Shown one piece after another: positions 1 to 64,000 of a DNA stretch of 64,000 nt; position 1 is the first letter of the stretch; every line of letters begins with the position of its first letter. The DNA is from Caldicellulosiruptor saccharolyticus DSM 8903 (lineage in GTDB: Bacteria > Bacillota > Thermoanaerobacteria > Caldicellulosiruptorales > Caldicellulosiruptoraceae). Location: positions 2,185,394-2,249,393 of the forward strand of contig NC_009437.1 in NCBI RefSeq assembly GCF_000016545.1, given 5' to 3'. The notes under the pieces are model-generated. The model saw only the letters and a list, made by a program, of their open reading frames with translations. It did not search any database and was not told where the DNA came from. Made by a program: the position numbers and the translations under genes.

Positions 1-356
1 GCAAATTCAATACACTCTCTTATTGCTTTTTTTACCTCTTCATTGACAATCACAGCATCACTAAAATACTCCCCACCATGGACAACTCTGTGGCCAATTG
101 CGTCAATCTCATCCATTGATTTTATTATCCCCATCTGAGGATGCGTTAACATTTCCAAAACAAGCTTTATTGCCACATTGTGGTCTTTTACCTCTTGCTC
201 TTTTATAATCTCCTGTCCATTTTTCTGGTGTCTTATAAAAGCTCCCGGTAAACCAATTCTGTCAACAACACCCTTACATAGAGCAACCTCTGTTTCAGTA
301 TCAATAAACTGATATTTTAATGATGAGCTTCCTGAATTTAATACTAATACTTTCAT
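1..356 (-). CDS. ackA: Acetate kinase, N-terminal part (cut by window edge)
   Basis: Converts acetyl phosphate plus ADP to acetate plus ATP, the last step of the Pta-AckA acetate pathway in the cytosol. The visible 118 codons begin MKVLVLNSGSSSLKYQ, the ASKHA phosphate-1 motif typical of AckA, and include the conserved GHRVVHGGE stretch near residue 90. The ATG at 354-356 is preceded by an AAAAGGGG ribosome site. The gene follows pta by about 23 bp on the same strand, so the two are almost certainly one operon. The C-terminal part lies outside the window. Confidence 0.95.
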   Translation of the reverse strand, partial: MKVLVLNSGSSSLKYQFIDTETEVALCKGVVDRIGLPGAFIRHQKNGQEIIKEQEVKDHNVAIKLVLEMLTHPQMGIIKSMDEIDAIGHRVVHGGEYFSDAVIVNEEVKKAIRECIEF

Positions 357-379
357 TTTTATCTTACCCCTTTTAATTT

Positions 380-1378
380 TTATTTCATCATTGCCTGAAC
401 AGCAGTGATAGCAACAACACCAACAATGTCTTCTGCCTTGCAGCCTCTTGACAAATCATTTACAGGTTTTGCTATTCCCTGGGTAATAGGTCCATACGCC
501 TCAGCTTTTGCAAGTCTCTCTGTCAGCTTATACGCAATATTTCCTGCATTAAGGTCAGGGAAAATTAGCACATTTGCCTGCCCTGCAACAGGGCTGCCTG
601 GTGCTTTTAACTTTGCAACAGAAGGTACAAGTGCTGCATCTGCCTGAAGTTCACCATCTATCAAAAGGTCTGGTGCTTTCTCTTTTGCAATCCTTGTTGC
701 CTCAACAACCTTGTCAACCATCTCTGACTTTGCAGACCCCTTTGTTGAATATGAAAGCATAGCAATCTTTGGAGTCTTTCCAACCAAAGCTTCAAAGCTC
801 TTCGCAGAGGTTATGGCAATATCAGCAAGTTCTTCAGCTGTTGGATTTGGATTCAAACCTGCATCGGCGTACAAAAATACACCATTTTCGCCATATTCAC
901 AGTTTGGAACAACCATTATAAAGAAACTTGAAACAAGCTTTACACCTGGTGCTGTTTTTAAGATTTGAAGTGCTGGGCGCAGTGTATCCGCAGTTGAGTG
1001 AATTGCACCAGATACCATACCATCTGCTAAACCCTTGTACACCAGCATAACGCCAAAGTACATTGGGTCTTTCATAATTTTTTTTGCATCTTCAAGTGTT
1101 ACACCTTTATTTTTTCTCAGTTCATAAAAATCATTTACAAATTCATCAAACCTCTCAAAGTTGTCAGGGTCAATAAAGATTGCCTCATCTACATTTGCAC
1201 CAAACTTTGCTGCTTCTTTTTTAATCTCATCTTCTTTACCAATTAAAACAATCTTTGCAATCTTCTCTTTAAGTACAACACTTGCAGCTTTTAAATTTCT
1301 CTCTTCATAGCTTTCAGGAAGCACAATTGTTTTTATATTTGACTTTGCCTTTTCTATTATTGTATCAATAAATGCCAT
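380..1378 (-). CDS. pta: Phosphate acetyltransferase
   Basis: Transfers the acetyl group of acetyl-CoA to phosphate, giving acetyl phosphate for AckA. The 332-residue product has the length of the short, single-domain Pta of Firmicutes; near its C-terminus are the family stretches LNAGNIAYKLTERLAKA and GPITQGIAKPVNDLSRG. A longer frame opens at 1417, but the ATG at 1376-1378 (MAFIDTIIEKAK) has a GAAAGGGG ribosome site at good spacing and matches the usual N-terminus. It is first in a pta-ackA operon. Its promoter overlaps a perfect palindrome, so repression by a dimeric regulator is plausible. Confidence 0.96.
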   Translation of the reverse strand: MAFIDTIIEKAKSNIKTIVLPESYEERNLKAASVVLKEKIAKIVLIGKEDEIKKEAAKFGANVDEAIFIDPDNFERFDEFVNDFYELRKNKGVTLEDAKKIMKDPMYFGVMLVYKGLADGMVSGAIHSTADTLRPALQILKTAPGVKLVSSFFIMVVPNCEYGENGVFLYADAGLNPNPTAEELADIAITSAKSFEALVGKTPKIAMLSYSTKGSAKSEMVDKVVEATRIAKEKAPDLLIDGELQADAALVPSVAKLKAPGSPVAGQANVLIFPDLNAGNIAYKLTERLAKAEAYGPITQGIAKPVNDLSRGCKAEDIVGVVAITAVQAMMK

Positions 1379-1426
1379 CTTTAAAAGCCCCTTTCGTTTA
1401 TTATTTAACATTATCACACCTTATAT

Positions 1427-1458
1427 ATTATAAACCAAATTGTATCTTGTATACAAGA
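1427..1458 (-). promoter_or_regulatory. pta-ackA promoter with 14-bp palindromic operator
   Basis: On the minus strand TTGTAT (1451-1456) and TATAAT (1427-1432) are 18 bp apart. The -35 lies inside the perfect palindrome TCTTGTATACAAGA at 1445-1458. Its core fits the TnGTnnnACnA pattern bound by FadR-type GntR repressors. The regulator is not identified here. Confidence 0.6.
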
Positions 1459-1503
1459 AGTATTTTAAGAAGAATTTAAAAGTCCTTAGCAAAGAAAAAT
1501 GCT

Positions 1504-1542
1504 AAACAACTGTTTGAAGAATATATGTTTTTGTGTTATAAT
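1504..1542 (+). promoter_or_regulatory. lexA promoter with a candidate LexA box
   Basis: TTGAAG (1514-1519), 17 bp, then TATAAT (1537-1542), with a TG extension before the -10. AAACAACTGTTT at 1504-1515 has the AAC-N4-GTT core of the Firmicute SOS box and overlaps the -35, as expected for lexA autorepression. The outer bases differ from consensus, so the box call is moderate. Confidence 0.6.
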
Positions 1543-1580
1543 CTATTTAAACAAAATAAAATTGAAAAGGGGATACTTAA

Positions 1581-2189
1581 ATGAAGAAACAGCTTACAAA
1601 AAAGCAAGAAGAGATATTAGAGTTTATAAAAAAGAGAATTAAAGAAAAAGGCTATCCACCTGCTGTGAGAGAGATATGTGAAGCAACAGGCTTAAAATCA
1701 ACCTCAACTGTACACGGGCACTTAACTCGCTTAGAGAAAAAAGGCTATATAAGGCGCGACCCTTCAAAACCAAGAGCAATTGAAATTGTAGACGATGATT
1801 TTTATGTTCACAGAAATGTCATTCGGCTCCCACTTGTTGGTAAAGTCACTGCAGGTGAGCCTATCTTAGCTGTTGAAAACATCGAAGATACCATAACTCT
1901 TCCCTATGACTTGGTTGGAACAGAAGATGCGTTTTTGCTAAGGGTTAAAGGAGATAGTATGATCGATGCGGGAATTTTCGACAATGATATTATAATTGTA
2001 AAAAGACAAAATGTTGCTGAAAATGGAGATATTGTTGTGGCTTTAATTGACGATGAAGCAACTGTTAAAAGATTTTTCAAAGAGAGCGATCATATACGAC
2101 TGCAACCAGAGAACAAGGCAATGGAACCTATAATTGTAAAAGACGTGAAAATTCTCGGAAAGGTAATAGGCCTTATTAGGAGGATGTAA
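1581..2189 (+). CDS. lexA: LexA, SOS-response repressor
   Basis: Represses DNA-damage genes and inactivates itself when RecA filaments trigger autocleavage. The 202 residues comprise a winged HTH (about 1-65, [11 protein letters not shown] start) and an S24 peptidase domain. The scissile Ala91-Gly92 (KVTAGEPI), catalytic Ser126 (KGDSMID) and Lys163 (ATVKRF) are all present. The ATG follows an AAAAGGGG site. The gene runs alone on the plus strand, divergent from pta, and its last codons form one arm of a hairpin shared with the convergent neighbour. Confidence 0.97.
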
Positions 2190-2208
2190 GAATTTACATC
2201 CTCCTAAT
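2175..2208. terminator. Perfect 15-bp hairpin spanning both convergent stop codons
   Basis: The arms 2175-2189 and 2194-2208 are exact reverse complements with a 4-nt loop. They contain the last four codons and stop of lexA and of the convergent PLP-protein gene. There is no U-tract on either side, so it may act as a bidirectional terminator or as an end-protecting structure. Confidence 0.6.
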
Positions 2209-3468
2209 CATTTCAATAGCTTTCAAAATCCCCACAACTCCTATTTCAAATGAAGAGCTGCCTTGAAGATAAGCAACGAAAGGTTCTCTGATTGGGGCAT
2301 CACATGAAAGTTCTAATGAAGTTCCCTGTACAAAACCACCTGCTGCCATTATTACCTTGTGAAAATACCCCGGCATATCCCATGGCTCGGGTAGAACATT
2401 ACTGTCAACAGGGCAACCTTTTTGAATCCCTTGGCAAAATCTAATTAGCTTTTCTTCGTTCTTAAATACAATTGATTGAATTATGTCTGTTCTATATTCA
2501 TTGTACCGCGGTAAAACTTCATAACCTAAACTTTCCATGATGTATGCTGTAAAGACCGCAACTTTTAAACTCTCAGCAACAATATGTGGTGCAAATAGAA
2601 GTCCTTGTAATATCTCTCTGTTAAAGCCAAGTGAAGGTCCTACTTCTTTGCCCATGCCAGGGGTGTTGAGCCTGTCTGCACACATCTCAACCAGCTCTTT
2701 TTTACCAGCAATATAACCTCCACATGATGCAATTGTTCCACCGGGGTTTTTAATGAGTGAGCCTGCTATTAAATCTGCTCCCACCTCTGTTGGTTCAAGT
2801 TTTTCCACAAACTCACCATAACAGTTGTCAACCATTACAATTGTGTGAGGGCTGATATTCTTTATAAATTGTGTTACTTCTTTTATCTTTTCAATAGAGA
2901 TTGACTTTCTTAAAGAGTACCCTCTTGATCGCTGTATAAAAACCGCCTTTACTTTTTGTTCTTTTAGCACCTTTTCAATTTTGTCAAAGTCAAAACTATT
3001 ATTTTTTAACTCAATCTCTTCGTACCTTATGCCGAAATCAATAAGAGTACCATGCCCTCCACTTTTTATTCCAATGACCTTTTGAAGTGTGTCATAAGGC
3101 TGTCCACAGATAGATAAAAGTATATCGCCAGGTCGCAATACTCCAAATAGCATTGTTGAGATTGCCTGAGTACCCGAAATAAACTGAATTCTCACAAGCG
3201 AATCCTCACAGCCAAATACATCAGAATATATTCTTTCAATTACATCTCTACCACTGTCTGAATAGCCATAACCATCTGTTTTGTTCAAATGTGTATAAGA
3301 AAGCTTATTTTTTTGAAATGCATTTAAAATTTTGAGCTGGTTGTACGATTTTATTCTCTCTATCTCTTCAAAAATCTCTTTTACACTTTCAAGCGCTTGC
3401 TGTGCAATATTGATTAGTTTCTTGTCAAAATTAAAAAATCTACCTAAAGCCTCATAGTCAATTTTCAA
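2194..3468 (-). CDS. PLP-dependent lyase-fold protein (YnbB / aluminium-resistance family)
   Basis: A 424-residue member of the methionine gamma-lyase-like fold-type I family often annotated as aluminium resistance protein, YnbB in Bacillus. The probable PLP lysine is Lys240 in GSLIKNPGG, preceded by VDNCYGEF near 213-220. The substrate is unknown. The start appears to be TTG (3466-3468) with only a modest GGGG ribosome site. Bacillus also keeps ynbB near hfq and miaA, but here a terminator separates it from hfq. It converges on lexA and shares its 3' hairpin. Confidence 0.85.
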   Translation of the reverse strand: MKIDYEALGRFFNFDKKLINIAQQALESVKEIFEEIERIKSYNQLKILNAFQKNKLSYTHLNKTDGYGYSDSGRDVIERIYSDVFGCEDSLVRIQFISGTQAISTMLFGVLRPGDILLSICGQPYDTLQKVIGIKSGGHGTLIDFGIRYEEIELKNNSFDFDKIEKVLKEQKVKAVFIQRSRGYSLRKSISIEKIKEVTQFIKNISPHTIVMVDNCYGEFVEKLEPTEVGADLIAGSLIKNPGGTIASCGGYIAGKKELVEMCADRLNTPGMGKEVGPSLGFNREILQGLLFAPHIVAESLKVAVFTAYIMESLGYEVLPRYNEYRTDIIQSIVFKNEEKLIRFCQGIQKGCPVDSNVLPEPWDMPGYFHKVIMAAGGFVQGTSLELSCDAPIREPFVAYLQGSSSFEIGVVGILKAIEMIRRM

Positions 3469-3500
3469 TTTTTGCCCCGCCCTTCTTACTTACTTGCTTT

Positions 3501-3550
3501 AAAAAATTAAAGAAAGCTCATGATTTTAAAGTCTCATGAGCTTTCTTTAA
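3501..3550 (-). terminator. Terminator after hfq
   Basis: The 17-bp perfect stem (3507-3523 with 3534-3550) has a 10-nt loop. On the minus strand it is followed by six T (3506-3501), the form of a Rho-independent terminator closing the miaB-mutS-mutL-miaA-hfq unit. Confidence 0.85.
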
Positions 3551-3569
3551 AGAGAATTTTAAACCTTTT

Positions 3570-3869
3570 TTATTTTGACTCTTGATTTTGGTTATTGTTA
3601 CTTTGCTGAGAAGCTGTGTTTTGCACTTGTGAGTTTTGAACTTGAGCCATGTAGTTTATTGGCTTTGATGGTAGAATAGAAGAAATTGCATGTTTGTAAA
3701 TGAGCTGCTGTTTGTTATTTTCTGTCTCTACCACCAATGTAAAGTTATCAAAACCTTTGATAACTCCTTTCAATTGGAATCCGCTCAGTAAAAAGATTGT
3801 AACGTTGACTTTTTCTTTTCGAAGCTGGTTTAAAAATAAATCCTGCAAGTTCAAATTTCCTTTTGCCAC
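3570..3869 (-). CDS. hfq: Hfq RNA chaperone
   Basis: Sm-like protein that forms a hexameric ring and binds small RNAs and A-rich mRNA. The 99 residues hold the Sm1 region ([20 protein letters not shown]) and the Sm2 signature YKHAIS near 58-63, then a Gln/Asn-rich tail (about 73-99). That tail is longer than in most Firmicute Hfq proteins, which end soon after Sm2. The start is GTG (3867-3869) after GGGGAGGA. It is the last gene of the operon below miaA and is closed by a strong terminator. Confidence 0.95.
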
Positions 3870-3933
3870 CTTATGTATTCCTCCCCAAACTTAAAAGTTT
3901 TTTATATTATAATTCTTATATGTTTTTCTTAAA

Positions 3934-4872
3934 TTATACCACACTTTTGCAAAGTTCAAAACATTTTTTCACAACTTCTTTAAACTCAAGGTTACCTACA
4001 TCCAAGTATATAAAATCCCCTTGGTACTTAAACCAAATACTCTGTCTCTTTGCAAACTGTTTAGTTCGCAGTTTAAGCTCCTCTTTTGCCTCCTCTAAGG
4101 TAATGTTACCTTCAATATATGGTATTACCTGCTTGTATCCAAGTCCTTGCATAGACTTTAAGTCCTTTGAATACCCCATTTCAAGCAGCATCTTCACCTC
4201 ATCAACAAGCCCAATTTTAAACATCTTCTCAACTCTTGCATCAATTCTCTCTTTGAGAAGAGACCTTTCCATTACAAAACACAAAGGTAGTATATTATAC
4301 TTTTTAGAACCTTTTTTCCTCACCTTCTCCAAAAAATCTGTCGGCTTTTTGCCAGTAAGAAAGTAAATTTCCAAATACCTTATAACCCTTTTTACATTAT
4401 TCGGATGAACTGACTGGGCAGCTTTGCTGTCAACATTTTTAAGCATTTCATAAAGATACATATTTCCTTTTTCTTCGAGCTCTTTGTAAAGGTTTTGACG
4501 TACCTGTTTTGAGTCCCCCATCTCAGGAAACTCAATATCATCCACAATCGATTTTATATAAAATCCTGTACCACCAACAAGAAGCGGAATTTTGCCTTTT
4601 TGATAAATCTCATCTATTGCTTTTGTTGCATCTTTTTGAAACAGCGCTACATTGTAATCTTCATTAGGAAAGACAACGTCAATCACATAGTGTTTTACAA
4701 TTTGTCTTTGTTCTTTGGTTGGTTTAGCAGTGCCAATGTCCATATACTTATAGACACACATAGAATCTGCAGAGACAATTTCGCCATCTATCAGCTGAGC
4801 AAGCTCAATTGCAACATCTGTCTTTCCAGTTGCAGTAAGACCTGCAATTACAATTAAAGGAATTTTTTGCAT
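3934..4872 (-). CDS. miaA: tRNA dimethylallyltransferase
   Basis: Adds the dimethylallyl group to A37 of tRNAs reading UNN codons; MiaB, encoded upstream, then methylthiolates it. The 312 residues begin MQKIPLIVIAGLTATGKT, a P-loop, followed by SADSMCVYKYMDIGTAKPT. An open frame extends upstream into mutL, but the ATG at 4870-4872 has an AGGTGAAGAG ribosome site and the normal N-terminus. It lies 37 bp after mutL and 64 bp before hfq. Confidence 0.96.
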   Translation of the reverse strand: MQKIPLIVIAGLTATGKTDVAIELAQLIDGEIVSADSMCVYKYMDIGTAKPTKEQRQIVKHYVIDVVFPNEDYNVALFQKDATKAIDEIYQKGKIPLLVGGTGFYIKSIVDDIEFPEMGDSKQVRQNLYKELEEKGNMYLYEMLKNVDSKAAQSVHPNNVKRVIRYLEIYFLTGKKPTDFLEKVRKKGSKKYNILPLCFVMERSLLKERIDARVEKMFKIGLVDEVKMLLEMGYSKDLKSMQGLGYKQVIPYIEGNITLEEAKEELKLRTKQFAKRQSIWFKYQGDFIYLDVGNLEFKEVVKKCFELCKSVV

Positions 4873-4909
4873 CTTGCTCTCTTCACCTTTTCTTCTATTT
4901 TTATTTTTA

Positions 4910-6709
4910 TCAGACAATTCTTTTGAACATCTTTTCAATTTCTCTTTTTTGAATTTCAATAACAACAGGTCTTCCATGAGGGCAGTTGAATATCTTCTTC
5001 TCAACAAGAACAAGTTTTACTATCTCTTCTTTTTCCAAATCTGAGATATTCATATTACCTTTAACCGCTGCTCTGCATGCTATCTTTTTGAGCAATTCCT
5101 CTGAAAAGTGGGTTATACCTTTTTCTACTGATTCATTGTAAATCATCTCAATTATATCAAGTATGAAAAACTTATCAACTGCACCTTCAAATAAAAGTGG
5201 ATATGTTCTTACCACTATTTCATTTTTCCCAAAATCGTCTATTTCAAAACCAAGTTTTTCAAAAATATGAACATTTTCTAACGCAAACTCTTTTTGAGAA
5301 ATTGGAAGCTCAATAACAATTGGAGAGAGCAATATCTGTCTTTGGATTTTATTTCGAAAAATCTCTTCTTTCAAAAGTTCAAACAATCTTCTTTCATGGA
5401 CAGCATGCTGGTCTATAAGATAAAGGCTATCCTCTTTTTGTACAATGATATAGGTATCAAAAGCATATCCCACTATCTTATAAGTTTCAACATTAAATTC
5501 TTCTGAAAATACAGTTATGACATCTTTACTCTCTTTTCCCACTTCTACTTTTGAAAAATCAAGTTGTTCCTCAATTTTCAAAAACTCATTAAAATCCTCT
5601 TGAAACGCTTTCTCTTTGCTCTGTTGTTCTTGTGTATAAGACCAAAGGTTTCTTACCATTTTAACATCTTGTACACTTTGGGGTAAATAAAGATTATCTA
5701 AAGTAGGCTTTGGAATCATTTTTTCTGACTGAAGTGTACTTGAAACTGTTTTGTATACAGTGTTATAAACATATCTCTCATCTTTGAACTTTATCTCAAG
5801 TTTTGCAGGGTGAACATTTACGTCAATGTCAATAGGATTTATTTCTATAAACAAAAATACAATAGGAAATCTACCTGTCAAAATTGAATTTTTAAAAGCC
5901 TCGTCAATGCAAGTGGAAAGAAGCTTGCTTCTTATAAATCTTCTATTGACATAAAAGTGATAACCGCTTCGTGTTGATTTACTCAAAACTGGGTTTACAA
6001 AAAATCCCCATACCTTTAAACCTTCTTCCTGGTGCGAAAAGTCAATGAGGTTTTTTAAAATTTCTGATCCAAAAACTGAAGCAATAGCAGACTCTACTTT
6101 ACTATCCCCTGGTGTAAAAAGTTGCCTTTTATTGTCTACCTGCATTCTAAAAGAAATTTCTGGATAGCAGATTGCAATCTTTTCAACAACTTCAATGCAG
6201 TATTTTTGTTCAGCAGAAGGTGATTTTAAAAATTTTAGCCTAGCTGGTGTATTATAAAAAAGGTCTTCAATTGTAATTCTTGTTCCTTTTTCAAAAGGAT
6301 ATATGGTTTTTGAAAGAACTTTTCCACCTTCAACCTCTACTTTACAACCTTGTTCCTGTTCATAGTGCCTTGAGATAAGAGTAACTTTTGAAACGCTTGA
6401 AATTGCACAAAGTGCCTCTCCTCTAAAACCCATTGTTGTAATTTTGAAAATGTCATCAACCGATTTTATCTTACTTGTTGTGTGTCTCTCAAAAACGTAT
6501 TCAATGTCATCAGAATGAATGCCTTTGCCATTGTCATACACCTCAATTTTTTTTATACCGCCTTTTTCTAATTTAATATCAATCAAACTTGCCCCTGCAT
6601 CAATGGAATTTTCAATGACCTCTTTTAAACACGATGCAGGCCTTTCGACAACCTCCCCTGCTGCCAAAATATGGGTAATCTCCTCAGATAACCTATTTAA
6701 CTCTCTCAT
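4910..6709 (-). CDS. mutL: DNA mismatch repair protein MutL (endonuclease type)
   Basis: Links MutS mismatch recognition to strand incision. The 599 residues have a GHKL ATPase domain (ENSIDAG, DNGKGI, TMGFRGEAL in the first 100) and a C-terminal dimerisation domain. That domain carries the nicking motif DQHAVHERRLFE near 431, with CRAAVKG and CPHGRP near the end, so this is a latent-endonuclease MutL as in organisms without MutH. Its ATG overlaps the mutS stop (ATGA), indicating translational coupling. Confidence 0.97.
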   Translation of the reverse strand: MRELNRLSEEITHILAAGEVVERPASCLKEVIENSIDAGASLIDIKLEKGGIKKIEVYDNGKGIHSDDIEYVFERHTTSKIKSVDDIFKITTMGFRGEALCAISSVSKVTLISRHYEQEQGCKVEVEGGKVLSKTIYPFEKGTRITIEDLFYNTPARLKFLKSPSAEQKYCIEVVEKIAICYPEISFRMQVDNKRQLFTPGDSKVESAIASVFGSEILKNLIDFSHQEEGLKVWGFFVNPVLSKSTRSGYHFYVNRRFIRSKLLSTCIDEAFKNSILTGRFPIVFLFIEINPIDIDVNVHPAKLEIKFKDERYVYNTVYKTVSSTLQSEKMIPKPTLDNLYLPQSVQDVKMVRNLWSYTQEQQSKEKAFQEDFNEFLKIEEQLDFSKVEVGKESKDVITVFSEEFNVETYKIVGYAFDTYIIVQKEDSLYLIDQHAVHERRLFELLKEEIFRNKIQRQILLSPIVIELPISQKEFALENVHIFEKLGFEIDDFGKNEIVVRTYPLLFEGAVDKFFILDIIEMIYNESVEKGITHFSEELLKKIACRAAVKGNMNISDLEKEEIVKLVLVEKKIFNCPHGRPVVIEIQKREIEKMFKRIV

Positions 6710-9297
6710 AACAGCTGCCTCTCTTTTGCTTTAATTATCTCATGTTTTAACTCGCTTAAAATGTTTAGAGCCTGAATTGGAGTTATATTTAAAATGTCAA
6801 GGTTTTCAATCTTCTCTATTATCTCATCTTTTTTGTATGAAAAAAACTCTATCTGCTCAGTAAATTCTCTTTTTATCTCTTTTCTTAATCTTTTCGCCTC
6901 TTTCCGATTTATATCAGCCTCTTCGAGCTTTTTTAAGATTTGCTCTGCTCTTTGCAAAACCTCTTCAGGAATACCAGCAAGCCTTGCAACATGAATACCA
7001 TAACTCGAGTCACAGCCACCCCTTACAATCTTTCTCAGAAAGATGATGTTTTTACCTTCTTCTTTTACATCAACTCTATAATTTTTCACACCAGAAATCT
7101 TCTCCTCAAGTTCTGTAAGTTCATGATAGTGAGTTGCAAAAAGAGTCTTTGCACCTATTTTAGATTTGTCAGCAACAAACTCTAAAACAGCCCAGGCAAT
7201 TGAAAGCCCATCGTATGTGCTCGTACCTCTTCCCACCTCATCAAATATTATAAGGCTCTTGGGAGTTGCATTTTTCAAAATATTTGCAACCTCACTCATC
7301 TCAACCATAAAAGTGCTCTGGCCAGATGAGATGTCATCTGATGCTCCAATTCGCGAAAAAATCTTATCAACTATACCAATCTGCGCTTCTTCTGCTGGAA
7401 CAAAGCAGCCCATCTGCGCCATTATGACAATTAGTGCCACCTGACGCATGTATGTAGACTTCCCTGCCATGTTAGGACCTGTGATTATTAGGACTCTGTT
7501 TTGGTCATTGTCAAGTTCTGTGTCATTTGGAACAAAGTTGCTATAGCCTATCATCTTTTCAACAACAGGGTGTCGACCATTTTTTATATAGATTCTATCG
7601 CCTAAGTAAACAATTGGTTTTGTGTATCTGTTGTCAATTGCAATGTGAGCAAATGAACAAAGAGCGTCAATGATAGCTATACAACTTGCTGTTTTTTGAA
7701 TTCTCTCTATTTGACTTTCTATCTTATCCCTTATTTGACAAAACAGTTCATATTCAAGCTCAACAAGTTTTTGTTCTGCATTTATAATTTCATCCTCTAA
7801 CTTCTTTAGCTCTTCTGTGACATATCTTTCTGCGTTTGCAAGAGTCTGTTTTCTTATATAGCGCTCGGGAACAAGTGAATAGTTAGATTTAGTTACTTCA
7901 ATGTAATATCCAAAAACCTTGTTGTAGCCTATTTTTAAATTTTTGATGCCCGTCAAATTCCTTTCCTTTTCTTCATATTGAATAAGAAGTTCTTTACTAT
8001 TCTTGGAAATATTTCTCAGCCTGTCTACATGGTCATTAAATCCATCTTTTATAATCCCGCCTTCTTTCAAGCCTACAGGTGCATCTTCGTTTATTGAAGA
8101 ATCAATTAGACTATATACATCTTCTAATGTGTCAAGTTCATTATAAAGCTCTTTCAGCAAAGGTGATTTAAACTCTCCCAAGAGTTCTTTAAGCCGGGGC
8201 AAAACCTCAATTGATTTTTTTAAACTGAGCAAATCCTTTGCGTTTATGCTCTTGTAAGCAAACTTTGAAGATAGTCTTTCAATGTCATATATTCCTTCTA
8301 ATAATCCTTCAATTTGCATTAAAAGTGGAAAATTGTTGTAAAGTTCTTCAACTGCATCAAGTCTTCTGTTTATCTCAACAACATCAATCAATGGTCTTTC
8401 AAGCCATTTTTTAATTAGTCTTGAACCCATTGACGTTTTTGCTTGGTCCAAAATTCCAAAAAGACTATTTTTCTTTGAGCGAGCAATTATACTTTCTGTC
8501 AGCTCCAAATTCCTTTTTGTGCTAAGGTCAATTTGAAGATAATTCTGTACTCTGTAAAATTCAAACTTTTTTATATAGTTAAATGAAATCTTTTGGGTAT
8601 CCACTAAATAATTCAGTAAATTTCCAACAGACAGTGCCACTTTGTCATTTATATTGGTGATTTGCATCTGTTTATCTATTAAATCATAGCATCTATCAAT
8701 CTCAATAAACTCTATTCTTTGAACAAATGAGTTGTAGTTTTCTCTAATAACTTCATAGAGTTCATTATCTAAATGTGAAATTAAAATTTCACTTGGAGCA
8801 TATTTACTAATCTCATTTATCATCTTTTGGATATCATTTTCAATTAAACAAGCGTACATCTCACCCGTTGATATATCAACAAATGTCAAAGCAAAGTCAG
8901 ACTCCACCCTCGCAACACAGCAGATAAAGTTATTTGCCTTGCTAAAATTTTCGTCAATAAATGTACCTGGTGTGATAATCCTGGTAATCTCTCTTTTCAC
9001 AACACCTTTTGCAAGCTTTGGGTCCTCTACCTGCTCACAGATGGCTACTTTGTATCCTTTTTCAATAAGCTTCGCAATATAGCTATGTGCGGAATGATAA
9101 GGAACCCCGCACATAGGTGCTTTTTCATTATTTCCACAATCTCTTGCAGTCAGAGCTATCTCAAGTTCTTTTGAAGCAATTATTGCATCGTCAAAGAACA
9201 TCTCATAAAAGTCCCCCAGTCTGAAAAACAGAATACAGTCTTTCACCCTTTGTTTTATCTCCATGTACTGCTGCATCATTGGGGTAAGTTCTTGCAT
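6706..9297 (-). CDS. mutS: DNA mismatch repair protein MutS
   Basis: Recognises mismatches and small loops. The 863 residues start MQELTPMMQQYMEIK and include the FFRLGDFYEMF mismatch-wedge motif near 24-34, where the Phe and Glu contact the mispair. The ABC-type ATPase has Walker A GPNMAGKST near 606, then STFMVEMSE and DEVGRGTSTYDG. It sits 3 bp after miaB and overlaps mutL by 4 bp. Confidence 0.98.
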   Translation of the reverse strand: MQELTPMMQQYMEIKQRVKDCILFFRLGDFYEMFFDDAIIASKELEIALTARDCGNNEKAPMCGVPYHSAHSYIAKLIEKGYKVAICEQVEDPKLAKGVVKREITRIITPGTFIDENFSKANNFICCVARVESDFALTFVDISTGEMYACLIENDIQKMINEISKYAPSEILISHLDNELYEVIRENYNSFVQRIEFIEIDRCYDLIDKQMQITNINDKVALSVGNLLNYLVDTQKISFNYIKKFEFYRVQNYLQIDLSTKRNLELTESIIARSKKNSLFGILDQAKTSMGSRLIKKWLERPLIDVVEINRRLDAVEELYNNFPLLMQIEGLLEGIYDIERLSSKFAYKSINAKDLLSLKKSIEVLPRLKELLGEFKSPLLKELYNELDTLEDVYSLIDSSINEDAPVGLKEGGIIKDGFNDHVDRLRNISKNSKELLIQYEEKERNLTGIKNLKIGYNKVFGYYIEVTKSNYSLVPERYIRKQTLANAERYVTEELKKLEDEIINAEQKLVELEYELFCQIRDKIESQIERIQKTASCIAIIDALCSFAHIAIDNRYTKPIVYLGDRIYIKNGRHPVVEKMIGYSNFVPNDTELDNDQNRVLIITGPNMAGKSTYMRQVALIVIMAQMGCFVPAEEAQIGIVDKIFSRIGASDDISSGQSTFMVEMSEVANILKNATPKSLIIFDEVGRGTSTYDGLSIAWAVLEFVADKSKIGAKTLFATHYHELTELEEKISGVKNYRVDVKEEGKNIIFLRKIVRGGCDSSYGIHVARLAGIPEEVLQRAEQILKKLEEADINRKEAKRLRKEIKREFTEQIEFFSYKKDEIIEKIENLDILNITPIQALNILSELKHEIIKAKERQLL

Positions 9298-9300
9298 AGT

Positions 9301-10716
9301 TCATATCACCTCACCATAAAGCCAATGCCTTGAGGCTTCCAGAATTTTTACATTTACAAACTTGTACATAAACTCATCAGAACACTTTACATTTACTACC
9401 TTATTAGTCCTTGTTCTCCCTTCAAGAAGATTATTCCTTTTAGAGTATCCATCTATGAGAATTTCACATACTTTTCCAAGCATTTGCTGATTCTTTTTTA
9501 AAGCTATTTCTTCAACTAATTTTACAAGTCTTTGAAATCTTTCATGTTTTACTTCATCAGGCACCTGGTTTGGCATTTGTGCTGCTTTTGTTCCTTTCCT
9601 CTTGGAATATATAAATGTATAGGCAGAGTCAAATTCAACCTTTCTCACTACATCCAAAGTATCTTCAAAATCCTCCTCTGTCTCCCCCGGAAAACCTACT
9701 ATTATATCAGTGGTTATTGCTATATCAGGAATATTCTCTTTTAGCTTTTCTACAAGCCTTAAATAATCTTCTTTTGTGTAATGCCTGTTCATCTGTCTTA
9801 AAATCCTTGTTGAGCCCGACTGTACTGGTAGATGTATATGCTCACACACCTTTTCTAAGTCCCTCATTGCAAAAATTAGCTCATCTGACAAATCCTTTGG
9901 GTGTGAGGTCACAAACCTTATTCTCTCAATACCTTCTATAGCATTTACCTTCTCAAGAAGTTTATAAAATGGAATTCCATCAGGTAAATCTTTACCATAA
10001 GAGTTCACATTCTGTCCCAGGAGTGTGACCTCTTTTACTCCATTTGCTGCAAGCTGCTGTATCTCAAATATAATCTCTTCAGGTCTTCTACTCCTTTCTC
10101 TTCCCCTGACGTATGGTACAATACAATATGAACAAAAATTGTTACAGCCATAAATTATGTTGACAAAGGCACTGACACCTTCTCTTCTCGCAGTAGGAAT
10201 ACCTTCAACAACTACATCTTCATCCTCTGCAACATCAATTACGGTCTTTTTTGTAGTAATTGCCTTATACAGAAGCTGCGGAAACTTGTGAAGGCTCTTT
10301 GTACCAAAGATTATATCTAAAAATGGGAATACTTTAGCAAGCTTTTGAGCAACCTCAAGCTGCTGAGGCATACATCCGCATACCCCTATTATCAACTCCG
10401 GTTTTTTGTCTTTCAATCTTTTTAGAGGACCAATATTACCATATACTCTTGACTCAGCGTGTTCTCTTACAGCGCATGTGTTAAATATAATCAAGTCTGC
10501 TTCTTCTAAATTTTGAGTCTCTACATACCCCATTGCATTTAGCATTCCTGCTAATTTTTCAGAATCATGGACATTCATTTGGCAACCATAGGTGATGATA
10601 TGATATGTTTTGTTTTTTCCATTTTTAAAATAATACTCTGAGTTCATCTTTTCAATTTCTTCAATGAACTGTGCTTGAGTACCAAAATCTATATAATAAA
10701 TTCCTCTATTTTCCAA
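9301..10716 (-). CDS. miaB: tRNA-2-methylthio-N6-dimethylallyladenosine synthase
   Basis: Radical-SAM methylthiotransferase that completes ms2i6A37 on the MiaA product. The 471 residues contain an N-terminal UPF0004 domain (ITYGCQMNVHDSEK), the radical-SAM cysteine motif CNNFCSYC near residue 190, and a C-terminal TRAM domain. The start appears to be TTG (10714-10716) with a GAGGGGG ribosome site. It is the first gene of the operon, so both steps of one tRNA modification bracket the mismatch-repair pair. Confidence 0.96.
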   Translation of the reverse strand: MENRGIYYIDFGTQAQFIEEIEKMNSEYYFKNGKNKTYHIITYGCQMNVHDSEKLAGMLNAMGYVETQNLEEADLIIFNTCAVREHAESRVYGNIGPLKRLKDKKPELIIGVCGCMPQQLEVAQKLAKVFPFLDIIFGTKSLHKFPQLLYKAITTKKTVIDVAEDEDVVVEGIPTARREGVSAFVNIIYGCNNFCSYCIVPYVRGRERSRRPEEIIFEIQQLAANGVKEVTLLGQNVNSYGKDLPDGIPFYKLLEKVNAIEGIERIRFVTSHPKDLSDELIFAMRDLEKVCEHIHLPVQSGSTRILRQMNRHYTKEDYLRLVEKLKENIPDIAITTDIIVGFPGETEEDFEDTLDVVRKVEFDSAYTFIYSKRKGTKAAQMPNQVPDEVKHERFQRLVKLVEEIALKKNQQMLGKVCEILIDGYSKRNNLLEGRTRTNKVVNVKCSDEFMYKFVNVKILEASRHWLYGEVI

Positions 10717-10755
10717 GTTTTATCCCCCTCAAAGTTTTTTTATTTAACAAGCTTT

Positions 10756-10784
10756 ATTATAGCATTTTGTTCATGGAATTATAA
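10756..10784 (-). promoter_or_regulatory. Probable promoter of the miaB-mutSL-miaA-hfq operon
   Basis: The minus strand has TATAAT at 10756-10761 in the right place ahead of miaB. The best -35 at 17 bp is only TTATAA (10779-10784), so the call rests on the -10. Confidence 0.35.
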
Positions 10785-10884
10785 TATCATATGGTCCCAT
10801 TTTTTTCTTAATATTTGAGCAAAATCAGAACAAAATTAATATTGAAATATCAAATAATCACCGAGAAAAAAGGAGGAAAAATTC

Positions 10885-11082
10885 ATGCCAAGGAAAAAAA
10901 GGCTTGTCCCAGAAGCTGCTCCTCAGCTAGATAAATTAAAACAAGAAACAGCCCAAGAGGTTGGCGTAACTCTTGACAATTACAATCCAAACATTACCAC
11001 AAAGCAAGCAGGAACAGTTGGGGGATATATGGTCAAGAAGATGATTCAGGATTATCAAAACAGGGCAAAGAACCAGCAGTAA
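10885..11082 (+). CDS. Alpha/beta-type small acid-soluble spore protein
   Basis: The 65-residue product matches the SASP family: a Lys/Arg-rich start, the ETAQEVGV segment (about 21-28) around the usual GPR protease site, and the C-terminal GTVGGYMVKKMI block. These proteins coat and protect spore DNA. It has an AAAGGAGGAAAA ribosome site and is monocistronic, divergent from miaB. No clear sigma-G promoter is visible. If the host is a Caldicellulosiruptor, described as non-sporulating, this is a retained sporulation-type gene. Confidence 0.88.
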   Translation: MPRKKRLVPEAAPQLDKLKQETAQEVGVTLDNYNPNITTKQAGTVGGYMVKKMIQDYQNRAKNQQ

Positions 11083-11089
11083 CAAAAAA

Positions 11090-11114
11090 CGGCAGAGGGA
11101 AATTCCCTTCTGCC
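11090..11114. terminator. Bidirectional terminator between SASP and ACT genes
   Basis: GGCAGAGGGA (11091-11100) pairs with TCCCTTCTGCC (11104-11114) with one bulge. The minus-strand transcript of the ACT gene runs next into TTTTTT; the plus side has a weaker T-rich tail. Confidence 0.7.
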
Positions 11115-11139
11115 TTTCACTTTATTCAGAACCTATTCT

Positions 11140-11571
11140 TTACAGAGAATAAACCTCATTTGCTGAGAGTATTCTAACATTATTTTCCTTTAGGACATTT
11201 ATTGCTTCCTCGCTATTTTCAACTTTCAAGATTACAAGAGCTTCATCAGTTATTTTCCCTACAAAAGCATACATGTATTCAATTCCTATATCGTTTTTAT
11301 ATAGAATATCAAGCACTTTTGCCAGACCACCTGGTTTGTCTTCCACAGCTATTGCAATCACATCTGTCGCAGAGACTGTAAATCCATTTTCTTTTAAGAC
11401 CTGCAGAGCTAAATCAGGCTTGTTGACAATCAGTCTCAAAATACCAAAGTCTGTGGTATCAGCAATTGAGAGAGCTGAGATGTCAATGTTGTTCTTTCCT
11501 AAAATGCTTGTTACCTCAGCAAGTCTTCCTGACTTGTTTTCTAAAAACACAGAAATTTGCTTTACATACAT
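11140..11571 (-). CDS. Tandem ACT-domain protein
   Basis: The 143 residues form two ACT domains (about 1-68 and 69-143), each with the usual beta-alpha-beta ligand-sensing layout ([31 protein letters not shown]). No catalytic domain is attached. Free-standing ACT pairs of this type often sit beside paaK and ior genes, and this one lies just below paaK. A role as an amino-acid sensor for the aryl-oxoacid module is likely but inferred. The ATG follows AGGAGGG. Confidence 0.8.
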
Positions 11572-11632
11572 TCTTAAAAACCCTCCTGAATATTTTCAAA
11601 CTCATCTACTAATTATATTAATACCCATTTAT

Positions 11633-12934
11633 TTATATCCTTCTCCTGTCAATTACTCTTTTTGCCTTTCCTTCACTTCGCTCAATTGTCTTTGGTTCAA
11701 CAAGCCTTACTTTAACAGAGATTCCAAGTGTATCTTCAATTGCTTTCGTTATTTTCTTTTCAAGCTGTTCAAGTTTTCTGACCTCATCTGAGAACATTCT
11801 TTCAGAAACCTCTACCAAAACTTCTAAAACATCAAGGTTATTGACCCTGTCCACAATCAACTGATAATGAGGTTCAACCTCGCCCATCTCAAGTAAAACA
11901 CTTTCTATCTGAGACGGGAAAACATTCACACCTCTTATTATTATCATGTCATCAGTTCTGCCAATAACCTTTTCCATTCTAACAAGAGTCCTGCCACATT
12001 TGCACCTGTCATAGTGAAGAGCTGTTATATCTCTTGTCCTGTATCTTATAAGGGGAAGTCCCTCTTTCGTTATTGTAGTAAATACAAGCTCACCATACTC
12101 TCCCTCACCTAAGACCTCCCCTGTTTCAGGATTTATTATTTCAGGTAAAAAATGATCTTCATTTATGTGCATACCACATTGGTATTCACACTCAAAAGCA
12201 ACACCTGGGCCAATTATCTCAGAAAGCCCATAGATATCATATGCCTTGATATTGAGTTTTGACTCTATCTCTTTTCTCATATTCTCAGACCATGGCTCTG
12301 CTCCAAATACACCTGACTTGAGCTTCAATTGAGACTTGTCAATTCCCATTTCCTCCATTGTTTCAGCAAGATAAAGTGCGTAGGATGGTGTACAAGCCAA
12401 AACTGTTGTTCCAAAGTCAACCATTAGCTGAATCTGTCTTTTTGTATTGCCAGATGAAATCGGTATGACAGATGCACCAATTCTCTCTGCACCATAATGT
12501 ACTCCAAGACCACCTGTGAAAAGTCCATAACCATATGCAATCTGGACAAATGAATGCTTATCTGCCCTTGCTGCAACAAGTGTTCTTGCCATAACCTCAG
12601 ACCAAATACCAATGTCATGTTTGGTATATCCTACAACTGTTGGCTTTCCAGTTGTACCAGATGATGCATGAATTCTCACAATTTCGCTTAATGGTACAGC
12701 AAAAAGACCGTATGGATAGTTGTCTCTCAGATCTTGTTTTGTTGTAAATGGAAGTTTTTGTATGTCACTTAAGTCTTTTATATCCTCAGGAATGAGTCCT
12801 AACTCCTGCATCTTTTTTCTGTAATACGGAACACTTGTATAAACTCTTTTTACTGTCTCAACCAAGCGTTTTAACTGAATTTCCTGCAATGTACCTCTGT
12901 CCATACACTCCATATGTTCATCCCAATATCTCAT
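11633..12934 (-). CDS. paaK: Phenylacetate-CoA ligase-type AMP-forming ligase (copy 1)
   Basis: Activates an aryl acetate with ATP and CoA through an acyl-adenylate. The 433 residues contain the P-loop-like [15 protein letters not shown] near 90-105, [10 protein letters not shown] near 235, and the C-terminal [20 protein letters not shown] frame opens at a GTG at 12952, but the ATG at 12932-12934 (MRYWDEH) aligns with the second copy, avoids overlapping iorB and has GAGGTG upstream. It is about 60% identical by eye to the copy at 15.3-16.6 kb. Confidence 0.93.
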
Positions 12935-12941
12935 CTTGAAT

Positions 12942-13532
12942 CTACACCTCACCTAAATCTACATTTCTACCCATCGCAAATGCCTTAAGATTTATCTCAA
13001 CAAACTCTGGCTTTACATTATTTTCTATAGCCTTTTTAAAAAAGTTTTCTTCAATTCCTGTGAGCCTGCTAAACACACCTAACATTATAGTGTTTTGAAC
13101 ACGTGGATTCCCTATTTTAGTGAGTAAAGGTGGAATATTAATCTTATAGAACTTTACTCCAAGCTCTGTTATAATCTTATCCACATCAGGATACTTATAC
13201 AACCCAGTAATAATACTCATCGGAGGAATTTCATAGTCAGAATAGATTAAAATTCCTTCTTTTTTTAAATACTCAATCCAACGCAGAGCTTCTAACTTTT
13301 CAAATGCAATTATATAATCAGCCTCTGCTTTGTCTATAAGTGGTGAAAATACCTTCTTGCCTGCCTTTACATATGTTACAACACTGCCTCCTCTCTGCGC
13401 CATTCCATGGACTTCTGATATTTTTACATCATATCCTACATTCAAAAATACCTCACCTAAAATCTTACTCAGCAAAATATTTCCCTGTCCACCAACTCCG
13501 ACTATTAATATGTTGAGATTTTCTTTCATCAC
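12942..13532 (-). CDS. iorB: Indolepyruvate:ferredoxin oxidoreductase, beta subunit
   Basis: Gamma-domain-type subunit of the two-subunit aryl-2-oxoacid:ferredoxin oxidoreductase, which makes or uses aryl-acetyl-CoA with reduced ferredoxin. The 196 residues begin [12 protein letters not shown] and continue [13 protein letters not shown], the standard family signatures. The start is GTG (13530-13532) or the next ATG; the AAAGGAG ribosome site overlaps the iorA stop, giving tight coupling with iorA. Confidence 0.95.
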
Positions 13533-13536
13533 ACCA

Positions 13537-15270
13537 CTACTCCTTTACGCTATTGATCGCTCCAAATCTGCAGATACTTTCGCACATCCCACATCCAAGG
13601 CACAAGTTTTGGTCAATCGTGGGTACCTCTTTTAGTGATATAGCAGGACAGCCCAAACTCAAACACAGCTTACAGCTTTTACATTTACTTTTGTCAATGT
13701 ATCTTTTCAATGACACATATTTATACCTTCTATGAAGTCTGCAAGGTGCTTTGACAATTAAAAACTTAACACCAGGCATATCAATTAGTGCATTTATTTT
13801 TTTGAGGTTCTCATTGATATTGTACGGGTTTATCTCTTCGACAATTGAACATCCTAAAGTTTTGCAAAGACTTAGAAGGTCAAGCTTAAACGTCTCCTCT
13901 CCCCTAATTGTATATCCAGTTGCAGGATGGTCTTGATGCCCTGTCATTCCAGTTGTGGAGTTATCCAAAATTAAAACAAGAATATCAGACTTATTATAAA
14001 CAGCATCAATAATCCCTGTTATTCCAGAATGAACAAAGGTAGAGTCACCTATAACTGCAACAGCTTTTGCACTGTTATTTGATGCCTTTGAAATACCATG
14101 AGCCATTCCAACACTTGCACCCATACAAATACATGTATCCATAGCATTAAAAGGAGAAAGAGCCCCCAATGTATAACAACCAATATCACCTGTTATGATA
14201 ATGTTTTTTATTTTGCTTAAAACGTAAAAAATACCTCTGTGAGGACAGCCAGGACACAAAATAGGAAGTCTTGGAGGAAGCTCTTCTTTCAATTTATAAG
14301 GAGGCTCAAACTGCGTTCTTTCAATTGCCGATTTTATGTACGAAGGCGAATATTCACCTGTAATTTTAAAGATCTCTTTGCCAACAACATTCCTTATTCC
14401 CATTGCTTTTATATTTTCTTCTAAAAATGGATCAAGCTCTTCAACAATATAGACTTTTTCAAACTTACTGCAAAAATCTTTAATTAATCTCTCTGGTAGT
14501 GGATAAACCATTCCCAATTTTAAAACCCAAGCGTTAGGATATGCTTCTTTTATATACTGGTAAGCTATACCTGCTGTAATAAAGGCTAAATTACTTTCAC
14601 CTTTCTCAATTTTATTAAGCTCTGTTTTTTCGGCAAACTCCTTTAAATCATTTAACCTCTTTTCTACAATCTCATGCCTTTTTCGTGCCATTGCTGGCAT
14701 CATTACATACTTTTGAATATCCTTTTTATATTCATAACCTATTTCAACTCGGCTACCTTCTTCCACTACTGATTGAGAATGCGAAACTCTTGTTGTAAGA
14801 CGTAAAATTACAGGTGTATCGTACTTTTCACTAATCTCAAAACCTTTTTTCACAAAATCAACACATTCTTGGCTGTCGGCTGGTTCTAAAACCGGCACTT
14901 TTGCTGCCTTTGCAATGTTTCTTGTGTCCTGCTCATTTTGTGAAGAGTGCATGCCAGGGTCATCAGCAACAGCTATTAAAAGTCCGCCATTTACCCCTGT
15001 GTAAGATACAGTAAAAAGCGGGTCTGCTGCAACATTCAAACCTACATGTTTCATCGAGCAGATGGCTCTTTTGCCAAAGATAGACGCTCCTATTGCAACC
15101 TCTAAAGCCACCTTTTCATTTGGTGCCCATTCACAGTAAATTTCATTGTACTTGGATATGTACTCTGTAATTTCTGTTGAAGGTGTACCAGGGTAAGCAG
15201 TTGCAACCTTCACACCTGTCTCATAACATCCTCTGGCAACTGCTTGATTTCCAAGCATAAGTCGTCTCAA
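13537..15270 (-). CDS. iorA: Indolepyruvate:ferredoxin oxidoreductase, alpha subunit
   Basis: Large catalytic subunit. The 577 residues comprise a pyrimidine-binding N-terminal part (AYPGTPSTEITEYI), a TPP-binding domain near 350-480 (CPGCPHRG, GDIGCYTLG, GDSTFVHSG), and two C-terminal [4Fe-4S] motifs, CKSCKLCLSLGCP and CLGCGMCESIC. It oxidatively decarboxylates aryl pyruvates to aryl-acetyl-CoA, or runs in reverse to build aromatic amino acids. It sits between the two paaK copies with iorB. Confidence 0.95.
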   Translation of the reverse strand: MRRLMLGNQAVARGCYETGVKVATAYPGTPSTEITEYISKYNEIYCEWAPNEKVALEVAIGASIFGKRAICSMKHVGLNVAADPLFTVSYTGVNGGLLIAVADDPGMHSSQNEQDTRNIAKAAKVPVLEPADSQECVDFVKKGFEISEKYDTPVILRLTTRVSHSQSVVEEGSRVEIGYEYKKDIQKYVMMPAMARKRHEIVEKRLNDLKEFAEKTELNKIEKGESNLAFITAGIAYQYIKEAYPNAWVLKLGMVYPLPERLIKDFCSKFEKVYIVEELDPFLEENIKAMGIRNVVGKEIFKITGEYSPSYIKSAIERTQFEPPYKLKEELPPRLPILCPGCPHRGIFYVLSKIKNIIITGDIGCYTLGALSPFNAMDTCICMGASVGMAHGISKASNNSAKAVAVIGDSTFVHSGITGIIDAVYNKSDILVLILDNSTTGMTGHQDHPATGYTIRGEETFKLDLLSLCKTLGCSIVEEINPYNINENLKKINALIDMPGVKFLIVKAPCRLHRRYKYVSLKRYIDKSKCKSCKLCLSLGCPAISLKEVPTIDQNLCLGCGMCESICRFGAINSVKE

Positions 15271-15303
15271 TAGTCTCAGCCTCCAATTTATTCTTTGTCT
15301 CTT

Positions 15304-16605
15304 TTAGTTCGCTTGCTTTCTCAAATCGATAACTCTTTTTGCTTTGCCAGTTGTTCTTTCAAGAGTCTTTGGCTCAACCAATTTTACTTTTACATTTAAT
15401 CCCAATACTGTATAAATTCTATGCTTTATCTTGTTTTCCAGTTTTTCAAGTTCCGCGTACCTTTCTAAAAGCTTCCCATCTACAAGTTCAACATGTACTT
15501 CTAAATCATCCAAATATCCTCTTTTTGTAACAACCAGCTGATAATGTGGTCCAATTCCTTCTATTCCCATTAACACACTTTCAATTTGCGAAGGAAATAC
15601 ATTCACACCTCGAATAATTAACATATCGTCTGTGCGCCCTTTTACAGAGGTCATTCTGACATTTGTCCTTCCACATTTGCATGGTTCATAAATCAATGAT
15701 GTGATGTCTCTTGTCCTAAACCTTATGAGCGGCATTCCTTCTTTTGTGATTGTTGTCAAAACAAGCTCACCTGTTTCGCCCTCTGGTAGGACCTCACCCG
15801 TCTGTGGATTTATAATCTCTGGATAGAAATGGTCTTCATTTATATGAAGCCCTTCTCGAAACTCGCATTCTCCTGAAACACCCGGCCCAATAATCTCAGA
15901 CAAACCATAATTTTCTGTTGCAAAAAGCCCCCATTTTTTCTCAATCTCTCGTCTCATCTCTACTGTTGAACTCTCTGCGCCAAATAATCCTATCCTCAGT
16001 TTTAGCTTTGACCTATCAATATTAAGTTCATTTGCAACTTCATCCATGTAAAGTGCATAAGATGGAGTGCAAACCAAAACAGTTGCGCCAAAATCTTTCA
16101 TTACCATAAGTTGCTTTTCTGTATTACCACTTGAAATAGGGATTACAGTTGCACCAACTCTTTCTAAACCCTGATGAAGTCCAAACGCTCCTGTAAAAAG
16201 TCCATAACCAAATGCTATCTGGGCAATGTCATGCTCTCTTACACCTGCTGCTGTTACAACTCTCGCAACAACCTCTGTCCAGATTTCCATATCATGTTTG
16301 GTATATCCTACAACTGTAGGTTTTCCTGTCGTACCTGAGGAGGCATGAATCCTGACAATCTTTGATAGAGGGACAGGGAACAATCCATATGGATAATTTT
16401 CTTTCAAATCATCTTTTGTTGTGAAAGGAAGAAACTGAATGTCTTTGAGAGTTTTGATGTGATGAGGCTTTACTCCAATTTCATCAAATTTTTTACGGTA
16501 AAAAGGAACATTTTCATAAACCCTTTCTACCGTCCTTTTAAGCCTTTCAAGTTGCAGCTCTTCATATTGTTTTCTGTTCAGCTTTTCATATTCTGACCAA
16601 ATCAT
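15304..16605 (-). CDS. paaK: Phenylacetate-CoA ligase-type AMP-forming ligase (copy 2)
   Basis: Paralogue of the ligase at 11.6-12.9 kb and also 433 residues. It has [15 protein letters not shown] near 91-105, [10 protein letters not shown], and [19 protein letters not shown] in the C-terminal lid domain. It is the first gene of a paaK-iorA-iorB-paaK-ACT unit, with a good promoter 76 bp upstream. Two ligases around one oxidoreductase suggest activation of different aryl acids, but specificity cannot be read from the sequence. Confidence 0.93.
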
Positions 16606-16680
16606 TCCAACCTACCATCCTTCCTGACTATGTATATTGCAAAATGTAATAAATCATAAATTATTAGGCTCTTTTAAGTT

Positions 16681-16709
16681 ATTATATTGTAATATTTGAT
16701 GATCTTCAA
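16681..16709 (-). promoter_or_regulatory. Promoter of the paaK-iorAB-paaK operon
   Basis: On the minus strand TTGAAG (16704-16709), 17 bp, TATAAT (16681-16686). Confidence 0.65.
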
Positions 16710-16729
16710 GCAAAAAGGCAAATAAAAAA

Positions 16730-16764
16730 GGGCTACCTCATTTAACTTTCCTTTGAGATAGCCC
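16730..16764 (-). terminator. Terminator after clpB
   Basis: The 11-bp stem (16730-16740 with 16754-16764, one G-U) overlaps the clpB stop. The minus-strand transcript then continues into TTTTTTATTT. Confidence 0.8.
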
Positions 16765-19358
16765 TACTTTATTATAACAAATCTGCTATCTTCAATATCA
16801 ACTTTAATATTATCTCCCTCCTTAATTGTACCTTTTAGGATTTCTCTCGCAATCAATGTTTCAACATTTTTTTGCAAAAACCTTTTTATCGGTCTTGCAC
16901 CAAAGTTTACGTCAAATGCATTTTCCATTACATATTCTTTTGCTTTTGAGGTGAGCGCAATTGAAATACCTTTTTCAATGAGCTTTTGTTGAATTTCAGC
17001 AACTCTTAGGTCAATAATCTTTATTATCTGCTCTTTTGTAAGAGGTCTGAAAATTATTATTTCATCAAGTCTGTTTAAAAACTCGGGCCTAAAGTGAGTT
17101 TTTAGCTCTCTGTCTATGAGCTTTCTTGTATTTTCATCAATTTCACCATTTGAAATGTTTGCATTCAAAAGATATTCACTTCCCAAGTTTGACGTCATTA
17201 TTATAATGGTATTTTTAAAGTCCACTGTTCTTCCTTTTGAATCTGTAAGTCTTCCATCATCCATTATCTGAAGGAGTATATTGAACACATCATGGTGAGC
17301 CTTTTCAATTTCATCAAATAATACAACAGAATAAGGCTTTGTCCTGACAGCCTCTGTCAGCTGACCTCCTTCCTCATACCCAACATAACCAGGAGGAGCA
17401 CCAATTAACCTTGAGACAGAGTGTTTTTCCATATATTCAGTCATGTCAATTCTTATCATGTTGTTCTCAGAATCAAATAATGCTTCTGCTAAGGCTCGTG
17501 CAAGCTCTGTCTTACCAACACCAGTTGGTCCTAAGAATAGAAAGGTTCCAATTGGTTTTCGCGGATCTTTTATTCCAGCACGTGCTCTCATTATAGCGTT
17601 GCAAACAGCCTCAACAGCTTCGTTCTGACCGACAACTCTCCTGTGGAGAATTTTGTCAAGCTCTAAAATCTTCTGTCTTTCTGTCTCAACAAGCTTTGCA
17701 ACAGGAATACCAGTCCACTTTGACACAATCTTTGCAATCTCCTCTTCCGTAACCTCTTCTTTTAAAAGCCTTTTCTCTGGCGGAATCTTTTCTATCTCCT
17801 GGCGTTTTTGTTCAAGCCTCTTTTGAAGCTCTAATAACCTTCCATATTTTAGTTCAGAGAGTTTGTTCAAATCATAGTTTCTTTCTGCTTCTTCTATTTT
17901 AATTTTAACATCTTCTATTTCTTCTTTTATTTTTCTTACCTCTTTGATAAGTTCCTTTTCATATTCCCACTGAGCAGAGAGCTGGTTTGCTCTGTCATTT
18001 AGCTCTGCAATCTCTTTGTCTATCTCTTCTAATCGTTGCTTTGTACTTGGGTTTTCTTCTTTTTGCAAAACATTCTTTTCAATTCTAAGCTGCATAATCT
18101 TTCTTGTAATTTCATCAAGCTCGGTGGGCATAGAATCTATCTCTGTCCTCAAAAGCGCAGCTGCTTCATCAATGAGGTCAATTGCCTTATCAGGCAAAAA
18201 TCTATCTGTGATATATCTATCAGAAAGCTTCGCAGCAGCAATCAAAGCATCGTCTGTAATCCTTACACCATGGTGAATTTCAAATCTCTCTTTAAGTCCT
18301 CTTAAGATAGAGATTGTATCCTCTACAGACGGTGGATTTACTAAAACTGGCTGAAATCTTCTCTCCAAGGCTGCATCCTTTTCAATATATCTTCTGTACT
18401 CATCAATTGTAGTTGCACCTATACAGTGGAGCTCTCCTCTTGCAAGCATAGGCTTCAAAAGGTTTCCTGCATCCATTGCACCTTCTGCTCTTCCTGCACC
18501 AACTATGTTATGAATCTCATCAATGAAAAGAATTATTCTACCCTCTGATGCCATAATCTCGTTCAAAACTGCTTTTAGTCTTTCTTCAAATTCACCTCTG
18601 TATTTTGCACCAGCTATCAGCGCACCTAAATCAAGTGCAAAGATAGTCTTATCTTTTAAGCCTTCTGGAACATCACCTTTGACAATTCTCTGTGCAAGCC
18701 CCTCTACAATAGCAGTCTTTCCAACGCCAGGCTCGCCAATCAAGACAGGATTGTTCTTTGTCCTTCTTGAAAGAATCTGAATTACTCTTCTTATCTCTTC
18801 ATCTCTTCCAATAACAGGGTCAAGTTTTCCTTTTCGTGCAAGGTCAGTAAGGTCTCTACCATACTTTTTCAAAACCTCATATGTCTCTTCAGGATTGGGG
18901 TTTGTTATTCTTTGATTCCCTCTTATCTTATAAAGTTGCTGTAAAAATTTCTCACGGTTAATTCCATACTTTCTGAACATAGTTTTTGCTGAAGGATGAT
19001 CATAGTCTATCATTGCAAGATAAACATGCTCAACGCTGATATACTCATCTTTAAATTTTTTTGCCTCATCTTCAGCCCTCAATAGTATTTCGTTTAAAAA
19101 TCTATTGACATACACAGCTGAAGCCCCAGGGCCATAAACCATTGGAATCTTTTTTAGTTGATCTTCTATATCTCTTTTGTATATTTCTGTATTTATCCCC
19201 ATATTTTTTAGTATCTTTGCAATGAGTTTATCATCTTCATTAACAAGGGCATAGTGCAAATGCTCTACTCCTATCTCCTGATGCTTGTACAATATTGCAG
19301 TATTTTGTGCCTCCAAAAGAGCAGATTGTAGGCTTTGTGTAAATTTTTCCATATTCAT
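16764..19358 (-). CDS. clpB: ClpB disaggregase chaperone
   Basis: Hsp100 ring ATPase that extracts proteins from aggregates together with DnaK. The 864 residues hold the Clp N-domain (about 1-145), AAA-1 (Walker [10 protein letters not shown] near 208, Walker B LFIDEIHN), a coiled-coil middle domain (about 400-530) and AAA-2 (GPTGVGKTE near 613). The middle domain separates it from ClpC/ClpE. The ATG (MNMEKFTQS) follows GAGGTGGAAG. It lies downstream of hsp20 with no promoter of its own visible, so its expression depends on read-through of an intercistronic hairpin. Confidence 0.97.
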
Positions 19359-19399
19359 ATATCTTCCACCTCACATCTAAGGTTTTTCACAATAAAACA

Positions 19400-19427
19400 A
19401 TCAGGGAAGGTTATTGCCTTCCCTGAT
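19400..19427 (-). terminator. Intercistronic hairpin between hsp20 and clpB
   Basis: Perfect 11-bp stem (19400-19410 with 19417-19427), 6-nt loop, followed on the minus strand by TGTTTTATT. It looks like a partial terminator that lowers clpB relative to hsp20. Confidence 0.7.
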
Positions 19428-19432
19428 CACTT

Positions 19433-19879
19433 TTATTCGATGTCAATTGTTCTAACATTTGGTTTTGATGGCCTTTCCTTTGGAAGCACAATTCGCAGAA
19501 TTCCATCTTCATACTTTGCTTTAATGCCATCCTCTTTCACATTATCAAGGTAGAATGTTCTACTAAACGCTCCATATCTTCTCTCTCTTCTTATAAAATT
19601 CTCTCTTTCTTCTTTTTCCTCTTGCTTAGTTTCTGCCTTTATAGTGAGTTTATTGTCATAAAGCTCTATCTTGATGTCCTCTTTTTTAACCCCAGGAAGC
19701 TCAGCTTCAATGATATACTCGTTTTCAGTCTCTTTAATGTCTGTCCTCATAAATCTTGAACCCTTTTCAAACGGCGCAAAGAAATCCTCAAACCAATCGT
19801 CAATGTCAAAGAACTCTCTTTCAATTTTTCTCATGATGTCAAATGGCCTTCTTCCAAATGGAACAATATCTCTTAACAT
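19433..19879 (-). CDS. Hsp20 / alpha-crystallin family small heat-shock protein
   Basis: ATP-independent holdase that binds unfolding proteins. The 148 residues contain an N-terminal arm with GRRPFDIMRKIEREF and an alpha-crystallin domain (about 45-135) with AELPGVKKEDIKIE and the GILRIVLPK motif near the end. It is the first gene of an hsp20-clpB unit with a canonical promoter and two CtsR-type operators upstream. Confidence 0.95.
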   Translation of the reverse strand: MLRDIVPFGRRPFDIMRKIEREFFDIDDWFEDFFAPFEKGSRFMRTDIKETENEYIIEAELPGVKKEDIKIELYDNKLTIKAETKQEEKEERENFIRRERRYGAFSRTFYLDNVKEDGIKAKYEDGILRIVLPKERPSKPNVRTIDIE

Positions 19880-19895
19880 TTTACATCACCCTCCT

Positions 19896-19912
19896 TTTGA
19901 CTTTTTTTGACT
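19896..19912 (-). promoter_or_regulatory. CtsR operator, promoter-distal box
   Basis: Read on the minus strand it is AGTCAAA-AAA-AGTCAAA, an exact match to the tandem heptamer RGTCAAA-NAN-RGTCAAA bound by the heat-shock repressor CtsR. It lies just upstream of the hsp20 ribosome site. Confidence 0.85.
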
Positions 19913-19959
19913 TTTGGAAAGTTTTCAAAGTGGCAAACCATCGCCACTTGCAATTTGAT

Positions 19960-19976
19960 TTTGACTATCTTTGACT
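19960..19976 (-). promoter_or_regulatory. CtsR operator, promoter-proximal box
   Basis: Read on the minus strand it is AGTCAAA-GAT-AGTCAAA, also an exact CtsR match. It covers the expected transcription start, 10 bp after the -10. Confidence 0.88.
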
Positions 19977-19986
19977 TTCACTTACT

Positions 19987-20014
19987 ATTATACATCTTTT
20001 TACATTCATCTCAA
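19987..20014 (-). promoter_or_regulatory. hsp20-clpB promoter
   Basis: On the minus strand TTGAGA (20009-20014), 16 bp, TATAAT (19987-19992). This gives a leader of about 100 nt that holds both CtsR boxes and an inverted repeat, CAAGTGGC...GCCACTTTG, at 19926-19950. Confidence 0.75.
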
Positions 20015-20092
20015 CTCTCAAATTTAATCAAAATTCATTATTTTTTGAAGATTCCCTCATCCAATATTTATTTTTCTCATTCTTTCTCAAGA

Positions 20093-20554
20093 TTATTCTA
20101 TCTTTTCTGTCAGAAGTTTCTGAAGCTCTTCTATAAAGGTATTTATATCTTTAAATTGCCTGTAAACAGAGGCGAAGCGCACATAAGATATCTCATCAAG
20201 TTTTTTTAACTTTTCCATAACCATCTCACCTATTTCCCTTGATGAGATTTCATCTCTCATAGAATTATAAATCTCATTTTCAATCTCATCTACTATTTTG
20301 TTCATCTGCTCAATAGACACAGGCCTTTTTTGACACGCTTTTATAATTCCATTGAGAATTTTGCTTCTGTCAAACTCTTCACGGCGGTTGTCTTTTTTTA
20401 TAACCAAAATAGGCTGTCTTTCAACCTTTTCAAATGTAGTAAATCTCTTCTGACATTTTAAACATTCTCTTCTTCTTTTAATTGTCCTTCCTTCGTCGGC
20501 AGGCCTTGTGTCAATTACTTTGCTATCTTCATATCCACAATATGGACATCTCAT
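20093..20554 (-). CDS. nrdR: Transcriptional repressor NrdR
   Basis: Represses ribonucleotide reductase genes in response to dATP/ATP. The 153 residues have a zinc ribbon ([17 protein letters not shown], then CLKCQKRF near 32) and an ATP-cone domain ([16 protein letters not shown] onward). Its ATG overlaps the stop of the diguanylate cyclase gene (ATGA), so it is translated as the second gene of that pair. Confidence 0.96.
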
Positions 20555-22224
20555 ACTTTCATCTCCAATTCCTGATTATATATCACAGTACAATTTTTTC
20601 CACTACTTTTTGCGCGGTACATTGCAATATCAGCACATTTTATCAAGTCCTTAACATTATCGGCATGAGCAGGGTAAGAAGAAATTCCAAAGCTCACTGT
20701 AATCCTTGTTTGGATAAGATTATCTTCTATTGTCTCGTTCTCAATCGCTCTTCTTATCCTCTCAACAACCTTGTAAGCCTCCGAACTTTCAAGATGATTA
20801 AATACAATCACAAACTCTTCGCCGCCATATCTTGCTACAATATCTCCTTTTCTAATTTTTTCTTTTGCAATTCTAACAATTGTCTGGAGTACTTTGTCCC
20901 CAAACAAATGTCCATACGTATCGTTGAGTTTTTTGAAATTGTCAACGTCAAATAGTGCAATACTGATAGGATATCTTTTGTTTGAAGTTTCAATTTCCTT
21001 CTCTAAAACTTCATATAAGTAAATTCGGTTATATGCACCTGTCAGGCCATCAACCATTGCCATACTTCTCATTTGCTGATACAAGCTTGAGTTTTCTAAT
21101 GCAATTGAAACTTGAGCAGCAATAGAAGTTAAAAACCTCAAATTGTCCTCTGTAAAAATATCTTCAAATACATGTTCAAGTAATATTATCCCATATTTAT
21201 CATTTTTTGTAGCGAGAGAGGCATACATAATCGCCCTTGTTGGTCTTCCGCTAATAAAGGGGCAATCTTCTGCTCTTACTCTGTTTCTATACCCATTCTC
21301 GCAATTCATGGCAACATTTTTAAGCCATTCAATGTTTTCTTGTTTAAAACTTTCTTTTTGTTCATCTTCAGGAAGATTAGAATAAGCAACATATAACTCT
21401 GTCTTTTCTCTATTAAATAGCAAAATAGAGCTCTTGTCAACTCCTGTCACACCAATCAACACATCGTTTACAAATTTCAAAAGTTCGTTAGTATCTAAAA
21501 TTTGGGTTATTACTTTACTGATCTCTTGCAAATTGAAAAACTCTCCAAGAGAAATATTTAGTCTTTTGTTTATCTCTTTAAGATAGCTTATTTCTCTTTC
21601 CAACTCTTTTATTTTTATATCTTTAGCTTTATTTAACTCAATTTGGTTTTTTAACTTTTCTTCCACCTGTTGTACTTGAGCTTCTAAGTTGTTAATTGAA
21701 TTACTTTCGACAATTTCAACTTTACCAGCGTTGTAAATCCAAAAAACATAGAAAATAATGTATAATAAATTTCTAAAAACTTCAATACTCAGATTGCCTG
21801 AAATAAAATCACGCAATATGAAAAGAATATAGAAAAATATTAGAACAATTACTATTTGTCTGATACCTTTTATTTTAATTCTTTTGAGATAAAATAAAAA
21901 TACCAACGAGATAATAAACATAAGGTCAAACAGTTTTTCATATCCAAAGAAAAAGACAAGATTTATAACCTCAAAAAATTTAAGGTATTTGTAAATCTCC
22001 TCGTTAATTTCAACCCTGCTACTAAAAAGCCATACTTTAAAGAGGTTATAGCCTATTGATACAAACAAAAATATAACCGGCACAAGCCAATCAGAAAAAT
22101 AGGAGAGATTGTAATTTTTCGAAAACAAAAGCCTATCAAAAATTAAGTACAGACCTACTGCTCCTATCAAGAACCATGAAACTTTTATGTATTCTCTTTC
22201 AATAACTATTTTTTGAGCATTCAC
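20551..22224 (-). CDS. Membrane GAF-GGDEF diguanylate cyclase
   Basis: Makes cyclic di-GMP. The 557 residues have several hydrophobic helices (about 16-160), a coiled coil (about 180-225), a GAF domain (about 230-375) and a GGDEF domain (about 390-550). The active-site loop reads GGEEF ([11 protein letters not shown] near 463), and an RKGD inhibitory site sits five residues before it, so catalysis and product inhibition should both work. The start is GTG (22222-22224) after GGGAGGAAG. It is coupled by a 4-nt overlap to nrdR. The signal sensed is unknown. Confidence 0.92.
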
Positions 22225-22285
22225 AAGACTTCCTCCCGTTTTTTACAATCCATTACTTTGAAGTACCAACTTTTTTTTTTTCATA

Positions 22286-22304
22286 AATGTAATATATTTA
22301 CATT
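22286..22304 (-). promoter_or_regulatory. Palindrome upstream of the diguanylate cyclase gene
   Basis: AATGTAA-N5-TTACATT is a perfect 7-bp inverted repeat about 60 bp ahead of the GTG start. It is a candidate operator for an unknown dimeric regulator; no strong -35/-10 pair could be fixed next to it. Confidence 0.4.
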
Positions 22305-22384
22305 TTGCTAAAATACAACACAATTCTAAGGATATAAGTCTTTCATTAAAATTATATTACATCTTGTACTTACTGTCCACAAAA

Positions 22385-22414
22385 AAAAAGTACCCTTTAA
22401 AAAGGGTACTTTTT
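22385..22414 (-). terminator. Terminator after malic enzyme gene
   Basis: The stem AAAAAGTACCCTT / AAGGGTACTTTTT (22385-22397 with 22402-22414) has a 4-nt loop. The minus-strand transcript ends in a long T run. Confidence 0.85.
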
Positions 22415-22445
22415 AATAAAGACTTCATTAAAAAATTGTACAATT

Positions 22446-23669
22446 TTACATATTTAACATATGTGAAATTCTCCTTTGAAGTTCCTCTTCGCTCAAATAA
22501 ACTCTTGCTATACTTTGCTCAATTGCCTTCCTTGCCACAGCCAAAGCTACCTCAAATGAAGTCCTCTTGTCAAATGCCTTTGGAATTACATAATCTTCAC
22601 TTAAGCTCTCCTGTGCAACCTTTGCTATTGCTTCTGCTGCTGCAATTTTCATCTCGTCAGTTATTTTCCTTGCTCTTACATCAAGTGTTCCCCTAAAAAT
22701 GCCAGGAAAAGCTAATACGTTGTTAACCTGATTGTTAAAATCCGAACGGCCTGTACAAACAATTCTTGCCCCTGCTTTTTTTGCTATATCTGGCATAATT
22801 TCTGGTATAGGATTTGCCATTGCCATAACAATAGCATCTTTTGCCATATTCCTTATATCTTTTTCGTCAAGCACGTTTGCAACTGACAATCCAATAAAAA
22901 CATCAGCACCTTTAATTACGTCATGAACAGAACCTTTCAAGTGTTCTTTATTTGTAATTTTTGCTATTTGTTGTTTGTATTTGTTCATATCTTCTTTTCT
23001 TCCATCATAAATTGATCCAAACCTATCACAAATAATCACGTTCTGTGCCCCATATTTTATCAGAAGTTTTGAGACTGCAATTCCAGCCGCTCCAGCTCCG
23101 TTGATAACTATTTTTACATCTGAGATTTTTTTGTTTACAAGCTTTAAAGAGTTTATCAAAGCAGCTAATACAACAACTGCCGTCCCGTGCTGGTCATCAT
23201 GAAATACAGGAATATCAAGCTCCTCCATGAGCCTTTCCTCAATCTCAAAACATGCAGGAGCACCTATATCCTCAAGATTTATTCCTCCAAATGAGGGTTC
23301 AATAAGTTTTATTACCTTTACAATCTCTTCCACATCCTTTGAATTTATACAAATAGGAAAGGCATCAACTCCGCCAAACTCTTTAAATAAAATTGCCTTT
23401 CCCTCCATCACAGGAAGGCCAGCATATGCACCAATATCTCCCAATCCTAACACAGCTGTTCCATTTGTAACAACCGCAACCCAATTTGACTTTGAGGTGT
23501 ATTCATAAACAAGTTCTCTGTCTTTTGCAATCTCTTTACATGGCTCTGCAACACCAGGGGTGTAATAGATACTCAAATCATTTGCATCATTTATTTGCAC
23601 TTTGCTTTTGAGCGCAATTTTGCCTCTGTGCTGCTTGTGAAGTTTTAAAGCTAAACTTACAATTTCCAT
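22446..23669 (-). CDS. NAD(P)-dependent malic enzyme
   Basis: Decarboxylates malate to pyruvate with NAD(P) reduction. The 407 residues are the short bacterial form: an N-terminal malic domain (YYTPGVAEPCKEI, LGLGDIGAYAGLPVMEGK) and a Rossmann domain with NGAGAAGIAV near 190 and ANPIPEIMP near 285. The catalytic Tyr and Lys regions are both present. It follows rarA by 44 bp in a glyA-rarA-malic-enzyme string and has its own AGGAG site. Cofactor preference cannot be judged safely. Confidence 0.95.
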   Translation of the reverse strand: MEIVSLALKLHKQHRGKIALKSKVQINDANDLSIYYTPGVAEPCKEIAKDRELVYEYTSKSNWVAVVTNGTAVLGLGDIGAYAGLPVMEGKAILFKEFGGVDAFPICINSKDVEEIVKVIKLIEPSFGGINLEDIGAPACFEIEERLMEELDIPVFHDDQHGTAVVVLAALINSLKLVNKKISDVKIVINGAGAAGIAVSKLLIKYGAQNVIICDRFGSIYDGRKEDMNKYKQQIAKITNKEHLKGSVHDVIKGADVFIGLSVANVLDEKDIRNMAKDAIVMAMANPIPEIMPDIAKKAGARIVCTGRSDFNNQVNNVLAFPGIFRGTLDVRARKITDEMKIAAAEAIAKVAQESLSEDYVIPKAFDKRTSFEVALAVARKAIEQSIARVYLSEEELQRRISHMLNM

Positions 23670-23713
23670 GTCTACTTTGCTCCTCTCATTTTACTTGTAC
23701 CTTTAAAAAATCT

Positions 23714-25048
23714 TTAGCTACTTTTGTTGCTATCTTCTTTTTTAAGGTTTTCTATATACTCTTTTATCTCTCTTTCTTTTCCCATTTCAGAAGGGTAATA
23801 GTATCTTCTCCCCACAAGCTCGTCAGGCAAATATTGCTGTTTTACCCAGTGATTTTTAAAATCATGTGGATACAGATACCCTATTCCATGCCCAAGTTTC
23901 TCTTCACCATGTGAAGCCATTCTCAAGTGCATAGGAATGCTTTTAATAGGAGTATTTTTAGCATCCTCAAGTGCTTTTTCAATTGCTAAATACGCTGAGT
24001 TACTTTTTGGAGCACATGCAAGGTATATAGTAGCCTCAGACAAAATTATCCGAGCCTCAGGCATTCCAACAAACTCACAAGCCCATGCAGCAGATGTTGC
24101 CACATTTAGTGCCATAGGGTCTGCCAGACCAATGTCCTCTGCTGCTAAAATTATAAGTCTTCTGGCAATAAATTTTATATCCTCACCGCTATCCAGCATC
24201 TTTGCAAGATAAAATAAAGCAGCGTCAGGGTCAGAACCCCTTACGCTTTTGATAAACGCCGAAATAGTATCATAATGCATATCACCCGTGGCATCATAAA
24301 GACTTATCTTTCTGTTTGAAAGATTGCCTACAGTGTCTTGGGTAATCATAATTGTTCCATCTTCCAAAGGTTTTGTTGAATAAACACAGGCTTCTAAAAT
24401 ATTTAGAGCCACCCTTGCATCACCATTAGAAAGCCGTGCAATAAGTCTTTTAGCATTCTCTTCTACTTTTATATTCATTTCTCCAAGGCCATTTTCCTTA
24501 TCTGAAATTGCTCTGTTAATAATTTTAATAATATCCTCTTCCTTTAGAGGAAACAGCTCAAAGACAAGTGAACGTGACACCAGCGCCTTGTTTACTTCAT
24601 AAAACGGATTTTCTGTTGTTGCTCCAATCAAGACTATTATTCCCTCTTCAACAGACGGTAAAAGCGCATCCTGTTGAAGTTTGTTAAACCTGTGTATTTC
24701 ATCAATAAATAAAATTGTCCTTCGACCGCCCTGAGAAAATTCAAGTTTTGCTTCTTCTATAATCTTTTTTATATCATTAATCCCAGCAATGGTTGCATTT
24801 ATTGATTTGAAGATGTTGTTTGTAACCTGTGCAATAACGTGGGCAATTGTGGTCTTTCCTGTACCAGGTGGTCCATATAATATTATAGAAGTAAGCTTAT
24901 CATTTTTTATGAGATTGTAAAGAGGTTTACCTTCACCTAAAATATGCTCTTGCCCGACAATCTCCTCAAGCCGTTTAGGTCTTAACTTATACGCAAGAGG
25001 AGATTCTTTTTTTAGCCTTTTTTCACCCAAATATTGAAAAAAATCCAT
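23714..25048 (-). CDS. rarA: Replication-associated recombination AAA+ ATPase RarA (MgsA)
   Basis: Clamp-loader-like ATPase acting at stalled replication forks. The 444 residues start with PLAYKLRPKRLEEIVGQEH, then Walker A GPPGTGKTT near 60, Walker B LFIDEIHRFNK near 115, sensor GATTENP, and the C-terminal MgsA tetramerisation region with HLRMASHGEEKLGHGIGYLYPHD. It sits 23 bp after glyA. Confidence 0.96.
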   Translation of the reverse strand: MDFFQYLGEKRLKKESPLAYKLRPKRLEEIVGQEHILGEGKPLYNLIKNDKLTSIILYGPPGTGKTTIAHVIAQVTNNIFKSINATIAGINDIKKIIEEAKLEFSQGGRRTILFIDEIHRFNKLQQDALLPSVEEGIIVLIGATTENPFYEVNKALVSRSLVFELFPLKEEDIIKIINRAISDKENGLGEMNIKVEENAKRLIARLSNGDARVALNILEACVYSTKPLEDGTIMITQDTVGNLSNRKISLYDATGDMHYDTISAFIKSVRGSDPDAALFYLAKMLDSGEDIKFIARRLIILAAEDIGLADPMALNVATSAAWACEFVGMPEARIILSEATIYLACAPKSNSAYLAIEKALEDAKNTPIKSIPMHLRMASHGEEKLGHGIGYLYPHDFKNHWVKQQYLPDELVGRRYYYPSEMGKEREIKEYIENLKKEDSNKSS

Positions 25049-25071
25049 TTAAACTCACCAGAACTTTATTT

Positions 25072-26325
25072 TTACTCTCTAAATTCGCTATAAAGTGGAT
25101 ACTTCTCACACAAAGCCTTAACCCTTTGCAATATGTTATCATCCGTATCAGAATTTGTCAGAGCATCATGAATGATATCAGCAACTTCTATCATGTCTTC
25201 TTCTTTAAACCCACGTGTTGTCACAGCTGGAGTACCAAGCCTTATTCCACTTGTCACCATTGGGCTTTGAGTATCAAAAGGAATTGCATTTTTATTACAT
25301 GTTATATTCAAGCTGTCAAGTCTTTTTTCTGCATCTTTGCCAGTAATACCTTTGTTTCGCAAATCAACAAGCATCAAATGATTATCCGTACCACCACTAA
25401 CAAGTCTAAATCCTCTTTCAATCAGTCTTTCACTGAGTGCCTTAGCATTCTTTAAAATCTGAATTTGATAATTTCTAAACTCTTCTGTCATTGCCTCTTT
25501 TAAAGCAACTGCTTTTGCTGCAATTACATGTTCTAAAGGCCCCCCTTGAATACCGGGGAATATAGACTTGTCAATCAGCTTTGCATATTTCTCCTTACAG
25601 AGGATTAACCCCCCTCGAGGACCTCTAAGTGTCTTGTGCGTTGTTGTGGTAACAAAATCGGCATATTCAACAGGTGATGGATGAAGTCCTGCTGCAACCA
25701 AGCCTGCAATGTGTGCCATGTCGACCATCAAATATGCTCCAACCTCATCAGCTATTTCTCTGAACTTCTTAAAGTCAATAATTCTTGGATATGCTGAGGC
25801 ACCAGCTAAAATTAGTTTGGGTCTGTGTTCTTTTGCTAATCTTAAAACCTCGTCATAGTCTATTGTTTCTGTTTCAGGATCAACACCATACGATACGATA
25901 TTATAAAGTTTTCCAGAAAAGTTCACAGGACTACCATGAGTCAAATGACCACCATGCGAAAGATTCATTCCCAATATAGTATCCCCAGGATTCAGCACAG
26001 CAAAATACACTGCCATATTTGCCTGAGCACCAGAGTGTGGCTGAACATTTGCATGCTCTGCTCCAAATAGCTTTTTTGCTCTCTCAATGGCAATTGACTC
26101 AACAACATCAATATACTCGCAGCCACCGTAATATCTTTTGTTAGGATAACCTTCTGCATATTTATTTGTCAAGGGCGAGCCCATTGCTGCCATAACAGCA
26201 ATTGACACAAAGTTTTCAGAGGCAATGAGTTCAATCTTGTTTTGCTGCCTTTTTAGCTCATTTTTTATTGCCTCAGCTATTTCAGGGTCAGTATCCTTTA
26301 CTAAATTATAGAAATACATTTGCAT
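25072..26325 (-). CDS. glyA: Serine hydroxymethyltransferase
   Basis: PLP enzyme interconverting serine and glycine with transfer of a C1 unit to tetrahydrofolate. The product has SENFVS near 35, the PLP lysine in [13 protein letters not shown] near 230, and the usual length of about 417. Three in-frame ATGs lie within 15 bp; the one at 26323-26325 is best placed for the AAGG ribosome site, as the first at 26331 is only 3 nt from it. It is first in an operon with rarA and malic enzyme, divergent from a putative threonine/serine exporter. Confidence 0.96.
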
Positions 26326-26383
26326 CTGCATCTTCCTTTCCGAATGTTTTTTTATTATTCATATACAATGTTCGCAATTTATG

Positions 26384-26412
26384 ATTATACACTAAAATTA
26401 CCCTTGTGTATA
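26384..26412 (-). promoter_or_regulatory. glyA promoter
   Basis: On the minus strand TATACA (26407-26412), 17 bp, TATAAT (26384-26389). Confidence 0.5.
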
Positions 26413-26476
26413 TTATATTTTAGCTATACTTTCAAAGTCAATTATTTTGCTGGAAAAGTCCCGCACAAAGTTAATG

Positions 26477-26506
26477 TTCACAAGATAGTTTGAAGTACTA
26501 TATAAT
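26477..26506 (+). promoter_or_regulatory. Promoter of the split ThrE genes
   Basis: TTCACA (26477-26482), 18 bp, TATAAT (26501-26506), 48 bp before the start codon. Confidence 0.6.
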
Positions 26507-26554
26507 CTTATTATAGACTCTTGAAAATTAAACAAAAGGAGAGCAAACATTAAA

Positions 26555-27307
26555 ATGATGAGTCCAAAGGAGCTTATTGAAGTTGCACTTTTAGCCGGTG
26601 AGATAATGTTAAAAAACGGAGCTGAAACTTATAGGGTTGAAGATACAATGGTAAGGATATGTTCAAAAGGAAACTTGAAATTTGCTGAAAGTTTTGTAAT
26701 ACCTACTGGAATTGTTGCAACAGTTGCAGACGAGGAAAACAACTTTTTGACTATTTCGAAGAGAATAAAGAACAGAACTATTGATCTAAATAAGATATCT
26801 CTTGTTAACCAGTTTTCAAGAGATTTCCAAAAGCATGAGTACAGTTATGCACAATCAGTAAAAATTTTGAATGACATACAAAACAGAAAAGGTTATAGCA
26901 ATATGGTGACACCAATTGCAGCAGCTTTGGTATGTTGTTTTTCTACAATCTTGTTTGGTGGGGAAATTGTTGACGCACTCTCTGCCTTTTTTGTGGGTTT
27001 ATTTACACAAGCTATATTGAATATCCTAAACTCAAGAAAACTTTCTTACTTTATCTCTTATATAATAGGTGGATTTACTACAGCCACCTTGGCATTAATA
27101 ACCGTAAATTTTCATCTTGGAATCAATTTAGATAAAATAATTATCGGCTCTGTCATGATTATGACTCCAGGTGTTGCAATAACAAATGCAATAAGAGATA
27201 CAATTGCTGGAGACCTTCTTTCAGGTGTTGCAAGAGGAGTTGAGGCATTTTTAATAGCTATCTTTATCGCAGCTGGAGCAGGAATTGCTCTAAGTATTTT
27301 AAAATAG
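26555..27307 (+). CDS. ThrE-type threonine/serine exporter, N-terminal-domain subunit
   Basis: The 250 residues match the DUF1212/ThrE N-terminal family (YjjP-like). A soluble N-terminal part holds the conserved NGAETYRVEDT motif (near 23-33), and about five hydrophobic segments follow from residue 120 on, including VMIMTPGVAITNAIRDTIAGDLLSG. The family exports amino acids such as threonine and serine by proton antiport, or dicarboxylates in some bacteria. Its partner follows after 23 bp. The position divergent from glyA fits serine/glycine metabolism, but the substrate is inferred. Confidence 0.85.
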   Translation: MMSPKELIEVALLAGEIMLKNGAETYRVEDTMVRICSKGNLKFAESFVIPTGIVATVADEENNFLTISKRIKNRTIDLNKISLVNQFSRDFQKHEYSYAQSVKILNDIQNRKGYSNMVTPIAAALVCCFSTILFGGEIVDALSAFFVGLFTQAILNILNSRKLSYFISYIIGGFTTATLALITVNFHLGINLDKIIIGSVMIMTPGVAITNAIRDTIAGDLLSGVARGVEAFLIAIFIAAGAGIALSILK

Positions 27308-27330
27308 ACTTTTTGAAGGAGGATCAAACC

Positions 27331-27783
27331 TTGGAGAAAAGTCTCTTGTTTCAATTAATTTCAGCGTTTTTGGTAAGTTTCTCCTTTGCAATATTGACAA
27401 ATTCACCCAAAAAAACATTGGTTTTTTGTGGCATTAGTGGTATGGTTGGATGGCTTGTAAACATAATATTTTTACGGTCAAATTTTTCTCCTGTCATAGC
27501 TGTATTTTTTGCTGCCTTGATGGTGAATATATTTTCAGAAATCTTTGCAAGACTTCTAAAAAATCCTGTCCCAATCTTTCTTATACCAGGTATTATACCT
27601 CTTGTTCCAGGCGCGGGGATGTATAATACAATGACTGCACTTATAAAAAATAATTTTGACACCGCAATAAAGACAGGAATTCAAACACTTTTAATTGCAG
27701 GAAGTATTGCAATTGCTTTAATGCTTGTTACATCATTCAACTGGATTTTTAAAGTGTTTCAAAAGATAAAATTTGGGAAATAA
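27331..27783 (+). CDS. ThrE-type exporter, small membrane subunit (YjjB-like)
   Basis: The 150 residues are almost wholly hydrophobic with about four to five membrane segments and the family motif IPGIIPLVPGAGMYNTM near 82-98. It corresponds to the C-terminal half of single-chain ThrE, and together with the gene upstream would form the complete exporter. The TTG at 27331 has a GGAGGA site 7-8 nt upstream; an earlier in-frame TTG at 27313 would overlap that site, so I prefer 27331. Confidence 0.83.
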   Translation: MEKSLLFQLISAFLVSFSFAILTNSPKKTLVFCGISGMVGWLVNIIFLRSNFSPVIAVFFAALMVNIFSEIFARLLKNPVPIFLIPGIIPLVPGAGMYNTMTALIKNNFDTAIKTGIQTLLIAGSIAIALMLVTSFNWIFKVFQKIKFGK

Positions 27784-27790
27784 AAAAATA

Positions 27791-27831
27791 AAAGAAAGCA
27801 TAAGCCACTTTTTATGGTTTATGCTTTCTTT
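27791..27831. terminator. Bidirectional terminator between exporter and pnp
   Basis: A 16-bp stem (27791-27806 with 27816-27831) with one G-U pair. The minus side runs into TTATTTTTTTA, giving a typical terminator for pnp; the plus side has a weaker T tract. Confidence 0.8.
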
Positions 27832-27832
27832 G

Positions 27833-29944
27833 TTATTTTGCCTTTCGCGAATATGTGACATTTAAAGCTTCCTTTCGAGAAAGCGCAATTCGGCCAAGTC
27901 TGTCAATCCCAATAACCTTTACTAATACAAGGTCTCCTACTTTAACAACCTCATCAACCGATTTTAGTTTCTTGTTGTCAAGCTGAGAAATATGAACAAG
28001 CCCTTCTTTACCAGGATATATCTCAACAAACGCCCCATACGAAGCTGTTCTTGTAACTTTACCCAAGAAAAACTGGCCAACTTCAATTTCACGACCTATA
28101 CCTTCAATCATACTAATCGCTCTGTTACCTGAGATATCATCAGGAGCTGCAACAAATATCCTACCATCTGGTTCTATATCAATTTTCACATTTGTTTTTG
28201 CAATGATTTTATTAATCATCTTACCACCAGGACCAATTATATCACGAATTTTTTCTGGGTCAACTGTAGTTTTAAATATCTTAGGAGCATATGGTGAAAG
28301 CTCACTTCGCGGCTTGTCGATAACTGTTTGCATAAAGTCTAAAATCTTCAGTCTTGCTTCTCTTGCCTGATATAACGCTTTTTCAATTATCTCTTTTGTC
28401 AAACCATGGATTTTTATATCAAGTTGGATTGCAGTGATGCCTTCACGAGTTCCAGCCACTTTAAAATCCATATCACCAAAGAAATCTTCTATTCCCTGAA
28501 TATCAGTAAGTGTGATAAAGCTGCCATCTTCTTTTGTGATAAGACCAATTGATATTCCTGCAACAGGTGCTTTTATAGGAACCCCAGCATCCATTAGTGC
28601 AAGAGTGCTTCCGCATACACTTGCTTGTGAGGTCGAACCGTTTGATGTTAAAACTTCTGATACAAGTCTTATTGTGTACGGGAACTCATCTTCTGAAGGT
28701 ATAACAGGCTCAAGCGCCCTCTCTGCTAAAGCACCATGTCCTATCTCTCTTCTGCCAGGTCCTCTTACAGGTTTTGACTCACCTGTTGAATATGGTGGGA
28801 AGTTATAGTGATGCATATACCTTTTTGCCTCTTCTTCTTCAAGTCCATCTAAAAACTGCATCTCACCTTTTGTTCCAAGTGTTGCAACTGTCAAAACCTG
28901 AGTATATCCTCTTTTGAACAAGGCTGAGCCGTGAGTTCTTGGTAAAATGCCTACCTCAGCGTACAGAGGCCTGATTTCATCAAATTTGCGTCCATCTGGT
29001 CTTTTACCCTCTTCAGCAATCATCTTTCGAACAATCTCTTTTTCAAGGTTGTAAAGCGCATCGTCAACCAAAAGGAGTGTATCTTCTGTTTCTCCTTCAA
29101 ATGCCTTTAAAACCTCTTCTTTCAGTTCATCAAGTTTTTTATCTCTTTCTATCTTATCTGGTATCTGAACATACTGATATGCTTTTTCATATGCAAGTTC
29201 TCTTACCTTTTGCTTTATCTCCTCAGGCACTACTCTTTTTTCATATTGCATCTTTGGCTTTCCAACTTCTTTTACTATTCCCTCTATAAACTCAACAATC
29301 TTTTTAATCTCCTCTTGAGCTGTCATTATAGCCTCAAGCATTATGTCTTCTGGAATCTCCTGAGCACCTGCCTCAATCATCATCACTTTATCTTTTGTGC
29401 CAGAAACAACAAGATGCAGTTTGCTAACTTCCCTTTCCTTTGCTGTAGGATTGATTACAATCTTTCCGTCCACATATCCAACCAACACAGAGCCTGTTGG
29501 ACCTTCAAATGGAATATCAGATATTGATAGAGCAACTGACGAGCCAAGCATTGCCAAAACATCAGGTGGATTGTCAGGATCAACTGACAAAACTGTTGCG
29601 ATGACAGATACATCATGATAAAAGTCTTTCGGGAAAAGAGGACGTATTGGCCTATCAATTAATCTTGCAGACAGAATTGCCTTTTCAGAAGGTTTTCCCT
29701 CTCTTTTGATAAACCCACCTGGAATCTTTCCCACAGAATATAATCTCTCTTCATAGTCAACTGTCAATGGGAAAAAATTTATACCCTCTCTTGGTTTTTC
29801 TGAAGCACAAGCAGTTACTAAAACAGCTGTGTCACCGTATCTTGCAAGCACTGCTCCATTTGCCAAAAGTGCATATTTACCAATCTCAAAACTCAGTTCT
29901 CTTCCTGCAAGCTCCATTTTATAAATTTTACTCTCCAAACTCAA
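27833..29944 (-). CDS. pnp: Polyribonucleotide nucleotidyltransferase (PNPase)
   Basis: Trimeric 3'-5' phosphorolytic exoribonuclease. The 703 residues contain two RNase PH domains ([37 protein letters not shown] with [20 protein letters not shown]), a KH domain ([15 protein letters not shown] near 560) and an S1 domain ([28 protein letters not shown]). It follows rpsO with a small hairpin between them, the same gene order as in many bacteria. Confidence 0.98.
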
Positions 29945-29963
29945 CCACCTCTTTCTAAAATAA

Positions 29964-29984
29964 TGGAGCGGCTACACCGCTCCA
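29964..29984 (-). terminator. Hairpin between rpsO and pnp
   Basis: TGGAGCGG-CTACA-CCGCTCCA is a perfect 8-bp GC-rich stem, followed on the minus strand by TTATTTTAG. It may attenuate or serve as an RNA-processing site between the two genes. Confidence 0.6.
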
Positions 29985-29995
29985 CTTTTGTGATC

Positions 29996-30262
29996 TTACT
30001 TTCTGAGTCCTAATTTTTCAATCAGCTCACGATATCTATTTATGTCATATTCTTTCAGATAGTTGAGAAGCTTTCTTCTCTGGCCTACCATCTTCAAAAG
30101 GCCTCTTCTTGAATGAAAGTCTTTTTTGTGAATCTGTAGGTGCTCATTTAGCCTATTTATTCTCTCTGTCAAAAGAGCAATTTGAACCTCTGGAGAACCT
30201 GTGTCAGATTCATGAAGCTGATACTTTTTGATTATCTCCTGCTTCTGTTCTTTTGTGAGCAT
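29996..30262 (-). CDS. rpsO: 30S ribosomal protein S15
   Basis: The 88-residue product matches S15 in full: [23 protein letters not shown] in the first half and [20 protein letters not shown] in the 16S-binding helices. S15 binds the three-way junction of 16S rRNA and, in many bacteria, its own mRNA leader. Here it has its own promoter and a strong leader structure. Confidence 0.98.
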
Positions 30263-30293
30263 CCTCTTACACCTCCCTTTTCCTTTTTAAATG

Positions 30294-30341
30294 CCTGAAT
30301 CTTTGTTAAAGGCTGGGAGCATCCTCTAACAAGGACTCAGG
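30294..30341 (-). promoter_or_regulatory. Structured rpsO leader (candidate S15 autoregulatory element)
   Basis: In the minus-strand transcript 30341-30327 pairs with 30308-30294 in 14 of 15 positions, with one G-U and one mismatch. The apical loop of 18 nt includes GGATGCTCCC. The structure starts about 8 nt from the predicted transcription start and ends about 30 nt before the rpsO ATG. Autoregulatory function is inferred from its place. Confidence 0.55.
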
Positions 30342-30355
30342 TTAGCACATAGCAT

Positions 30356-30384
30356 ATTGTAGCAAAAATCTTTTGGGATGTCTA
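30356..30384 (-). promoter_or_regulatory. Promoter for rpsO-pnp
   Basis: On the minus strand TAGACA (30379-30384), 17 bp, TACAAT (30356-30361). The -35 overlaps the ribF stop codon, so rpsO-pnp can be expressed apart from the nusA operon. Confidence 0.6.
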
Positions 30385-31299
30385 TATGCTTGCTTTGCAA
30401 AATAGAGCTTTTACATATTCAATGTCTTTGTTAATCTGACTTTTCAGCTCTTGCAAATTAACAAATTTTTTTTCATCCCGAATAAAATCAACGAACTCAA
30501 CAGTTATCTCTTTGCCATATGCTTCTTTCTCAAAATCCAAAACATGTGTCTCAACTTTTATGTTCTGAGTTTTTGACACTGTGGGATTGAAACCTACATT
30601 TGTAAGCGAAAGATACCTCTTGTTATCAATAATAGTATTCGTTACGTACACTCCATTTTTTGGCACAACTTTGTTTTTATCAAATTCTATATTAAGAGTG
30701 GGAAAACCCATTTTTCTGCCCAATCTGTTTCCTTTTTTAACAATGCCCTTGATAAAAAAGTTATAACCCAGCATCAAATTTGCAAGTTTTATATTGCCAT
30801 CCATTATCAAGTTCCGAATGAGTGTACTGCTTACAACTTGCCCTTGGTACTTGACAGGTTCAATGATTACACATCTTCTGCCAAAGTTTTTGAGCTTTTC
30901 GCACAGATATTCACTATTTCCCTCAGCTTTATAGCCAAAGGTAAAGTCATATCCTACTACCACCAAGGAAACATTTAGCTTTCTAATCAAGATATCTTCA
31001 ATAAACTTATCTTTGTCTATCTGCATAAATTCATTGTTGAATTCAATAAAATATACATCATCAATCTCATATTTTTCAAAAAACTCTAACCTTTCATTGT
31101 TTGTAAGGATATATTTGGTGTCAACCCCAAGCAATTTGTCAGGGTGATTTTTAAAAGTAAAAACTACCTTTTTGCACTGATTAGCACTTGAAGTTAAAAC
31201 CTCAAATAATTTTTTATGTCCCATGTGAAAACCATCAAAGAACCCTAAAGCAACCGCTGGCGCGTCATTTCTTGTGAGTATCATCTGATAAATGTTCAT
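30382..31299 (-). CDS. ribF: Bifunctional riboflavin kinase / FAD synthetase
   Basis: Makes FMN and then FAD. The 305 residues have the nucleotidyltransferase domain (ALGFFDGFHMGHKKLF near 17-32, VVGYDFTFGYKAEGN near 118) and a C-terminal flavokinase domain (LGRKMGFPTLNIEF, NGVYVTNT, VETHVLDFEKEAYG). Its ATG overlaps the truB stop by 4 nt. It is the last gene of the rimP-to-ribF unit before the rpsO promoter. Confidence 0.96.
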   Translation of the reverse strand: MNIYQMILTRNDAPAVALGFFDGFHMGHKKLFEVLTSSANQCKKVVFTFKNHPDKLLGVDTKYILTNNERLEFFEKYEIDDVYFIEFNNEFMQIDKDKFIEDILIRKLNVSLVVVGYDFTFGYKAEGNSEYLCEKLKNFGRRCVIIEPVKYQGQVVSSTLIRNLIMDGNIKLANLMLGYNFFIKGIVKKGNRLGRKMGFPTLNIEFDKNKVVPKNGVYVTNTIIDNKRYLSLTNVGFNPTVSKTQNIKVETHVLDFEKEAYGKEITVEFVDFIRDEKKFVNLQELKSQINKDIEYVKALFCKASI

Positions 31300-32159
31300 C
31301 TGTAATTTTCCACCTTCAATAGATATTTAAACTTATCCCCCTCTCTTTTGTAAACAAAAAAAGCATCTTTCATGCTGATTTTATAAAAATCTTCAAAAAG
31401 ACTATCATTTAACCTAATTTCTTTTATATCTTTCCTTGTCAAAGGGTTGCCATTTATTAGCTTTTTATATACAGACTCATTTACAATTATTTCATTTAAA
31501 ATTAGGTTTTCTAAAGGAATAATACTATCCTCTGAAATAAAGTCCAATGAAAAAGCAGCCTTGATATCAAAAACTCCGTTTTTTGCCCTTCTTAGCTGAA
31601 CCAAAGTGGCAACAGTAGAAAGCTTCTTTGCTATTTCTTCAGCCAAGCTTCTTATATATGTGCCATGACTGCACTCAACTTTAAATGTCATATAAGGATA
31701 GCAATAGTTTATCATCTCTATACTATATATGATACTCTTAATCTTTGGAATTTCAATATCAATTCCCTCTCTTGCATACTCGTATAGTTTCCTACCTTTT
31801 ACTTTCTTTGCAGAATAGATAGGAACTGAAAGTTCCACCTCTCCTTTTAAGTCTTTTAGGCAATCCTCAATTTCATTTTGCTCTATGAAGATATTATTTC
31901 GTAACTGTACTTTACCTGTTATGTCAAGTGTATCTGTTTTAATTCCGAACTGCATTGTAGCTATATAAGTCTTTTTTGTTTGGGTAAAGAAGGATGAAAG
32001 TTTTGTTGCCTCACCTATCAAAAGCACTAAAAGCCCACTTGCAAATGGGTCAAGTGTTCCACAGTGCCCAACCTTTGTTTTAAAAAGTTTTCTGACATAC
32101 TCGACAACATCATGAGAAGTAAGTCCCACTGGTTTATCAACCAATAGTATTCCGTTCAT
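31296..32159 (-). CDS. truB: tRNA pseudouridine-55 synthase
   Basis: Converts U55 of the T-loop to pseudouridine. The 287 residues begin MNGILLVDKPVGLTSHDVV and carry the catalytic Asp in KVGHCGTLDPFASGLL near 38, then YSAKKVKGRKLYEYAREG and CSHGTYIRSLAEE. It overlaps both neighbours by 4 nt. Confidence 0.97.
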   Translation of the reverse strand: MNGILLVDKPVGLTSHDVVEYVRKLFKTKVGHCGTLDPFASGLLVLLIGEATKLSSFFTQTKKTYIATMQFGIKTDTLDITGKVQLRNNIFIEQNEIEDCLKDLKGEVELSVPIYSAKKVKGRKLYEYAREGIDIEIPKIKSIIYSIEMINYCYPYMTFKVECSHGTYIRSLAEEIAKKLSTVATLVQLRRAKNGVFDIKAAFSLDFISEDSIIPLENLILNEIIVNESVYKKLINGNPLTRKDIKEIRLNDSLFEDFYKISMKDAFFVYKREGDKFKYLLKVENYR

Positions 32160-33112
32160 TTAACATCACTTTTGAGCCTCAGTAATAGGTTATTCTTGAT
32201 CTGATTTAACTCTAAGTTACTTACACTAAACCCGGCTGCCCTGGGATGGCCACCGCCTCCAAATTCCTTTGAAATGGCTGCTACATCAAGGTAATATTTC
32301 GATCTAAGACTTACTTTTATTCTGCTGTCTTCTTCAATGAACAGGGCAGCCACCTCAACACCTTCAATGTTCTTTGCAAAGTTTATAATATTCTCTGTTT
32401 CATCTCGAGATGCGTTGTTTTTCTTAAGCATCTCCTTTGTAATTGTCAAAAATGCTATCTTGTTTTCCTCAAAGAGCTCTAAAGTTTGCAAAGTATCCTT
32501 TAAAAGGTTAAACTTTGTCAAACTCATCTCATCAAATACTTTATTTACAATATACACAAAGTCAACACCCATATTTATAAGGTCGCCAGCAATTTGATGT
32601 GTTATTGATGTAGTATTTGAATATTTAAATCCCCCTGTGTCTGTAAAAATGCTTGTGTAAAGACAAGTTGCTATATCTTTGTCGTTATCAATCCCCATGA
32701 GTTTTACTAATTGGTATACAATCTCTCCAGTTGCTGCAGCAGATGAATTTATATAGTAATAATCTCCAATCCCTTCACTTGTTACATGATGGTCAATGTT
32801 GATCAGTTTTTTATAACAACTTTGAATATTTTTTATACCGGTTCTCTCAAGCTCTCCAGTGTCTAATAACACCAAAACATCAAACACTTCGCCAATCTCA
32901 TCTTTAACCTCAATCTTGTTTGCAGCAGGTAAAAATGATAGATTCTTTGGAACATTGTTTTTTAAAAACATCCTTGGACTTTTGCCTTTTTTTGTCAAGG
33001 CTAAGTATAAGGCAAGCATAGAACCAATACAATCACCGTCAGGATTTTCATGTGAGACAATTGCAATTTTGTTTGAGCTTAAAAGGCAGTTTACAATCTT
33101 GCTCTCTATCAA
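32156..33112 (-). CDS. nrnA: DHH-family oligoribonuclease / pAp phosphatase (NrnA)
   Basis: Degrades short RNA oligonucleotides and 3',5'-pAp. The 318 residues have the DHH motifs SHENPDGDCIGS near 20-31, LLDTGELERTG, the name-giving DHHVTSEG near 107, and the DHHA1 domain with GGGGHPRAAGF near the C-terminus. It sits between rbfA and truB with 4-nt overlaps on both sides, the usual place for this gene in Firmicutes. Confidence 0.94.
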   Translation of the reverse strand: MIESKIVNCLLSSNKIAIVSHENPDGDCIGSMLALYLALTKKGKSPRMFLKNNVPKNLSFLPAANKIEVKDEIGEVFDVLVLLDTGELERTGIKNIQSCYKKLINIDHHVTSEGIGDYYYINSSAAATGEIVYQLVKLMGIDNDKDIATCLYTSIFTDTGGFKYSNTTSITHQIAGDLINMGVDFVYIVNKVFDEMSLTKFNLLKDTLQTLELFEENKIAFLTITKEMLKKNNASRDETENIINFAKNIEGVEVAALFIEEDSRIKVSLRSKYYLDVAAISKEFGGGGHPRAAGFSVSNLELNQIKNNLLLRLKSDVK

Positions 33113-33516
33113 TTCTCCTGTTCACCTTCACTTTCATCTTGAGATTTTTCTTCCTCTTCATCCTTTGCAATGTTCAATTGATTAAGGATTTGAGAAATTC
33201 GAGCACCATATTCAATTGAGTCATCTAACTCAAATGATATCTCTGGTGAAAACCTCAAGTTAATCCTTCGAGAAATCTCTCTTCTTATATAAGGTTTGGC
33301 ATTTTCTAAAGCTTTCATAGTACTTGTAATATTTTCCCTGTTTTTGTCAAAAATACTCACAAAGACTTTTGCATGTCTTAAGTCCTTGCTCATATTGACT
33401 TTTACTATACTTATGAGTTCTGCACAAATACGGGGGTCTTTCAGCTCGTGCTGGATTATATCACTTATCTCTTTTTTTATTTCCTCCGCAACCCTGTCAG
33501 CTCTTTCAAACTGCAT
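33109..33516 (-). CDS. rbfA: Ribosome-binding factor A
   Basis: Assists 16S 5'-end maturation of the 30S subunit. The 135 residues contain the KH-type core (RADRVAEEIKKEISDIIQ, DPRI near 47, DLRHAKVFVSIF) and an acidic tail rich in Glu (about 115-135). It follows infB by 24 bp and overlaps nrnA. Confidence 0.95.
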   Translation of the reverse strand: MQFERADRVAEEIKKEISDIIQHELKDPRICAELISIVKVNMSKDLRHAKVFVSIFDKNRENITSTMKALENAKPYIRREISRRINLRFSPEISFELDDSIEYGARISQILNQLNIAKDEEEEKSQDESEGEQEN

Positions 33517-33540
33517 CTTATGTTTTCACCTCTTTATATT

Positions 33541-36117
33541 TTAGCTTTCCACCTTTTGCATTTCAAATGCTTCAACAATATCTCCTTCTTTTATATCATT
33601 GAACTTTTCAAATGTCATACCACACTCATATCCAGCTGCAACCTCTCTTACATCATCTTTGAACCTTTTGAGCGAAGCCAATTTTCCTTCGTATACAACA
33701 ACACCATCTCTGATAATTCGCGCATTGGATGTTCTTGTTATCTTGCCGTCTAAAACATAACAACCAGCAATCGTTCCAACAGATGAAGACTTGAATATCT
33801 GTCTGACTTCAGCATGACCAATTATTACTTCTTTATAAACAGGCTCAAGCAAACCTTTCATCGCTGCTTTTATGTCATTTATAACATCATATATGATCCT
33901 GTACATTCTGATATCAACCTTTTCTTTTTCAGCAAGAGACATTGCACCAACTTCTGGTCTTACGTTAAATCCAATTATTATCGCATCTGATGCAGAAGCC
34001 AAAGTCACATCTGACTCTGTGATTGCACCAACAGCTGCATGGATTACCTTTACCGTAACTTTATCGTTTGAAAGTCTTTCAATTGCAGATTTTAAAGCTT
34101 CAACAGACCCTTGAACATCAGCTTTTATTATAACCCTTAGCTCTTTTAGCTGTCCTTTCTGAATCCTCTCAAAGAGTTCATCAAGTGAAATCTTACTTTG
34201 CTGCATCTTCTCTTCTTTGAGTCTCTCTTGTCGGATTTGAGCAATTGTTTTTGCTGTTTTCTCATCCTTCACACAAACCAGTTCATCACCAGCAGTTGGA
34301 ACATCTTCAAGACCTAAAATCTCAACAGGCATGGAAGGCCCTGCCTCTTTAATTCTTTGCCCTTTGTCATCAATCATTGCTCTTACTCTTCCCCATGTAC
34401 TGCCAACAACTACATAATCGCCTACTTTAAGTGTACCTTTTTGAACCAAAACTGTTGCAACAGGTCCTCTTCCCTTGTCAAGCTTTGCCTCTATTACCCT
34501 ACCACGTGCTGGTCTGTTTGGATTTGCCTTAAGCTCGAGCAAATCAGCAACAAGCAAAATCATCTCCAATAAGTGGTCTATGCCTATCTTCTTTTTAGCA
34601 GAGACATTTACAAATACAGTATCTCCACCCCACTCCTCAGGTATAAGACCATACTCAGAAAGCTGTTGTTTCACTCTCTCTGGGTTTGCCTCTGGTTTGT
34701 CAATCTTGTTAATAGCAACTATAATAGTGACATTTGCTGCTTTTGCGTGGTTTATGGCCTCAACTGTCTGTGGCATAACACCATCATCTGCTGCAACAAC
34801 TAAGACTGCAATATCAGTTACTTGTGCACCACGAGCTCTCATAGCAGTAAATGCTTCATGACCAGGTGTATCTAAAAATGTTATTTTTCTACCGTTTACC
34901 TCGACCACAGATGCACCTATATGCTGTGTAATTCCACCTGCTTCTTTTTCTGTAACATTTGTGTTTCGTATAGCATCAAGCAGCGATGTCTTACCATGGT
35001 CAACATGGCCCATTACAACTACAACAGGTGGACGTGGCTGTAATGTTTCTTCTGGATCTTCTTGGTCTTCTAAAAGTATCTCCTCTTCGCTCTTTATTAT
35101 CTCTTTTTCAACCTTAAACCCATAGTCTTCTGCAATCAAAGACGCCACGTCAAAATCTATCTCCTGATTAATATTTGCCATTACACCAAGCATTATGAGT
35201 TTTTTAATGACCTCGGCAGCAGGCTTACCTATCAGATTTGCAAACTCACCAACAGTAATTTTCTCTGGAATTTTTACAATCTCTTCCTTCTTCTCTTCCT
35301 GAACAGTTTTTGTTTGAAGTTTTAATACCTCTTTTTGTTCTTTCGACCTTTTCTTGAGCTTCTCTTTCTTGCCACGTCTCACATGCTTTTCTTGCAAGTA
35401 TTCCTCTTCTAATAAAGTATCTTCTACCTCTTTGTCAATCTTTTCAAGTTCTTCTCTGTCAACAGTTACCTCTTCTTGAGTCAGTTCATCAACATTAAAT
35501 AGCTGCTTTCTGTGCTTAGTAGCCTTTTCAGTTTTTTGCTTTGCTGCGACCTTGTCCTGATATCTTTTTTCAATCTTTTGTTCTTTTGCTACCTCATATT
35601 TTGGCTTTGCAGCCTGTCTTTTTTCAGGCTCTTGTTGTGGAAAGAGTTCAACAACCTTTTGATCATGCACAACAGCCTTTCTCTCTTGACCCTCAAGTTT
35701 TTTGCCACTTTCTTTTGCAATGGCTTCTTGATGCCTTTCTCTTTTTTCTCTGTCAAACTTTTGTCTGACATCTTGTTGAGATTTCTGTTGTAGTTTTTGT
35801 TCTCCCCTCTTGTCATAAGGATGAGACGCTTTTTCACCATGTCTTGTGTGTTTTTTCTCATCAAAAGTCTTTGCTTGTCTTTCACCTGAGCGACCTTCCT
35901 TGTGGCTTGGTAACCTTTCTCTTCTTTTTTCTGCATGTTCTTTTTCTTTTTCTTTTTCTTGCAAGATATATTCTAAAACAAGGTTAATATCGTTTTCCTC
36001 TAAAGCGCTCATATGATTTTTGTGTTCAATATTTAACTTATTAAGTATATCCATCAAATCTTTATTTTGAATCTCTAAAAGCTTTGCAAACTCATATATC
36101 CTAAGCTTATTTGTCAT
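33541..36117 (-). CDS. infB: Translation initiation factor IF-2
   Basis: GTPase that brings initiator tRNA to the ribosome. The 858 residues have a small IF2N domain (1-50), a charged Lys/Glu/Gln-rich linker (about 55-270), a second IF2N domain (about 280-335), then the G domain with [11 protein letters not shown] near 370, DTPGH and NKID, and domains II-IV. The ribosome site GGAGGTG lies in the end of the rnpM gene, which it overlaps by 4 nt. Confidence 0.98.
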
Positions 36118-36401
36118 TCTGACACCTCCGCCGATTTTTTAAAATTCTCATCAAAAAACCTCTCAACCCCGTCATAAAACTCCTTAGGAATAGCTACCTT
36201 CAAAGACCTCTCAAGCCCTTTCTTCTTCTTGGCAAGCTGCAAGCACTCCTTATTTTTGCAAAGATATGCTCCTCTTCCTGGTAGCTTTTGTTTTTCATCT
36301 ATGAAAATACCATCATTATTTTTAACAATCCTCAAAAGCTGATATTTTGGTCTTATCTTTTCACAACCAACACATTTTCTATGTGGGATATATTCTTGCA
36401 C
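36114..36401 (-). CDS. rnpM: YlxR-family RNA-binding protein (RnpM)
   Basis: The 95 residues have the family motifs [19 protein letters not shown] and [13 protein letters not shown], with the basic [11 protein letters not shown] segment. In Bacillus the YlxR protein binds RNase P RNA and affects its activity. It lies between nusA and infB as usual, but the L7Ae-like ylxQ gene that often follows ylxR is absent. Confidence 0.9.
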
Positions 36402-36419
36402 CTTTTCACCCCGCTCACT

Positions 36420-37490
36420 TTATTTACCCCTTATATCTATTTTCCAACCAGTGAGCTTTGCCGCAAGCCTTGCATTTTGTCCGCCTTTTCCTATAGCAAG
36501 AGATAACTGGTCATTCGGAACAAGGACAAACGCCTTTTTTTCAACCAAATTCAAATCAATATGAACAACTTCCGCAGGACTGAGCGCATTTTTGATAAAC
36601 TCACCTATGTCACTACTCCACCTTACTATATCAATCTTTTCGCTTCCAAGATACTTTAACACATTCTGAATTCTTATTCCCTTTTCGCCAATACAAGCAC
36701 CCACAGGATCCACTTTTAAACTATTAGAATAAACCGCAACCTTTGACCTTGACCCAGCCTCTCTTGCAATGCCTTTTATCTCAATTATCCCTTCTTGAAT
36801 CTCTGGTACCTCATTTTCCATAAGTCTTTTAATCAAATTTGGATGTGTTCTTGAAAGATAAACAATTGGTTCTTTTTCTTTTGGAGGAATCTTCACATCA
36901 ACAAGATAAAACTTCATCATTGTCCCCGGTTTATACTCCTCACCTGGTATCTGTTCTTCCATTGGAAGTATTGCTTCTACTTTCCCACCTTCTATCTCAA
37001 CAATGACGTTTTTCTTGTCTATTCTCTGAATAACCCCTGTTACAATATTGTCAATCTTAGCAGAATAATCTTCAAATATGATATTTCTTTTCTTTTCTCT
37101 TATTTTTCCTATAACTGTTTGTCTTACCGTCATTGCAGCTTTTCGACTAAAGTCTGAGATTGGAACCTCTATTGCAACAATGTCACCAACTTGATAGCGT
37201 TTGTCAATCTTCCGTGCATCCTCCACTGAGATTTCATTTCTTTTGTCCTTTACATTTTCTACTACTTTTTTGTACTCAAAAATTTTCACATCGCCCTTTT
37301 CAGGGTCAATTGAAACCTTTACATTCGAAAGGTTCTTGTCCTTTATCCCTCTTACCTGCTTATAAGCAGTCAAAAGTGCAGATTCTAAAACAGAATAGAT
37401 ATACTCTCTTTCAATCTTATACTCTCTTTCAAGTTCATCAATTGCAGAAAACAATTCCTGAAAATCTGTGGTTAGTTCTTTTTTTGGCAT
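36420..37490 (-). CDS. nusA: Transcription elongation/termination factor NusA
   Basis: Binds RNA polymerase and modulates pausing, termination and antitermination. The 356 residues have the N-terminal domain (about 1-125), an S1 domain (VTGVIQRIDKKNVIVEIEGG), and two KH domains (DPVGACIGEKGIRIQNV; LAIGKGGQNARLAAKLTGWKI near the end). The acidic C-terminal repeats of proteobacterial NusA are absent, as in other Firmicutes. It follows rimP by 28 bp. Confidence 0.97.
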   Translation of the reverse strand: MPKKELTTDFQELFSAIDELEREYKIEREYIYSVLESALLTAYKQVRGIKDKNLSNVKVSIDPEKGDVKIFEYKKVVENVKDKRNEISVEDARKIDKRYQVGDIVAIEVPISDFSRKAAMTVRQTVIGKIREKKRNIIFEDYSAKIDNIVTGVIQRIDKKNVIVEIEGGKVEAILPMEEQIPGEEYKPGTMMKFYLVDVKIPPKEKEPIVYLSRTHPNLIKRLMENEVPEIQEGIIEIKGIAREAGSRSKVAVYSNSLKVDPVGACIGEKGIRIQNVLKYLGSEKIDIVRWSSDIGEFIKNALSPAEVVHIDLNLVEKKAFVLVPNDQLSLAIGKGGQNARLAAKLTGWKIDIRGK

Positions 37491-37518
37491 TTTTGTTAAA
37501 AGCCCCCTTTGTCTTTTC

Positions 37519-37974
37519 TTAGAATCTTATCGCAACCTTTACCTTCTTTACATTCTCAAATGGGATAGAAATATTCTCTCCATCTATCATTATAATCAGC
37601 ACATCTTCATTCTTTTCAACAAGCTCACCTGTTAGCTTGGTAGTATTCATAATAGGCTGTTTCAAGAAAACATCAACCACCCTTCCCTTATTTCTTATAA
37701 AATCCCTGTCGTTCACAAGCGGTCTGTCAACTCCCGGTGATGAAACCTCTAAATAATAGCTAAAAGGTATAGGATCAACAATATCCAGCTTATTAGACAA
37801 TTCTTCGCTCACAAGTTGACAGTCATCTATTGTAATCCCACCAGGTTTGTCTATATACACTCTCAGAAAATGTTTTTTTCCTTCTTTTTTGAACTCGATA
37901 TCTACCAAATCAAAACCATACTTTTCTAAAATAGGTTTCACAAGTTCTTCTACCTTTTTGGTCACCTTTGACAC
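37519..37974 (-). CDS. rimP: Ribosome maturation factor RimP
   Basis: Needed for 30S assembly. The 151 residues have EKYGFDLVDIEFKKEG, LRVYIDKPGGITIDDC and YYLEVSSPGVDRPL, the three conserved blocks. The start is GTG (37972-37974) after GAAAGGAAGGA. It is the first gene of the rimP-nusA-rnpM-infB-rbfA-nrnA-truB-ribF operon, with promoter and leader hairpin upstream. Confidence 0.96.
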   Translation of the reverse strand: MSKVTKKVEELVKPILEKYGFDLVDIEFKKEGKKHFLRVYIDKPGGITIDDCQLVSEELSNKLDIVDPIPFSYYLEVSSPGVDRPLVNDRDFIRNKGRVVDVFLKQPIMNTTKLTGELVEKNEDVLIIMIDGENISIPFENVKKVKVAIRF

Positions 37975-38034
37975 ACTTAATCCTTCCTTTCATAAAACTT
38001 GATTGTTAGAAGAAATTTTTCTATAAACAACATT

Positions 38035-38059
38035 AAAGAGTGGGGGATACCCACTCTTT
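38035..38059 (-). promoter_or_regulatory. Hairpin in the leader of the rimP-nusA operon
   Basis: AAAGAGTGGG (38035-38044) and CCCACTCTTT (38050-38059) form a perfect 10-bp stem with a 5-nt loop, about 35 nt into the transcript from the promoter at 38098-38126. Only UUUAAU follows, so it is either a weak terminator/attenuator or a 5' stabiliser. Confidence 0.5.
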
Positions 38060-38097
38060 TGCTAATTTACTTTATGTCAACAAGACTGATTACATAT

Positions 38098-38126
38098 ATT
38101 ATACCACTTTACATCTATTTTAACAA
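38098..38126 (-). promoter_or_regulatory. Promoter of the rimP-nusA-infB operon
   Basis: On the minus strand TTGTTA (38121-38126), 17 bp, TATAAT (38098-38103), just after the rpe stop codon. Confidence 0.7.
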
Positions 38127-38145
38127 GAATCATTCAATTTTATTA

Positions 38146-38811
38146 TTACCTTAAATCTCTCACTGAATTCTTTAATTTATTTATAGCTTTTTCGATGTTT
38201 TCACTTTCAAAAACATATGACCCTGCAACAATTACATCTGCACCTGCCTTTACACACTCTACAATAGTCTTCTCGTTGATACCACCATCTACCTCAATTT
38301 CAAAATTATATCCTTCTCTTTTCCTTATCTCAGATAAATTTTGAATTTTTTTTAAGGTGTATGGAATAAATTTTTGTCCTCCATAGCCAGGATTTACAGT
38401 CATAACCAAGACCATATCCACAATTTCCAGCACATTCTCAATTAGGTAAATTGGAGTTGCAGGGTTTATAGCAACACTTGCTTTCTTGCCAACACTTTTT
38501 ATCTTATTTAAAAGAGCATCTAAATGATGAGTAGTTTCTGCATGCACTGTGATATTGTCAGCTCCGCTTTCTATAAATTTGTCAATATGTTTTTCAGGAT
38601 TTACAACCATCAAATGCACATCAAAAAAAAGGTTTGTATGTCTTCTTAGTGCCTTTACAACCTGAGCACCAATTGTGATATTTTCAACAAAGCACCCATC
38701 CATAATATCTATGTGTACCAAATCAGCACCAGCTTTTTCAAGTTTTTTCACTTCACTTTTTAAATCTGAAAAATCAGCGGATAAGATTGATGGTGCAAGT
38801 TTTACAGACAA
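38146..38811 (-). CDS. rpe: Ribulose-phosphate 3-epimerase
   Basis: Interconverts ribulose 5-phosphate and xylulose 5-phosphate. The 221-residue TIM barrel begins (M)SVKLAPSILSADFSDL and has HIDIMDGCFVENITIG, FDVHLMVVNPEKHI, TVNPGYGGQKFIP and EVDGGINEKT. The frame is open upstream into rsgA, but the TTG at 38809-38811 with an AGGAGGA site gives the normal N-terminus. It is the last gene of the long yicC-to-rpe operon. Confidence 0.95.
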   Translation of the reverse strand: MSVKLAPSILSADFSDLKSEVKKLEKAGADLVHIDIMDGCFVENITIGAQVVKALRRHTNLFFDVHLMVVNPEKHIDKFIESGADNITVHAETTHHLDALLNKIKSVGKKASVAINPATPIYLIENVLEIVDMVLVMTVNPGYGGQKFIPYTLKKIQNLSEIRKREGYNFEIEVDGGINEKTIVECVKAGADVIVAGSYVFESENIEKAINKLKNSVRDLR

Positions 38812-38857
38812 CTTAAAAATCCTCCTCTTTAAAGCAAATGTGCTTGTCACTTTAGTT

Positions 38858-39730
38858 TTAATCATATTCCTTTTGGGCAGGAAGTTGCATAAATATCTGT
38901 TTGTAACGCTCATACCTCTCAAAGTTTATTTTTCTATCGTTTACAGCTGCTTTTACACCACATTCAGGTTCAAAGATATGATTACATCCTGGAAATTTAC
39001 AATTCTCGTAATCATAGAATTCTGGATAATAGTACTTTAGCTCATCTTTGAGCATTCCCGTAATCTCTATTGAACTAAAGCCTGGTGTATCGGCAATATA
39101 TGTGTCTTCACCTGCTCGTAAAAGTTCAACCACCCTTGTGGTGTGCCTTCCTCTTTCAATCTTTTTAGAAATCTCCCCAACCTTAAGATTCAAACCGGGG
39201 ATTAAACAGTTCAAAATAGATGTTTTTCCTACACCTGACTGGCCTGCAAAAACAGATATCTTTCCTTTGATATGCTCTTTTAATTTTTCCATTCCTTCAC
39301 CAGTCTTTGCAGACACTCCTATGACTTCAAATATACCATACTGATTTTTTACAACCTCTAATGTCTTGCCATTGTCAAGGTCAACCTTATTAACACAGAT
39401 AAGGGGTTTTACCTTTTCTCTTAAAACATTTACAAGTAATTTGTCAAGGGTAATGAAAGAAACCTCAGGGAAAACAGAAGCTACTACAACAATTGCAGTA
39501 TCTACATTTGCAATTGGTGGTCTTATAAGCTGGTTTCTCCGCGGAAGAATCTTATCTATTACATAAGCTCCTTTTGCTTTTTCCACAATTGTAACATTAT
39601 CTCCCACAAGCGGAGTTATATCATCTTTCCTAAACACTCCACGTGCTTTGCACTCATAAATGGTCCCTTCACGGTCATAGACGTAATAAAAACCCGCAAT
39701 TGCTTTTACAATAACCCCATTTATCTCCAT
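38858..39730 (-). CDS. rsgA: Ribosome small-subunit-dependent GTPase RsgA
   Basis: Circularly permuted GTPase in late 30S assembly. The 290 residues have an OB domain, NKVDLDN (G4) near 115, GQSGVGKTSILN (G1) near 168, DTPGFSS (G3) and a zinc site in CKFPGCNHIFEPECGVK near 250. The ATG at 39728-39730 (MEINGVIVKA) has a GGTGG site; a longer frame overlapping prkC is less likely. Confidence 0.95.
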   Translation of the reverse strand: MEINGVIVKAIAGFYYVYDREGTIYECKARGVFRKDDITPLVGDNVTIVEKAKGAYVIDKILPRRNQLIRPPIANVDTAIVVVASVFPEVSFITLDKLLVNVLREKVKPLICVNKVDLDNGKTLEVVKNQYGIFEVIGVSAKTGEGMEKLKEHIKGKISVFAGQSGVGKTSILNCLIPGLNLKVGEISKKIERGRHTTRVVELLRAGEDTYIADTPGFSSIEITGMLKDELKYYYPEFYDYENCKFPGCNHIFEPECGVKAAVNDRKINFERYERYKQIFMQLPAQKEYD

Positions 39731-39734
39731 AGCT

Positions 39735-41624
39735 CTATTCCACCATCTCTTCCGATGATAATTGGTCATTGATATACATTCTAATAGTTGATGGTCCTGT
39801 GATTGGTACCTTTACCTGCAAAGGTGTTTCTTCTTTTTTCACAACTCTATCAAATACAATACTTTCATTGTTGTTTGAGACAACAACAATCTTTACATTT
39901 GCTTCATTTAAATCAGAAGGTAAAATAACTGTTTTTATGATAATCTTAGCAGTATTTTTTTGTTCAACCTTTTGGGAAACTACTAAGTCAACACTGCTAC
40001 CTTTGTCCACAAGAGTATTTGCAACAGGTAGCTGGCTTATAACAATATTAGAGTCACTGTCAGTTACTTCTTTATATGTGATACTGCCAGTATTTAGACC
40101 TGCTTTTTGCAAAAGTTCTTTTGCAGAAGCTATATCTAAACCAGTAACATCAGGTACAGGCACCTTTTCAATCTTAGGCCCTAAGCTCACAGTCAATACT
40201 ACTGTTCCGTTTTTCTCAATCAATTCGTTAGCAGCAGGCTGCTGGAAGATAACAGTGTCAACAGGTTTATCAGAATAATCTCTTTTTATCTCTACATTAA
40301 GCCCAGCATTAGTCAAATCAATCTCCGCATCCTTCGCATTTTGTCCAACAACATCTGGTACACGTACCATCTCTGGCCCTTTACTAACTGTAAGTTTTAC
40401 AGTTGTATCTTTTTTTACTTTAATGCCAGCAGCCGGTTCTTGATTTATAACTGTCCCCTTTTCAGCTTGGTCGTTTTGTTCCTCTATTGTAAACTTTAGT
40501 CCAAGCTCATCTAATTTGCTTTTCGCATCATCAACTGAATATCCAACAAGATCTGGCATTGTAATTTCGTTATCTTGTGGTGTTAAACTCTTTCCTATAG
40601 CATTATAAAATATTAGCCAGCCAATCGCAACAATAACTAAAGCAGTTAAAATACCACTTACAACGTATATCCAATCTTTTTTGTTTGCTTTTTGCTTTTT
40701 GTCACCTTCTAAAACTATATCTTTTGACTTCAATTGTTCAAGCTGAAACTGCTTTGTTGCAACATTTTCATGACTTTCTATCTTTACAAAATCCCCATCA
40801 GGCTCAATTAATGAATTTTTCAAATCTTGCATCATCTCTGTTGCAGATTGATATCTTAAAAGTACATCTTTTTGCATAGCTTTTAGGATAATTGCCTCTA
40901 CACTACGTGGAATATCCGGGTTGTATATTGTAGGACGAATTGGCTGTTCTTGTAAATGTTTTAACGCAATGGATATAGGGGTATCGCCATCAAATGGCAA
41001 AACGCCAGTCACCATCTCATATAATACAACTCCAAGCGAATATAAATCAGACCTATTATCAACATATCCACCTCTTGCTTGCTCTGGTGAAAAATAATGA
41101 ACAGACCCTATTGTCAGATTTGTATTTATTATGGTTCCGGTTGAAACAGCCCGTGCTATGCCAAAATCTGTGACCTTAACTATTCCATTTTCGTCAATTA
41201 GAATGTTTTGTGGCTTTATATCTCTGTGAACAATTCCCTTTTTGTGTGCATGGTCCAGTGCTCTCAAAACCTGTATTGCAATTGTAACTGCATCTTTTGT
41301 ACTGACTCTTCCTGTCTCTTTGATAAATTCTTTTAGTGTTTTCCCATTTACATATTCCATTACTATGTAGTGCATACCCTCTTGCTCACCAACATCGTAA
41401 ATAGATACAATATTTGGATGTGAAAGCGAAGCTGCAGCTAAAGCCTCTGTTCTAAATCTTGACAAAAACTCCTCATCATTTGCAAATTCACTTCTTAATA
41501 CTTTTATAGCAACATGTCTGTTAAGTACTTTGTCCTTTGCCTTGTATACAATCGACATACCACCACTGCCTAACTTTTCAATAACACTGTACCTATTACC
41601 TATAACAAAATCATCCATTTTCAA
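39735..41624 (-). CDS. prkC: PASTA-domain Ser/Thr protein kinase (PrkC/StkP type)
   Basis: Membrane eukaryotic-type kinase that senses cell-wall fragments. The 629 residues hold a kinase domain (about 10-270: GSGGMSIVYKAKD, HRDIKPQNILID, DFGIARA), one membrane helix (about 315-340), and three extracellular PASTA repeats (about 358-560), then a C-terminal domain of about 65 residues. It is paired with the PP2C phosphatase gene 39 bp upstream, the usual kinase-phosphatase pair near rsgA and rpe. Confidence 0.95.
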   Translation of the reverse strand: MKMDDFVIGNRYSVIEKLGSGGMSIVYKAKDKVLNRHVAIKVLRSEFANDEEFLSRFRTEALAAASLSHPNIVSIYDVGEQEGMHYIVMEYVNGKTLKEFIKETGRVSTKDAVTIAIQVLRALDHAHKKGIVHRDIKPQNILIDENGIVKVTDFGIARAVSTGTIINTNLTIGSVHYFSPEQARGGYVDNRSDLYSLGVVLYEMVTGVLPFDGDTPISIALKHLQEQPIRPTIYNPDIPRSVEAIILKAMQKDVLLRYQSATEMMQDLKNSLIEPDGDFVKIESHENVATKQFQLEQLKSKDIVLEGDKKQKANKKDWIYVVSGILTALVIVAIGWLIFYNAIGKSLTPQDNEITMPDLVGYSVDDAKSKLDELGLKFTIEEQNDQAEKGTVINQEPAAGIKVKKDTTVKLTVSKGPEMVRVPDVVGQNAKDAEIDLTNAGLNVEIKRDYSDKPVDTVIFQQPAANELIEKNGTVVLTVSLGPKIEKVPVPDVTGLDIASAKELLQKAGLNTGSITYKEVTDSDSNIVISQLPVANTLVDKGSSVDLVVSQKVEQKNTAKIIIKTVILPSDLNEANVKIVVVSNNNESIVFDRVVKKEETPLQVKVPITGPSTIRMYINDQLSSEEMVE

Positions 41625-41663
41625 CCATCACCTTCTTGAAAAAATTCTTTGAAATTGTCTTTC

Positions 41664-42407
41664 CTAAGCGGTAAAATAGAGTACTGTTATATTGTCAACG
41701 CCACCATTTTCAAGTGCCTTGTTTATTAGCACTTCTCCTACTTTTTCAAATGTACTTTTCACAAAAACCTCTTTTATGTAAGATTCTGGAACCATGTTAG
41801 TAAGCCCATCTGTACAAAGTAAAATACACCATCTTTCCCCCAGCTCTTCCTGTGTAAGTTCATAAATATCTATTTCTATCTCTTTGTCTACGCCAATTGC
41901 ACGTGTAATTATATTCTTCTGTGGATGAGTATAAATCTCCTCTTTTGTAATTTTACCATCTTTGTACATTTCATAAACTAATGAATGATCTTCTGTTATT
42001 TGCATTATCTTCTCTGCATTAATAAGATAAACCCTTGAATCACCTACATTGCTAATAATTACCTTGCCCTTGAGAAGAAATACCCCAGCCAAGGTTGTCC
42101 CCATTCCAAACCATAGTGGATTTTCAACCTGAAGCTCTGTTATCTTTTGATTTGCATAAGAATAGGCTTCCTTTATAACCTCTTTTGCTATTTCATTAAA
42201 CCTTTTTAGATTTATCAAAAGATACTCCAGGACATATTTGCAGGCAAGGCTACTTGCAACCTCACCTGCATTGTGACCACCCATACCATCTGCAACCAAG
42301 AATATGCTAAAATTATCATTATTTGACTTAAATATCAAATAATAGTCCTCATTATTTGTCCTCACATTTCCTATTTCTGAGAGTGCAACGTACTTCACAC
42401 ACTTCAT
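41664..42407 (-). CDS. prpC: PP2C-family Ser/Thr phosphatase (PrpC/Stp)
   Basis: Dephosphorylates PrkC and its targets. The 247 residues carry the metal-binding motifs VADGMGGHNAGE near 37-48, GDSRVYLI near 121, TEDHSLVYE, and LLCTDGLTNMV near 195 for the second metal Asp. It lies between rlmN (3-bp gap) and prkC. Confidence 0.95.
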   Translation of the reverse strand: MKCVKYVALSEIGNVRTNNEDYYLIFKSNNDNFSIFLVADGMGGHNAGEVASSLACKYVLEYLLINLKRFNEIAKEVIKEAYSYANQKITELQVENPLWFGMGTTLAGVFLLKGKVIISNVGDSRVYLINAEKIMQITEDHSLVYEMYKDGKITKEEIYTHPQKNIITRAIGVDKEIEIDIYELTQEELGERWCILLCTDGLTNMVPESYIKEVFVKSTFEKVGEVLINKALENGGVDNITVLYFTA

Positions 42408-42410
42408 CTC

Positions 42411-43445
42411 CTATTTTTCGGATATATTATAATGTCTTGATCGTAGCTGACCACACGCTGCAGCAATACTACTTCCTAACTCTCTTCTGATTGTCACTTG
42501 AATACCAGATAATATAAGAACATTATAAAATTCTTTAACCCTTTCTTTTGGTGGTTTTTTGAAATTTCTTCCATTTACTGGGTTTACAGGAATTAAGTTG
42601 ACATGGACAAGTTTTCCTGATAATATCTTGGCAAGTTCATTTGCACATTCAATTGAGTCGTTTACTCCATCTATTAACGCATACTCAAATGTCACTCTTC
42701 TATTTGTTTTGCTAATATAGTAATCAACAGCTTTTAATATATCTTCGATAGAATATTTTCTATTCATTGGAACTAATTTGTTCCGCAAATTGTTGTTTGG
42801 GGCATGAAGAGAAATTGCAAGATTTACCTGTTTGGGATACTCAGAGAGCTTGTAAATTCCGTCTACAATCCCAACAGTTGAGATTGTTATATGTCTCGCG
42901 CCTATATTTTTTCCCTCTTTAGAGTTTATAATATCAATGAACTTAAACACATTTTCAATATTGTCAAATGGCTCACCACTCCCCATCAAAACAACATTAG
43001 AAATTTTCTTTTTCGTGATATTCTCAATATTGACTATCTGATCCACCATCTCACCTGCAGAAAGATTTCTTATCATGCCACCAATGGTTGAGGCACAAAA
43101 TGCACACTTCATCCTACAACCAACCTGGGTTGAGATACATATTGCATTACCATACTTGTATGGCAAAAAAACAGACTCAATAGCATTGCCATCAACAAGC
43201 TCAAGCAAAAACTTTATGCTTTCACCATCACTTTCATATTTTACAACCCTCAAAGAATTCAAAATAAACTCTTCTTCTATTCTTTTTCGCAATTGAGTTG
43301 GAATGTTAGTAAATGAATTTACATCAGTCGCATTCTTTTTGTACAACCATTCAAAAATTTGGTTAGCACGAAATGGCTTCTCTCCTGTCTCCTCCACCCA
43401 TTTTTTTAGCTCATCAAAGGTAAAATCTTTAATGAGTCTTTTCAT
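42411..43445 (-). CDS. rlmN: 23S rRNA (A2503-C2)/tRNA methyltransferase
   Basis: Radical-SAM enzyme methylating C2 of A2503 in 23S rRNA and A37 in some tRNAs. The 344 residues have the cluster motif CRMKCAFCAST near 110, GSGEPFDN near 160, and the C-terminal catalytic Cys in AAACGQLRS. The frame extends up to 43505 inside rsmB, but the ATG at 43443-43445 (MKRLIKDFTF) is 1 nt after the rsmB stop and has AGAGGG upstream. Confidence 0.95.
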   Translation of the reverse strand: MKRLIKDFTFDELKKWVEETGEKPFRANQIFEWLYKKNATDVNSFTNIPTQLRKRIEEEFILNSLRVVKYESDGESIKFLLELVDGNAIESVFLPYKYGNAICISTQVGCRMKCAFCASTIGGMIRNLSAGEMVDQIVNIENITKKKISNVVLMGSGEPFDNIENVFKFIDIINSKEGKNIGARHITISTVGIVDGIYKLSEYPKQVNLAISLHAPNNNLRNKLVPMNRKYSIEDILKAVDYYISKTNRRVTFEYALIDGVNDSIECANELAKILSGKLVHVNLIPVNPVNGRNFKKPPKERVKEFYNVLILSGIQVTIRRELGSSIAAACGQLRSRHYNISEK

Positions 43446-43446
43446 C

Positions 43447-44748
43447 CTATACATTGCCCTCTTTCTTAAGTTTTGCAATAAAAAATCCATCACATTTATA
43501 TTCATCAGGAAATATTGTATTTTGAGAGATTAGACTAAAATCCTTATGTTTCTCCAAAAATTTTAATACAGTGTCTTCATTTTCCCTGTGTCCAAGCGTG
43601 CATGTGCTGTAAAATATTATACCACCCTCTTTTAAATACTGTGCAGCGTTGTCAAGCATTTTTAGCTGAAGTTCATGCAAGTTCTCAATATCCTCTTTGG
43701 TCTTATTCCATTTAATATCAGGCTTTTTTCTAATTGTTCCAAAACCAGAACAAGGAAGGTCTGCAATTACAATATCGAATTTCCCTACAAAATCTTCATT
43801 CAACGTAAGAGCGTCATTTTCAGCAACTACAACATTGTCAAAGCCAAGCCTCAATAGATTTTCTCTCAAACGCTCAATCTTTGACTTATTTACATCACAT
43901 GAAACAACAAAACCTCTTGTTACCTCTGCACAGTTAAATGTTTTACCACCTGGCGCTGCACATAAGTCCAAAATAGAGCTTGCCTTTTCAAAATCATCTC
44001 TGTTCCATTTTACAATGAATGAAGAGGCAAGGTCTTGATAATAAAAGTAACCATCTCTGTAAAGTTCACTTTCTTTTATATTACCTTTGACAATATAAAC
44101 AATCTCTCTATTTAGTTCTGGCACTTTATACTCATACCCACAGGCTTCAAGCTTTTTTAAAAATTCTGCCTGGCTTATTTTTTTTGTATTTATTTTTATA
44201 CTTTGCAGTGGTTTTGTATTTAAAAATTCCAAAATTTTTACTGTCTTATCAAATCCATAAGACTTTTCTAAATAATCAATCAAAAACTTAGGGTATGAAA
44301 GTTTTATAGAAAGAAAATCCTTGATGTTTACCTCTTTTACTCTTTCAAGTGCCTTTTCTATTTCATCTTTTCTTCTTATTATGTTTCTCAATATTGCATT
44401 GACAAAATCCTTCTGATTTTTATTGACATTTTTTGCAAGTTCACATGCCTCATTGACTGTAGCATAGTCTGGAATCTTGTCAAGAAATAATAGCTCGTAT
44501 GTTGCAATTCTCAAAATGTTAAGTATTTTCTTGTCCTTTACACCTTTTTTTGCAACAAAGTTTATATAATAGTCAAGAATGTTTTTATATCTTAGCACAC
44601 CATGTACAAGCTCAACAAAAAGTGCTCTATCTTCTGTTTTTTTAAGCTTATGATGGTACTTTTCCATCAAAGCATCTGCATTTACATTTTTTCTACTCTC
44701 AATCTCAAAAATGACCAAAAAAGCAGCTCTGCGAGTATTAATCTTCAA
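43447..44748 (-). CDS. rsmB: 16S rRNA (C967-C5) methyltransferase
   Basis: SAM-dependent m5C methyltransferase. The 433 residues have an N-terminal NusB-like RNA-binding domain (about 1-130: RRAAFLVIFEIESRKNVNAD, VHGVLRYKNILDYYI) and a methyltransferase domain with LDLCAAPGGKTFN near 250, DLPCSGFGTIRKKPDIKW with one catalytic Cys, and STCTLGHREN with the second. It overlaps the metallopeptidase gene by 4 nt. Confidence 0.95.
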   Translation of the reverse strand: MKINTRRAAFLVIFEIESRKNVNADALMEKYHHKLKKTEDRALFVELVHGVLRYKNILDYYINFVAKKGVKDKKILNILRIATYELLFLDKIPDYATVNEACELAKNVNKNQKDFVNAILRNIIRRKDEIEKALERVKEVNIKDFLSIKLSYPKFLIDYLEKSYGFDKTVKILEFLNTKPLQSIKINTKKISQAEFLKKLEACGYEYKVPELNREIVYIVKGNIKESELYRDGYFYYQDLASSFIVKWNRDDFEKASSILDLCAAPGGKTFNCAEVTRGFVVSCDVNKSKIERLRENLLRLGFDNVVVAENDALTLNEDFVGKFDIVIADLPCSGFGTIRKKPDIKWNKTKEDIENLHELQLKMLDNAAQYLKEGGIIFYSTCTLGHRENEDTVLKFLEKHKDFSLISQNTIFPDEYKCDGFFIAKLKKEGNV

Positions 44749-45440
44749 TCATCCCTTCTTCTTTGAACTAAGCTTAAATAATACAAAAGCTGAAGTATTG
44801 CAACAGCGACAGCTGCAACATATGTCATTGCTGCAGCCTTCAAAACCTTTTTAACACCCTCTTCTTCTGAAGGCATAACCACTCCTGCCAATTTCAAGGC
44901 CTGAATAGCCCTTTTGCTTGCATTTACCTCAACTGGCAAAGTAATTAAGGTAAACAAAACTGCAAGAGAAAATAGAAGTATTCCAAGATTTATAAAAATA
45001 TCGCCGTTTCTAAACAAAAGACCTATTAATATTAGCGGAAACGCAAGGTTTGAACCTATATTTACAACTGGGACCATTGCACTTCTCAAAGAAAGCCAAG
45101 GATATCTTTCGTAATGCTGTATTGCATGACCTGCTTCATGGGCAGCAACACCTATTGCTGCAATTGAATTTGAGTCAAATACACCGCTTGATAACCTCAA
45201 AACCTTAAAGCGTGGGTCATAATGGTCTGTCAAAAGACCAGGGACATATTCCACCTTAACATCGTAAATACCATTTGCCCACAGGATACTTTTTGCAACC
45301 TCTGCTCCTGTCATTCCAGAAAAACTTTTCATCTTAGAGTACTTTGAAAAAGCTGCTTGAACTTTTATTTGGGCAAATATTGAAATCAAAAATGCAGGTA
45401 TCGCAAAGATTAAATATATTGGGTCAAAGTAGTAAAACAT
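44745..45440 (-). CDS. Membrane zinc metallopeptidase (YugP family)
   Basis: The 231 residues have an N-terminal membrane helix (about 5-25), a zinc-protease motif HEAGHAIQH near 107-115, and three or four more hydrophobic segments to the C-terminus. The family (PF04298) is widely conserved in Firmicutes; substrates are not known. The place between fmt and rsmB is common in clostridia. Confidence 0.9.
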   Translation of the reverse strand: MFYYFDPIYLIFAIPAFLISIFAQIKVQAAFSKYSKMKSFSGMTGAEVAKSILWANGIYDVKVEYVPGLLTDHYDPRFKVLRLSSGVFDSNSIAAIGVAAHEAGHAIQHYERYPWLSLRSAMVPVVNIGSNLAFPLILIGLLFRNGDIFINLGILLFSLAVLFTLITLPVEVNASKRAIQALKLAGVVMPSEEEGVKKVLKAAAMTYVAAVAVAILQLLYYLSLVQRRRDD

Positions 45441-45459
45441 TTTAGAAACCTCTCCTTTT

Positions 45460-46395
45460 TCAGCTCAAAATATCACCTTTTTTTATTTTATACCCATTAA
45501 CAAAATCTCTTGCACTCATTTTTCTGCCGCCTTCTAATTGAAGTTCTTTTAATTTAATTACACCATCTTTTACCTTAACAAGAATCCCGGTCTCATTAAT
45601 TCCCAATATTGTGCCATTTTGTACATTTTCAAGATTGTCAAGTTTTGCAATCTCCATCTCATGAATCTTTAGAAGTTTCCCTTTATAAATTGTAAATATG
45701 CCAGGCCAAATTTTTAAAGCTCTGAACCTGTTGTAAATCTGCACTGCACTCATATCCCAAGAAATTTGACCTTCCTTTTTATCAATTGGAGGAGCGTATG
45801 TGGCTTTTGTAGCGTCTTGTTTTACTGGCACAATATTTGAGATATTCTTTAAAGTCTCAATCAAAAGCTTTGCACCAAGCTCAGACAGCTTCTTAGAAAG
45901 GGTTATAACATCATCATTTTGCTCTATTTCTATTCCCTCTTGAAGTAGAATATCTCCCGTGTCAAGCCCTTCATCCATCTTCATAATTGTAATGCCTGTA
46001 TAATTTTTCCCATCCATCAGCACTCTTTGAATAGGTGCAGCACCTCTGTATTCAGGCAAAAGCGAGGCATGGACATTAATGCATCCGTACTTGGGTATTT
46101 GCAAAATTTCTTTTGGAAGTATTTTCCCATAGGCCACGACTACAATTACCTCTGGATTTATCTTTTTCAAGACTTCAAAAAACTCTTCATTACCTTTTAA
46201 CCTATCTGGCTGGACTACATTAAGATTAAATTTTAACGCAAATTCTTTGACTGGTGGTGGGGTTAAAATCTGTTTTCTTCCAACTGGCTTGTCGGGCTGA
46301 GTTACTACGAGTTTTATATTAAATTGCGGTTCCTCAATTAATTTCTGTAAAATATTTGCTGCAAAATCTGGTGTTCCCATAAAAACAATATCCAA
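45460..46395 (-). CDS. fmt: Methionyl-tRNA formyltransferase
   Basis: Formylates initiator Met-tRNA using 10-formyl-THF. The 311 residues begin MDIVFMGTPDFAANIL, with NVHASLLPEYRGAAPIQ near 110-126 containing the catalytic Asn-His pair and GxTIMKMDEGLDTGDIL downstream, then the C-terminal tRNA-binding domain. It follows def, the enzyme that removes the formyl group. Confidence 0.97.
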   Translation of the reverse strand: MDIVFMGTPDFAANILQKLIEEPQFNIKLVVTQPDKPVGRKQILTPPPVKEFALKFNLNVVQPDRLKGNEEFFEVLKKINPEVIVVVAYGKILPKEILQIPKYGCINVHASLLPEYRGAAPIQRVLMDGKNYTGITIMKMDEGLDTGDILLQEGIEIEQNDDVITLSKKLSELGAKLLIETLKNISNIVPVKQDATKATYAPPIDKKEGQISWDMSAVQIYNRFRALKIWPGIFTIYKGKLLKIHEMEIAKLDNLENVQNGTILGINETGILVKVKDGVIKLKELQLEGGRKMSARDFVNGYKIKKGDILS

Positions 46396-46449
46396 GGCTC
46401 ATCTTATCTCCTTTCAAAAAAGTAAATATTTTTTATCTACTATGCAATA

Positions 46450-46950
46450 TTATTTCAAATCCATCTTTTGCCCTTTTGAGCGCTTTTTCTCAACTTCTTC
46501 TTCAGTAACAAACCTTATCACCTTGTCAATAAACAGGATTCCATCAAGATGATCTATCTCATGGCACAAAGCCCTTGCAAGCAAATCCTCAGCTTCAATT
46601 TTGATCTCTTCTCCGTGCCTGTTTTGTCCTCTTACAATGACTTTTTTGGGTCTTTCAACCTCTCCCCATACATTTGGAACAGAAAGACACCCTTCGATAT
46701 CTATCTGACTTCCTTCAGAATACTCTATTTGTGGATTCACAAGTTCAATTGCACCATCACCTGGGTCGACCACAATAGCTCTTTTCAAAATTCCAACTTG
46801 TGGTGCGGCAAGTCCAATCCCGTTTGCCTCATACATTGTCTCTTTCATGTCGTCAAGGAGGTCATGCAGCCTTTTATCAAACTTCTCAACAGTTTTAGAC
46901 TTTTTGCGAAGTATCTCATCTTCATAAATCCTTATCTTTCTCAAAGCCAT
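46450..46950 (-). CDS. def: Peptide deformylase
   Basis: Metal enzyme that removes the N-formyl group from nascent proteins. The 166 residues contain all three motifs: [10 protein letters not shown] near 44-53, EGCLSVP near 87-93, and HEIDHLDG near 130-137. It pairs with fmt. Confidence 0.97.
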
Positions 46951-46974
46951 CTTCCCTATCTTTTACCCTCCTGT

Positions 46975-49146
46975 TTACAGTGTGTTTATAGGATTCACAT
47001 CGATTATAAGCTCAGCATTATTATAATTATATCTTTCTTTTATCATATTGGCTATATCAATCATCTGTGAAGCTTTTTCAAACTTGACAAGTATATGATA
47101 CCTATATTGATTTTCAACTTTGAAAATTGGACTTTCGCTGGGCCCGTAAATTTTGAGATTAACAATCTTTGTACATTTTTCAAGTAACCTATACACATTT
47201 TCTATCCCTTTTTTAGCAAAGCCTTCATTTTGTGATACTACAATGAAATTTACAATATATGAATATGGTGGATATCCCATTGTTTTGCGAATCTTTATCT
47301 CTTCTTCAAAGAAGCTTTCATAGTCATGATTTGAGGCTGCAACTATACTATAATCGTCAGGGTTAAATGTCTGAATTACTACTCTTCCTTGTTTTTCTCT
47401 TCCTGCTCTCCCTGCTACCTGAGTAATAAGTTGAAATGTCCTTTCTTTGCTTCTAAAATCTGGCATATTTAAAATAGTATCAGCATTTATCACTCCAACC
47501 AAAGTCAAATCAGGAAAATGCAATCCCTTTGCAACCATTTGAGTACCCACCAAGATGTCAGCTTCTTTTGATTTGAACTTGCTCAAAATCTCTTCAACTG
47601 CATCTTTTCTTGTGGTAGTGTCTTTATCCATACGTAGCACTCTTGCGTCTTTAAAATACGTTTTTATTTCATCCTCTATTCTCTGAGTACCACTTCCATA
47701 CTGGCGGACATATTTGCTACCACATTTTGGACATATACTAGTATACTCTTGTTTGTAATTGCAATAATGACACCTCAAATATCCGTCTTTATGATAAGTA
47801 AGTGAGATACTACAATTTTTGCACATGTAAACATAGCCGCACTCACGGCATATCACAATGGGAGAATACCCTCTTCTGTTCAGGAAAAGTAAAACCTGTT
47901 CTCCTCTTTGCAAGTTCTTCTCTATCTCACTTAATAAAAGCCTACTAAAGATTGATTTGTTACCATCTAAGATCTCTTTTTTCATGTCAACCACAAATAC
48001 CTCTGGTAGTGCCTTGTTTATTCTCTCTCTCAAAGTACAAATAGCATATTTTCCTGCTATTGCATAATAATAGTGTTCAACTGTTGGAGTCGCTGAACCC
48101 AAAACAATTGGTATACTATTTATTTTTGCTCGCATCTGAGCAACTTCTACAGCATTTACACGAGGTGATTTTTCTGATTTATAACTTGTCTCATGCTCCT
48201 CATCAACAATTATAAGTCCTAACTCTTTTGCCGGAGCAAATATTGCAGACCTTGGCCCAATTACTACTTTTGCCTCTCCACTTTTTAGCTTGAGCCAGGC
48301 TCTCTGTCTTTGTGAACTGTTCATCTTACTGTGATATACAACAACTTCACTTTCTATTCTTCTTTTGACATTCTGAATCATTTGTGGCGTCAGTGAGATT
48401 TCAGGTACCATAAGAATTACGCTTTTACCTTTGCTAATCACATATCTCATTGCTTGAATATAAACTTCTGTTTTTCCACTTCCAGTTACTCCAAACAAAA
48501 GAATATTTTTGTATATTCCTTTGTCAAACGTAGAGGTTATTAATTCAAGAGCTTTCTTTTGGTCTTTTGTCAACTTATATTGAGGTTCAGTTGGCGTCTC
48601 TCTCTTTTCTTCATTTAAACTCTTTAGGAGTTTTAACTCAAATCTTAGTAATCCTCTTAAAAATAAGCTTGCAATTTTATCTTCATTTTCTTTTGCAAGT
48701 TTGGAATTCGCCGAGACCGGCCTCTTTAGAATTCTATTGTAAATTTCTTTAAGTTCATCTTCTAAGGTCAAATCTGAAGTTTGTTGGGCACAAATTATGT
48801 ATATTTCGTTATTGCTCACAAACGGAGGAATGATTAAACCCAATGCTTGCCCTAATTTAGTGGCATAATAATTTTTTATGGAAAATGCAAGCTTTATCTG
48901 CTCATCCGAGACAATTGGAATTTTGTCAATTACAGCAAGCACACACTTTAGTTTTTCTCTTTCAACATTTGTATCTTCTTTTACATTGATAATAAGCCCT
49001 TCTACAACTCTATTTGAAACTCCAAAGTTTACATACACTCTTTTACCAACTTCAACAAGTTCTTCAAGATGTCCTGGGACCAAATAGTCGAATGTCCTGT
49101 CCACATTTGCATCTTGATAATTAATACACACCTCAACAATCATCAT
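46975..49146 (-). CDS. priA: Primosomal helicase PriA
   Basis: Restarts stalled replication forks. The 723 residues have the 3'-DNA-binding domain (1-100), helicase domain with GVTGSGKTEVY near 220, DEEHETSYKSE, GSATPT, and the eight-cysteine zinc region (CRECGYVYMCKNC, CHYC, CPKCGS; about 425-475), then AGRAGR near 555. The ATG at 49144-49146 (MMIVEVCIN) has GGTGGAG 6 nt upstream; the GTG at 49158 would include that site. Confidence 0.96.
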   Translation of the reverse strand: MMIVEVCINYQDANVDRTFDYLVPGHLEELVEVGKRVYVNFGVSNRVVEGLIINVKEDTNVEREKLKCVLAVIDKIPIVSDEQIKLAFSIKNYYATKLGQALGLIIPPFVSNNEIYIICAQQTSDLTLEDELKEIYNRILKRPVSANSKLAKENEDKIASLFLRGLLRFELKLLKSLNEEKRETPTEPQYKLTKDQKKALELITSTFDKGIYKNILLFGVTGSGKTEVYIQAMRYVISKGKSVILMVPEISLTPQMIQNVKRRIESEVVVYHSKMNSSQRQRAWLKLKSGEAKVVIGPRSAIFAPAKELGLIIVDEEHETSYKSEKSPRVNAVEVAQMRAKINSIPIVLGSATPTVEHYYYAIAGKYAICTLRERINKALPEVFVVDMKKEILDGNKSIFSRLLLSEIEKNLQRGEQVLLFLNRRGYSPIVICRECGYVYMCKNCSISLTYHKDGYLRCHYCNYKQEYTSICPKCGSKYVRQYGSGTQRIEDEIKTYFKDARVLRMDKDTTTRKDAVEEILSKFKSKEADILVGTQMVAKGLHFPDLTLVGVINADTILNMPDFRSKERTFQLITQVAGRAGREKQGRVVIQTFNPDDYSIVAASNHDYESFFEEEIKIRKTMGYPPYSYIVNFIVVSQNEGFAKKGIENVYRLLEKCTKIVNLKIYGPSESPIFKVENQYRYHILVKFEKASQMIDIANMIKERYNYNNAELIIDVNPINTL

Positions 49147-49179
49147 AAAAAACTCCACCCATTAAAAGTATTACCTCTG

Positions 49180-50382
49180 CTACCTTCTGCAGAGGTAATC
49201 TACTATGAAGTCAAATATTCTGCCTGCCACTTCCTCTTTGCTAAGTTTAGGAAGCTCTAAAACCTTCTCTTTTGAGATTAGCGTGACAATGTTCGTATCC
49301 ACATTAAACCCAGCACCTTCTTGTAAAACATTGTTAGCAACAATCAAATCTGCATTTTTCTCATAAAGTTTTTTCTTGGAATTTTCAATTAGATTTTCTG
49401 TCTCAGCCGAAAATCCTACAACAATTTGCCAATCCTTCTTAGTCTCCCCCGCATATTTTAAAATGTCAGGATTTTTCTGAAGTTCAATCTGTAGTTCTTG
49501 TTCTTGTTCCTTTTTTATTTTCGATTCTCTAAAGTTTTTTGGTTTAAAGTCTGCAACTGCAGCAGAGAATATGAGTATATCATATTTATCCTTTATACTT
49601 TTTACTTCTTCATACATCTCATAAGCTGTCTCAACGTTAACTATCTCGATGTCTGCATAAGTTTGAATGTTTACAGGACCTGATACGAGAGTAACTTTTG
49701 CTCCTCTTTTATAGGCTTCTTCTGCTAATGCAAAACCCATCTTACCTGATGACCTGTTAGAAATAAACCTCACAGGATCTAAGTATTCTCTTGTTGGGCC
49801 GGCTGTGATGAGAACCCTTTTGCCATCTAAATCTTTTTTTTCAAGCAGCCTTTCAATTTCAATTACAATTTTTCGGTTTTCAGGATAACGTCCTTTCCCA
49901 TATACTCCACAAGCTAAAAGCCCTGCTTCAGGTTCTAAAACATTTATGCCAACCTGCTTTAGCTTTTGTATATTTGCCTGCACAATTTTGTTTTCAAACA
50001 TGTTTGAATTCATTGCAGGAACAACTAAAATGGGCTTATTGAATGCTAAAAAAGTGGTTGTCAAAAGGTCATCAGCAATGCCATTTGCAAACTTTCCAAT
50101 AATATTTGCTGTTGCAGGAGCTACAACTAAGATATCTGCCCAGGCTGTCAATGATATGTGCTCTATATCATAGAAATACTCACTTTCAAATGTGTCAAGA
50201 TAAACTCTGTTTTGCGAAAGAGTTTGCACTGTCAAAGGAGTTATAAACCTTTGTGCATTATTGGTCATAATTACCTTTACATTTGCCTCAGACTTTTTTA
50301 AAAACCTTATAAGCTCACACACTTTATATGCTGCAATCCCGCCACATATTCCTATCAAGATGTTTTTATTTTTTAGACTCAT
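49180..50382 (-). CDS. coaBC: Bifunctional phosphopantothenoylcysteine decarboxylase / phosphopantothenate-cysteine ligase
   Basis: Two steps of coenzyme A synthesis. The 400 residues hold an FMN-dependent CoaC domain (GICGGIAAYKVCELIR; VVPAMNSNMFEN with the active region near 110) and a CoaB domain (LITAGPTREYLDPVRFISNRSSGKMG near 193). Its first 17 nt overlap the end of rpoZ in another frame. Confidence 0.96.
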   Translation of the reverse strand: MSLKNKNILIGICGGIAAYKVCELIRFLKKSEANVKVIMTNNAQRFITPLTVQTLSQNRVYLDTFESEYFYDIEHISLTAWADILVVAPATANIIGKFANGIADDLLTTTFLAFNKPILVVPAMNSNMFENKIVQANIQKLKQVGINVLEPEAGLLACGVYGKGRYPENRKIVIEIERLLEKKDLDGKRVLITAGPTREYLDPVRFISNRSSGKMGFALAEEAYKRGAKVTLVSGPVNIQTYADIEIVNVETAYEMYEEVKSIKDKYDILIFSAAVADFKPKNFRESKIKKEQEQELQIELQKNPDILKYAGETKKDWQIVVGFSAETENLIENSKKKLYEKNADLIVANNVLQEGAGFNVDTNIVTLISKEKVLELPKLSKEEVAGRIFDFIVDYLCRR

Positions 50383-50596
50383 TTTTTTTCACCGGCTTTA
50401 TATACTTATAAGAAATCTTACCAGAGGCAATCTCATTTACTGCCATTGTGACGTATTTGTCTGATTCTAAGTTTATATCCACCTTTTTTTGCATTTGTTC
50501 TAAAAGTTGTCTTGCACGCTTTGCAACAAGCACAGACAGTGTATATTTATTGTCAACATATTGCAAAAGTTCATCAAGCCCTGGTCGAAGTAACAT
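50366..50596 (-). CDS. rpoZ: RNA polymerase omega subunit
   Basis: Small subunit that helps beta-prime fold. The 76 residues have NKYTLSVLVAKRARQLLEQ and VTMAVNEIASGKI, the two conserved helices. It lies between gmk and coaBC, the common Firmicute order. Confidence 0.94.
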   Translation of the reverse strand: MLLRPGLDELLQYVDNKYTLSVLVAKRARQLLEQMQKKVDINLESDKYVTMAVNEIASGKISYKYIKPVKKNESKK

Positions 50597-50602
50597 CCTC
50601 TT

Positions 50603-51202
50603 TCACTCCTTTAAAAAGCTTTGTACATCAAATCTTCTTGTCCTAAGCTTTTCCACTTCAATAATTTTTTCAATTGCCTCAACAGCTTTGTCAACATTGT
50701 CATTAATAACACAATAGTCATACTTGGGCAAAAGTCTAATTTCGCCTCTTGCAATATTAAGCCTTGCTTCAATTTCCTCTTCAGTTTCTGTTGCCCTTTT
50801 TTTAAGCCTATTATACAGCTCTTTCATAGAGGGGGGTAATATGAATATGAGCACTGCATCTTCAAATGTAGACTTGACTTGCAAAGCACCTTGGGTTTCA
50901 ATCTCTAATATTACATCAAAGCCATTTTTCAATGTTTCCAAAACAAAATCCTTAGGTGTACCATAATAATTGTTGTTATACTCAGCATATTCTAAAAAAT
51001 TGTCGTTTTTTATATCATCCTCAAACTGCTGCCGAGAAACAAAAAAATAGTTAACACCTTCTCTTTCACCAGGTCTTGGCTTTCTTGTTGTCTTTGAAAT
51101 TGAAAGTTTAATATTAGGATTCCTCTCTAATAGTTTGCCCACAACTGTGCCCTTCCCAACACCCGCTGGACCTGAAATAACAATTAAAAGTCCTTCTTTC
51201 AT
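50603..51202 (-). CDS. gmk: Guanylate kinase
   Basis: Phosphorylates GMP to GDP. The 199 residues start with the P-loop [11 protein letters not shown] near 10-20, followed by [20 protein letters not shown] with the GMP-binding residues. It overlaps remA by 4 nt. Confidence 0.97.
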
Positions 51203-51504
51203 CTCTTGTCAACCTCATCCTCAACATCAATATCTTCTTCAAAATCTTCTTCCGGTTCAATTACCCTGTGCGCAACAGTCTCTGGCTGAACAGCGGATAG
51301 TATTACATGGTCAGAATCTGTTATAATCACTGCCCGTGTTCTTCTTCCATATGTTGCATCAATTAGCATTCCTCTTTCTCTTGCCTCTTGGATTATTCTC
51401 TTTATTGGAGCAGAGTCAGGACTAACAATTGCAATCAGTCTGTTTGCCGAAACTATGTTCCCAAATCCAATGTTGATAAGTTTTATATTACCACTGTTAC
51501 TCAA
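51199..51504 (-). CDS. remA: Extracellular matrix regulator RemA family (DUF370)
   Basis: The 101 residues match Rem[31 protein letters not shown] near the start and [19 protein letters not shown]. In Bacillus RemA is a DNA-binding activator of biofilm matrix genes. This version has an acidic tail (about 83-101) beyond the usual 87 residues. The start is TTG (51502-51504) after AGAGGTGAG. It lies between yicC and gmk as in most Firmicutes. Confidence 0.92.
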
Positions 51505-51516
51505 AGAAACTCACCT

Positions 51517-52398
51517 CTACTCAATATTTTGAACTTGCTCACGGATTTTTTCAAGCTCATCTTTTAAACTCACAACACAGTTTGAAATTTCATATATTGT
51601 AGACTTTGCACCAATTGTATTTGCTTCTCTATTCATTTCTTGAATAATAAAGTCAAGCTTTTTACCAACAACTCCACCTGCATTTAAACATTCTACAAAC
51701 TGCACTATATGGCTTTTTAGCCTCACCAACTCTTCTGTAATATCACTCTTGTCTGCAAAAAGTGTTATTTCTAACATCAGCCTGTTTTCATCAATATTCT
51801 TTAGCTCAAAGTACTCATTTATTCTTTTATAGAGTTTTTCACGATAGCTCTCTACAAGAGACGCAGAATATCTCTCTATCTTTTGTACTATCTCATTTAT
51901 CCTTTCAATTCTTTGTAATATGTCTCTTTTTAAATTTTCACCTTCAGTTTTTCTCATACTATCAAGGTTCTTTAACGCAACTTCAATACAACTCAAAAGC
52001 TCATTTTTTATTACGTCACTATCAAATTCTTGATTTTCAATCACAAGTGCATCTGGAAGTTTTATGAAGGTTGACAAGCTAAAATCGTCTTGGACCTCAA
52101 GGAAGTTCTCTCTTACAATGTTTATTGCTTCTAAGTACTGCTTTAACAATCCCAAATTTGGTGTTATTTTATAATCTTTTTCACTAAAACTCTTAAAACT
52201 CACATAAACATCAACTTTTCCACGTTGAATATATCTTGATATGAGATTTTTTATATCACCTTCAAATTTAATAAATTCCTTTGGTACCCGCAGGTTTATC
52301 TCCAAATATCTATGATTTACACTTTTTATATCAACTGAGTATTCTCGTTGCTGTGTGACCTGTTTAGAGCCACCATAGCCTGTCATACTTTTAATCAT
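51517..52398 (-). CDS. yicC: YicC-family endoribonuclease-like protein
   Basis: The 293 residues begin MIKSMTGYGGSK and end in GAKSTIYEISNCVVSLKDELEKIREQVQNIE, both hallmarks of the YicC/YloC family, with VNHRYLEINLRVP near 27. Members have been linked to RNA decay. It is the first gene of the long minus-strand operon and lies divergent from the hydantoinase-family gene. Confidence 0.93.
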   Translation of the reverse strand: MIKSMTGYGGSKQVTQQREYSVDIKSVNHRYLEINLRVPKEFIKFEGDIKNLISRYIQRGKVDVYVSFKSFSEKDYKITPNLGLLKQYLEAINIVRENFLEVQDDFSLSTFIKLPDALVIENQEFDSDVIKNELLSCIEVALKNLDSMRKTEGENLKRDILQRIERINEIVQKIERYSASLVESYREKLYKRINEYFELKNIDENRLMLEITLFADKSDITEELVRLKSHIVQFVECLNAGGVVGKKLDFIIQEMNREANTIGAKSTIYEISNCVVSLKDELEKIREQVQNIE

Positions 52399-52545
52399 TG
52401 TAATGCAATCATTCCTTTCAAAATATTTAAAGCAAATCAGAAAAATTATTTTTGCACTATTTATTTTAAAGTATTTTTAGCCATAAAATCAAGAAAGGGT
52501 TATAATAATAATTGTACACTATTTTAAAAAGCAGGTGAATGCGAA

Positions 52546-54180
52546 ATGATAATTGGGCTTGATGTAGGCGGAACAAACATTGATATTGTCGCAATTGAAA
52601 ACAATAAAGTTGTAGATCACAGAAAATTTGAACATGGTGAAGACCTCCTTTTTTCTATATTGACAAGCTTAGAAGAATTTATAACAAAAGATTATATCTC
52701 CAATCTTAGTCGTATTGTGCTTAGCACTACAATTACCACAAATGCAATCGTCCAGAACAAGCTTGACAAGGTTGGAATGATAATTGAAAATGGCATCGGA
52801 GCAAATCCAGATTTTCTTATGTGTGCAGATGTTAATATTTTACTTGACGGGTATATAAACAACAGAGGGATTGAAGTTAAGAGTTTCGATAGAGAGAAAG
52901 TAGAAAAAGCAATTTTGATCTTCAAAAAAGCTGATATTAACAACATAGGAATTGCGTGCAAATTCTCTGTTAGAAATCCAAAGCACGAGCTCGATGTTTA
53001 TGACATTGTAAAAAGGCATGGTTTTGAGTTTGTTTCTTTAGGGCATAGGATTTCTGGTAAATTGAACTTCCCACGCAGAGTATTTTCTACATATTTAAAT
53101 TCAGCTGTCTATAGTAATTTTAAAGCATTGTGCAATGCCATTTTAGAATTTTTAAAGAAAAAAAATATACCTTCACACTTGGTATTTATACAAAAACCAG
53201 ATGGAGGAATTGTCCATTTGGAAAATTTAAAGGAATTCCCCATTTTTTCAATCTTATCAGGTCCTGCGGCTTCAGCACAAGGCGGTTACATACTCTCAAA
53301 ACCTCTCTCAGATGCAGTTATAATCGACATTGGTGGAACAACTACTGATATTTCATTTGTCTGCAATGGCCAGTTTGTTTTAGAACAGTATGGGGCAAGA
53401 ATAGCAAATTACCCAACCTTAGTCCGTGCTATTTATTCAAGGTCTGTAGGAATAGGTGGTGATAGCATAGTAAAAGTTGAAGATTCCATCTCAGTTGGTC
53501 CTGAAACAGTAAAATCTTGTAATATCAATAGAAAAAATATTGTTACCTTTACTGACGTGTTACAGTATCTAAATTCTTCTTCGGATGATGAAGCACAAAG
53601 TCGACTTAAAAATTTGTCAAATAAAGCAAATATGCCACTTGAGCTCTTTTGCAATAAAGTAGTAAAGGTAGCTTTAAATACAATTTGTAAAAAAATAGAA
53701 GAAGGGATTGATTACATCAATAGCACCCCCATTTATACAATTCAAAAACTTTTACATGGTGAGAAATTCATCCCCAAAAAAATAGTAGTAATTGGTGGAG
53801 CAGCTGATTTGATAAGTAAACATTTAGAAAAAGAGTTAAAAATTAAAGTAGAAGTTCCTAGATATTATATGGTGGCAAACGCAATAGGGTGTGCGCTTGG
53901 CTCAGTCTCAAGAGAATATAATTTGGTTGCAGATACAGAACAAGGAAAAGTTTATATACCTGAGCTTGACAAGTATGAAAGTGTTAATATAGATTTTTCT
54001 CTTGCTCAAGCAAAGGATTTTTTGATAAACAAGATTATAGAAGCAGGTGATGCTCTTTCAGCGGATGATATAGAAATTGTCGAGGAGAATTCGTTTAATA
54101 TGATTAGAAATTTTAGATATTGTGGAAAGATAATCAAGATAAAGGCACAGCTAAAACCTAAACTTCAAGAATTAAAATAA
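52546..54180 (+). CDS. Hydantoinase/oxoprolinase-family ASKHA protein, function unknown
   Basis: The 544 residues have the fold of the HyuA/OplA ATPase family: phosphate-1 motif GLDVGGTNIDIV at 4-15, STTITTNAIVQNK near 63, phosphate-2 IDIGGTTTDISF near 262 and the adenosine loop VVIGGAADLI near 412. Family members phosphorylate a substrate for ring opening of hydantoin or 5-oxoproline. No HyuB partner is present; the next gene, 15 bp on, is an HDAC-like deacetylase, which is unusual. An AGGTGA ribosome site precedes the ATG and a TATAAT lies at 52501-52506 with a poor -35. Substrate unknown. Confidence 0.85.
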   Translation: MIIGLDVGGTNIDIVAIENNKVVDHRKFEHGEDLLFSILTSLEEFITKDYISNLSRIVLSTTITTNAIVQNKLDKVGMIIENGIGANPDFLMCADVNILLDGYINNRGIEVKSFDREKVEKAILIFKKADINNIGIACKFSVRNPKHELDVYDIVKRHGFEFVSLGHRISGKLNFPRRVFSTYLNSAVYSNFKALCNAILEFLKKKNIPSHLVFIQKPDGGIVHLENLKEFPIFSILSGPAASAQGGYILSKPLSDAVIIDIGGTTTDISFVCNGQFVLEQYGARIANYPTLVRAIYSRSVGIGGDSIVKVEDSISVGPETVKSCNINRKNIVTFTDVLQYLNSSSDDEAQSRLKNLSNKANMPLELFCNKVVKVALNTICKKIEEGIDYINSTPIYTIQKLLHGEKFIPKKIVVIGGAADLISKHLEKELKIKVEVPRYYMVANAIGCALGSVSREYNLVADTEQGKVYIPELDKYESVNIDFSLAQAKDFLINKIIEAGDALSADDIEIVEENSFNMIRNFRYCGKIIKIKAQLKPKLQELK

Positions 54181-54195
54181 ATGGAGGTCTTCAAA

Positions 54196-55518
54196 ATGCA
54201 AAGAGCACAGAACAAGCTTGGGCTTATCCTCTTTCCTGCATTTGACTGGAGAATTACCCCTACACATCCTGAAAGAGAAGAGAGACTTCTTTACACCATT
54301 GACCAAATTGAAGAAGAAGGTTTTTTTGACTATGAGAATGTATTTGTATTTAATCCTGAAATAATTGACGAGAAGTATATAAATCTTACACACTTTTGTG
54401 TCCCTAACTTTGATTCAATTGCAACCATTTCACATAAAATTGCCGCAAGTAGCACTATTACCATAGCTAAGAAGGTTATGTCAAAAGAAGTCGAAAAAGG
54501 TTTTGCTTTGATTCGCCCCCCTGGACACCACGCTCACAGAATAACATATGGTGATAGAGGTTTTTGTATAATAAATAATGAAGCAATAATGGTTGAATAC
54601 TTAAAGAGAGAATATAGAATAAAAAAGATAGCAATCATTGACACAGATTGTCATCATGGAGACGGAACACAGGATATATTCTGGAATGACAAAGATGTTC
54701 TTTTCATCTCCTTGCATCAAGATGGAAGAACACTTTACCCAGGAAGCGGATTTACAAATGAAATAGGAGGGCCAGCTGCACTTGGATATACACTCAACTT
54801 ACCTCTGCCACCATATACTTCTGATGAAGGATTTTTATATTGCTTAGAAAATTTGATCCTCCCTATCTTAGAAGAATTCAAACCTGACATTATCATAAAT
54901 TCAGCTGGACAGGATAATCATTATTCAGACCCCTTGACAAATATGAACTTTTCAGCGCAAGGATATGCTAAACTCACCGAAAGATTAAACCCTCATATTT
55001 CAGTGTTAGAAGGTGGGTACTCTGTTGAAAGTGCTCTTCCATATGTCAATCTTGGTATAATATTTGCCCTTGCTGGTATTGATTATTCTAATATAAAAGA
55101 GCCTGACTATGACTTTGAAAAGTTAAGACAATCTCCAAAAATAAGTGAATATATTAAAAGATTGTGCGAAAACGTGTACACTATATGGAAAAACAAAGAA
55201 CAGACTGCACATGAGTTCAAGAAAAAATACCAGAAATATTATACACGAAAAAAATCAATATACTACGATACCATGGGATTTTTAGAGCAGCAGCTTGAGA
55301 ACATTAAAATTTGTAACAAATGCTCAGGGTTAATAACTATTGAGTCGCGTTGTTTGAATTATAGGGTTTTTGCAATCACAATACCACATGATGCATGTGA
55401 TGAGTGCTGTGATGAAGGTTATAAACTTTTTGCAACTTCTGATCCTGTCAACTTTTCCCATATAATCTTGCAGGATAAAAAGAATTTTGAATTTTACAAA
55501 AAAGAAAACTTAAAATAG
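54196..55518 (+). CDS. Class-I HDAC/AcuC-like deacetylase with Cys-rich C-terminal extension
   Basis: The 440 residues have an arginase-fold deacetylase domain (about 1-300): the His dyad 111-112 in PPGHHAH, zinc ligands Asp151 and His153 in DTDCHHGDG and Asp240 in SAGQDNH, and the transition-state Tyr275 in EGGY. A tail (about 320-440) holds Cys373, 376, 386, 401, 404 and 405, arranged like a zinc ribbon. The ATG at 54196 has GGAGGT upstream; an earlier ATG at 54181 is part of that site. The catalytic residues are complete, so amide hydrolysis of an acetylated or similar small substrate is likely; the substrate is unknown. It forms an operon with the hydantoinase-family gene. Confidence 0.87.
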   Translation: MQRAQNKLGLILFPAFDWRITPTHPEREERLLYTIDQIEEEGFFDYENVFVFNPEIIDEKYINLTHFCVPNFDSIATISHKIAASSTITIAKKVMSKEVEKGFALIRPPGHHAHRITYGDRGFCIINNEAIMVEYLKREYRIKKIAIIDTDCHHGDGTQDIFWNDKDVLFISLHQDGRTLYPGSGFTNEIGGPAALGYTLNLPLPPYTSDEGFLYCLENLILPILEEFKPDIIINSAGQDNHYSDPLTNMNFSAQGYAKLTERLNPHISVLEGGYSVESALPYVNLGIIFALAGIDYSNIKEPDYDFEKLRQSPKISEYIKRLCENVYTIWKNKEQTAHEFKKKYQKYYTRKKSIYYDTMGFLEQQLENIKICNKCSGLITIESRCLNYRVFAITIPHDACDECCDEGYKLFATSDPVNFSHIILQDKKNFEFYKKENLK

Positions 55519-55532
55519 CACTAGGTTGTTTG

Positions 55533-56411
55533 TCACTTTCTTTTTTTCAAATTTTCTCCATTGATTAACACTAAATCTCCATGTTTGAAATTAAGTTTCT
55601 TTGCCAAGTATTCACATTTAATTTTAAGAAGGTAAAATATATTGTCTTGAATTTCCTCAAATTCATCTAAGGATTCAAAATTTGCCTGACCTTTTGAAAT
55701 TACAATATCCACATTTAAGATTAACTGTTTAAGCTGAGATGATACAAATTCCTTAGGAATACCTAACAAGCCTAAACCTGTCTCCACAATGGTTGCAATT
55801 TTATCCATGCCAACTTCTTTTGCATCTTCTAATGTTGCATCATTTAGTATAGGTTTTGTCTTTACTATGTAATATACATTCTTGCCCATTTGATTTAATA
55901 CTTCCACTAAAACTTTGTCAAACACAATCTCCCCTGCGTTATCTCCTGCAATCACAATGTTTTTACTGTTTTGAAGCTTCTTTTTTAAGAGAGGATAGTC
56001 ATCTATCGAAAATCCGAAATCAAAAGCGTGCGAAAGCTCACTTTCGATGTCAAACTCTCTTTTTATGCCTAAATCAATTACATTGCCCGCTACAGCAGCC
56101 TTTAGAGACTCATAAAGTGGATCTTTTGATTCAAAAACCTTTTTTCTTACACTTTCGAAAAGTTCAAGTGCCAAAGCATTTGATTGCTTTTTCGCAGAGT
56201 AATAGGGATCGTTATTTTGTATTATTTCATACGTTTTAAGCAAAACAAGTGAAGAATTATAAGCTGGTGAATCCTGTGGATTTAAAGTTTTTATAAAGTC
56301 CATTAGCTCATACAAAACTTCTTTCTTTCTCTCGTCAGGTATATTAGCCATTTCCATGCATGAAACAGCTTGTTTTAAATAACAGTGAATACAATCTATA
56401 AGAGCATTCAT
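55533..56411 (-). CDS. DUF89 / ARMT1-like metal-dependent phosphatase-family protein
   Basis: The 292 residues match the short prokaryotic DUF89 type. CIHCYLKQAVSCMEMA at 8-23 gives the N-terminal Cys pair (CxxC), GDNAGEIVFDKVLVE near 157-171 is the signature with the metal-binding Asp-Asn, and SKGQANFESL near 240-249 is the second site. Relatives of this fold act as damage-control phosphatases on sugar phosphates or cofactors. It converges on the HDAC-like gene 14 bp away, so it is a neighbour but not co-transcribed. AAAGGAG precedes the ATG. Confidence 0.85.
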   Translation of the reverse strand: MNALIDCIHCYLKQAVSCMEMANIPDERKKEVLYELMDFIKTLNPQDSPAYNSSLVLLKTYEIIQNNDPYYSAKKQSNALALELFESVRKKVFESKDPLYESLKAAVAGNVIDLGIKREFDIESELSHAFDFGFSIDDYPLLKKKLQNSKNIVIAGDNAGEIVFDKVLVEVLNQMGKNVYYIVKTKPILNDATLEDAKEVGMDKIATIVETGLGLLGIPKEFVSSQLKQLILNVDIVISKGQANFESLDEFEEIQDNIFYLLKIKCEYLAKKLNFKHGDLVLINGENLKKRK

Positions 56412-56471
56412 AGTATTAGAATTCTCCTTTCATCATTTTGTATGCTGAGATGAGGTTTAACATTTTAAATT

Positions 56472-56499
56472 AATATAATAACTCTTGATTTATTGTCAA
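56472..56499 (-). promoter_or_regulatory. Promoter of the DUF89 gene
   Basis: On the minus strand TTGACA (56494-56499), 16 bp, TATATT (56472-56477). It overlaps the divergent tRNA promoter. Confidence 0.6.
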
Positions 56500-56514
56500 G
56501 ATAGATATTATAAT
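56485..56514 (+). promoter_or_regulatory. tRNA-Thr promoter
   Basis: TTGATT (56485-56490), 18 bp, TATAAT (56509-56514), 12 bp before the tRNA. Confidence 0.6.
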
Positions 56515-56526
56515 TTTATTGTACTT

Positions 56527-56601
56527 GCTCCATTAGCTCAGTGGTAGAGCAGTCGATTCGTAATCGACTGGTCGGGGGTTCGAATCCCCCATGGAGCTCC
56601 A
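56527..56601 (+). tRNA. tRNA-Thr (anticodon CGT)
   Basis: The 75-nt sequence folds as a full cloverleaf: 7-bp acceptor stem (GCTCCAT with ATGGAGC), D-arm AGCTCAGTGGTAGAGC, anticodon stem GTCGA/TCGAC with loop TTCGTAA (anticodon at 56559-56561), T-arm GGGGGTTCGAATCCCCC, discriminator T and encoded CCA. It reads ACG codons. A tyrosine-recombinase remnant begins about 110 bp downstream, so its 3' end is the likely attachment site. Confidence 0.96.
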
Positions 56602-56692
56602 AGAAAATTAAGGGGTTTGAGGATAGGTAAAATATATCAAGTGCATTTTCTACAGATATCTTACAGCTACCCGAGAAACTGTAAAATTTTAA

Positions 56693-56725
56693 GGTAACTA
56701 CTCCACTATCTTAGGAGTGGTTACC
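56693..56725 (-). terminator. Hairpin at the end of the integrase remnant
   Basis: GGTAACTACTCC (56693-56704) pairs with GGAGTGGTTACC (56714-56725) in 11 of 12 positions with a 9-nt loop. The minus-strand transcript continues TTAAAATTTT. Confidence 0.6.
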
Positions 56726-57907
56726 CTTTGTTTTTATATCTTCAAATAAGCTGTTTAATTTCATTGCAGCAGCTTTCTTTATTTCAGGCATAACATGAGA
56801 ATAAATATTGAGGGTTTGTAGAAATATCTTTGTGTCCTAAAAGCTCTTGAACAACTTTTGGATGTTCGTTCGCTTCTAAAAGCCTTGTTGCATATGTATG
56901 TCTTGGTATATGAAAATTTACTCTTTTGTAAATAGCTGCTTTTTCTCTTATTCTGTAAAAAAGCCTTTCAAAACTCCTTGGGTCAATTGGTGTGCCAAAC
57001 TCTGTTGTAAATACTAATCATTATCTTCATAAAGCATTCCAGCTTTTAATTTTTCTTCTAACTGTTTTTTCCTGTGCTGCTTTAACTCTTCAATTATTAC
57101 TGGTGGTAAAGGCACTATTCTTTTACCAGCCTCTGTTTTGGGCTCTTGAAAAGCAAGTGCAGTCTTTTTAGAGCTACTACCATCAAAAATCTTTACACGC
57201 TGCAATGACCTTCTAACTTCAATGTATCCATCCTTAAAATTTACATCTTTCCAGCGCAAAGCCAAAAGTTCACCTATTCTAAGTCTACTTGCTAACTCAA
57301 CAAAAAATGCAGTTTTTAGTTTTTCCCCTCCAAAGCTGCAATAAATCTTTTTTGTTCTTCTAAACTCAGTATTCTTATTTCCCTTTTTGGCTTGCCTTTT
57401 GGCAAAGTGGTTGCTTCTGAAACATTTCTGTTGACAAGTCCATTTTTCAAAGCTTGGTCTAAAGCTGAATGCAAAACAACATGAATCTGCTTAATCGTAC
57501 TTATACTCAAACCTTCCTGATATTTGGCATTATACAAAGCTTGAAGATGCTCAGGTCTCAAATCTTTTAGCTTATAATGACCAATGGCTGGATTTATATG
57601 TTTTTCTATATAGCACAAATAATCTTTGAACGTTGAAGGTCGCAATGTCTGTTTTTTATATTCCCAAAGCCATGTGCTGAGCCAATCTTTGACAAGCATT
57701 CTTGCAGGGTCAACATATACTCCATTGGCTAAGTCGTTTAATGCCTTTGCTATCTTTTCAGTAACCTCTTGTCTTGCCATAGAAATATTGCCGCTTTTGT
57801 CTGCCGTTTTCATCTCTTCCTATGGTAATTTGATCACACCAAAGCCCGTCTTTCCTTCTGTATATGCTGCCTTCATTGTTTCCTTTCTTTTTAGTCTTTG
57901 CAGGCAT
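56711..57907 (-). pseudogene. Tyrosine-recombinase integrase, frameshifted
   Basis: Reading across frames gives a complete phage/ICE integrase of about 395 residues: an N-terminal Arm-type domain (NNEGSIYRRKDGLWC from the ATG at 57905-57907), a SAM-like core-binding domain, and a catalytic domain with RIGELLALRW, HIPRHTYATRLLE, LLGHKDIST and the nucleophile Tyr in NIYSHV. Four lesions break it: near 57778 (probable loss of one AAGAC repeat), near 57319 (one G lost from a G run), near 57016 (one T lost) and near 56816 (one A gained). The longest intact pieces are 57316-57813 and 57014-57265. It lies next to tRNA-Thr, the probable target, and should be inactive. Confidence 0.9.
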
Positions 57908-57908
57908 A

Positions 57909-58490
57909 TTATAACACCTCTTTTATTTGGGCAAAGTCTATTATAAGGTCTTCAAAAATACCAACCTTGACCTTGTCACTGAAGGTGTAAGCTTCTGGTG
58001 GCAAGTAATCTTCGTTGTCTATGAGTCTGTACACTAAGATTGTTTGATTTTTAGGATTGACAATCCAGTATTCTTTAACCTTAAACTGTGTATAAAGATT
58101 GAGCTTTCGGATATAGTCATGCGAAAAATTGCTCTCAGATACAACCTCAATTATCATTTCAGGAACTCCAACACAGCCTTTATCAGTAAGTTTTCTCTTG
58201 TCGCAAATAATTGAAATATCAGGCTGCACAACGTTGATTGCTTGTTTTTCGTCCTGTCCTTCCTCTATTAGGACTACATCAAATGGCGCTGTGTAGATTT
58301 CGCATGCTTTTTTATTTTGCCGGAGATAGCTACCAATTGTTATTGTTAACTCTGAAACTATCTTTTGATGCACTCTTGAGGGTGCAGGGCTCATATCATA
58401 GATGACACCTTCAATCAACTCCACCCTTGCGTCTTCTGGCAGCTGAAGATAGTCTGCATAGGTGTATATTTTAGGTATTCTGGCTTCCAT
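57909..58490 (-). CDS. Uma2-family (PD-(D/E)XK nuclease fold) protein
   Basis: The 193 residues are typical Uma2/DUF820: TYADYLQLPEDARVELIEGVIYDMSPAPSRVHQKIV at the start, VQPDISIICD near 95, PEMIIEVVSESNFSHDYIRKLNLY near 113 with the acidic nuclease-like residues. The family is common in cyanobacteria and thermophilic Firmicutes and has no settled function. The ATG at 58488-58490 has an AAGGTG site; the frame is open further up. It overlaps the remnant of the XRE regulator gene by 20 nt, so before the IS insertion the two were probably co-transcribed. Confidence 0.85.
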   Translation of the reverse strand: MEARIPKIYTYADYLQLPEDARVELIEGVIYDMSPAPSRVHQKIVSELTITIGSYLRQNKKACEIYTAPFDVVLIEEGQDEKQAINVVQPDISIICDKRKLTDKGCVGVPEMIIEVVSESNFSHDYIRKLNLYTQFKVKEYWIVNPKNQTILVYRLIDNEDYLPPEAYTFSDKVKVGIFEDLIIDFAQIKEVL

Positions 58491-58694
58491 CAGATTCACC
58501 TTCCTTGGAATAATCAATACCTTTCTCTTTTTTCTTATATTCTTTAACCTTTTCTACAAGATTCCCTTCTGTCTTAAACAATGCTAAATAAAGAGCTTCT
58601 GAATAACTTGTTGACATATCCTCTAAAAAATCAAAAAGCACAGAAAAATTATCCCTAATATTTTCGTAAATTTCACCCATTTCATTTAATACTC
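58471..58694 (-). pseudogene. 3' remnant of the XRE regulator gene, cut off by an IS
   Basis: Starting at the IS junction, this frame reads VLNEMGEIYENIRDNFSV and ends after SDGSQNT, about 70 residues of charged helical sequence. Taken alone it looks like a 69-residue hypothetical protein from an ATG at 58678-58680 with no good ribosome site. Joining it through the 11-bp repeat to the regulator at 59808-60443 restores one continuous frame of about 281 codons. Confidence 0.75.
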
Positions 58695-58697
58695 AAG

Positions 58698-58709
58698 TTG
58701 TTGAATAAA
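58698..58709. repeat. IS left terminal inverted repeat
   Basis: TTGTTGAATAAA, exact reverse complement of 59795-59806. Confidence 0.8.
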
Positions 58710-58739
58710 TAATTATACCATTAATGTTACTATATAGAA

Positions 58740-59687
58740 CTATAAATTATTCCACGTGTATTTAAAAGAAAATTTACAGTTTTCAATTTTTTGAATATAG
58801 ACCTCTATCAAATAAGTAATCATAATCCAGTCTACATGCTTCTTATATGTTCTAAAACCTCTTAACCTTACTTGTTCTAAATTGTATTCTCCTTTTAACT
58901 TACCAAATAATCTTTCTATTTTTGTCCTCTGCTTATATAACTTTTGTCCTTCTTCGCTTCTTAAAAATTCCATATTTTTTATCCTCAAAATATTTTTTAC
59001 ATTACTGAAATCCTTACTATTTCTCTTATTTACCGCCGCTACAAACTTCATCCCAAGTCTATCTGACACCTCAAACCATTTCGCACAATCATAACCTGCA
59101 TCTGCCAATATCACTTCAGGTCCAAATATCTTAGCTTCATACAAAAGTTCTACTACTTTACTGTCATGGATATTTGCACATGTCAACCACCATACTATAG
59201 GTATAACCTCGCTTTCAACTGTTGCTAACACATGTAATTTATACCCATTGTAAAAACCTAAACTAACACATACTCCTACTTCTGCCTCTTTGTCACCCCT
59301 CGAGCTTCTCAAAGGTGTAGAATCTATAGCACAAACTTTTGTCTGCGGATCTATTTCTCTCACTAAAATTCTTGCTATCCCTTCTATATATTCTTCTTCA
59401 ATTACTTTTGCCCATTTCGAAAAATATGTATGATCGGGGCTCTTTTCTATCCCTATAGCCTTTTTAAATTCTTCATCTTCATTTATCTTGTATTCTAATT
59501 CCCTGAAACTGTTTATCTTGTTTTTGACTTTGTAAACAAAACAAGCTATTATATGGCTTAGCTTAAATTTCTTCGGTCTTCCTCTCCTGCTACTTTTTAT
59601 CTTTAATCCCAAGGCTTTTATTACTTTCTCAATTGTCATAAGTATCTTTAAAAATTTTTGTTTTTGTGTTTTAATAAAATTAGTCAT
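58740..59687 (-). CDS. DDE transposase of the IS element
   Basis: The 315 residues have an N-terminal helical region with RRGRPKKFKLSHIIACFVYK (about 33-52), then the RNase-H-like core: first Asp in VCAIDSTPLRSS near 120, second Asp in VILADAGYDCAKW near 195 and the Glu in KQRTKIERLFGKLKGEYNL near 265 with the usual YREK-like context. All three catalytic acids are present, so it may be active. The ATG at 59685-59687 lies 6-7 nt after AAGGAGG; an ATG 6 nt upstream is too near that site. The ribosome site is part of a 13-bp inverted repeat. Confidence 0.9.
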   Translation of the reverse strand: MTNFIKTQKQKFLKILMTIEKVIKALGLKIKSSRRGRPKKFKLSHIIACFVYKVKNKINSFRELEYKINEDEEFKKAIGIEKSPDHTYFSKWAKVIEEEYIEGIARILVREIDPQTKVCAIDSTPLRSSRGDKEAEVGVCVSLGFYNGYKLHVLATVESEVIPIVWWLTCANIHDSKVVELLYEAKIFGPEVILADAGYDCAKWFEVSDRLGMKFVAAVNKRNSKDFSNVKNILRIKNMEFLRSEEGQKLYKQRTKIERLFGKLKGEYNLEQVRLRGFRTYKKHVDWIMITYLIEVYIQKIENCKFSFKYTWNNL

Positions 59688-59688
59688 T

Positions 59689-59753
59689 GCCATCCTCCTT
59701 AGTTACGTGTTTTTAGTCTTCTCTTGCTATAATTTTACCTTAAGGAGGATGGC
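59689..59753 (-). promoter_or_regulatory. Inverted repeat able to hide the transposase ribosome site
   Basis: In the minus transcript 59753-59741 (GCCATCCTCCTTA) is the exact complement of 59701-59689, which contains the AAGGAGG ribosome site and ends next to the start codon. Transcripts entering from outside the IS would carry both arms and fold; one starting in the 39-nt spacer would not. Similar protection from read-through is known in IS10 and IS200. Confidence 0.65.
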
Positions 59754-59794
59754 TTTTTATATATATCTATTTATTGTCTTTTCTGTTAATCTGT

Positions 59795-59806
59795 TTTATT
59801 CAACAA
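59795..59806. repeat. IS right terminal inverted repeat
   Basis: TTTATTCAACAA, exact reverse complement of the left repeat at 58698-58709. Confidence 0.8.
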
Positions 59807-59807
59807 G

Positions 59808-60443
59808 CTAATTTAATACTCTCTCAAAATAATCATACTTGCTCTTTATTTTTTCATCTTCTTTCTTAAATTCCTCATAAGTTATTTGACCATCAATAAA
59901 ATCTGCGAACAATTTCTCAACTTTATCATTTGGATACAAATCATCTAACGCAATGAATCTATTCTCTCTATCTTCTAAAAATGCCCTAAACTTTTCAAAG
60001 AATAAGTTTATATGGCTTAACAAATGATAAATTAAATCAGTAATAAATTCTCTATTTCTTTCTGGTTCATGAGCAAAGAAGTAAACTATGGCAGTATTAA
60101 CTAACAAAGGTTCTAATACCTGTTCAATAAATGTTGCAACTTTTTTTTCAATTTTTTCATCCGAAATTACATAAGGTAGATTTTCAACTACAAATCTCTC
60201 AAACTTTGTTCTCTTGGAAAATTGTTCTTCTACTGTCCTATACTCACTCCTACCAATAAGATAATCAACTGTGACACCAAAATAGTCTGCAATTTTAAGT
60301 AATGTGTCAAAATTAGGTTCTCTATGTCCATTCTCATAATTCGCTATGGTTTGTGTTGAAACACCTAAAATTTCTGCCAAATCACTTCTTGAAATATTCT
60401 TTTCTTCTCTAAGCTCTTTAAGTCTAAATCTAAATAAATTCAC
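59808..60443 (-). CDS. XRE-family HTH regulator, truncated by the IS
   Basis: The 211 residues start with a Cro/C1-type HTH (about 5-62: LKELREEKNISRSDLAEILGVS, IANYENGHREP, YFGVTVDYLIGRSE). A helical domain follows (about 75-211), probably for dimerisation. The stop TAG is supplied by the end of the IS, which removes about 70 C-terminal residues. The HTH is intact, so DNA binding may survive. A promoter and three related operator-like sites lie just upstream, as in phage repressor regions. It faces the element's excisionase and replication genes. Confidence 0.87.
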   Translation of the reverse strand: MNLFRFRLKELREEKNISRSDLAEILGVSTQTIANYENGHREPNFDTLLKIADYFGVTVDYLIGRSEYRTVEEQFSKRTKFERFVVENLPYVISDEKIEKKVATFIEQVLEPLLVNTAIVYFFAHEPERNREFITDLIYHLLSHINLFFEKFRAFLEDRENRFIALDDLYPNDKVEKLFADFIDGQITYEEFKKEDEKIKSKYDYFERVLN

Positions 60444-60462
60444 TCAACCACCACCAAAAACT

Positions 60463-60523
60463 ATTCGTTTAGTTTTTATTATAGAACAAACTTAGAGAAT
60501 TAACAATATCAAACTAAATGAAT
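60463..60523 (-). promoter_or_regulatory. XRE regulator promoter with three operator-like sites
   Basis: On the minus strand TTGTTA (60501-60506), 17 bp, TATAAT (60478-60483). Three 13-bp sites related to ATTCATTTAGTTT occur: 60511-60523 just upstream of the -35, 60488-60500 inside the spacer (10 of 13 matching), and 60463-60475 inverted, just after the -10 (12 of 13). The arrangement suggests autoregulation. Confidence 0.6.
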
Positions 60524-60549
60524 TTCACAATAAAAATTTAAACTATCTA

Positions 60550-60577
60550 TTTACAAATACATTTGGTTTGATATAAT
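60550..60577 (+). promoter_or_regulatory. Rightward promoter of the element
   Basis: TTTACA (60550-60555), 16 bp, TATAAT (60572-60577), divergent from the XRE promoter and about 70 bp ahead of the excisionase remnant. Confidence 0.5.
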
Positions 60578-60644
60578 AAAATTATAAAACAGATTGAATA
60601 GTTTTGAATAGTTTTCTTTAAAACATTAAGAAGAGGTGTTCTCA

Positions 60645-60862
60645 ATGGAAATTTATATCCACAAAAACAAAAAGAAAAAATAGAAAAATTGACAATATCT
60701 ATCAAGGGAGCTGTCCAAATGCTGGGTATTAGCTATAACGTCATGCTTACCTTGATGCATAGAAAAGACTTCTCCAAAATCTTAGCTGGGCAGCGAAGAA
60801 TCTTAATCCCTAAGGAAGTTTTCATTAAATGGGTCAATGAACAGGCTTGCCGGAATAAATAA
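60645..60862 (+). pseudogene. Excisionase-like HTH protein, frameshifted
   Basis: The ATG at 60645 has an AGAGGTG site but its frame stops after 12 codons. One base later in phase the frame reads NLYPQKQKEKIEKLTISIKGAVQMLGISYNV and on to IPKEVFIKWVNEQACRNK at 60862, a MerR-like/helix-turn-helix excisionase type of about 72 residues. One A missing near 60650 explains the break. A TTG at 60689 could start a 57-residue product but lacks a ribosome site. Confidence 0.65.
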
Positions 60863-60874
60863 CAGATACCTACC

Positions 60875-60976
60875 ATGTTCAAGCTATCCCCTTTCTTCTC
60901 TTTGTTCGCTGCCTTGTTCGGGAATCGGCAAGGTGGCTTGGCTGGTGTTTTTGAAAAAGAAGGAGGAAAGTATTGA
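60875..60976 (+). CDS. Short open frame, uncertain
   Basis: Thirty-three codons (MFKLSPFFSLFAALFGNRQ start, EKEGGKY end) with a hydrophobic first half. Its TGA overlaps the ATG of the next gene, and that gene's AAGGAGG site lies within it. It has no ribosome site of its own. It may be a leader peptide or chance. Confidence 0.2.
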   Translation: MFKLSPFFSLFAALFGNRQGGLAGVFEKEGGKY

Positions 60977-61569
60977 TGGGGAAAATAGTAAATCAAGAGG
61001 CAGTAGAAGTAGTCATTGGTGCTATGTTGTTTAGCAAAGAAGCAATATCAGAGGTTACAGGAATTTTAACAAAAGAAGATTTTGCAACTCCACAGCTAAG
61101 AGAAGTTTTTGCTGCCGTATTAGAACTTTTTGAAGAAGACAAGCCGGTAGATATCATAACTGTAGCTGAAAGACTGAGAGAAAGAGGAACATTTGAAGAA
61201 GTTGGTGGAAATGAGTATCTGACAAACCTAGCGATAAATACTCCGACGACAGCAAATGTTATGTATTATGCAAAGATAGTTAAAGAAAAATCATTGTTAA
61301 GACAGATAGCTTCAAAGAACAAAGAGTTAACAGCAGTAATAGAAATGGGAGATTTAGAAGCAGCTAAGCTTATTGCGGAAGAAATTACAGTTTTAACCGA
61401 AAAGAAAATTGGATATAACACTATAAAAGCTTTAATCATTTCAGAAGCTGCAGAAAAAGACAAACAACAAGGCGCACATCTTTGGTTGGTTGAAAATTTT
61501 ATACCCCAAAAAGGACTTGTAATTTTTTCGGGAAGACCAAAACATGGTAAAACCACTGTGCTTTTATAA
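60976..61569 (+). pseudogene. DnaB-N / RepA-like replication protein, 5' fragment
   Basis: The ATG at 60976 has an AAGGAGGAAA site. Residues 1-110 resemble the N-terminal domain of DnaB helicase (NQEAVEVVIGAMLFSKEAI, PQLREVFAAVLELFEEDKPVDIITVAERLRERG, INTPTTANVMYYAKIVKE). A linker follows, then the start of a RecA-like ATPase with the Walker A FSGRPKHGKTT near 186. The frame ends right after the P-loop at 61569. The next fragment continues in another frame after an apparent loss of two bases near 61565. In intact elements this is one protein acting in element replication. Confidence 0.8.
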
Positions 61570-62086
61570 AATTATTGCTGATTTAGTGTCAGGTAGACCT
61601 TGTTTTGGACGTGCAACAAAAACCGCTAAAGTTTTATGGTTGACCTATGAAAACTCTTATACAGCAATTGAACAAGGTCTTTTAAGTCATAATTGTACAA
61701 ATCTTGACAGTATATTAACAATTGACTTAACAGGACAGAAAGAAATGTTAAATGTTGAAACACTTGTAAAGGTAGCAAAAGAAAATAACTGTGGCTTAAT
61801 TATCTTAGAACCAATGACAGCATTAAGTGAATTAGCTAAACTTGGACAGTTTAATAAACTCTCTTACGAATCCATATACGCTATTTTAATACCAATAATG
61901 CAAGTCATGAAAAAAGAAGAACTATGTCTCATCTGTGTAAGGCATAGCAGCAAAGGGAAGGGAACATTAAATGACATAAACGATATTATAGATGCACCGA
62001 TGGGGTCAACTGCTTTTGCAGCAGCTGCAGATGCATTAATTGGTTTTGGATTACCACCAAATGCAGATAAAAAGTACACAGCGTAG
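61544..62086 (+). pseudogene. RepA-like ATPase, middle fragment
   Basis: From about 61568 the frame gives the rest of the AAA/RecA core: VLWLTYENS with the Walker B-like acidic residue, GLIILEPMTALSEL, VRHSSKGKG and GSTAFAAAADALIGFG, matching the plasmid/phage RepA (AAA_25) family. The first eight codons overlap the 5' fragment in the wrong frame and are not part of the ancestral protein. It stops at a TAG at 62084 where a one-base shift would continue with RIMATGRDVRLD. Confidence 0.75.
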
Positions 62087-62575
62087 GATTATGGCAACTG
62101 GTCGTGATGTGCGACTTGATTGTTTACTTGATTATGACCTTGAAAAAACTGCTATTTAGAATTAGGGGAAGTATCAATAGAAAAGCAATTATCGGAATTG
62201 GAAAATAAAGTTTATGAGTATGTTAAAAACAACACTGCTGTAACCCCTAAAGAAATTGCTAAAAACACAGGATTAAAAGAAGGAAGTATAATAAGTGCTT
62301 TACATCGATTAGTGGAAAAGGGATTAGTGATAAAAATATCGGGGTATTACTCACTGTCTGTTAATAGTAACTCTAAAAATAATAATACTGCAACAGTTGC
62401 AACATCTGCAACACCTGCAACACTTGCAACAGTTGCAACAGATGATAAATCGTTGCAAGACGTTGCAGATAATTTGCAACGGTCTAAAAAAATAAGAATT
62501 CGCAAGGCTTTGAGAGTAATAAAACAACCATCGTTGCAAATGTTGCAAGCGTTGCAAAAACAGAAGTTAATATAG
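62087..62575 (+). pseudogene. RepA-like protein, 3' fragments with winged helix
   Basis: First RIMATGRDVRLDCLLDYDLEKTAI (to 62157), the usual end of RepA ATPases, then after another shift LELGEVSIEKQLSELENKVYEYVKNN leading into a winged-helix domain (VTPKEIAKNTGLKEGSIISALHRLVEKGLV). The frame from 62198 to 62575 is intact. After the wHTH comes a Thr/Ala/Val repeat coded by the 9-bp array. A further shift between 62485 and 62520 is likely, since the alternative frame reads TIVANVASVAKTEVNIAYANN. Confidence 0.65.
62388..62557. repeat. 9-bp-phased array of palindromic TTGCAA
   Basis: YTGCAACAN units start at 62388, 62397, 62406, 62415, 62424 and 62433 with exact 9-bp spacing. TTGCAA or a one-base variant recurs at 62453, 62463 and 62474, then at 62534, 62543 and 62552 with 9-bp spacing again. 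TTGCAA is its own reverse complement. It encodes a VAT-type linker, but could also be an iteron-like binding array at the end of a Rep-type gene. Confidence 0.75.
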
Positions 62576-62711
62576 CATATGCTAATAATGTCAAGTCGAT
62601 TAATAAAAAAATAAAAAAATAGAAGTTGATAGAGCAAAAAACAAAATTGCAATTCACACAACCGAAAGACTTACAACTAAAGAATTAGATGAGTTATTAA
62701 AACATCAAAAA

Positions 62712-62894
62712 ATGCCATGTCTAAAATGCGGGAAAGAAGTGGCTTACGTAGCAGCAATCGATGGTTATTATTGCGACGCTTGTCAAGACATAATTACAGT
62801 AGAAGTAAAACAATATGAACTCTATCCTGTATACAGGTACAAGACAGAGAAAAATTCTGAAGATAAAACCACCAACACAATGGCAGCTATTTAA
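62712..62894 (+). CDS. Small zinc-ribbon protein of the element
   Basis: Sixty residues with two CxxC pairs, CLKCGKE at 3-9 and CDACQD at 21-26, a likely zinc ribbon. The same frame is open upstream to 62607 (KIEVDRAKNKIAIHTTERLTTKELDELLKHQK) without a start codon, and there is no ribosome site at the ATG at 62712. It may therefore be the tail of the broken upstream protein, shifted in an A run near 62615. Function unknown. Confidence 0.45.
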   Translation: MPCLKCGKEVAYVAAIDGYYCDACQDIITVEVKQYELYPVYRYKTEKNSEDKTTNTMAAI

Positions 62895-62941
62895 CAATTT
62901 AAACAAAGCTCAAATTCTTCATTAGAAAGGAGATGTTTTTA

Positions 62942-63118
62942 ATGCCCAAGAAAGTTGTGATTGACCTTGAGGAACTGGAGAGATTTTTAGACTATATGAA
63001 TGACAAAGTTTATGAGGGTTTCAAAAAAGAAACAACAAAAGCAGTGAGAGAGTTTATTGAAGACATTAGAAAACGCAATATGCTTACAACTAACAAGAAA
63101 AACTTAAAACAAAATTAG
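62942..63118 (+). CDS. Small hypothetical protein
   Basis: Fifty-eight residues, MPKKVVIDLEELERFLDYM at the start, highly charged and probably all-helical. The ATG at 62942 has a strong AAAGGAGATG site. No known family recognised. It is the last plus-strand gene seen in the element, facing hicB. Confidence 0.55.
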   Translation: MPKKVVIDLEELERFLDYMNDKVYEGFKKETTKAVREFIEDIRKRNMLTTNKKNLKQN

Positions 63119-63155
63119 TGGTCAAGAAATTAACTTTATAAGTTGAAAATATCTT

Positions 63156-63572
63156 TCATGCATTTTTTCGCTCTTTAATTCCAAGTTTTTCTTTCAAAGC
63201 TTGTTGCAAAACCTGCGAAAAATTAATATGTGCCTCTTCAGCTGCCCTGCTTAACCATCTTGGCAGTGTCACCGTTTTATTTACGCTTTTGTTAGCCATC
63301 TCTTCCCTAACAGGTGGCATATAAGCGATGATTGGAACTACAAAAGCACCTTTTGAAACATTCAATTTTTCTGGTGGTGTAGGTTCAGGAATTTCTTCTC
63401 CATCTTCTTCTAAGCCAAAGATATGTAGCTCCAAAGCTTCTTTTGCCATGTATAAAGCTTCTTCAAGATTTTTACCTTCTGTTATACAACCGGGTAAGTC
63501 TGGAAATGTAACAACATAACCTTCTTTTTCTGCCGGTTCAAATATAGCTGGGAAAATATACTTATCTTTCAT
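63156..63572 (-). CDS. hicB: HicB-type antitoxin
   Basis: The 138 residues have a HicB RNase-H-like degenerate domain (YIFPAIFEPAEKEGYVVTFPDLPGCITEGKNLEEALYMAKEAL) and a C-terminal DNA-binding part (KTVTLPRWLSRAAEEAHINFSQVLQQALKEKL). The ATG at 63570-63572 follows GGAAGGA; the frame opens at 63593. It would neutralise HicA and repress the operon, but its hicA partner 22 bp upstream carries a stop codon. The gene itself looks intact. Confidence 0.9.
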   Translation of the reverse strand: MKDKYIFPAIFEPAEKEGYVVTFPDLPGCITEGKNLEEALYMAKEALELHIFGLEEDGEEIPEPTPPEKLNVSKGAFVVPIIAYMPPVREEMANKSVNKTVTLPRWLSRAAEEAHINFSQVLQQALKEKLGIKERKNA

Positions 63573-63594
63573 TGTTCCTTCCCTCTTGTTCAAT

Positions 63595-63777
63595 TTATTT
63601 TAATCCTGCCTGCTTGAGAATGTTATTGAGTGTTTTTGGGTCAAGGTCTTTATTATGAAATGGAACTGTTACTAATCCTTTTTTCACAGGATGTCTAAAT
63701 TGTTTATGTGAACCTCTCTACCTTACTTCATACCAGCCATCTTCTTTAAGTATTTTTATCAATTCTTTTGGTTTCAA
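63595..63777 (-). pseudogene. hicA: HicA-type mRNA interferase, amber-interrupted
   Basis: From a TTG at 63775-63777 with a GAGGTGGAG site the frame reads MKPKELIKILKEDGWYEVR, then TAG (63718-63720), then RGSHKQFRHPVKKGLVTVPFHNKDLDPKTLNNILKQAGLK to the stop. HicA proteins normally have Gln or similar at that place (VRQxGSHxxF), so a CAG-to-TAG change is the simple explanation. The catalytic His (GSHKQF) lies after the stop. The toxin should be inactive unless an amber suppressor exists. Confidence 0.82.
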
Positions 63778-63800
63778 TACATCTCCACCTCATAAAAATT

Positions 63801-63831
63801 ATTTTAACACGTGTCAATAACACGTGTCAAT
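63801..63831 (-). promoter_or_regulatory. hicAB promoter with tandem palindromic operators
   Basis: On the minus strand TTGACA (63825-63830), 18 bp, TAAAAT (63801-63806). The 13-bp unit AACACGTGTCAAT occurs twice head to tail (63806-63818 and 63819-63831). Each unit holds the perfect palindrome ACACGTGT, placed between and over the promoter boxes, as expected for HicB autorepression. Confidence 0.7.
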
Positions 63832-64000
63832 AATATTTGCCATGAATAATCTTTGAGTATAGCCCCCCCACCTTGGCAGAGAACAAAGCCACTGGGAACC
63901 GGCGGGCCCAGCTCCAAAAACCTGCACCTTACACGCACACGAGCGGGGTTAAAAATTTCTAAAAACAAGCAAAATTTTGTATTTTGATTCAAAAAGTCAA
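63832..64000. other. Gene-free right end with a GC-rich block
   Basis: No convincing gene. From about 63860 to 63950 the sequence is clearly GC-rich (runs such as CCCCCCC, CGGCGGGCCC and GAGCGGGG) in contrast to its surroundings. Its nature cannot be judged at the window edge. Confidence 0.4.

Follow-up and report, generated by a model that had tools for sequence, protein, structure and literature searches.

The closest described counterparts of the locus studied here combine an ASKHA protein of the CapA/HyuA fold with a metal-dependent amide hydrolase encoded by a partner gene, as in CapAB, HyuAB and 5-oxoprolinase, which are found in catabolic contexts. For CapAB it has been proposed that the ASKHA subunit activates the lactam with ATP, and that the activated lactam is hydrolysed at the metal site of CapB (Asp-His-Asp-His), located about 40 Å away (PMC8453981). 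The same ASKHA subunit architecture is present in the acetone and acetophenone carboxylases, which have in addition carboxylase metal subunits and a ketone-pathway context. A second set of described proteins is relevant here, the HDAC-fold enzymes HDAC6 (class IIb) and the bacterial HdaH and Kdac1 (cluster 1, PMC11532494), which share the fold, the tandem histidines, the zinc ligands, the catalytic tyrosine and the LEGGY motif.

In Caldicellulosiruptor saccharolyticus a gene for a HyuA/CapA-type protein (HYU) is followed by one for an HDAC-type protein (HDAC), and a DUF89 gene lies next to them. The window, that is the whole stretch of 64,000 nucleotides that was analysed, contains the following features at this locus:

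52533 to 52538, plus strand: AGGTGA, likely ribosome-binding site of HYU (read from the sequence)
52546 to 54180, plus strand: HYU, HyuA/CapA-type ASKHA protein of 544 amino acids (Pfam, NCBIfam, PDB profile, motif counts, AlphaFold2, Foldseek)
54183 to 54188, plus strand: GGAGGT, HDAC ribosome-binding site (start at 54196), right after the HYU stop (read from the sequence)
54196 to 55518, plus strand: HDAC, class-II/HdaH-like zinc amidohydrolase of 440 amino acids (Pfam, PDB matches, invariant residues, AlphaFold2)
55312 to 55407, plus strand: Cys4 (CxxC...CxxC, amino acids 378-409), putative zinc ribbon in the HDAC tail (conserved cysteines)
55533 to 56411, minus strand: DUF89/ARMT1-like protein of 292 amino acids (Pfam ARMT1-like (DUF89), 4.1e-69; PDB 2g8l)

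The open reading frame coordinates and Pfam agree with the first-pass annotation on the three genes and on the gaps of 15 and 14 bp between them. The 15 bp separating HYU and HDAC are counted to the ATG at 54196; the HDAC reading frame is open from 54181, and the ATG at 54196 is the better start since GGAGGT is located ahead of it and since it agrees with the start in the relatives. HDAC residue numbers are nevertheless counted from 54181. Rfam gave a tRNA as its sole match: a tRNA-Thr(CGT) is located downstream of the three genes and is followed by an apparent decayed integrative element (together 56527-61569), of which an integrase N-terminal fragment (57316-57810), a second, unassigned fragment, a Uma2-family gene, a DDE transposase, an HTH regulator and a DnaB N-terminal domain fragment are left.

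HYU contains the Pfam domains Hydant_A_N (1.3e-27) and Hydantoinase_A (2.1e-33), and its AlphaFold2 model (pLDDT 92) matches N-methylhydantoinase, acetone/acetophenone carboxylase and CapA in Foldseek. The model thus shows the predicted fold of the HyuA/CapA subunit with ASKHA architecture, and the phosphate motifs are in place (DVGGT at amino acids 6-10, DIGGTTTD at 261-268). Among 84 full-length members, the phosphate-1 motif was counted in all and the phosphate-2 motif in 81. The CapA residues D11, T15, K32, D295, T299 and D302 are kept in HYU as D6, T10, K27, D261, T265 and D268; the equivalent of Lys32, K27, is invariant, and so is K217-x-DGG, a KxDGG motif where HyuA has QSxGG. HYU is however a short form that lacks the C-terminal approximately 140 amino acids of CapA, and the adenosine motif GxxPGP was found in none of the 84 full-length members; in the profile alignment with 7hk5, 6yra and 5l9w this region is a gap. 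ATP use by HYU may therefore be lost or altered. As the first-pass annotation had claimed for the locus, the usual HyuB partner is missing: HyuB (PF02538) was not detected anywhere in the host genome (2.97 Mb, single contig) or in the genus. The locus is also devoid of the metal subunits and the ketone-pathway context of the carboxylases. In one relative (L057, genome G036, 10486-11927 and beyond) HYU is split into three fragments by frame changes beside an intact HDAC; either faulty sequencing or decay of the gene may be the cause.

The HDAC protein matches the Pfam family Hist_deacetyl (1.1e-69) and was given no NCBIfam name. Its active site is complete, as had been annotated: the tandem histidines H116 and H117, the zinc ligands D156, H158 and D245 and the catalytic Y280 are invariant in all 154 members compared. 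HDAC is very probably a working zinc amide hydrolase. The assignment to class I does not hold, since the LEGGY motif is present and the closest matches in sequence and fold are HDAC6, HdaH, Kdac1 and HDAC4/7, with the class IIb enzyme HDAC6 as the best PDB relative by sequence; HDAC is thus class-II-like. The residues of the aromatic crevice (F128 invariant, Tyr or Phe at position 186) show a predicted acyl-lysine type. The gatekeeper residue 252 is Leu in 96 and Ile in 58 of the 154 members, which argues against polyamine specificity; the Glu gatekeeper of the polyamine deacetylases (HDAC10/APAH-like), corresponding to the PEG motif (PMC11532494), was seen in none of them. Several traits set HDAC apart from HdaH, Kdac1 and HDAC6: zinc ligand D245 is flanked by Q244, N246 and H247, all invariant, where the described enzymes have the GFDA type, the N-terminus is its own (FPAFDW..HPEREERLLYT), and it has a Cys4 tail and an obligate HYU partner. 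No Pfam family matched this C-terminal tail, which is conserved in 152-153 of the 154 members and is folded at high confidence in the AlphaFold2 model (pLDDT 88 for the whole protein).

The link between the two genes turned out to be far stronger than originally claimed, extending across many families and beyond a single phylum. In 61 related genomes, HYU adjoins every full-length match to HDAC. A collection-wide search with HDAC alone yielded 80 loci in Bacillota and Thermodesulfobacteriota and a few in other phyla, some of which are probably mis-binned. Among 99 loci fetched with tblastn, 96 have HYU beside HDAC on the same strand (94 upstream, 2 downstream), and in the two loci with reversed gene order HYU and HDAC still overlap by 4 bp; of the other three, two are cut by a contig end and one is devoid of HYU. 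In an even sample of 300 genomes from the phylum, the HDAC subfamily is present in 121 (about 40%), HYU in 119 and both in 118, always adjacent and co-directional (Fisher p 3e-79, kinship ignored). Contig ends account for the discordant genomes G187, G329 and G180, and G306 has a partial HDAC beside a HYU match. HYU and HDAC almost certainly form an obligate functional pair, and their reliance on each other is the central finding. The single apparent lone HDAC in the 99 loci (L128, about 8001-9311) adjoins epmA, and HYU was not found there although the upstream sequence is sufficient. Apparent HYU-HDAC fusions in L146, L127 and L136 are ORF-caller artefacts on GC-rich DNA.

The tight co-directional pairing and the complete active sites would also fit two enzymes that work on separate substrates within a single repair or recycling route and do not form a complex, HYU opening a ring and HDAC removing an acyl or formyl group, and other HyuA-type proteins are indeed present in related genomes as separate genes. 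Yet practically no genome has one of the two genes alone, which is unusual for independent enzymes, and a substrate gene is not present in the neighbourhood. We regard this arrangement as rather doubtful.

The neighbouring DUF89 gene had been annotated as part of a three-gene salvage pathway, in which the hydantoinase-like protein, HDAC and the damage-control phosphatase would act on one small molecule. It does belong to the DUF89/ARMT1-like family according to Pfam, and in each of the 12 genomes of the genus it stays beside HYU-HDAC, in the same order and convergent to HDAC. Outside the genus however, it is absent, on another contig or distant in every examined genome with the pair, and it was not next to the pair in any of 60 further loci; this is the pattern that the first-pass annotation itself had named as speaking against its idea. 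Being convergent, the gene is moreover not part of the HYU-HDAC operon. DUF89 was therefore discarded as a third member, and a pathway of this composition is highly improbable. What is conserved is a housekeeping module of two genes.

The genes surrounding the pair in other genomes do not indicate salvage of a small molecule either, since catabolic or transport genes are almost never found beside it and its partners are mutS/mutL, miaA/miaB, hfq, epmA, rlmN, murB and ogt. A position between mutS and mutL is seen for the pair at 30 loci from 18 families, with the order miaB–mutS–HYU–HDAC–mutL–(methyltransferase)–miaA–hfq. The genes are closely packed at these loci, with a median of -22 bp (an overlap) between HYU and HDAC and of 7 bp from HDAC to mutL, the start codons being approximate. 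The methyltransferase between mutL and miaA is a conserved SAM-dependent enzyme (PF04445), seen for instance in L064 at 12887-13663 and in its relatives. In the HDAC tree the mutS–mutL arrangement is deep and paraphyletic with five changes; the linkage is probably ancient and was presumably lost in the branch containing the window and Thermodesulfobacteriota. The window itself carries mutS and mutL at 4910-9297, in the same 64 kb, without the pair. Derived contexts contain epmA, murB, rlmN, ogt or a carboxymuconolactone-decarboxylase-family gene. In approximately 22 Desulfobacterales loci (such as L109, L112 and L092), epmA, the gene for the EF-P beta-lysine ligase, is located directly downstream of HYU-HDAC.

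These contexts suggest another reading, in which HDAC, as a protein lysine deacylase, controls a housekeeping protein such as MutS/MutL or EF-P and has HYU as a nucleotide-dependent partner or regulator. In human cells, HDAC6 deacetylates MLH1, and HDAC6 and HDAC10 deacetylate MSH2 (PMC13305816). The short or overlapping gaps at the mutS–mutL loci, the two further loci in which ogt adjoins the pair and the epmA loci point in this direction, and so do the relationship to HDAC6, the lysine-type crevice and the non-polyamine gatekeeper. A negative association with sirtuins was also observed (odds ratio 0.56, p 0.018, kinship ignored); it is weak, and mutual exclusion of HDAC and sirtuins was discarded as an idea. 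The acyl-lysine literature on syntrophs mentions sirtuins alone. Against a deacylase acting on mismatch repair proteins stand two genomes of one genus (G304 and G256, 99% complete; loci L264 and L265), in which MutL is absent and the sole MutS match is a MutS2-like paralogue that also occurs in relatives. Both retain the pair, with the locus reading miaB–HYU–HDAC–miaA. The pair is thus independent of mismatch repair, which contradicts a role as an accessory that needs MutS or MutL and argues against a parallel to HDAC6/HDAC10 and MLH1/MSH2. A regulatory link may exist where both are present. In addition, the mutS–mutL linkage is old and mostly inherited. The epmA linkage is confined to Desulfobacterales: in Syntrophales epmA stays beside efp, and in the Bacillota relatives no epmA match above the family cut-off was found, so that epmA is not a universal partner. 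EF-P as a target was likewise considered through its lysine, but this residue is present everywhere and is therefore uninformative. Since the contexts are largely inherited, they do not indicate one substrate. The deacylase reading furthermore leaves HYU without an assigned chemistry, and altogether we consider it unlikely.

As the best explanation we tentatively favour that HYU and HDAC are one enzyme, or two successive steps, in which the activation of an amide or a ring is coupled to its hydrolysis. An amide, lactam or cyclic ureide would be phosphorylated by HYU at the expense of a nucleotide, and the metal centre of HDAC would hydrolyse the activated bond in place of HyuB/CapB. As a metal-dependent amide hydrolase, HDAC could by its anatomy fill the role that CapB has in CapAB. 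The substrate would be no nutrient but something ubiquitous, either a molecule that has been damaged or modified or such a group on protein or RNA. The adjacency in 118/300 genomes, the HYU motifs, the complete HDAC site, the missing HyuB and the housekeeping partners, where CapAB, HyuAB and 5-oxoprolinase have catabolic ones, are in favour of this coupling. The absence of GxxPGP from 84/84 HYU proteins speaks against it; HDACs moreover hydrolyse amides without ATP, the HDAC fold is unrelated to that of HyuB, and a genuine fusion of the two genes was not found. The more specific proposal of an ATP-coupled hydrolysis with HDAC in the HyuB role, drawn by analogy to CapAB, is somewhat less probable still, although possible. 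For the module of two genes, putative ring opening combined with amide hydrolysis is nonetheless a sensible proposal. A further step would be a new kind of two-component amide hydrolase, a nucleotide-driven opener of rings or amides whose metal half is no longer HyuB but a zinc enzyme of the HDAC fold. It would serve repair or editing of nucleic acids or of the translation apparatus, in bacteria that are probably for the most part anaerobic; this we offer as speculation with a rather low chance of being correct in full.

We found no published description of a HYU-HDAC pair and no literature joining HDAC with a hydantoinase or with EpmA, and the main text of a survey of bacterial HDACs (PMC11532494) does not mention an HDAC linked to HYU. 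Libraries of defence and phage genes gave no informative match. The pair probably does one undescribed housekeeping job. A strictly paired HDAC would provide a defined system to learn what bacterial HDACs do, and it would show whether an ASKHA ATPase can drive an HDAC. Its place inside the mutS–mutL operon poses the question whether this job belongs to mismatch repair, to tRNA modification or to neither of them.
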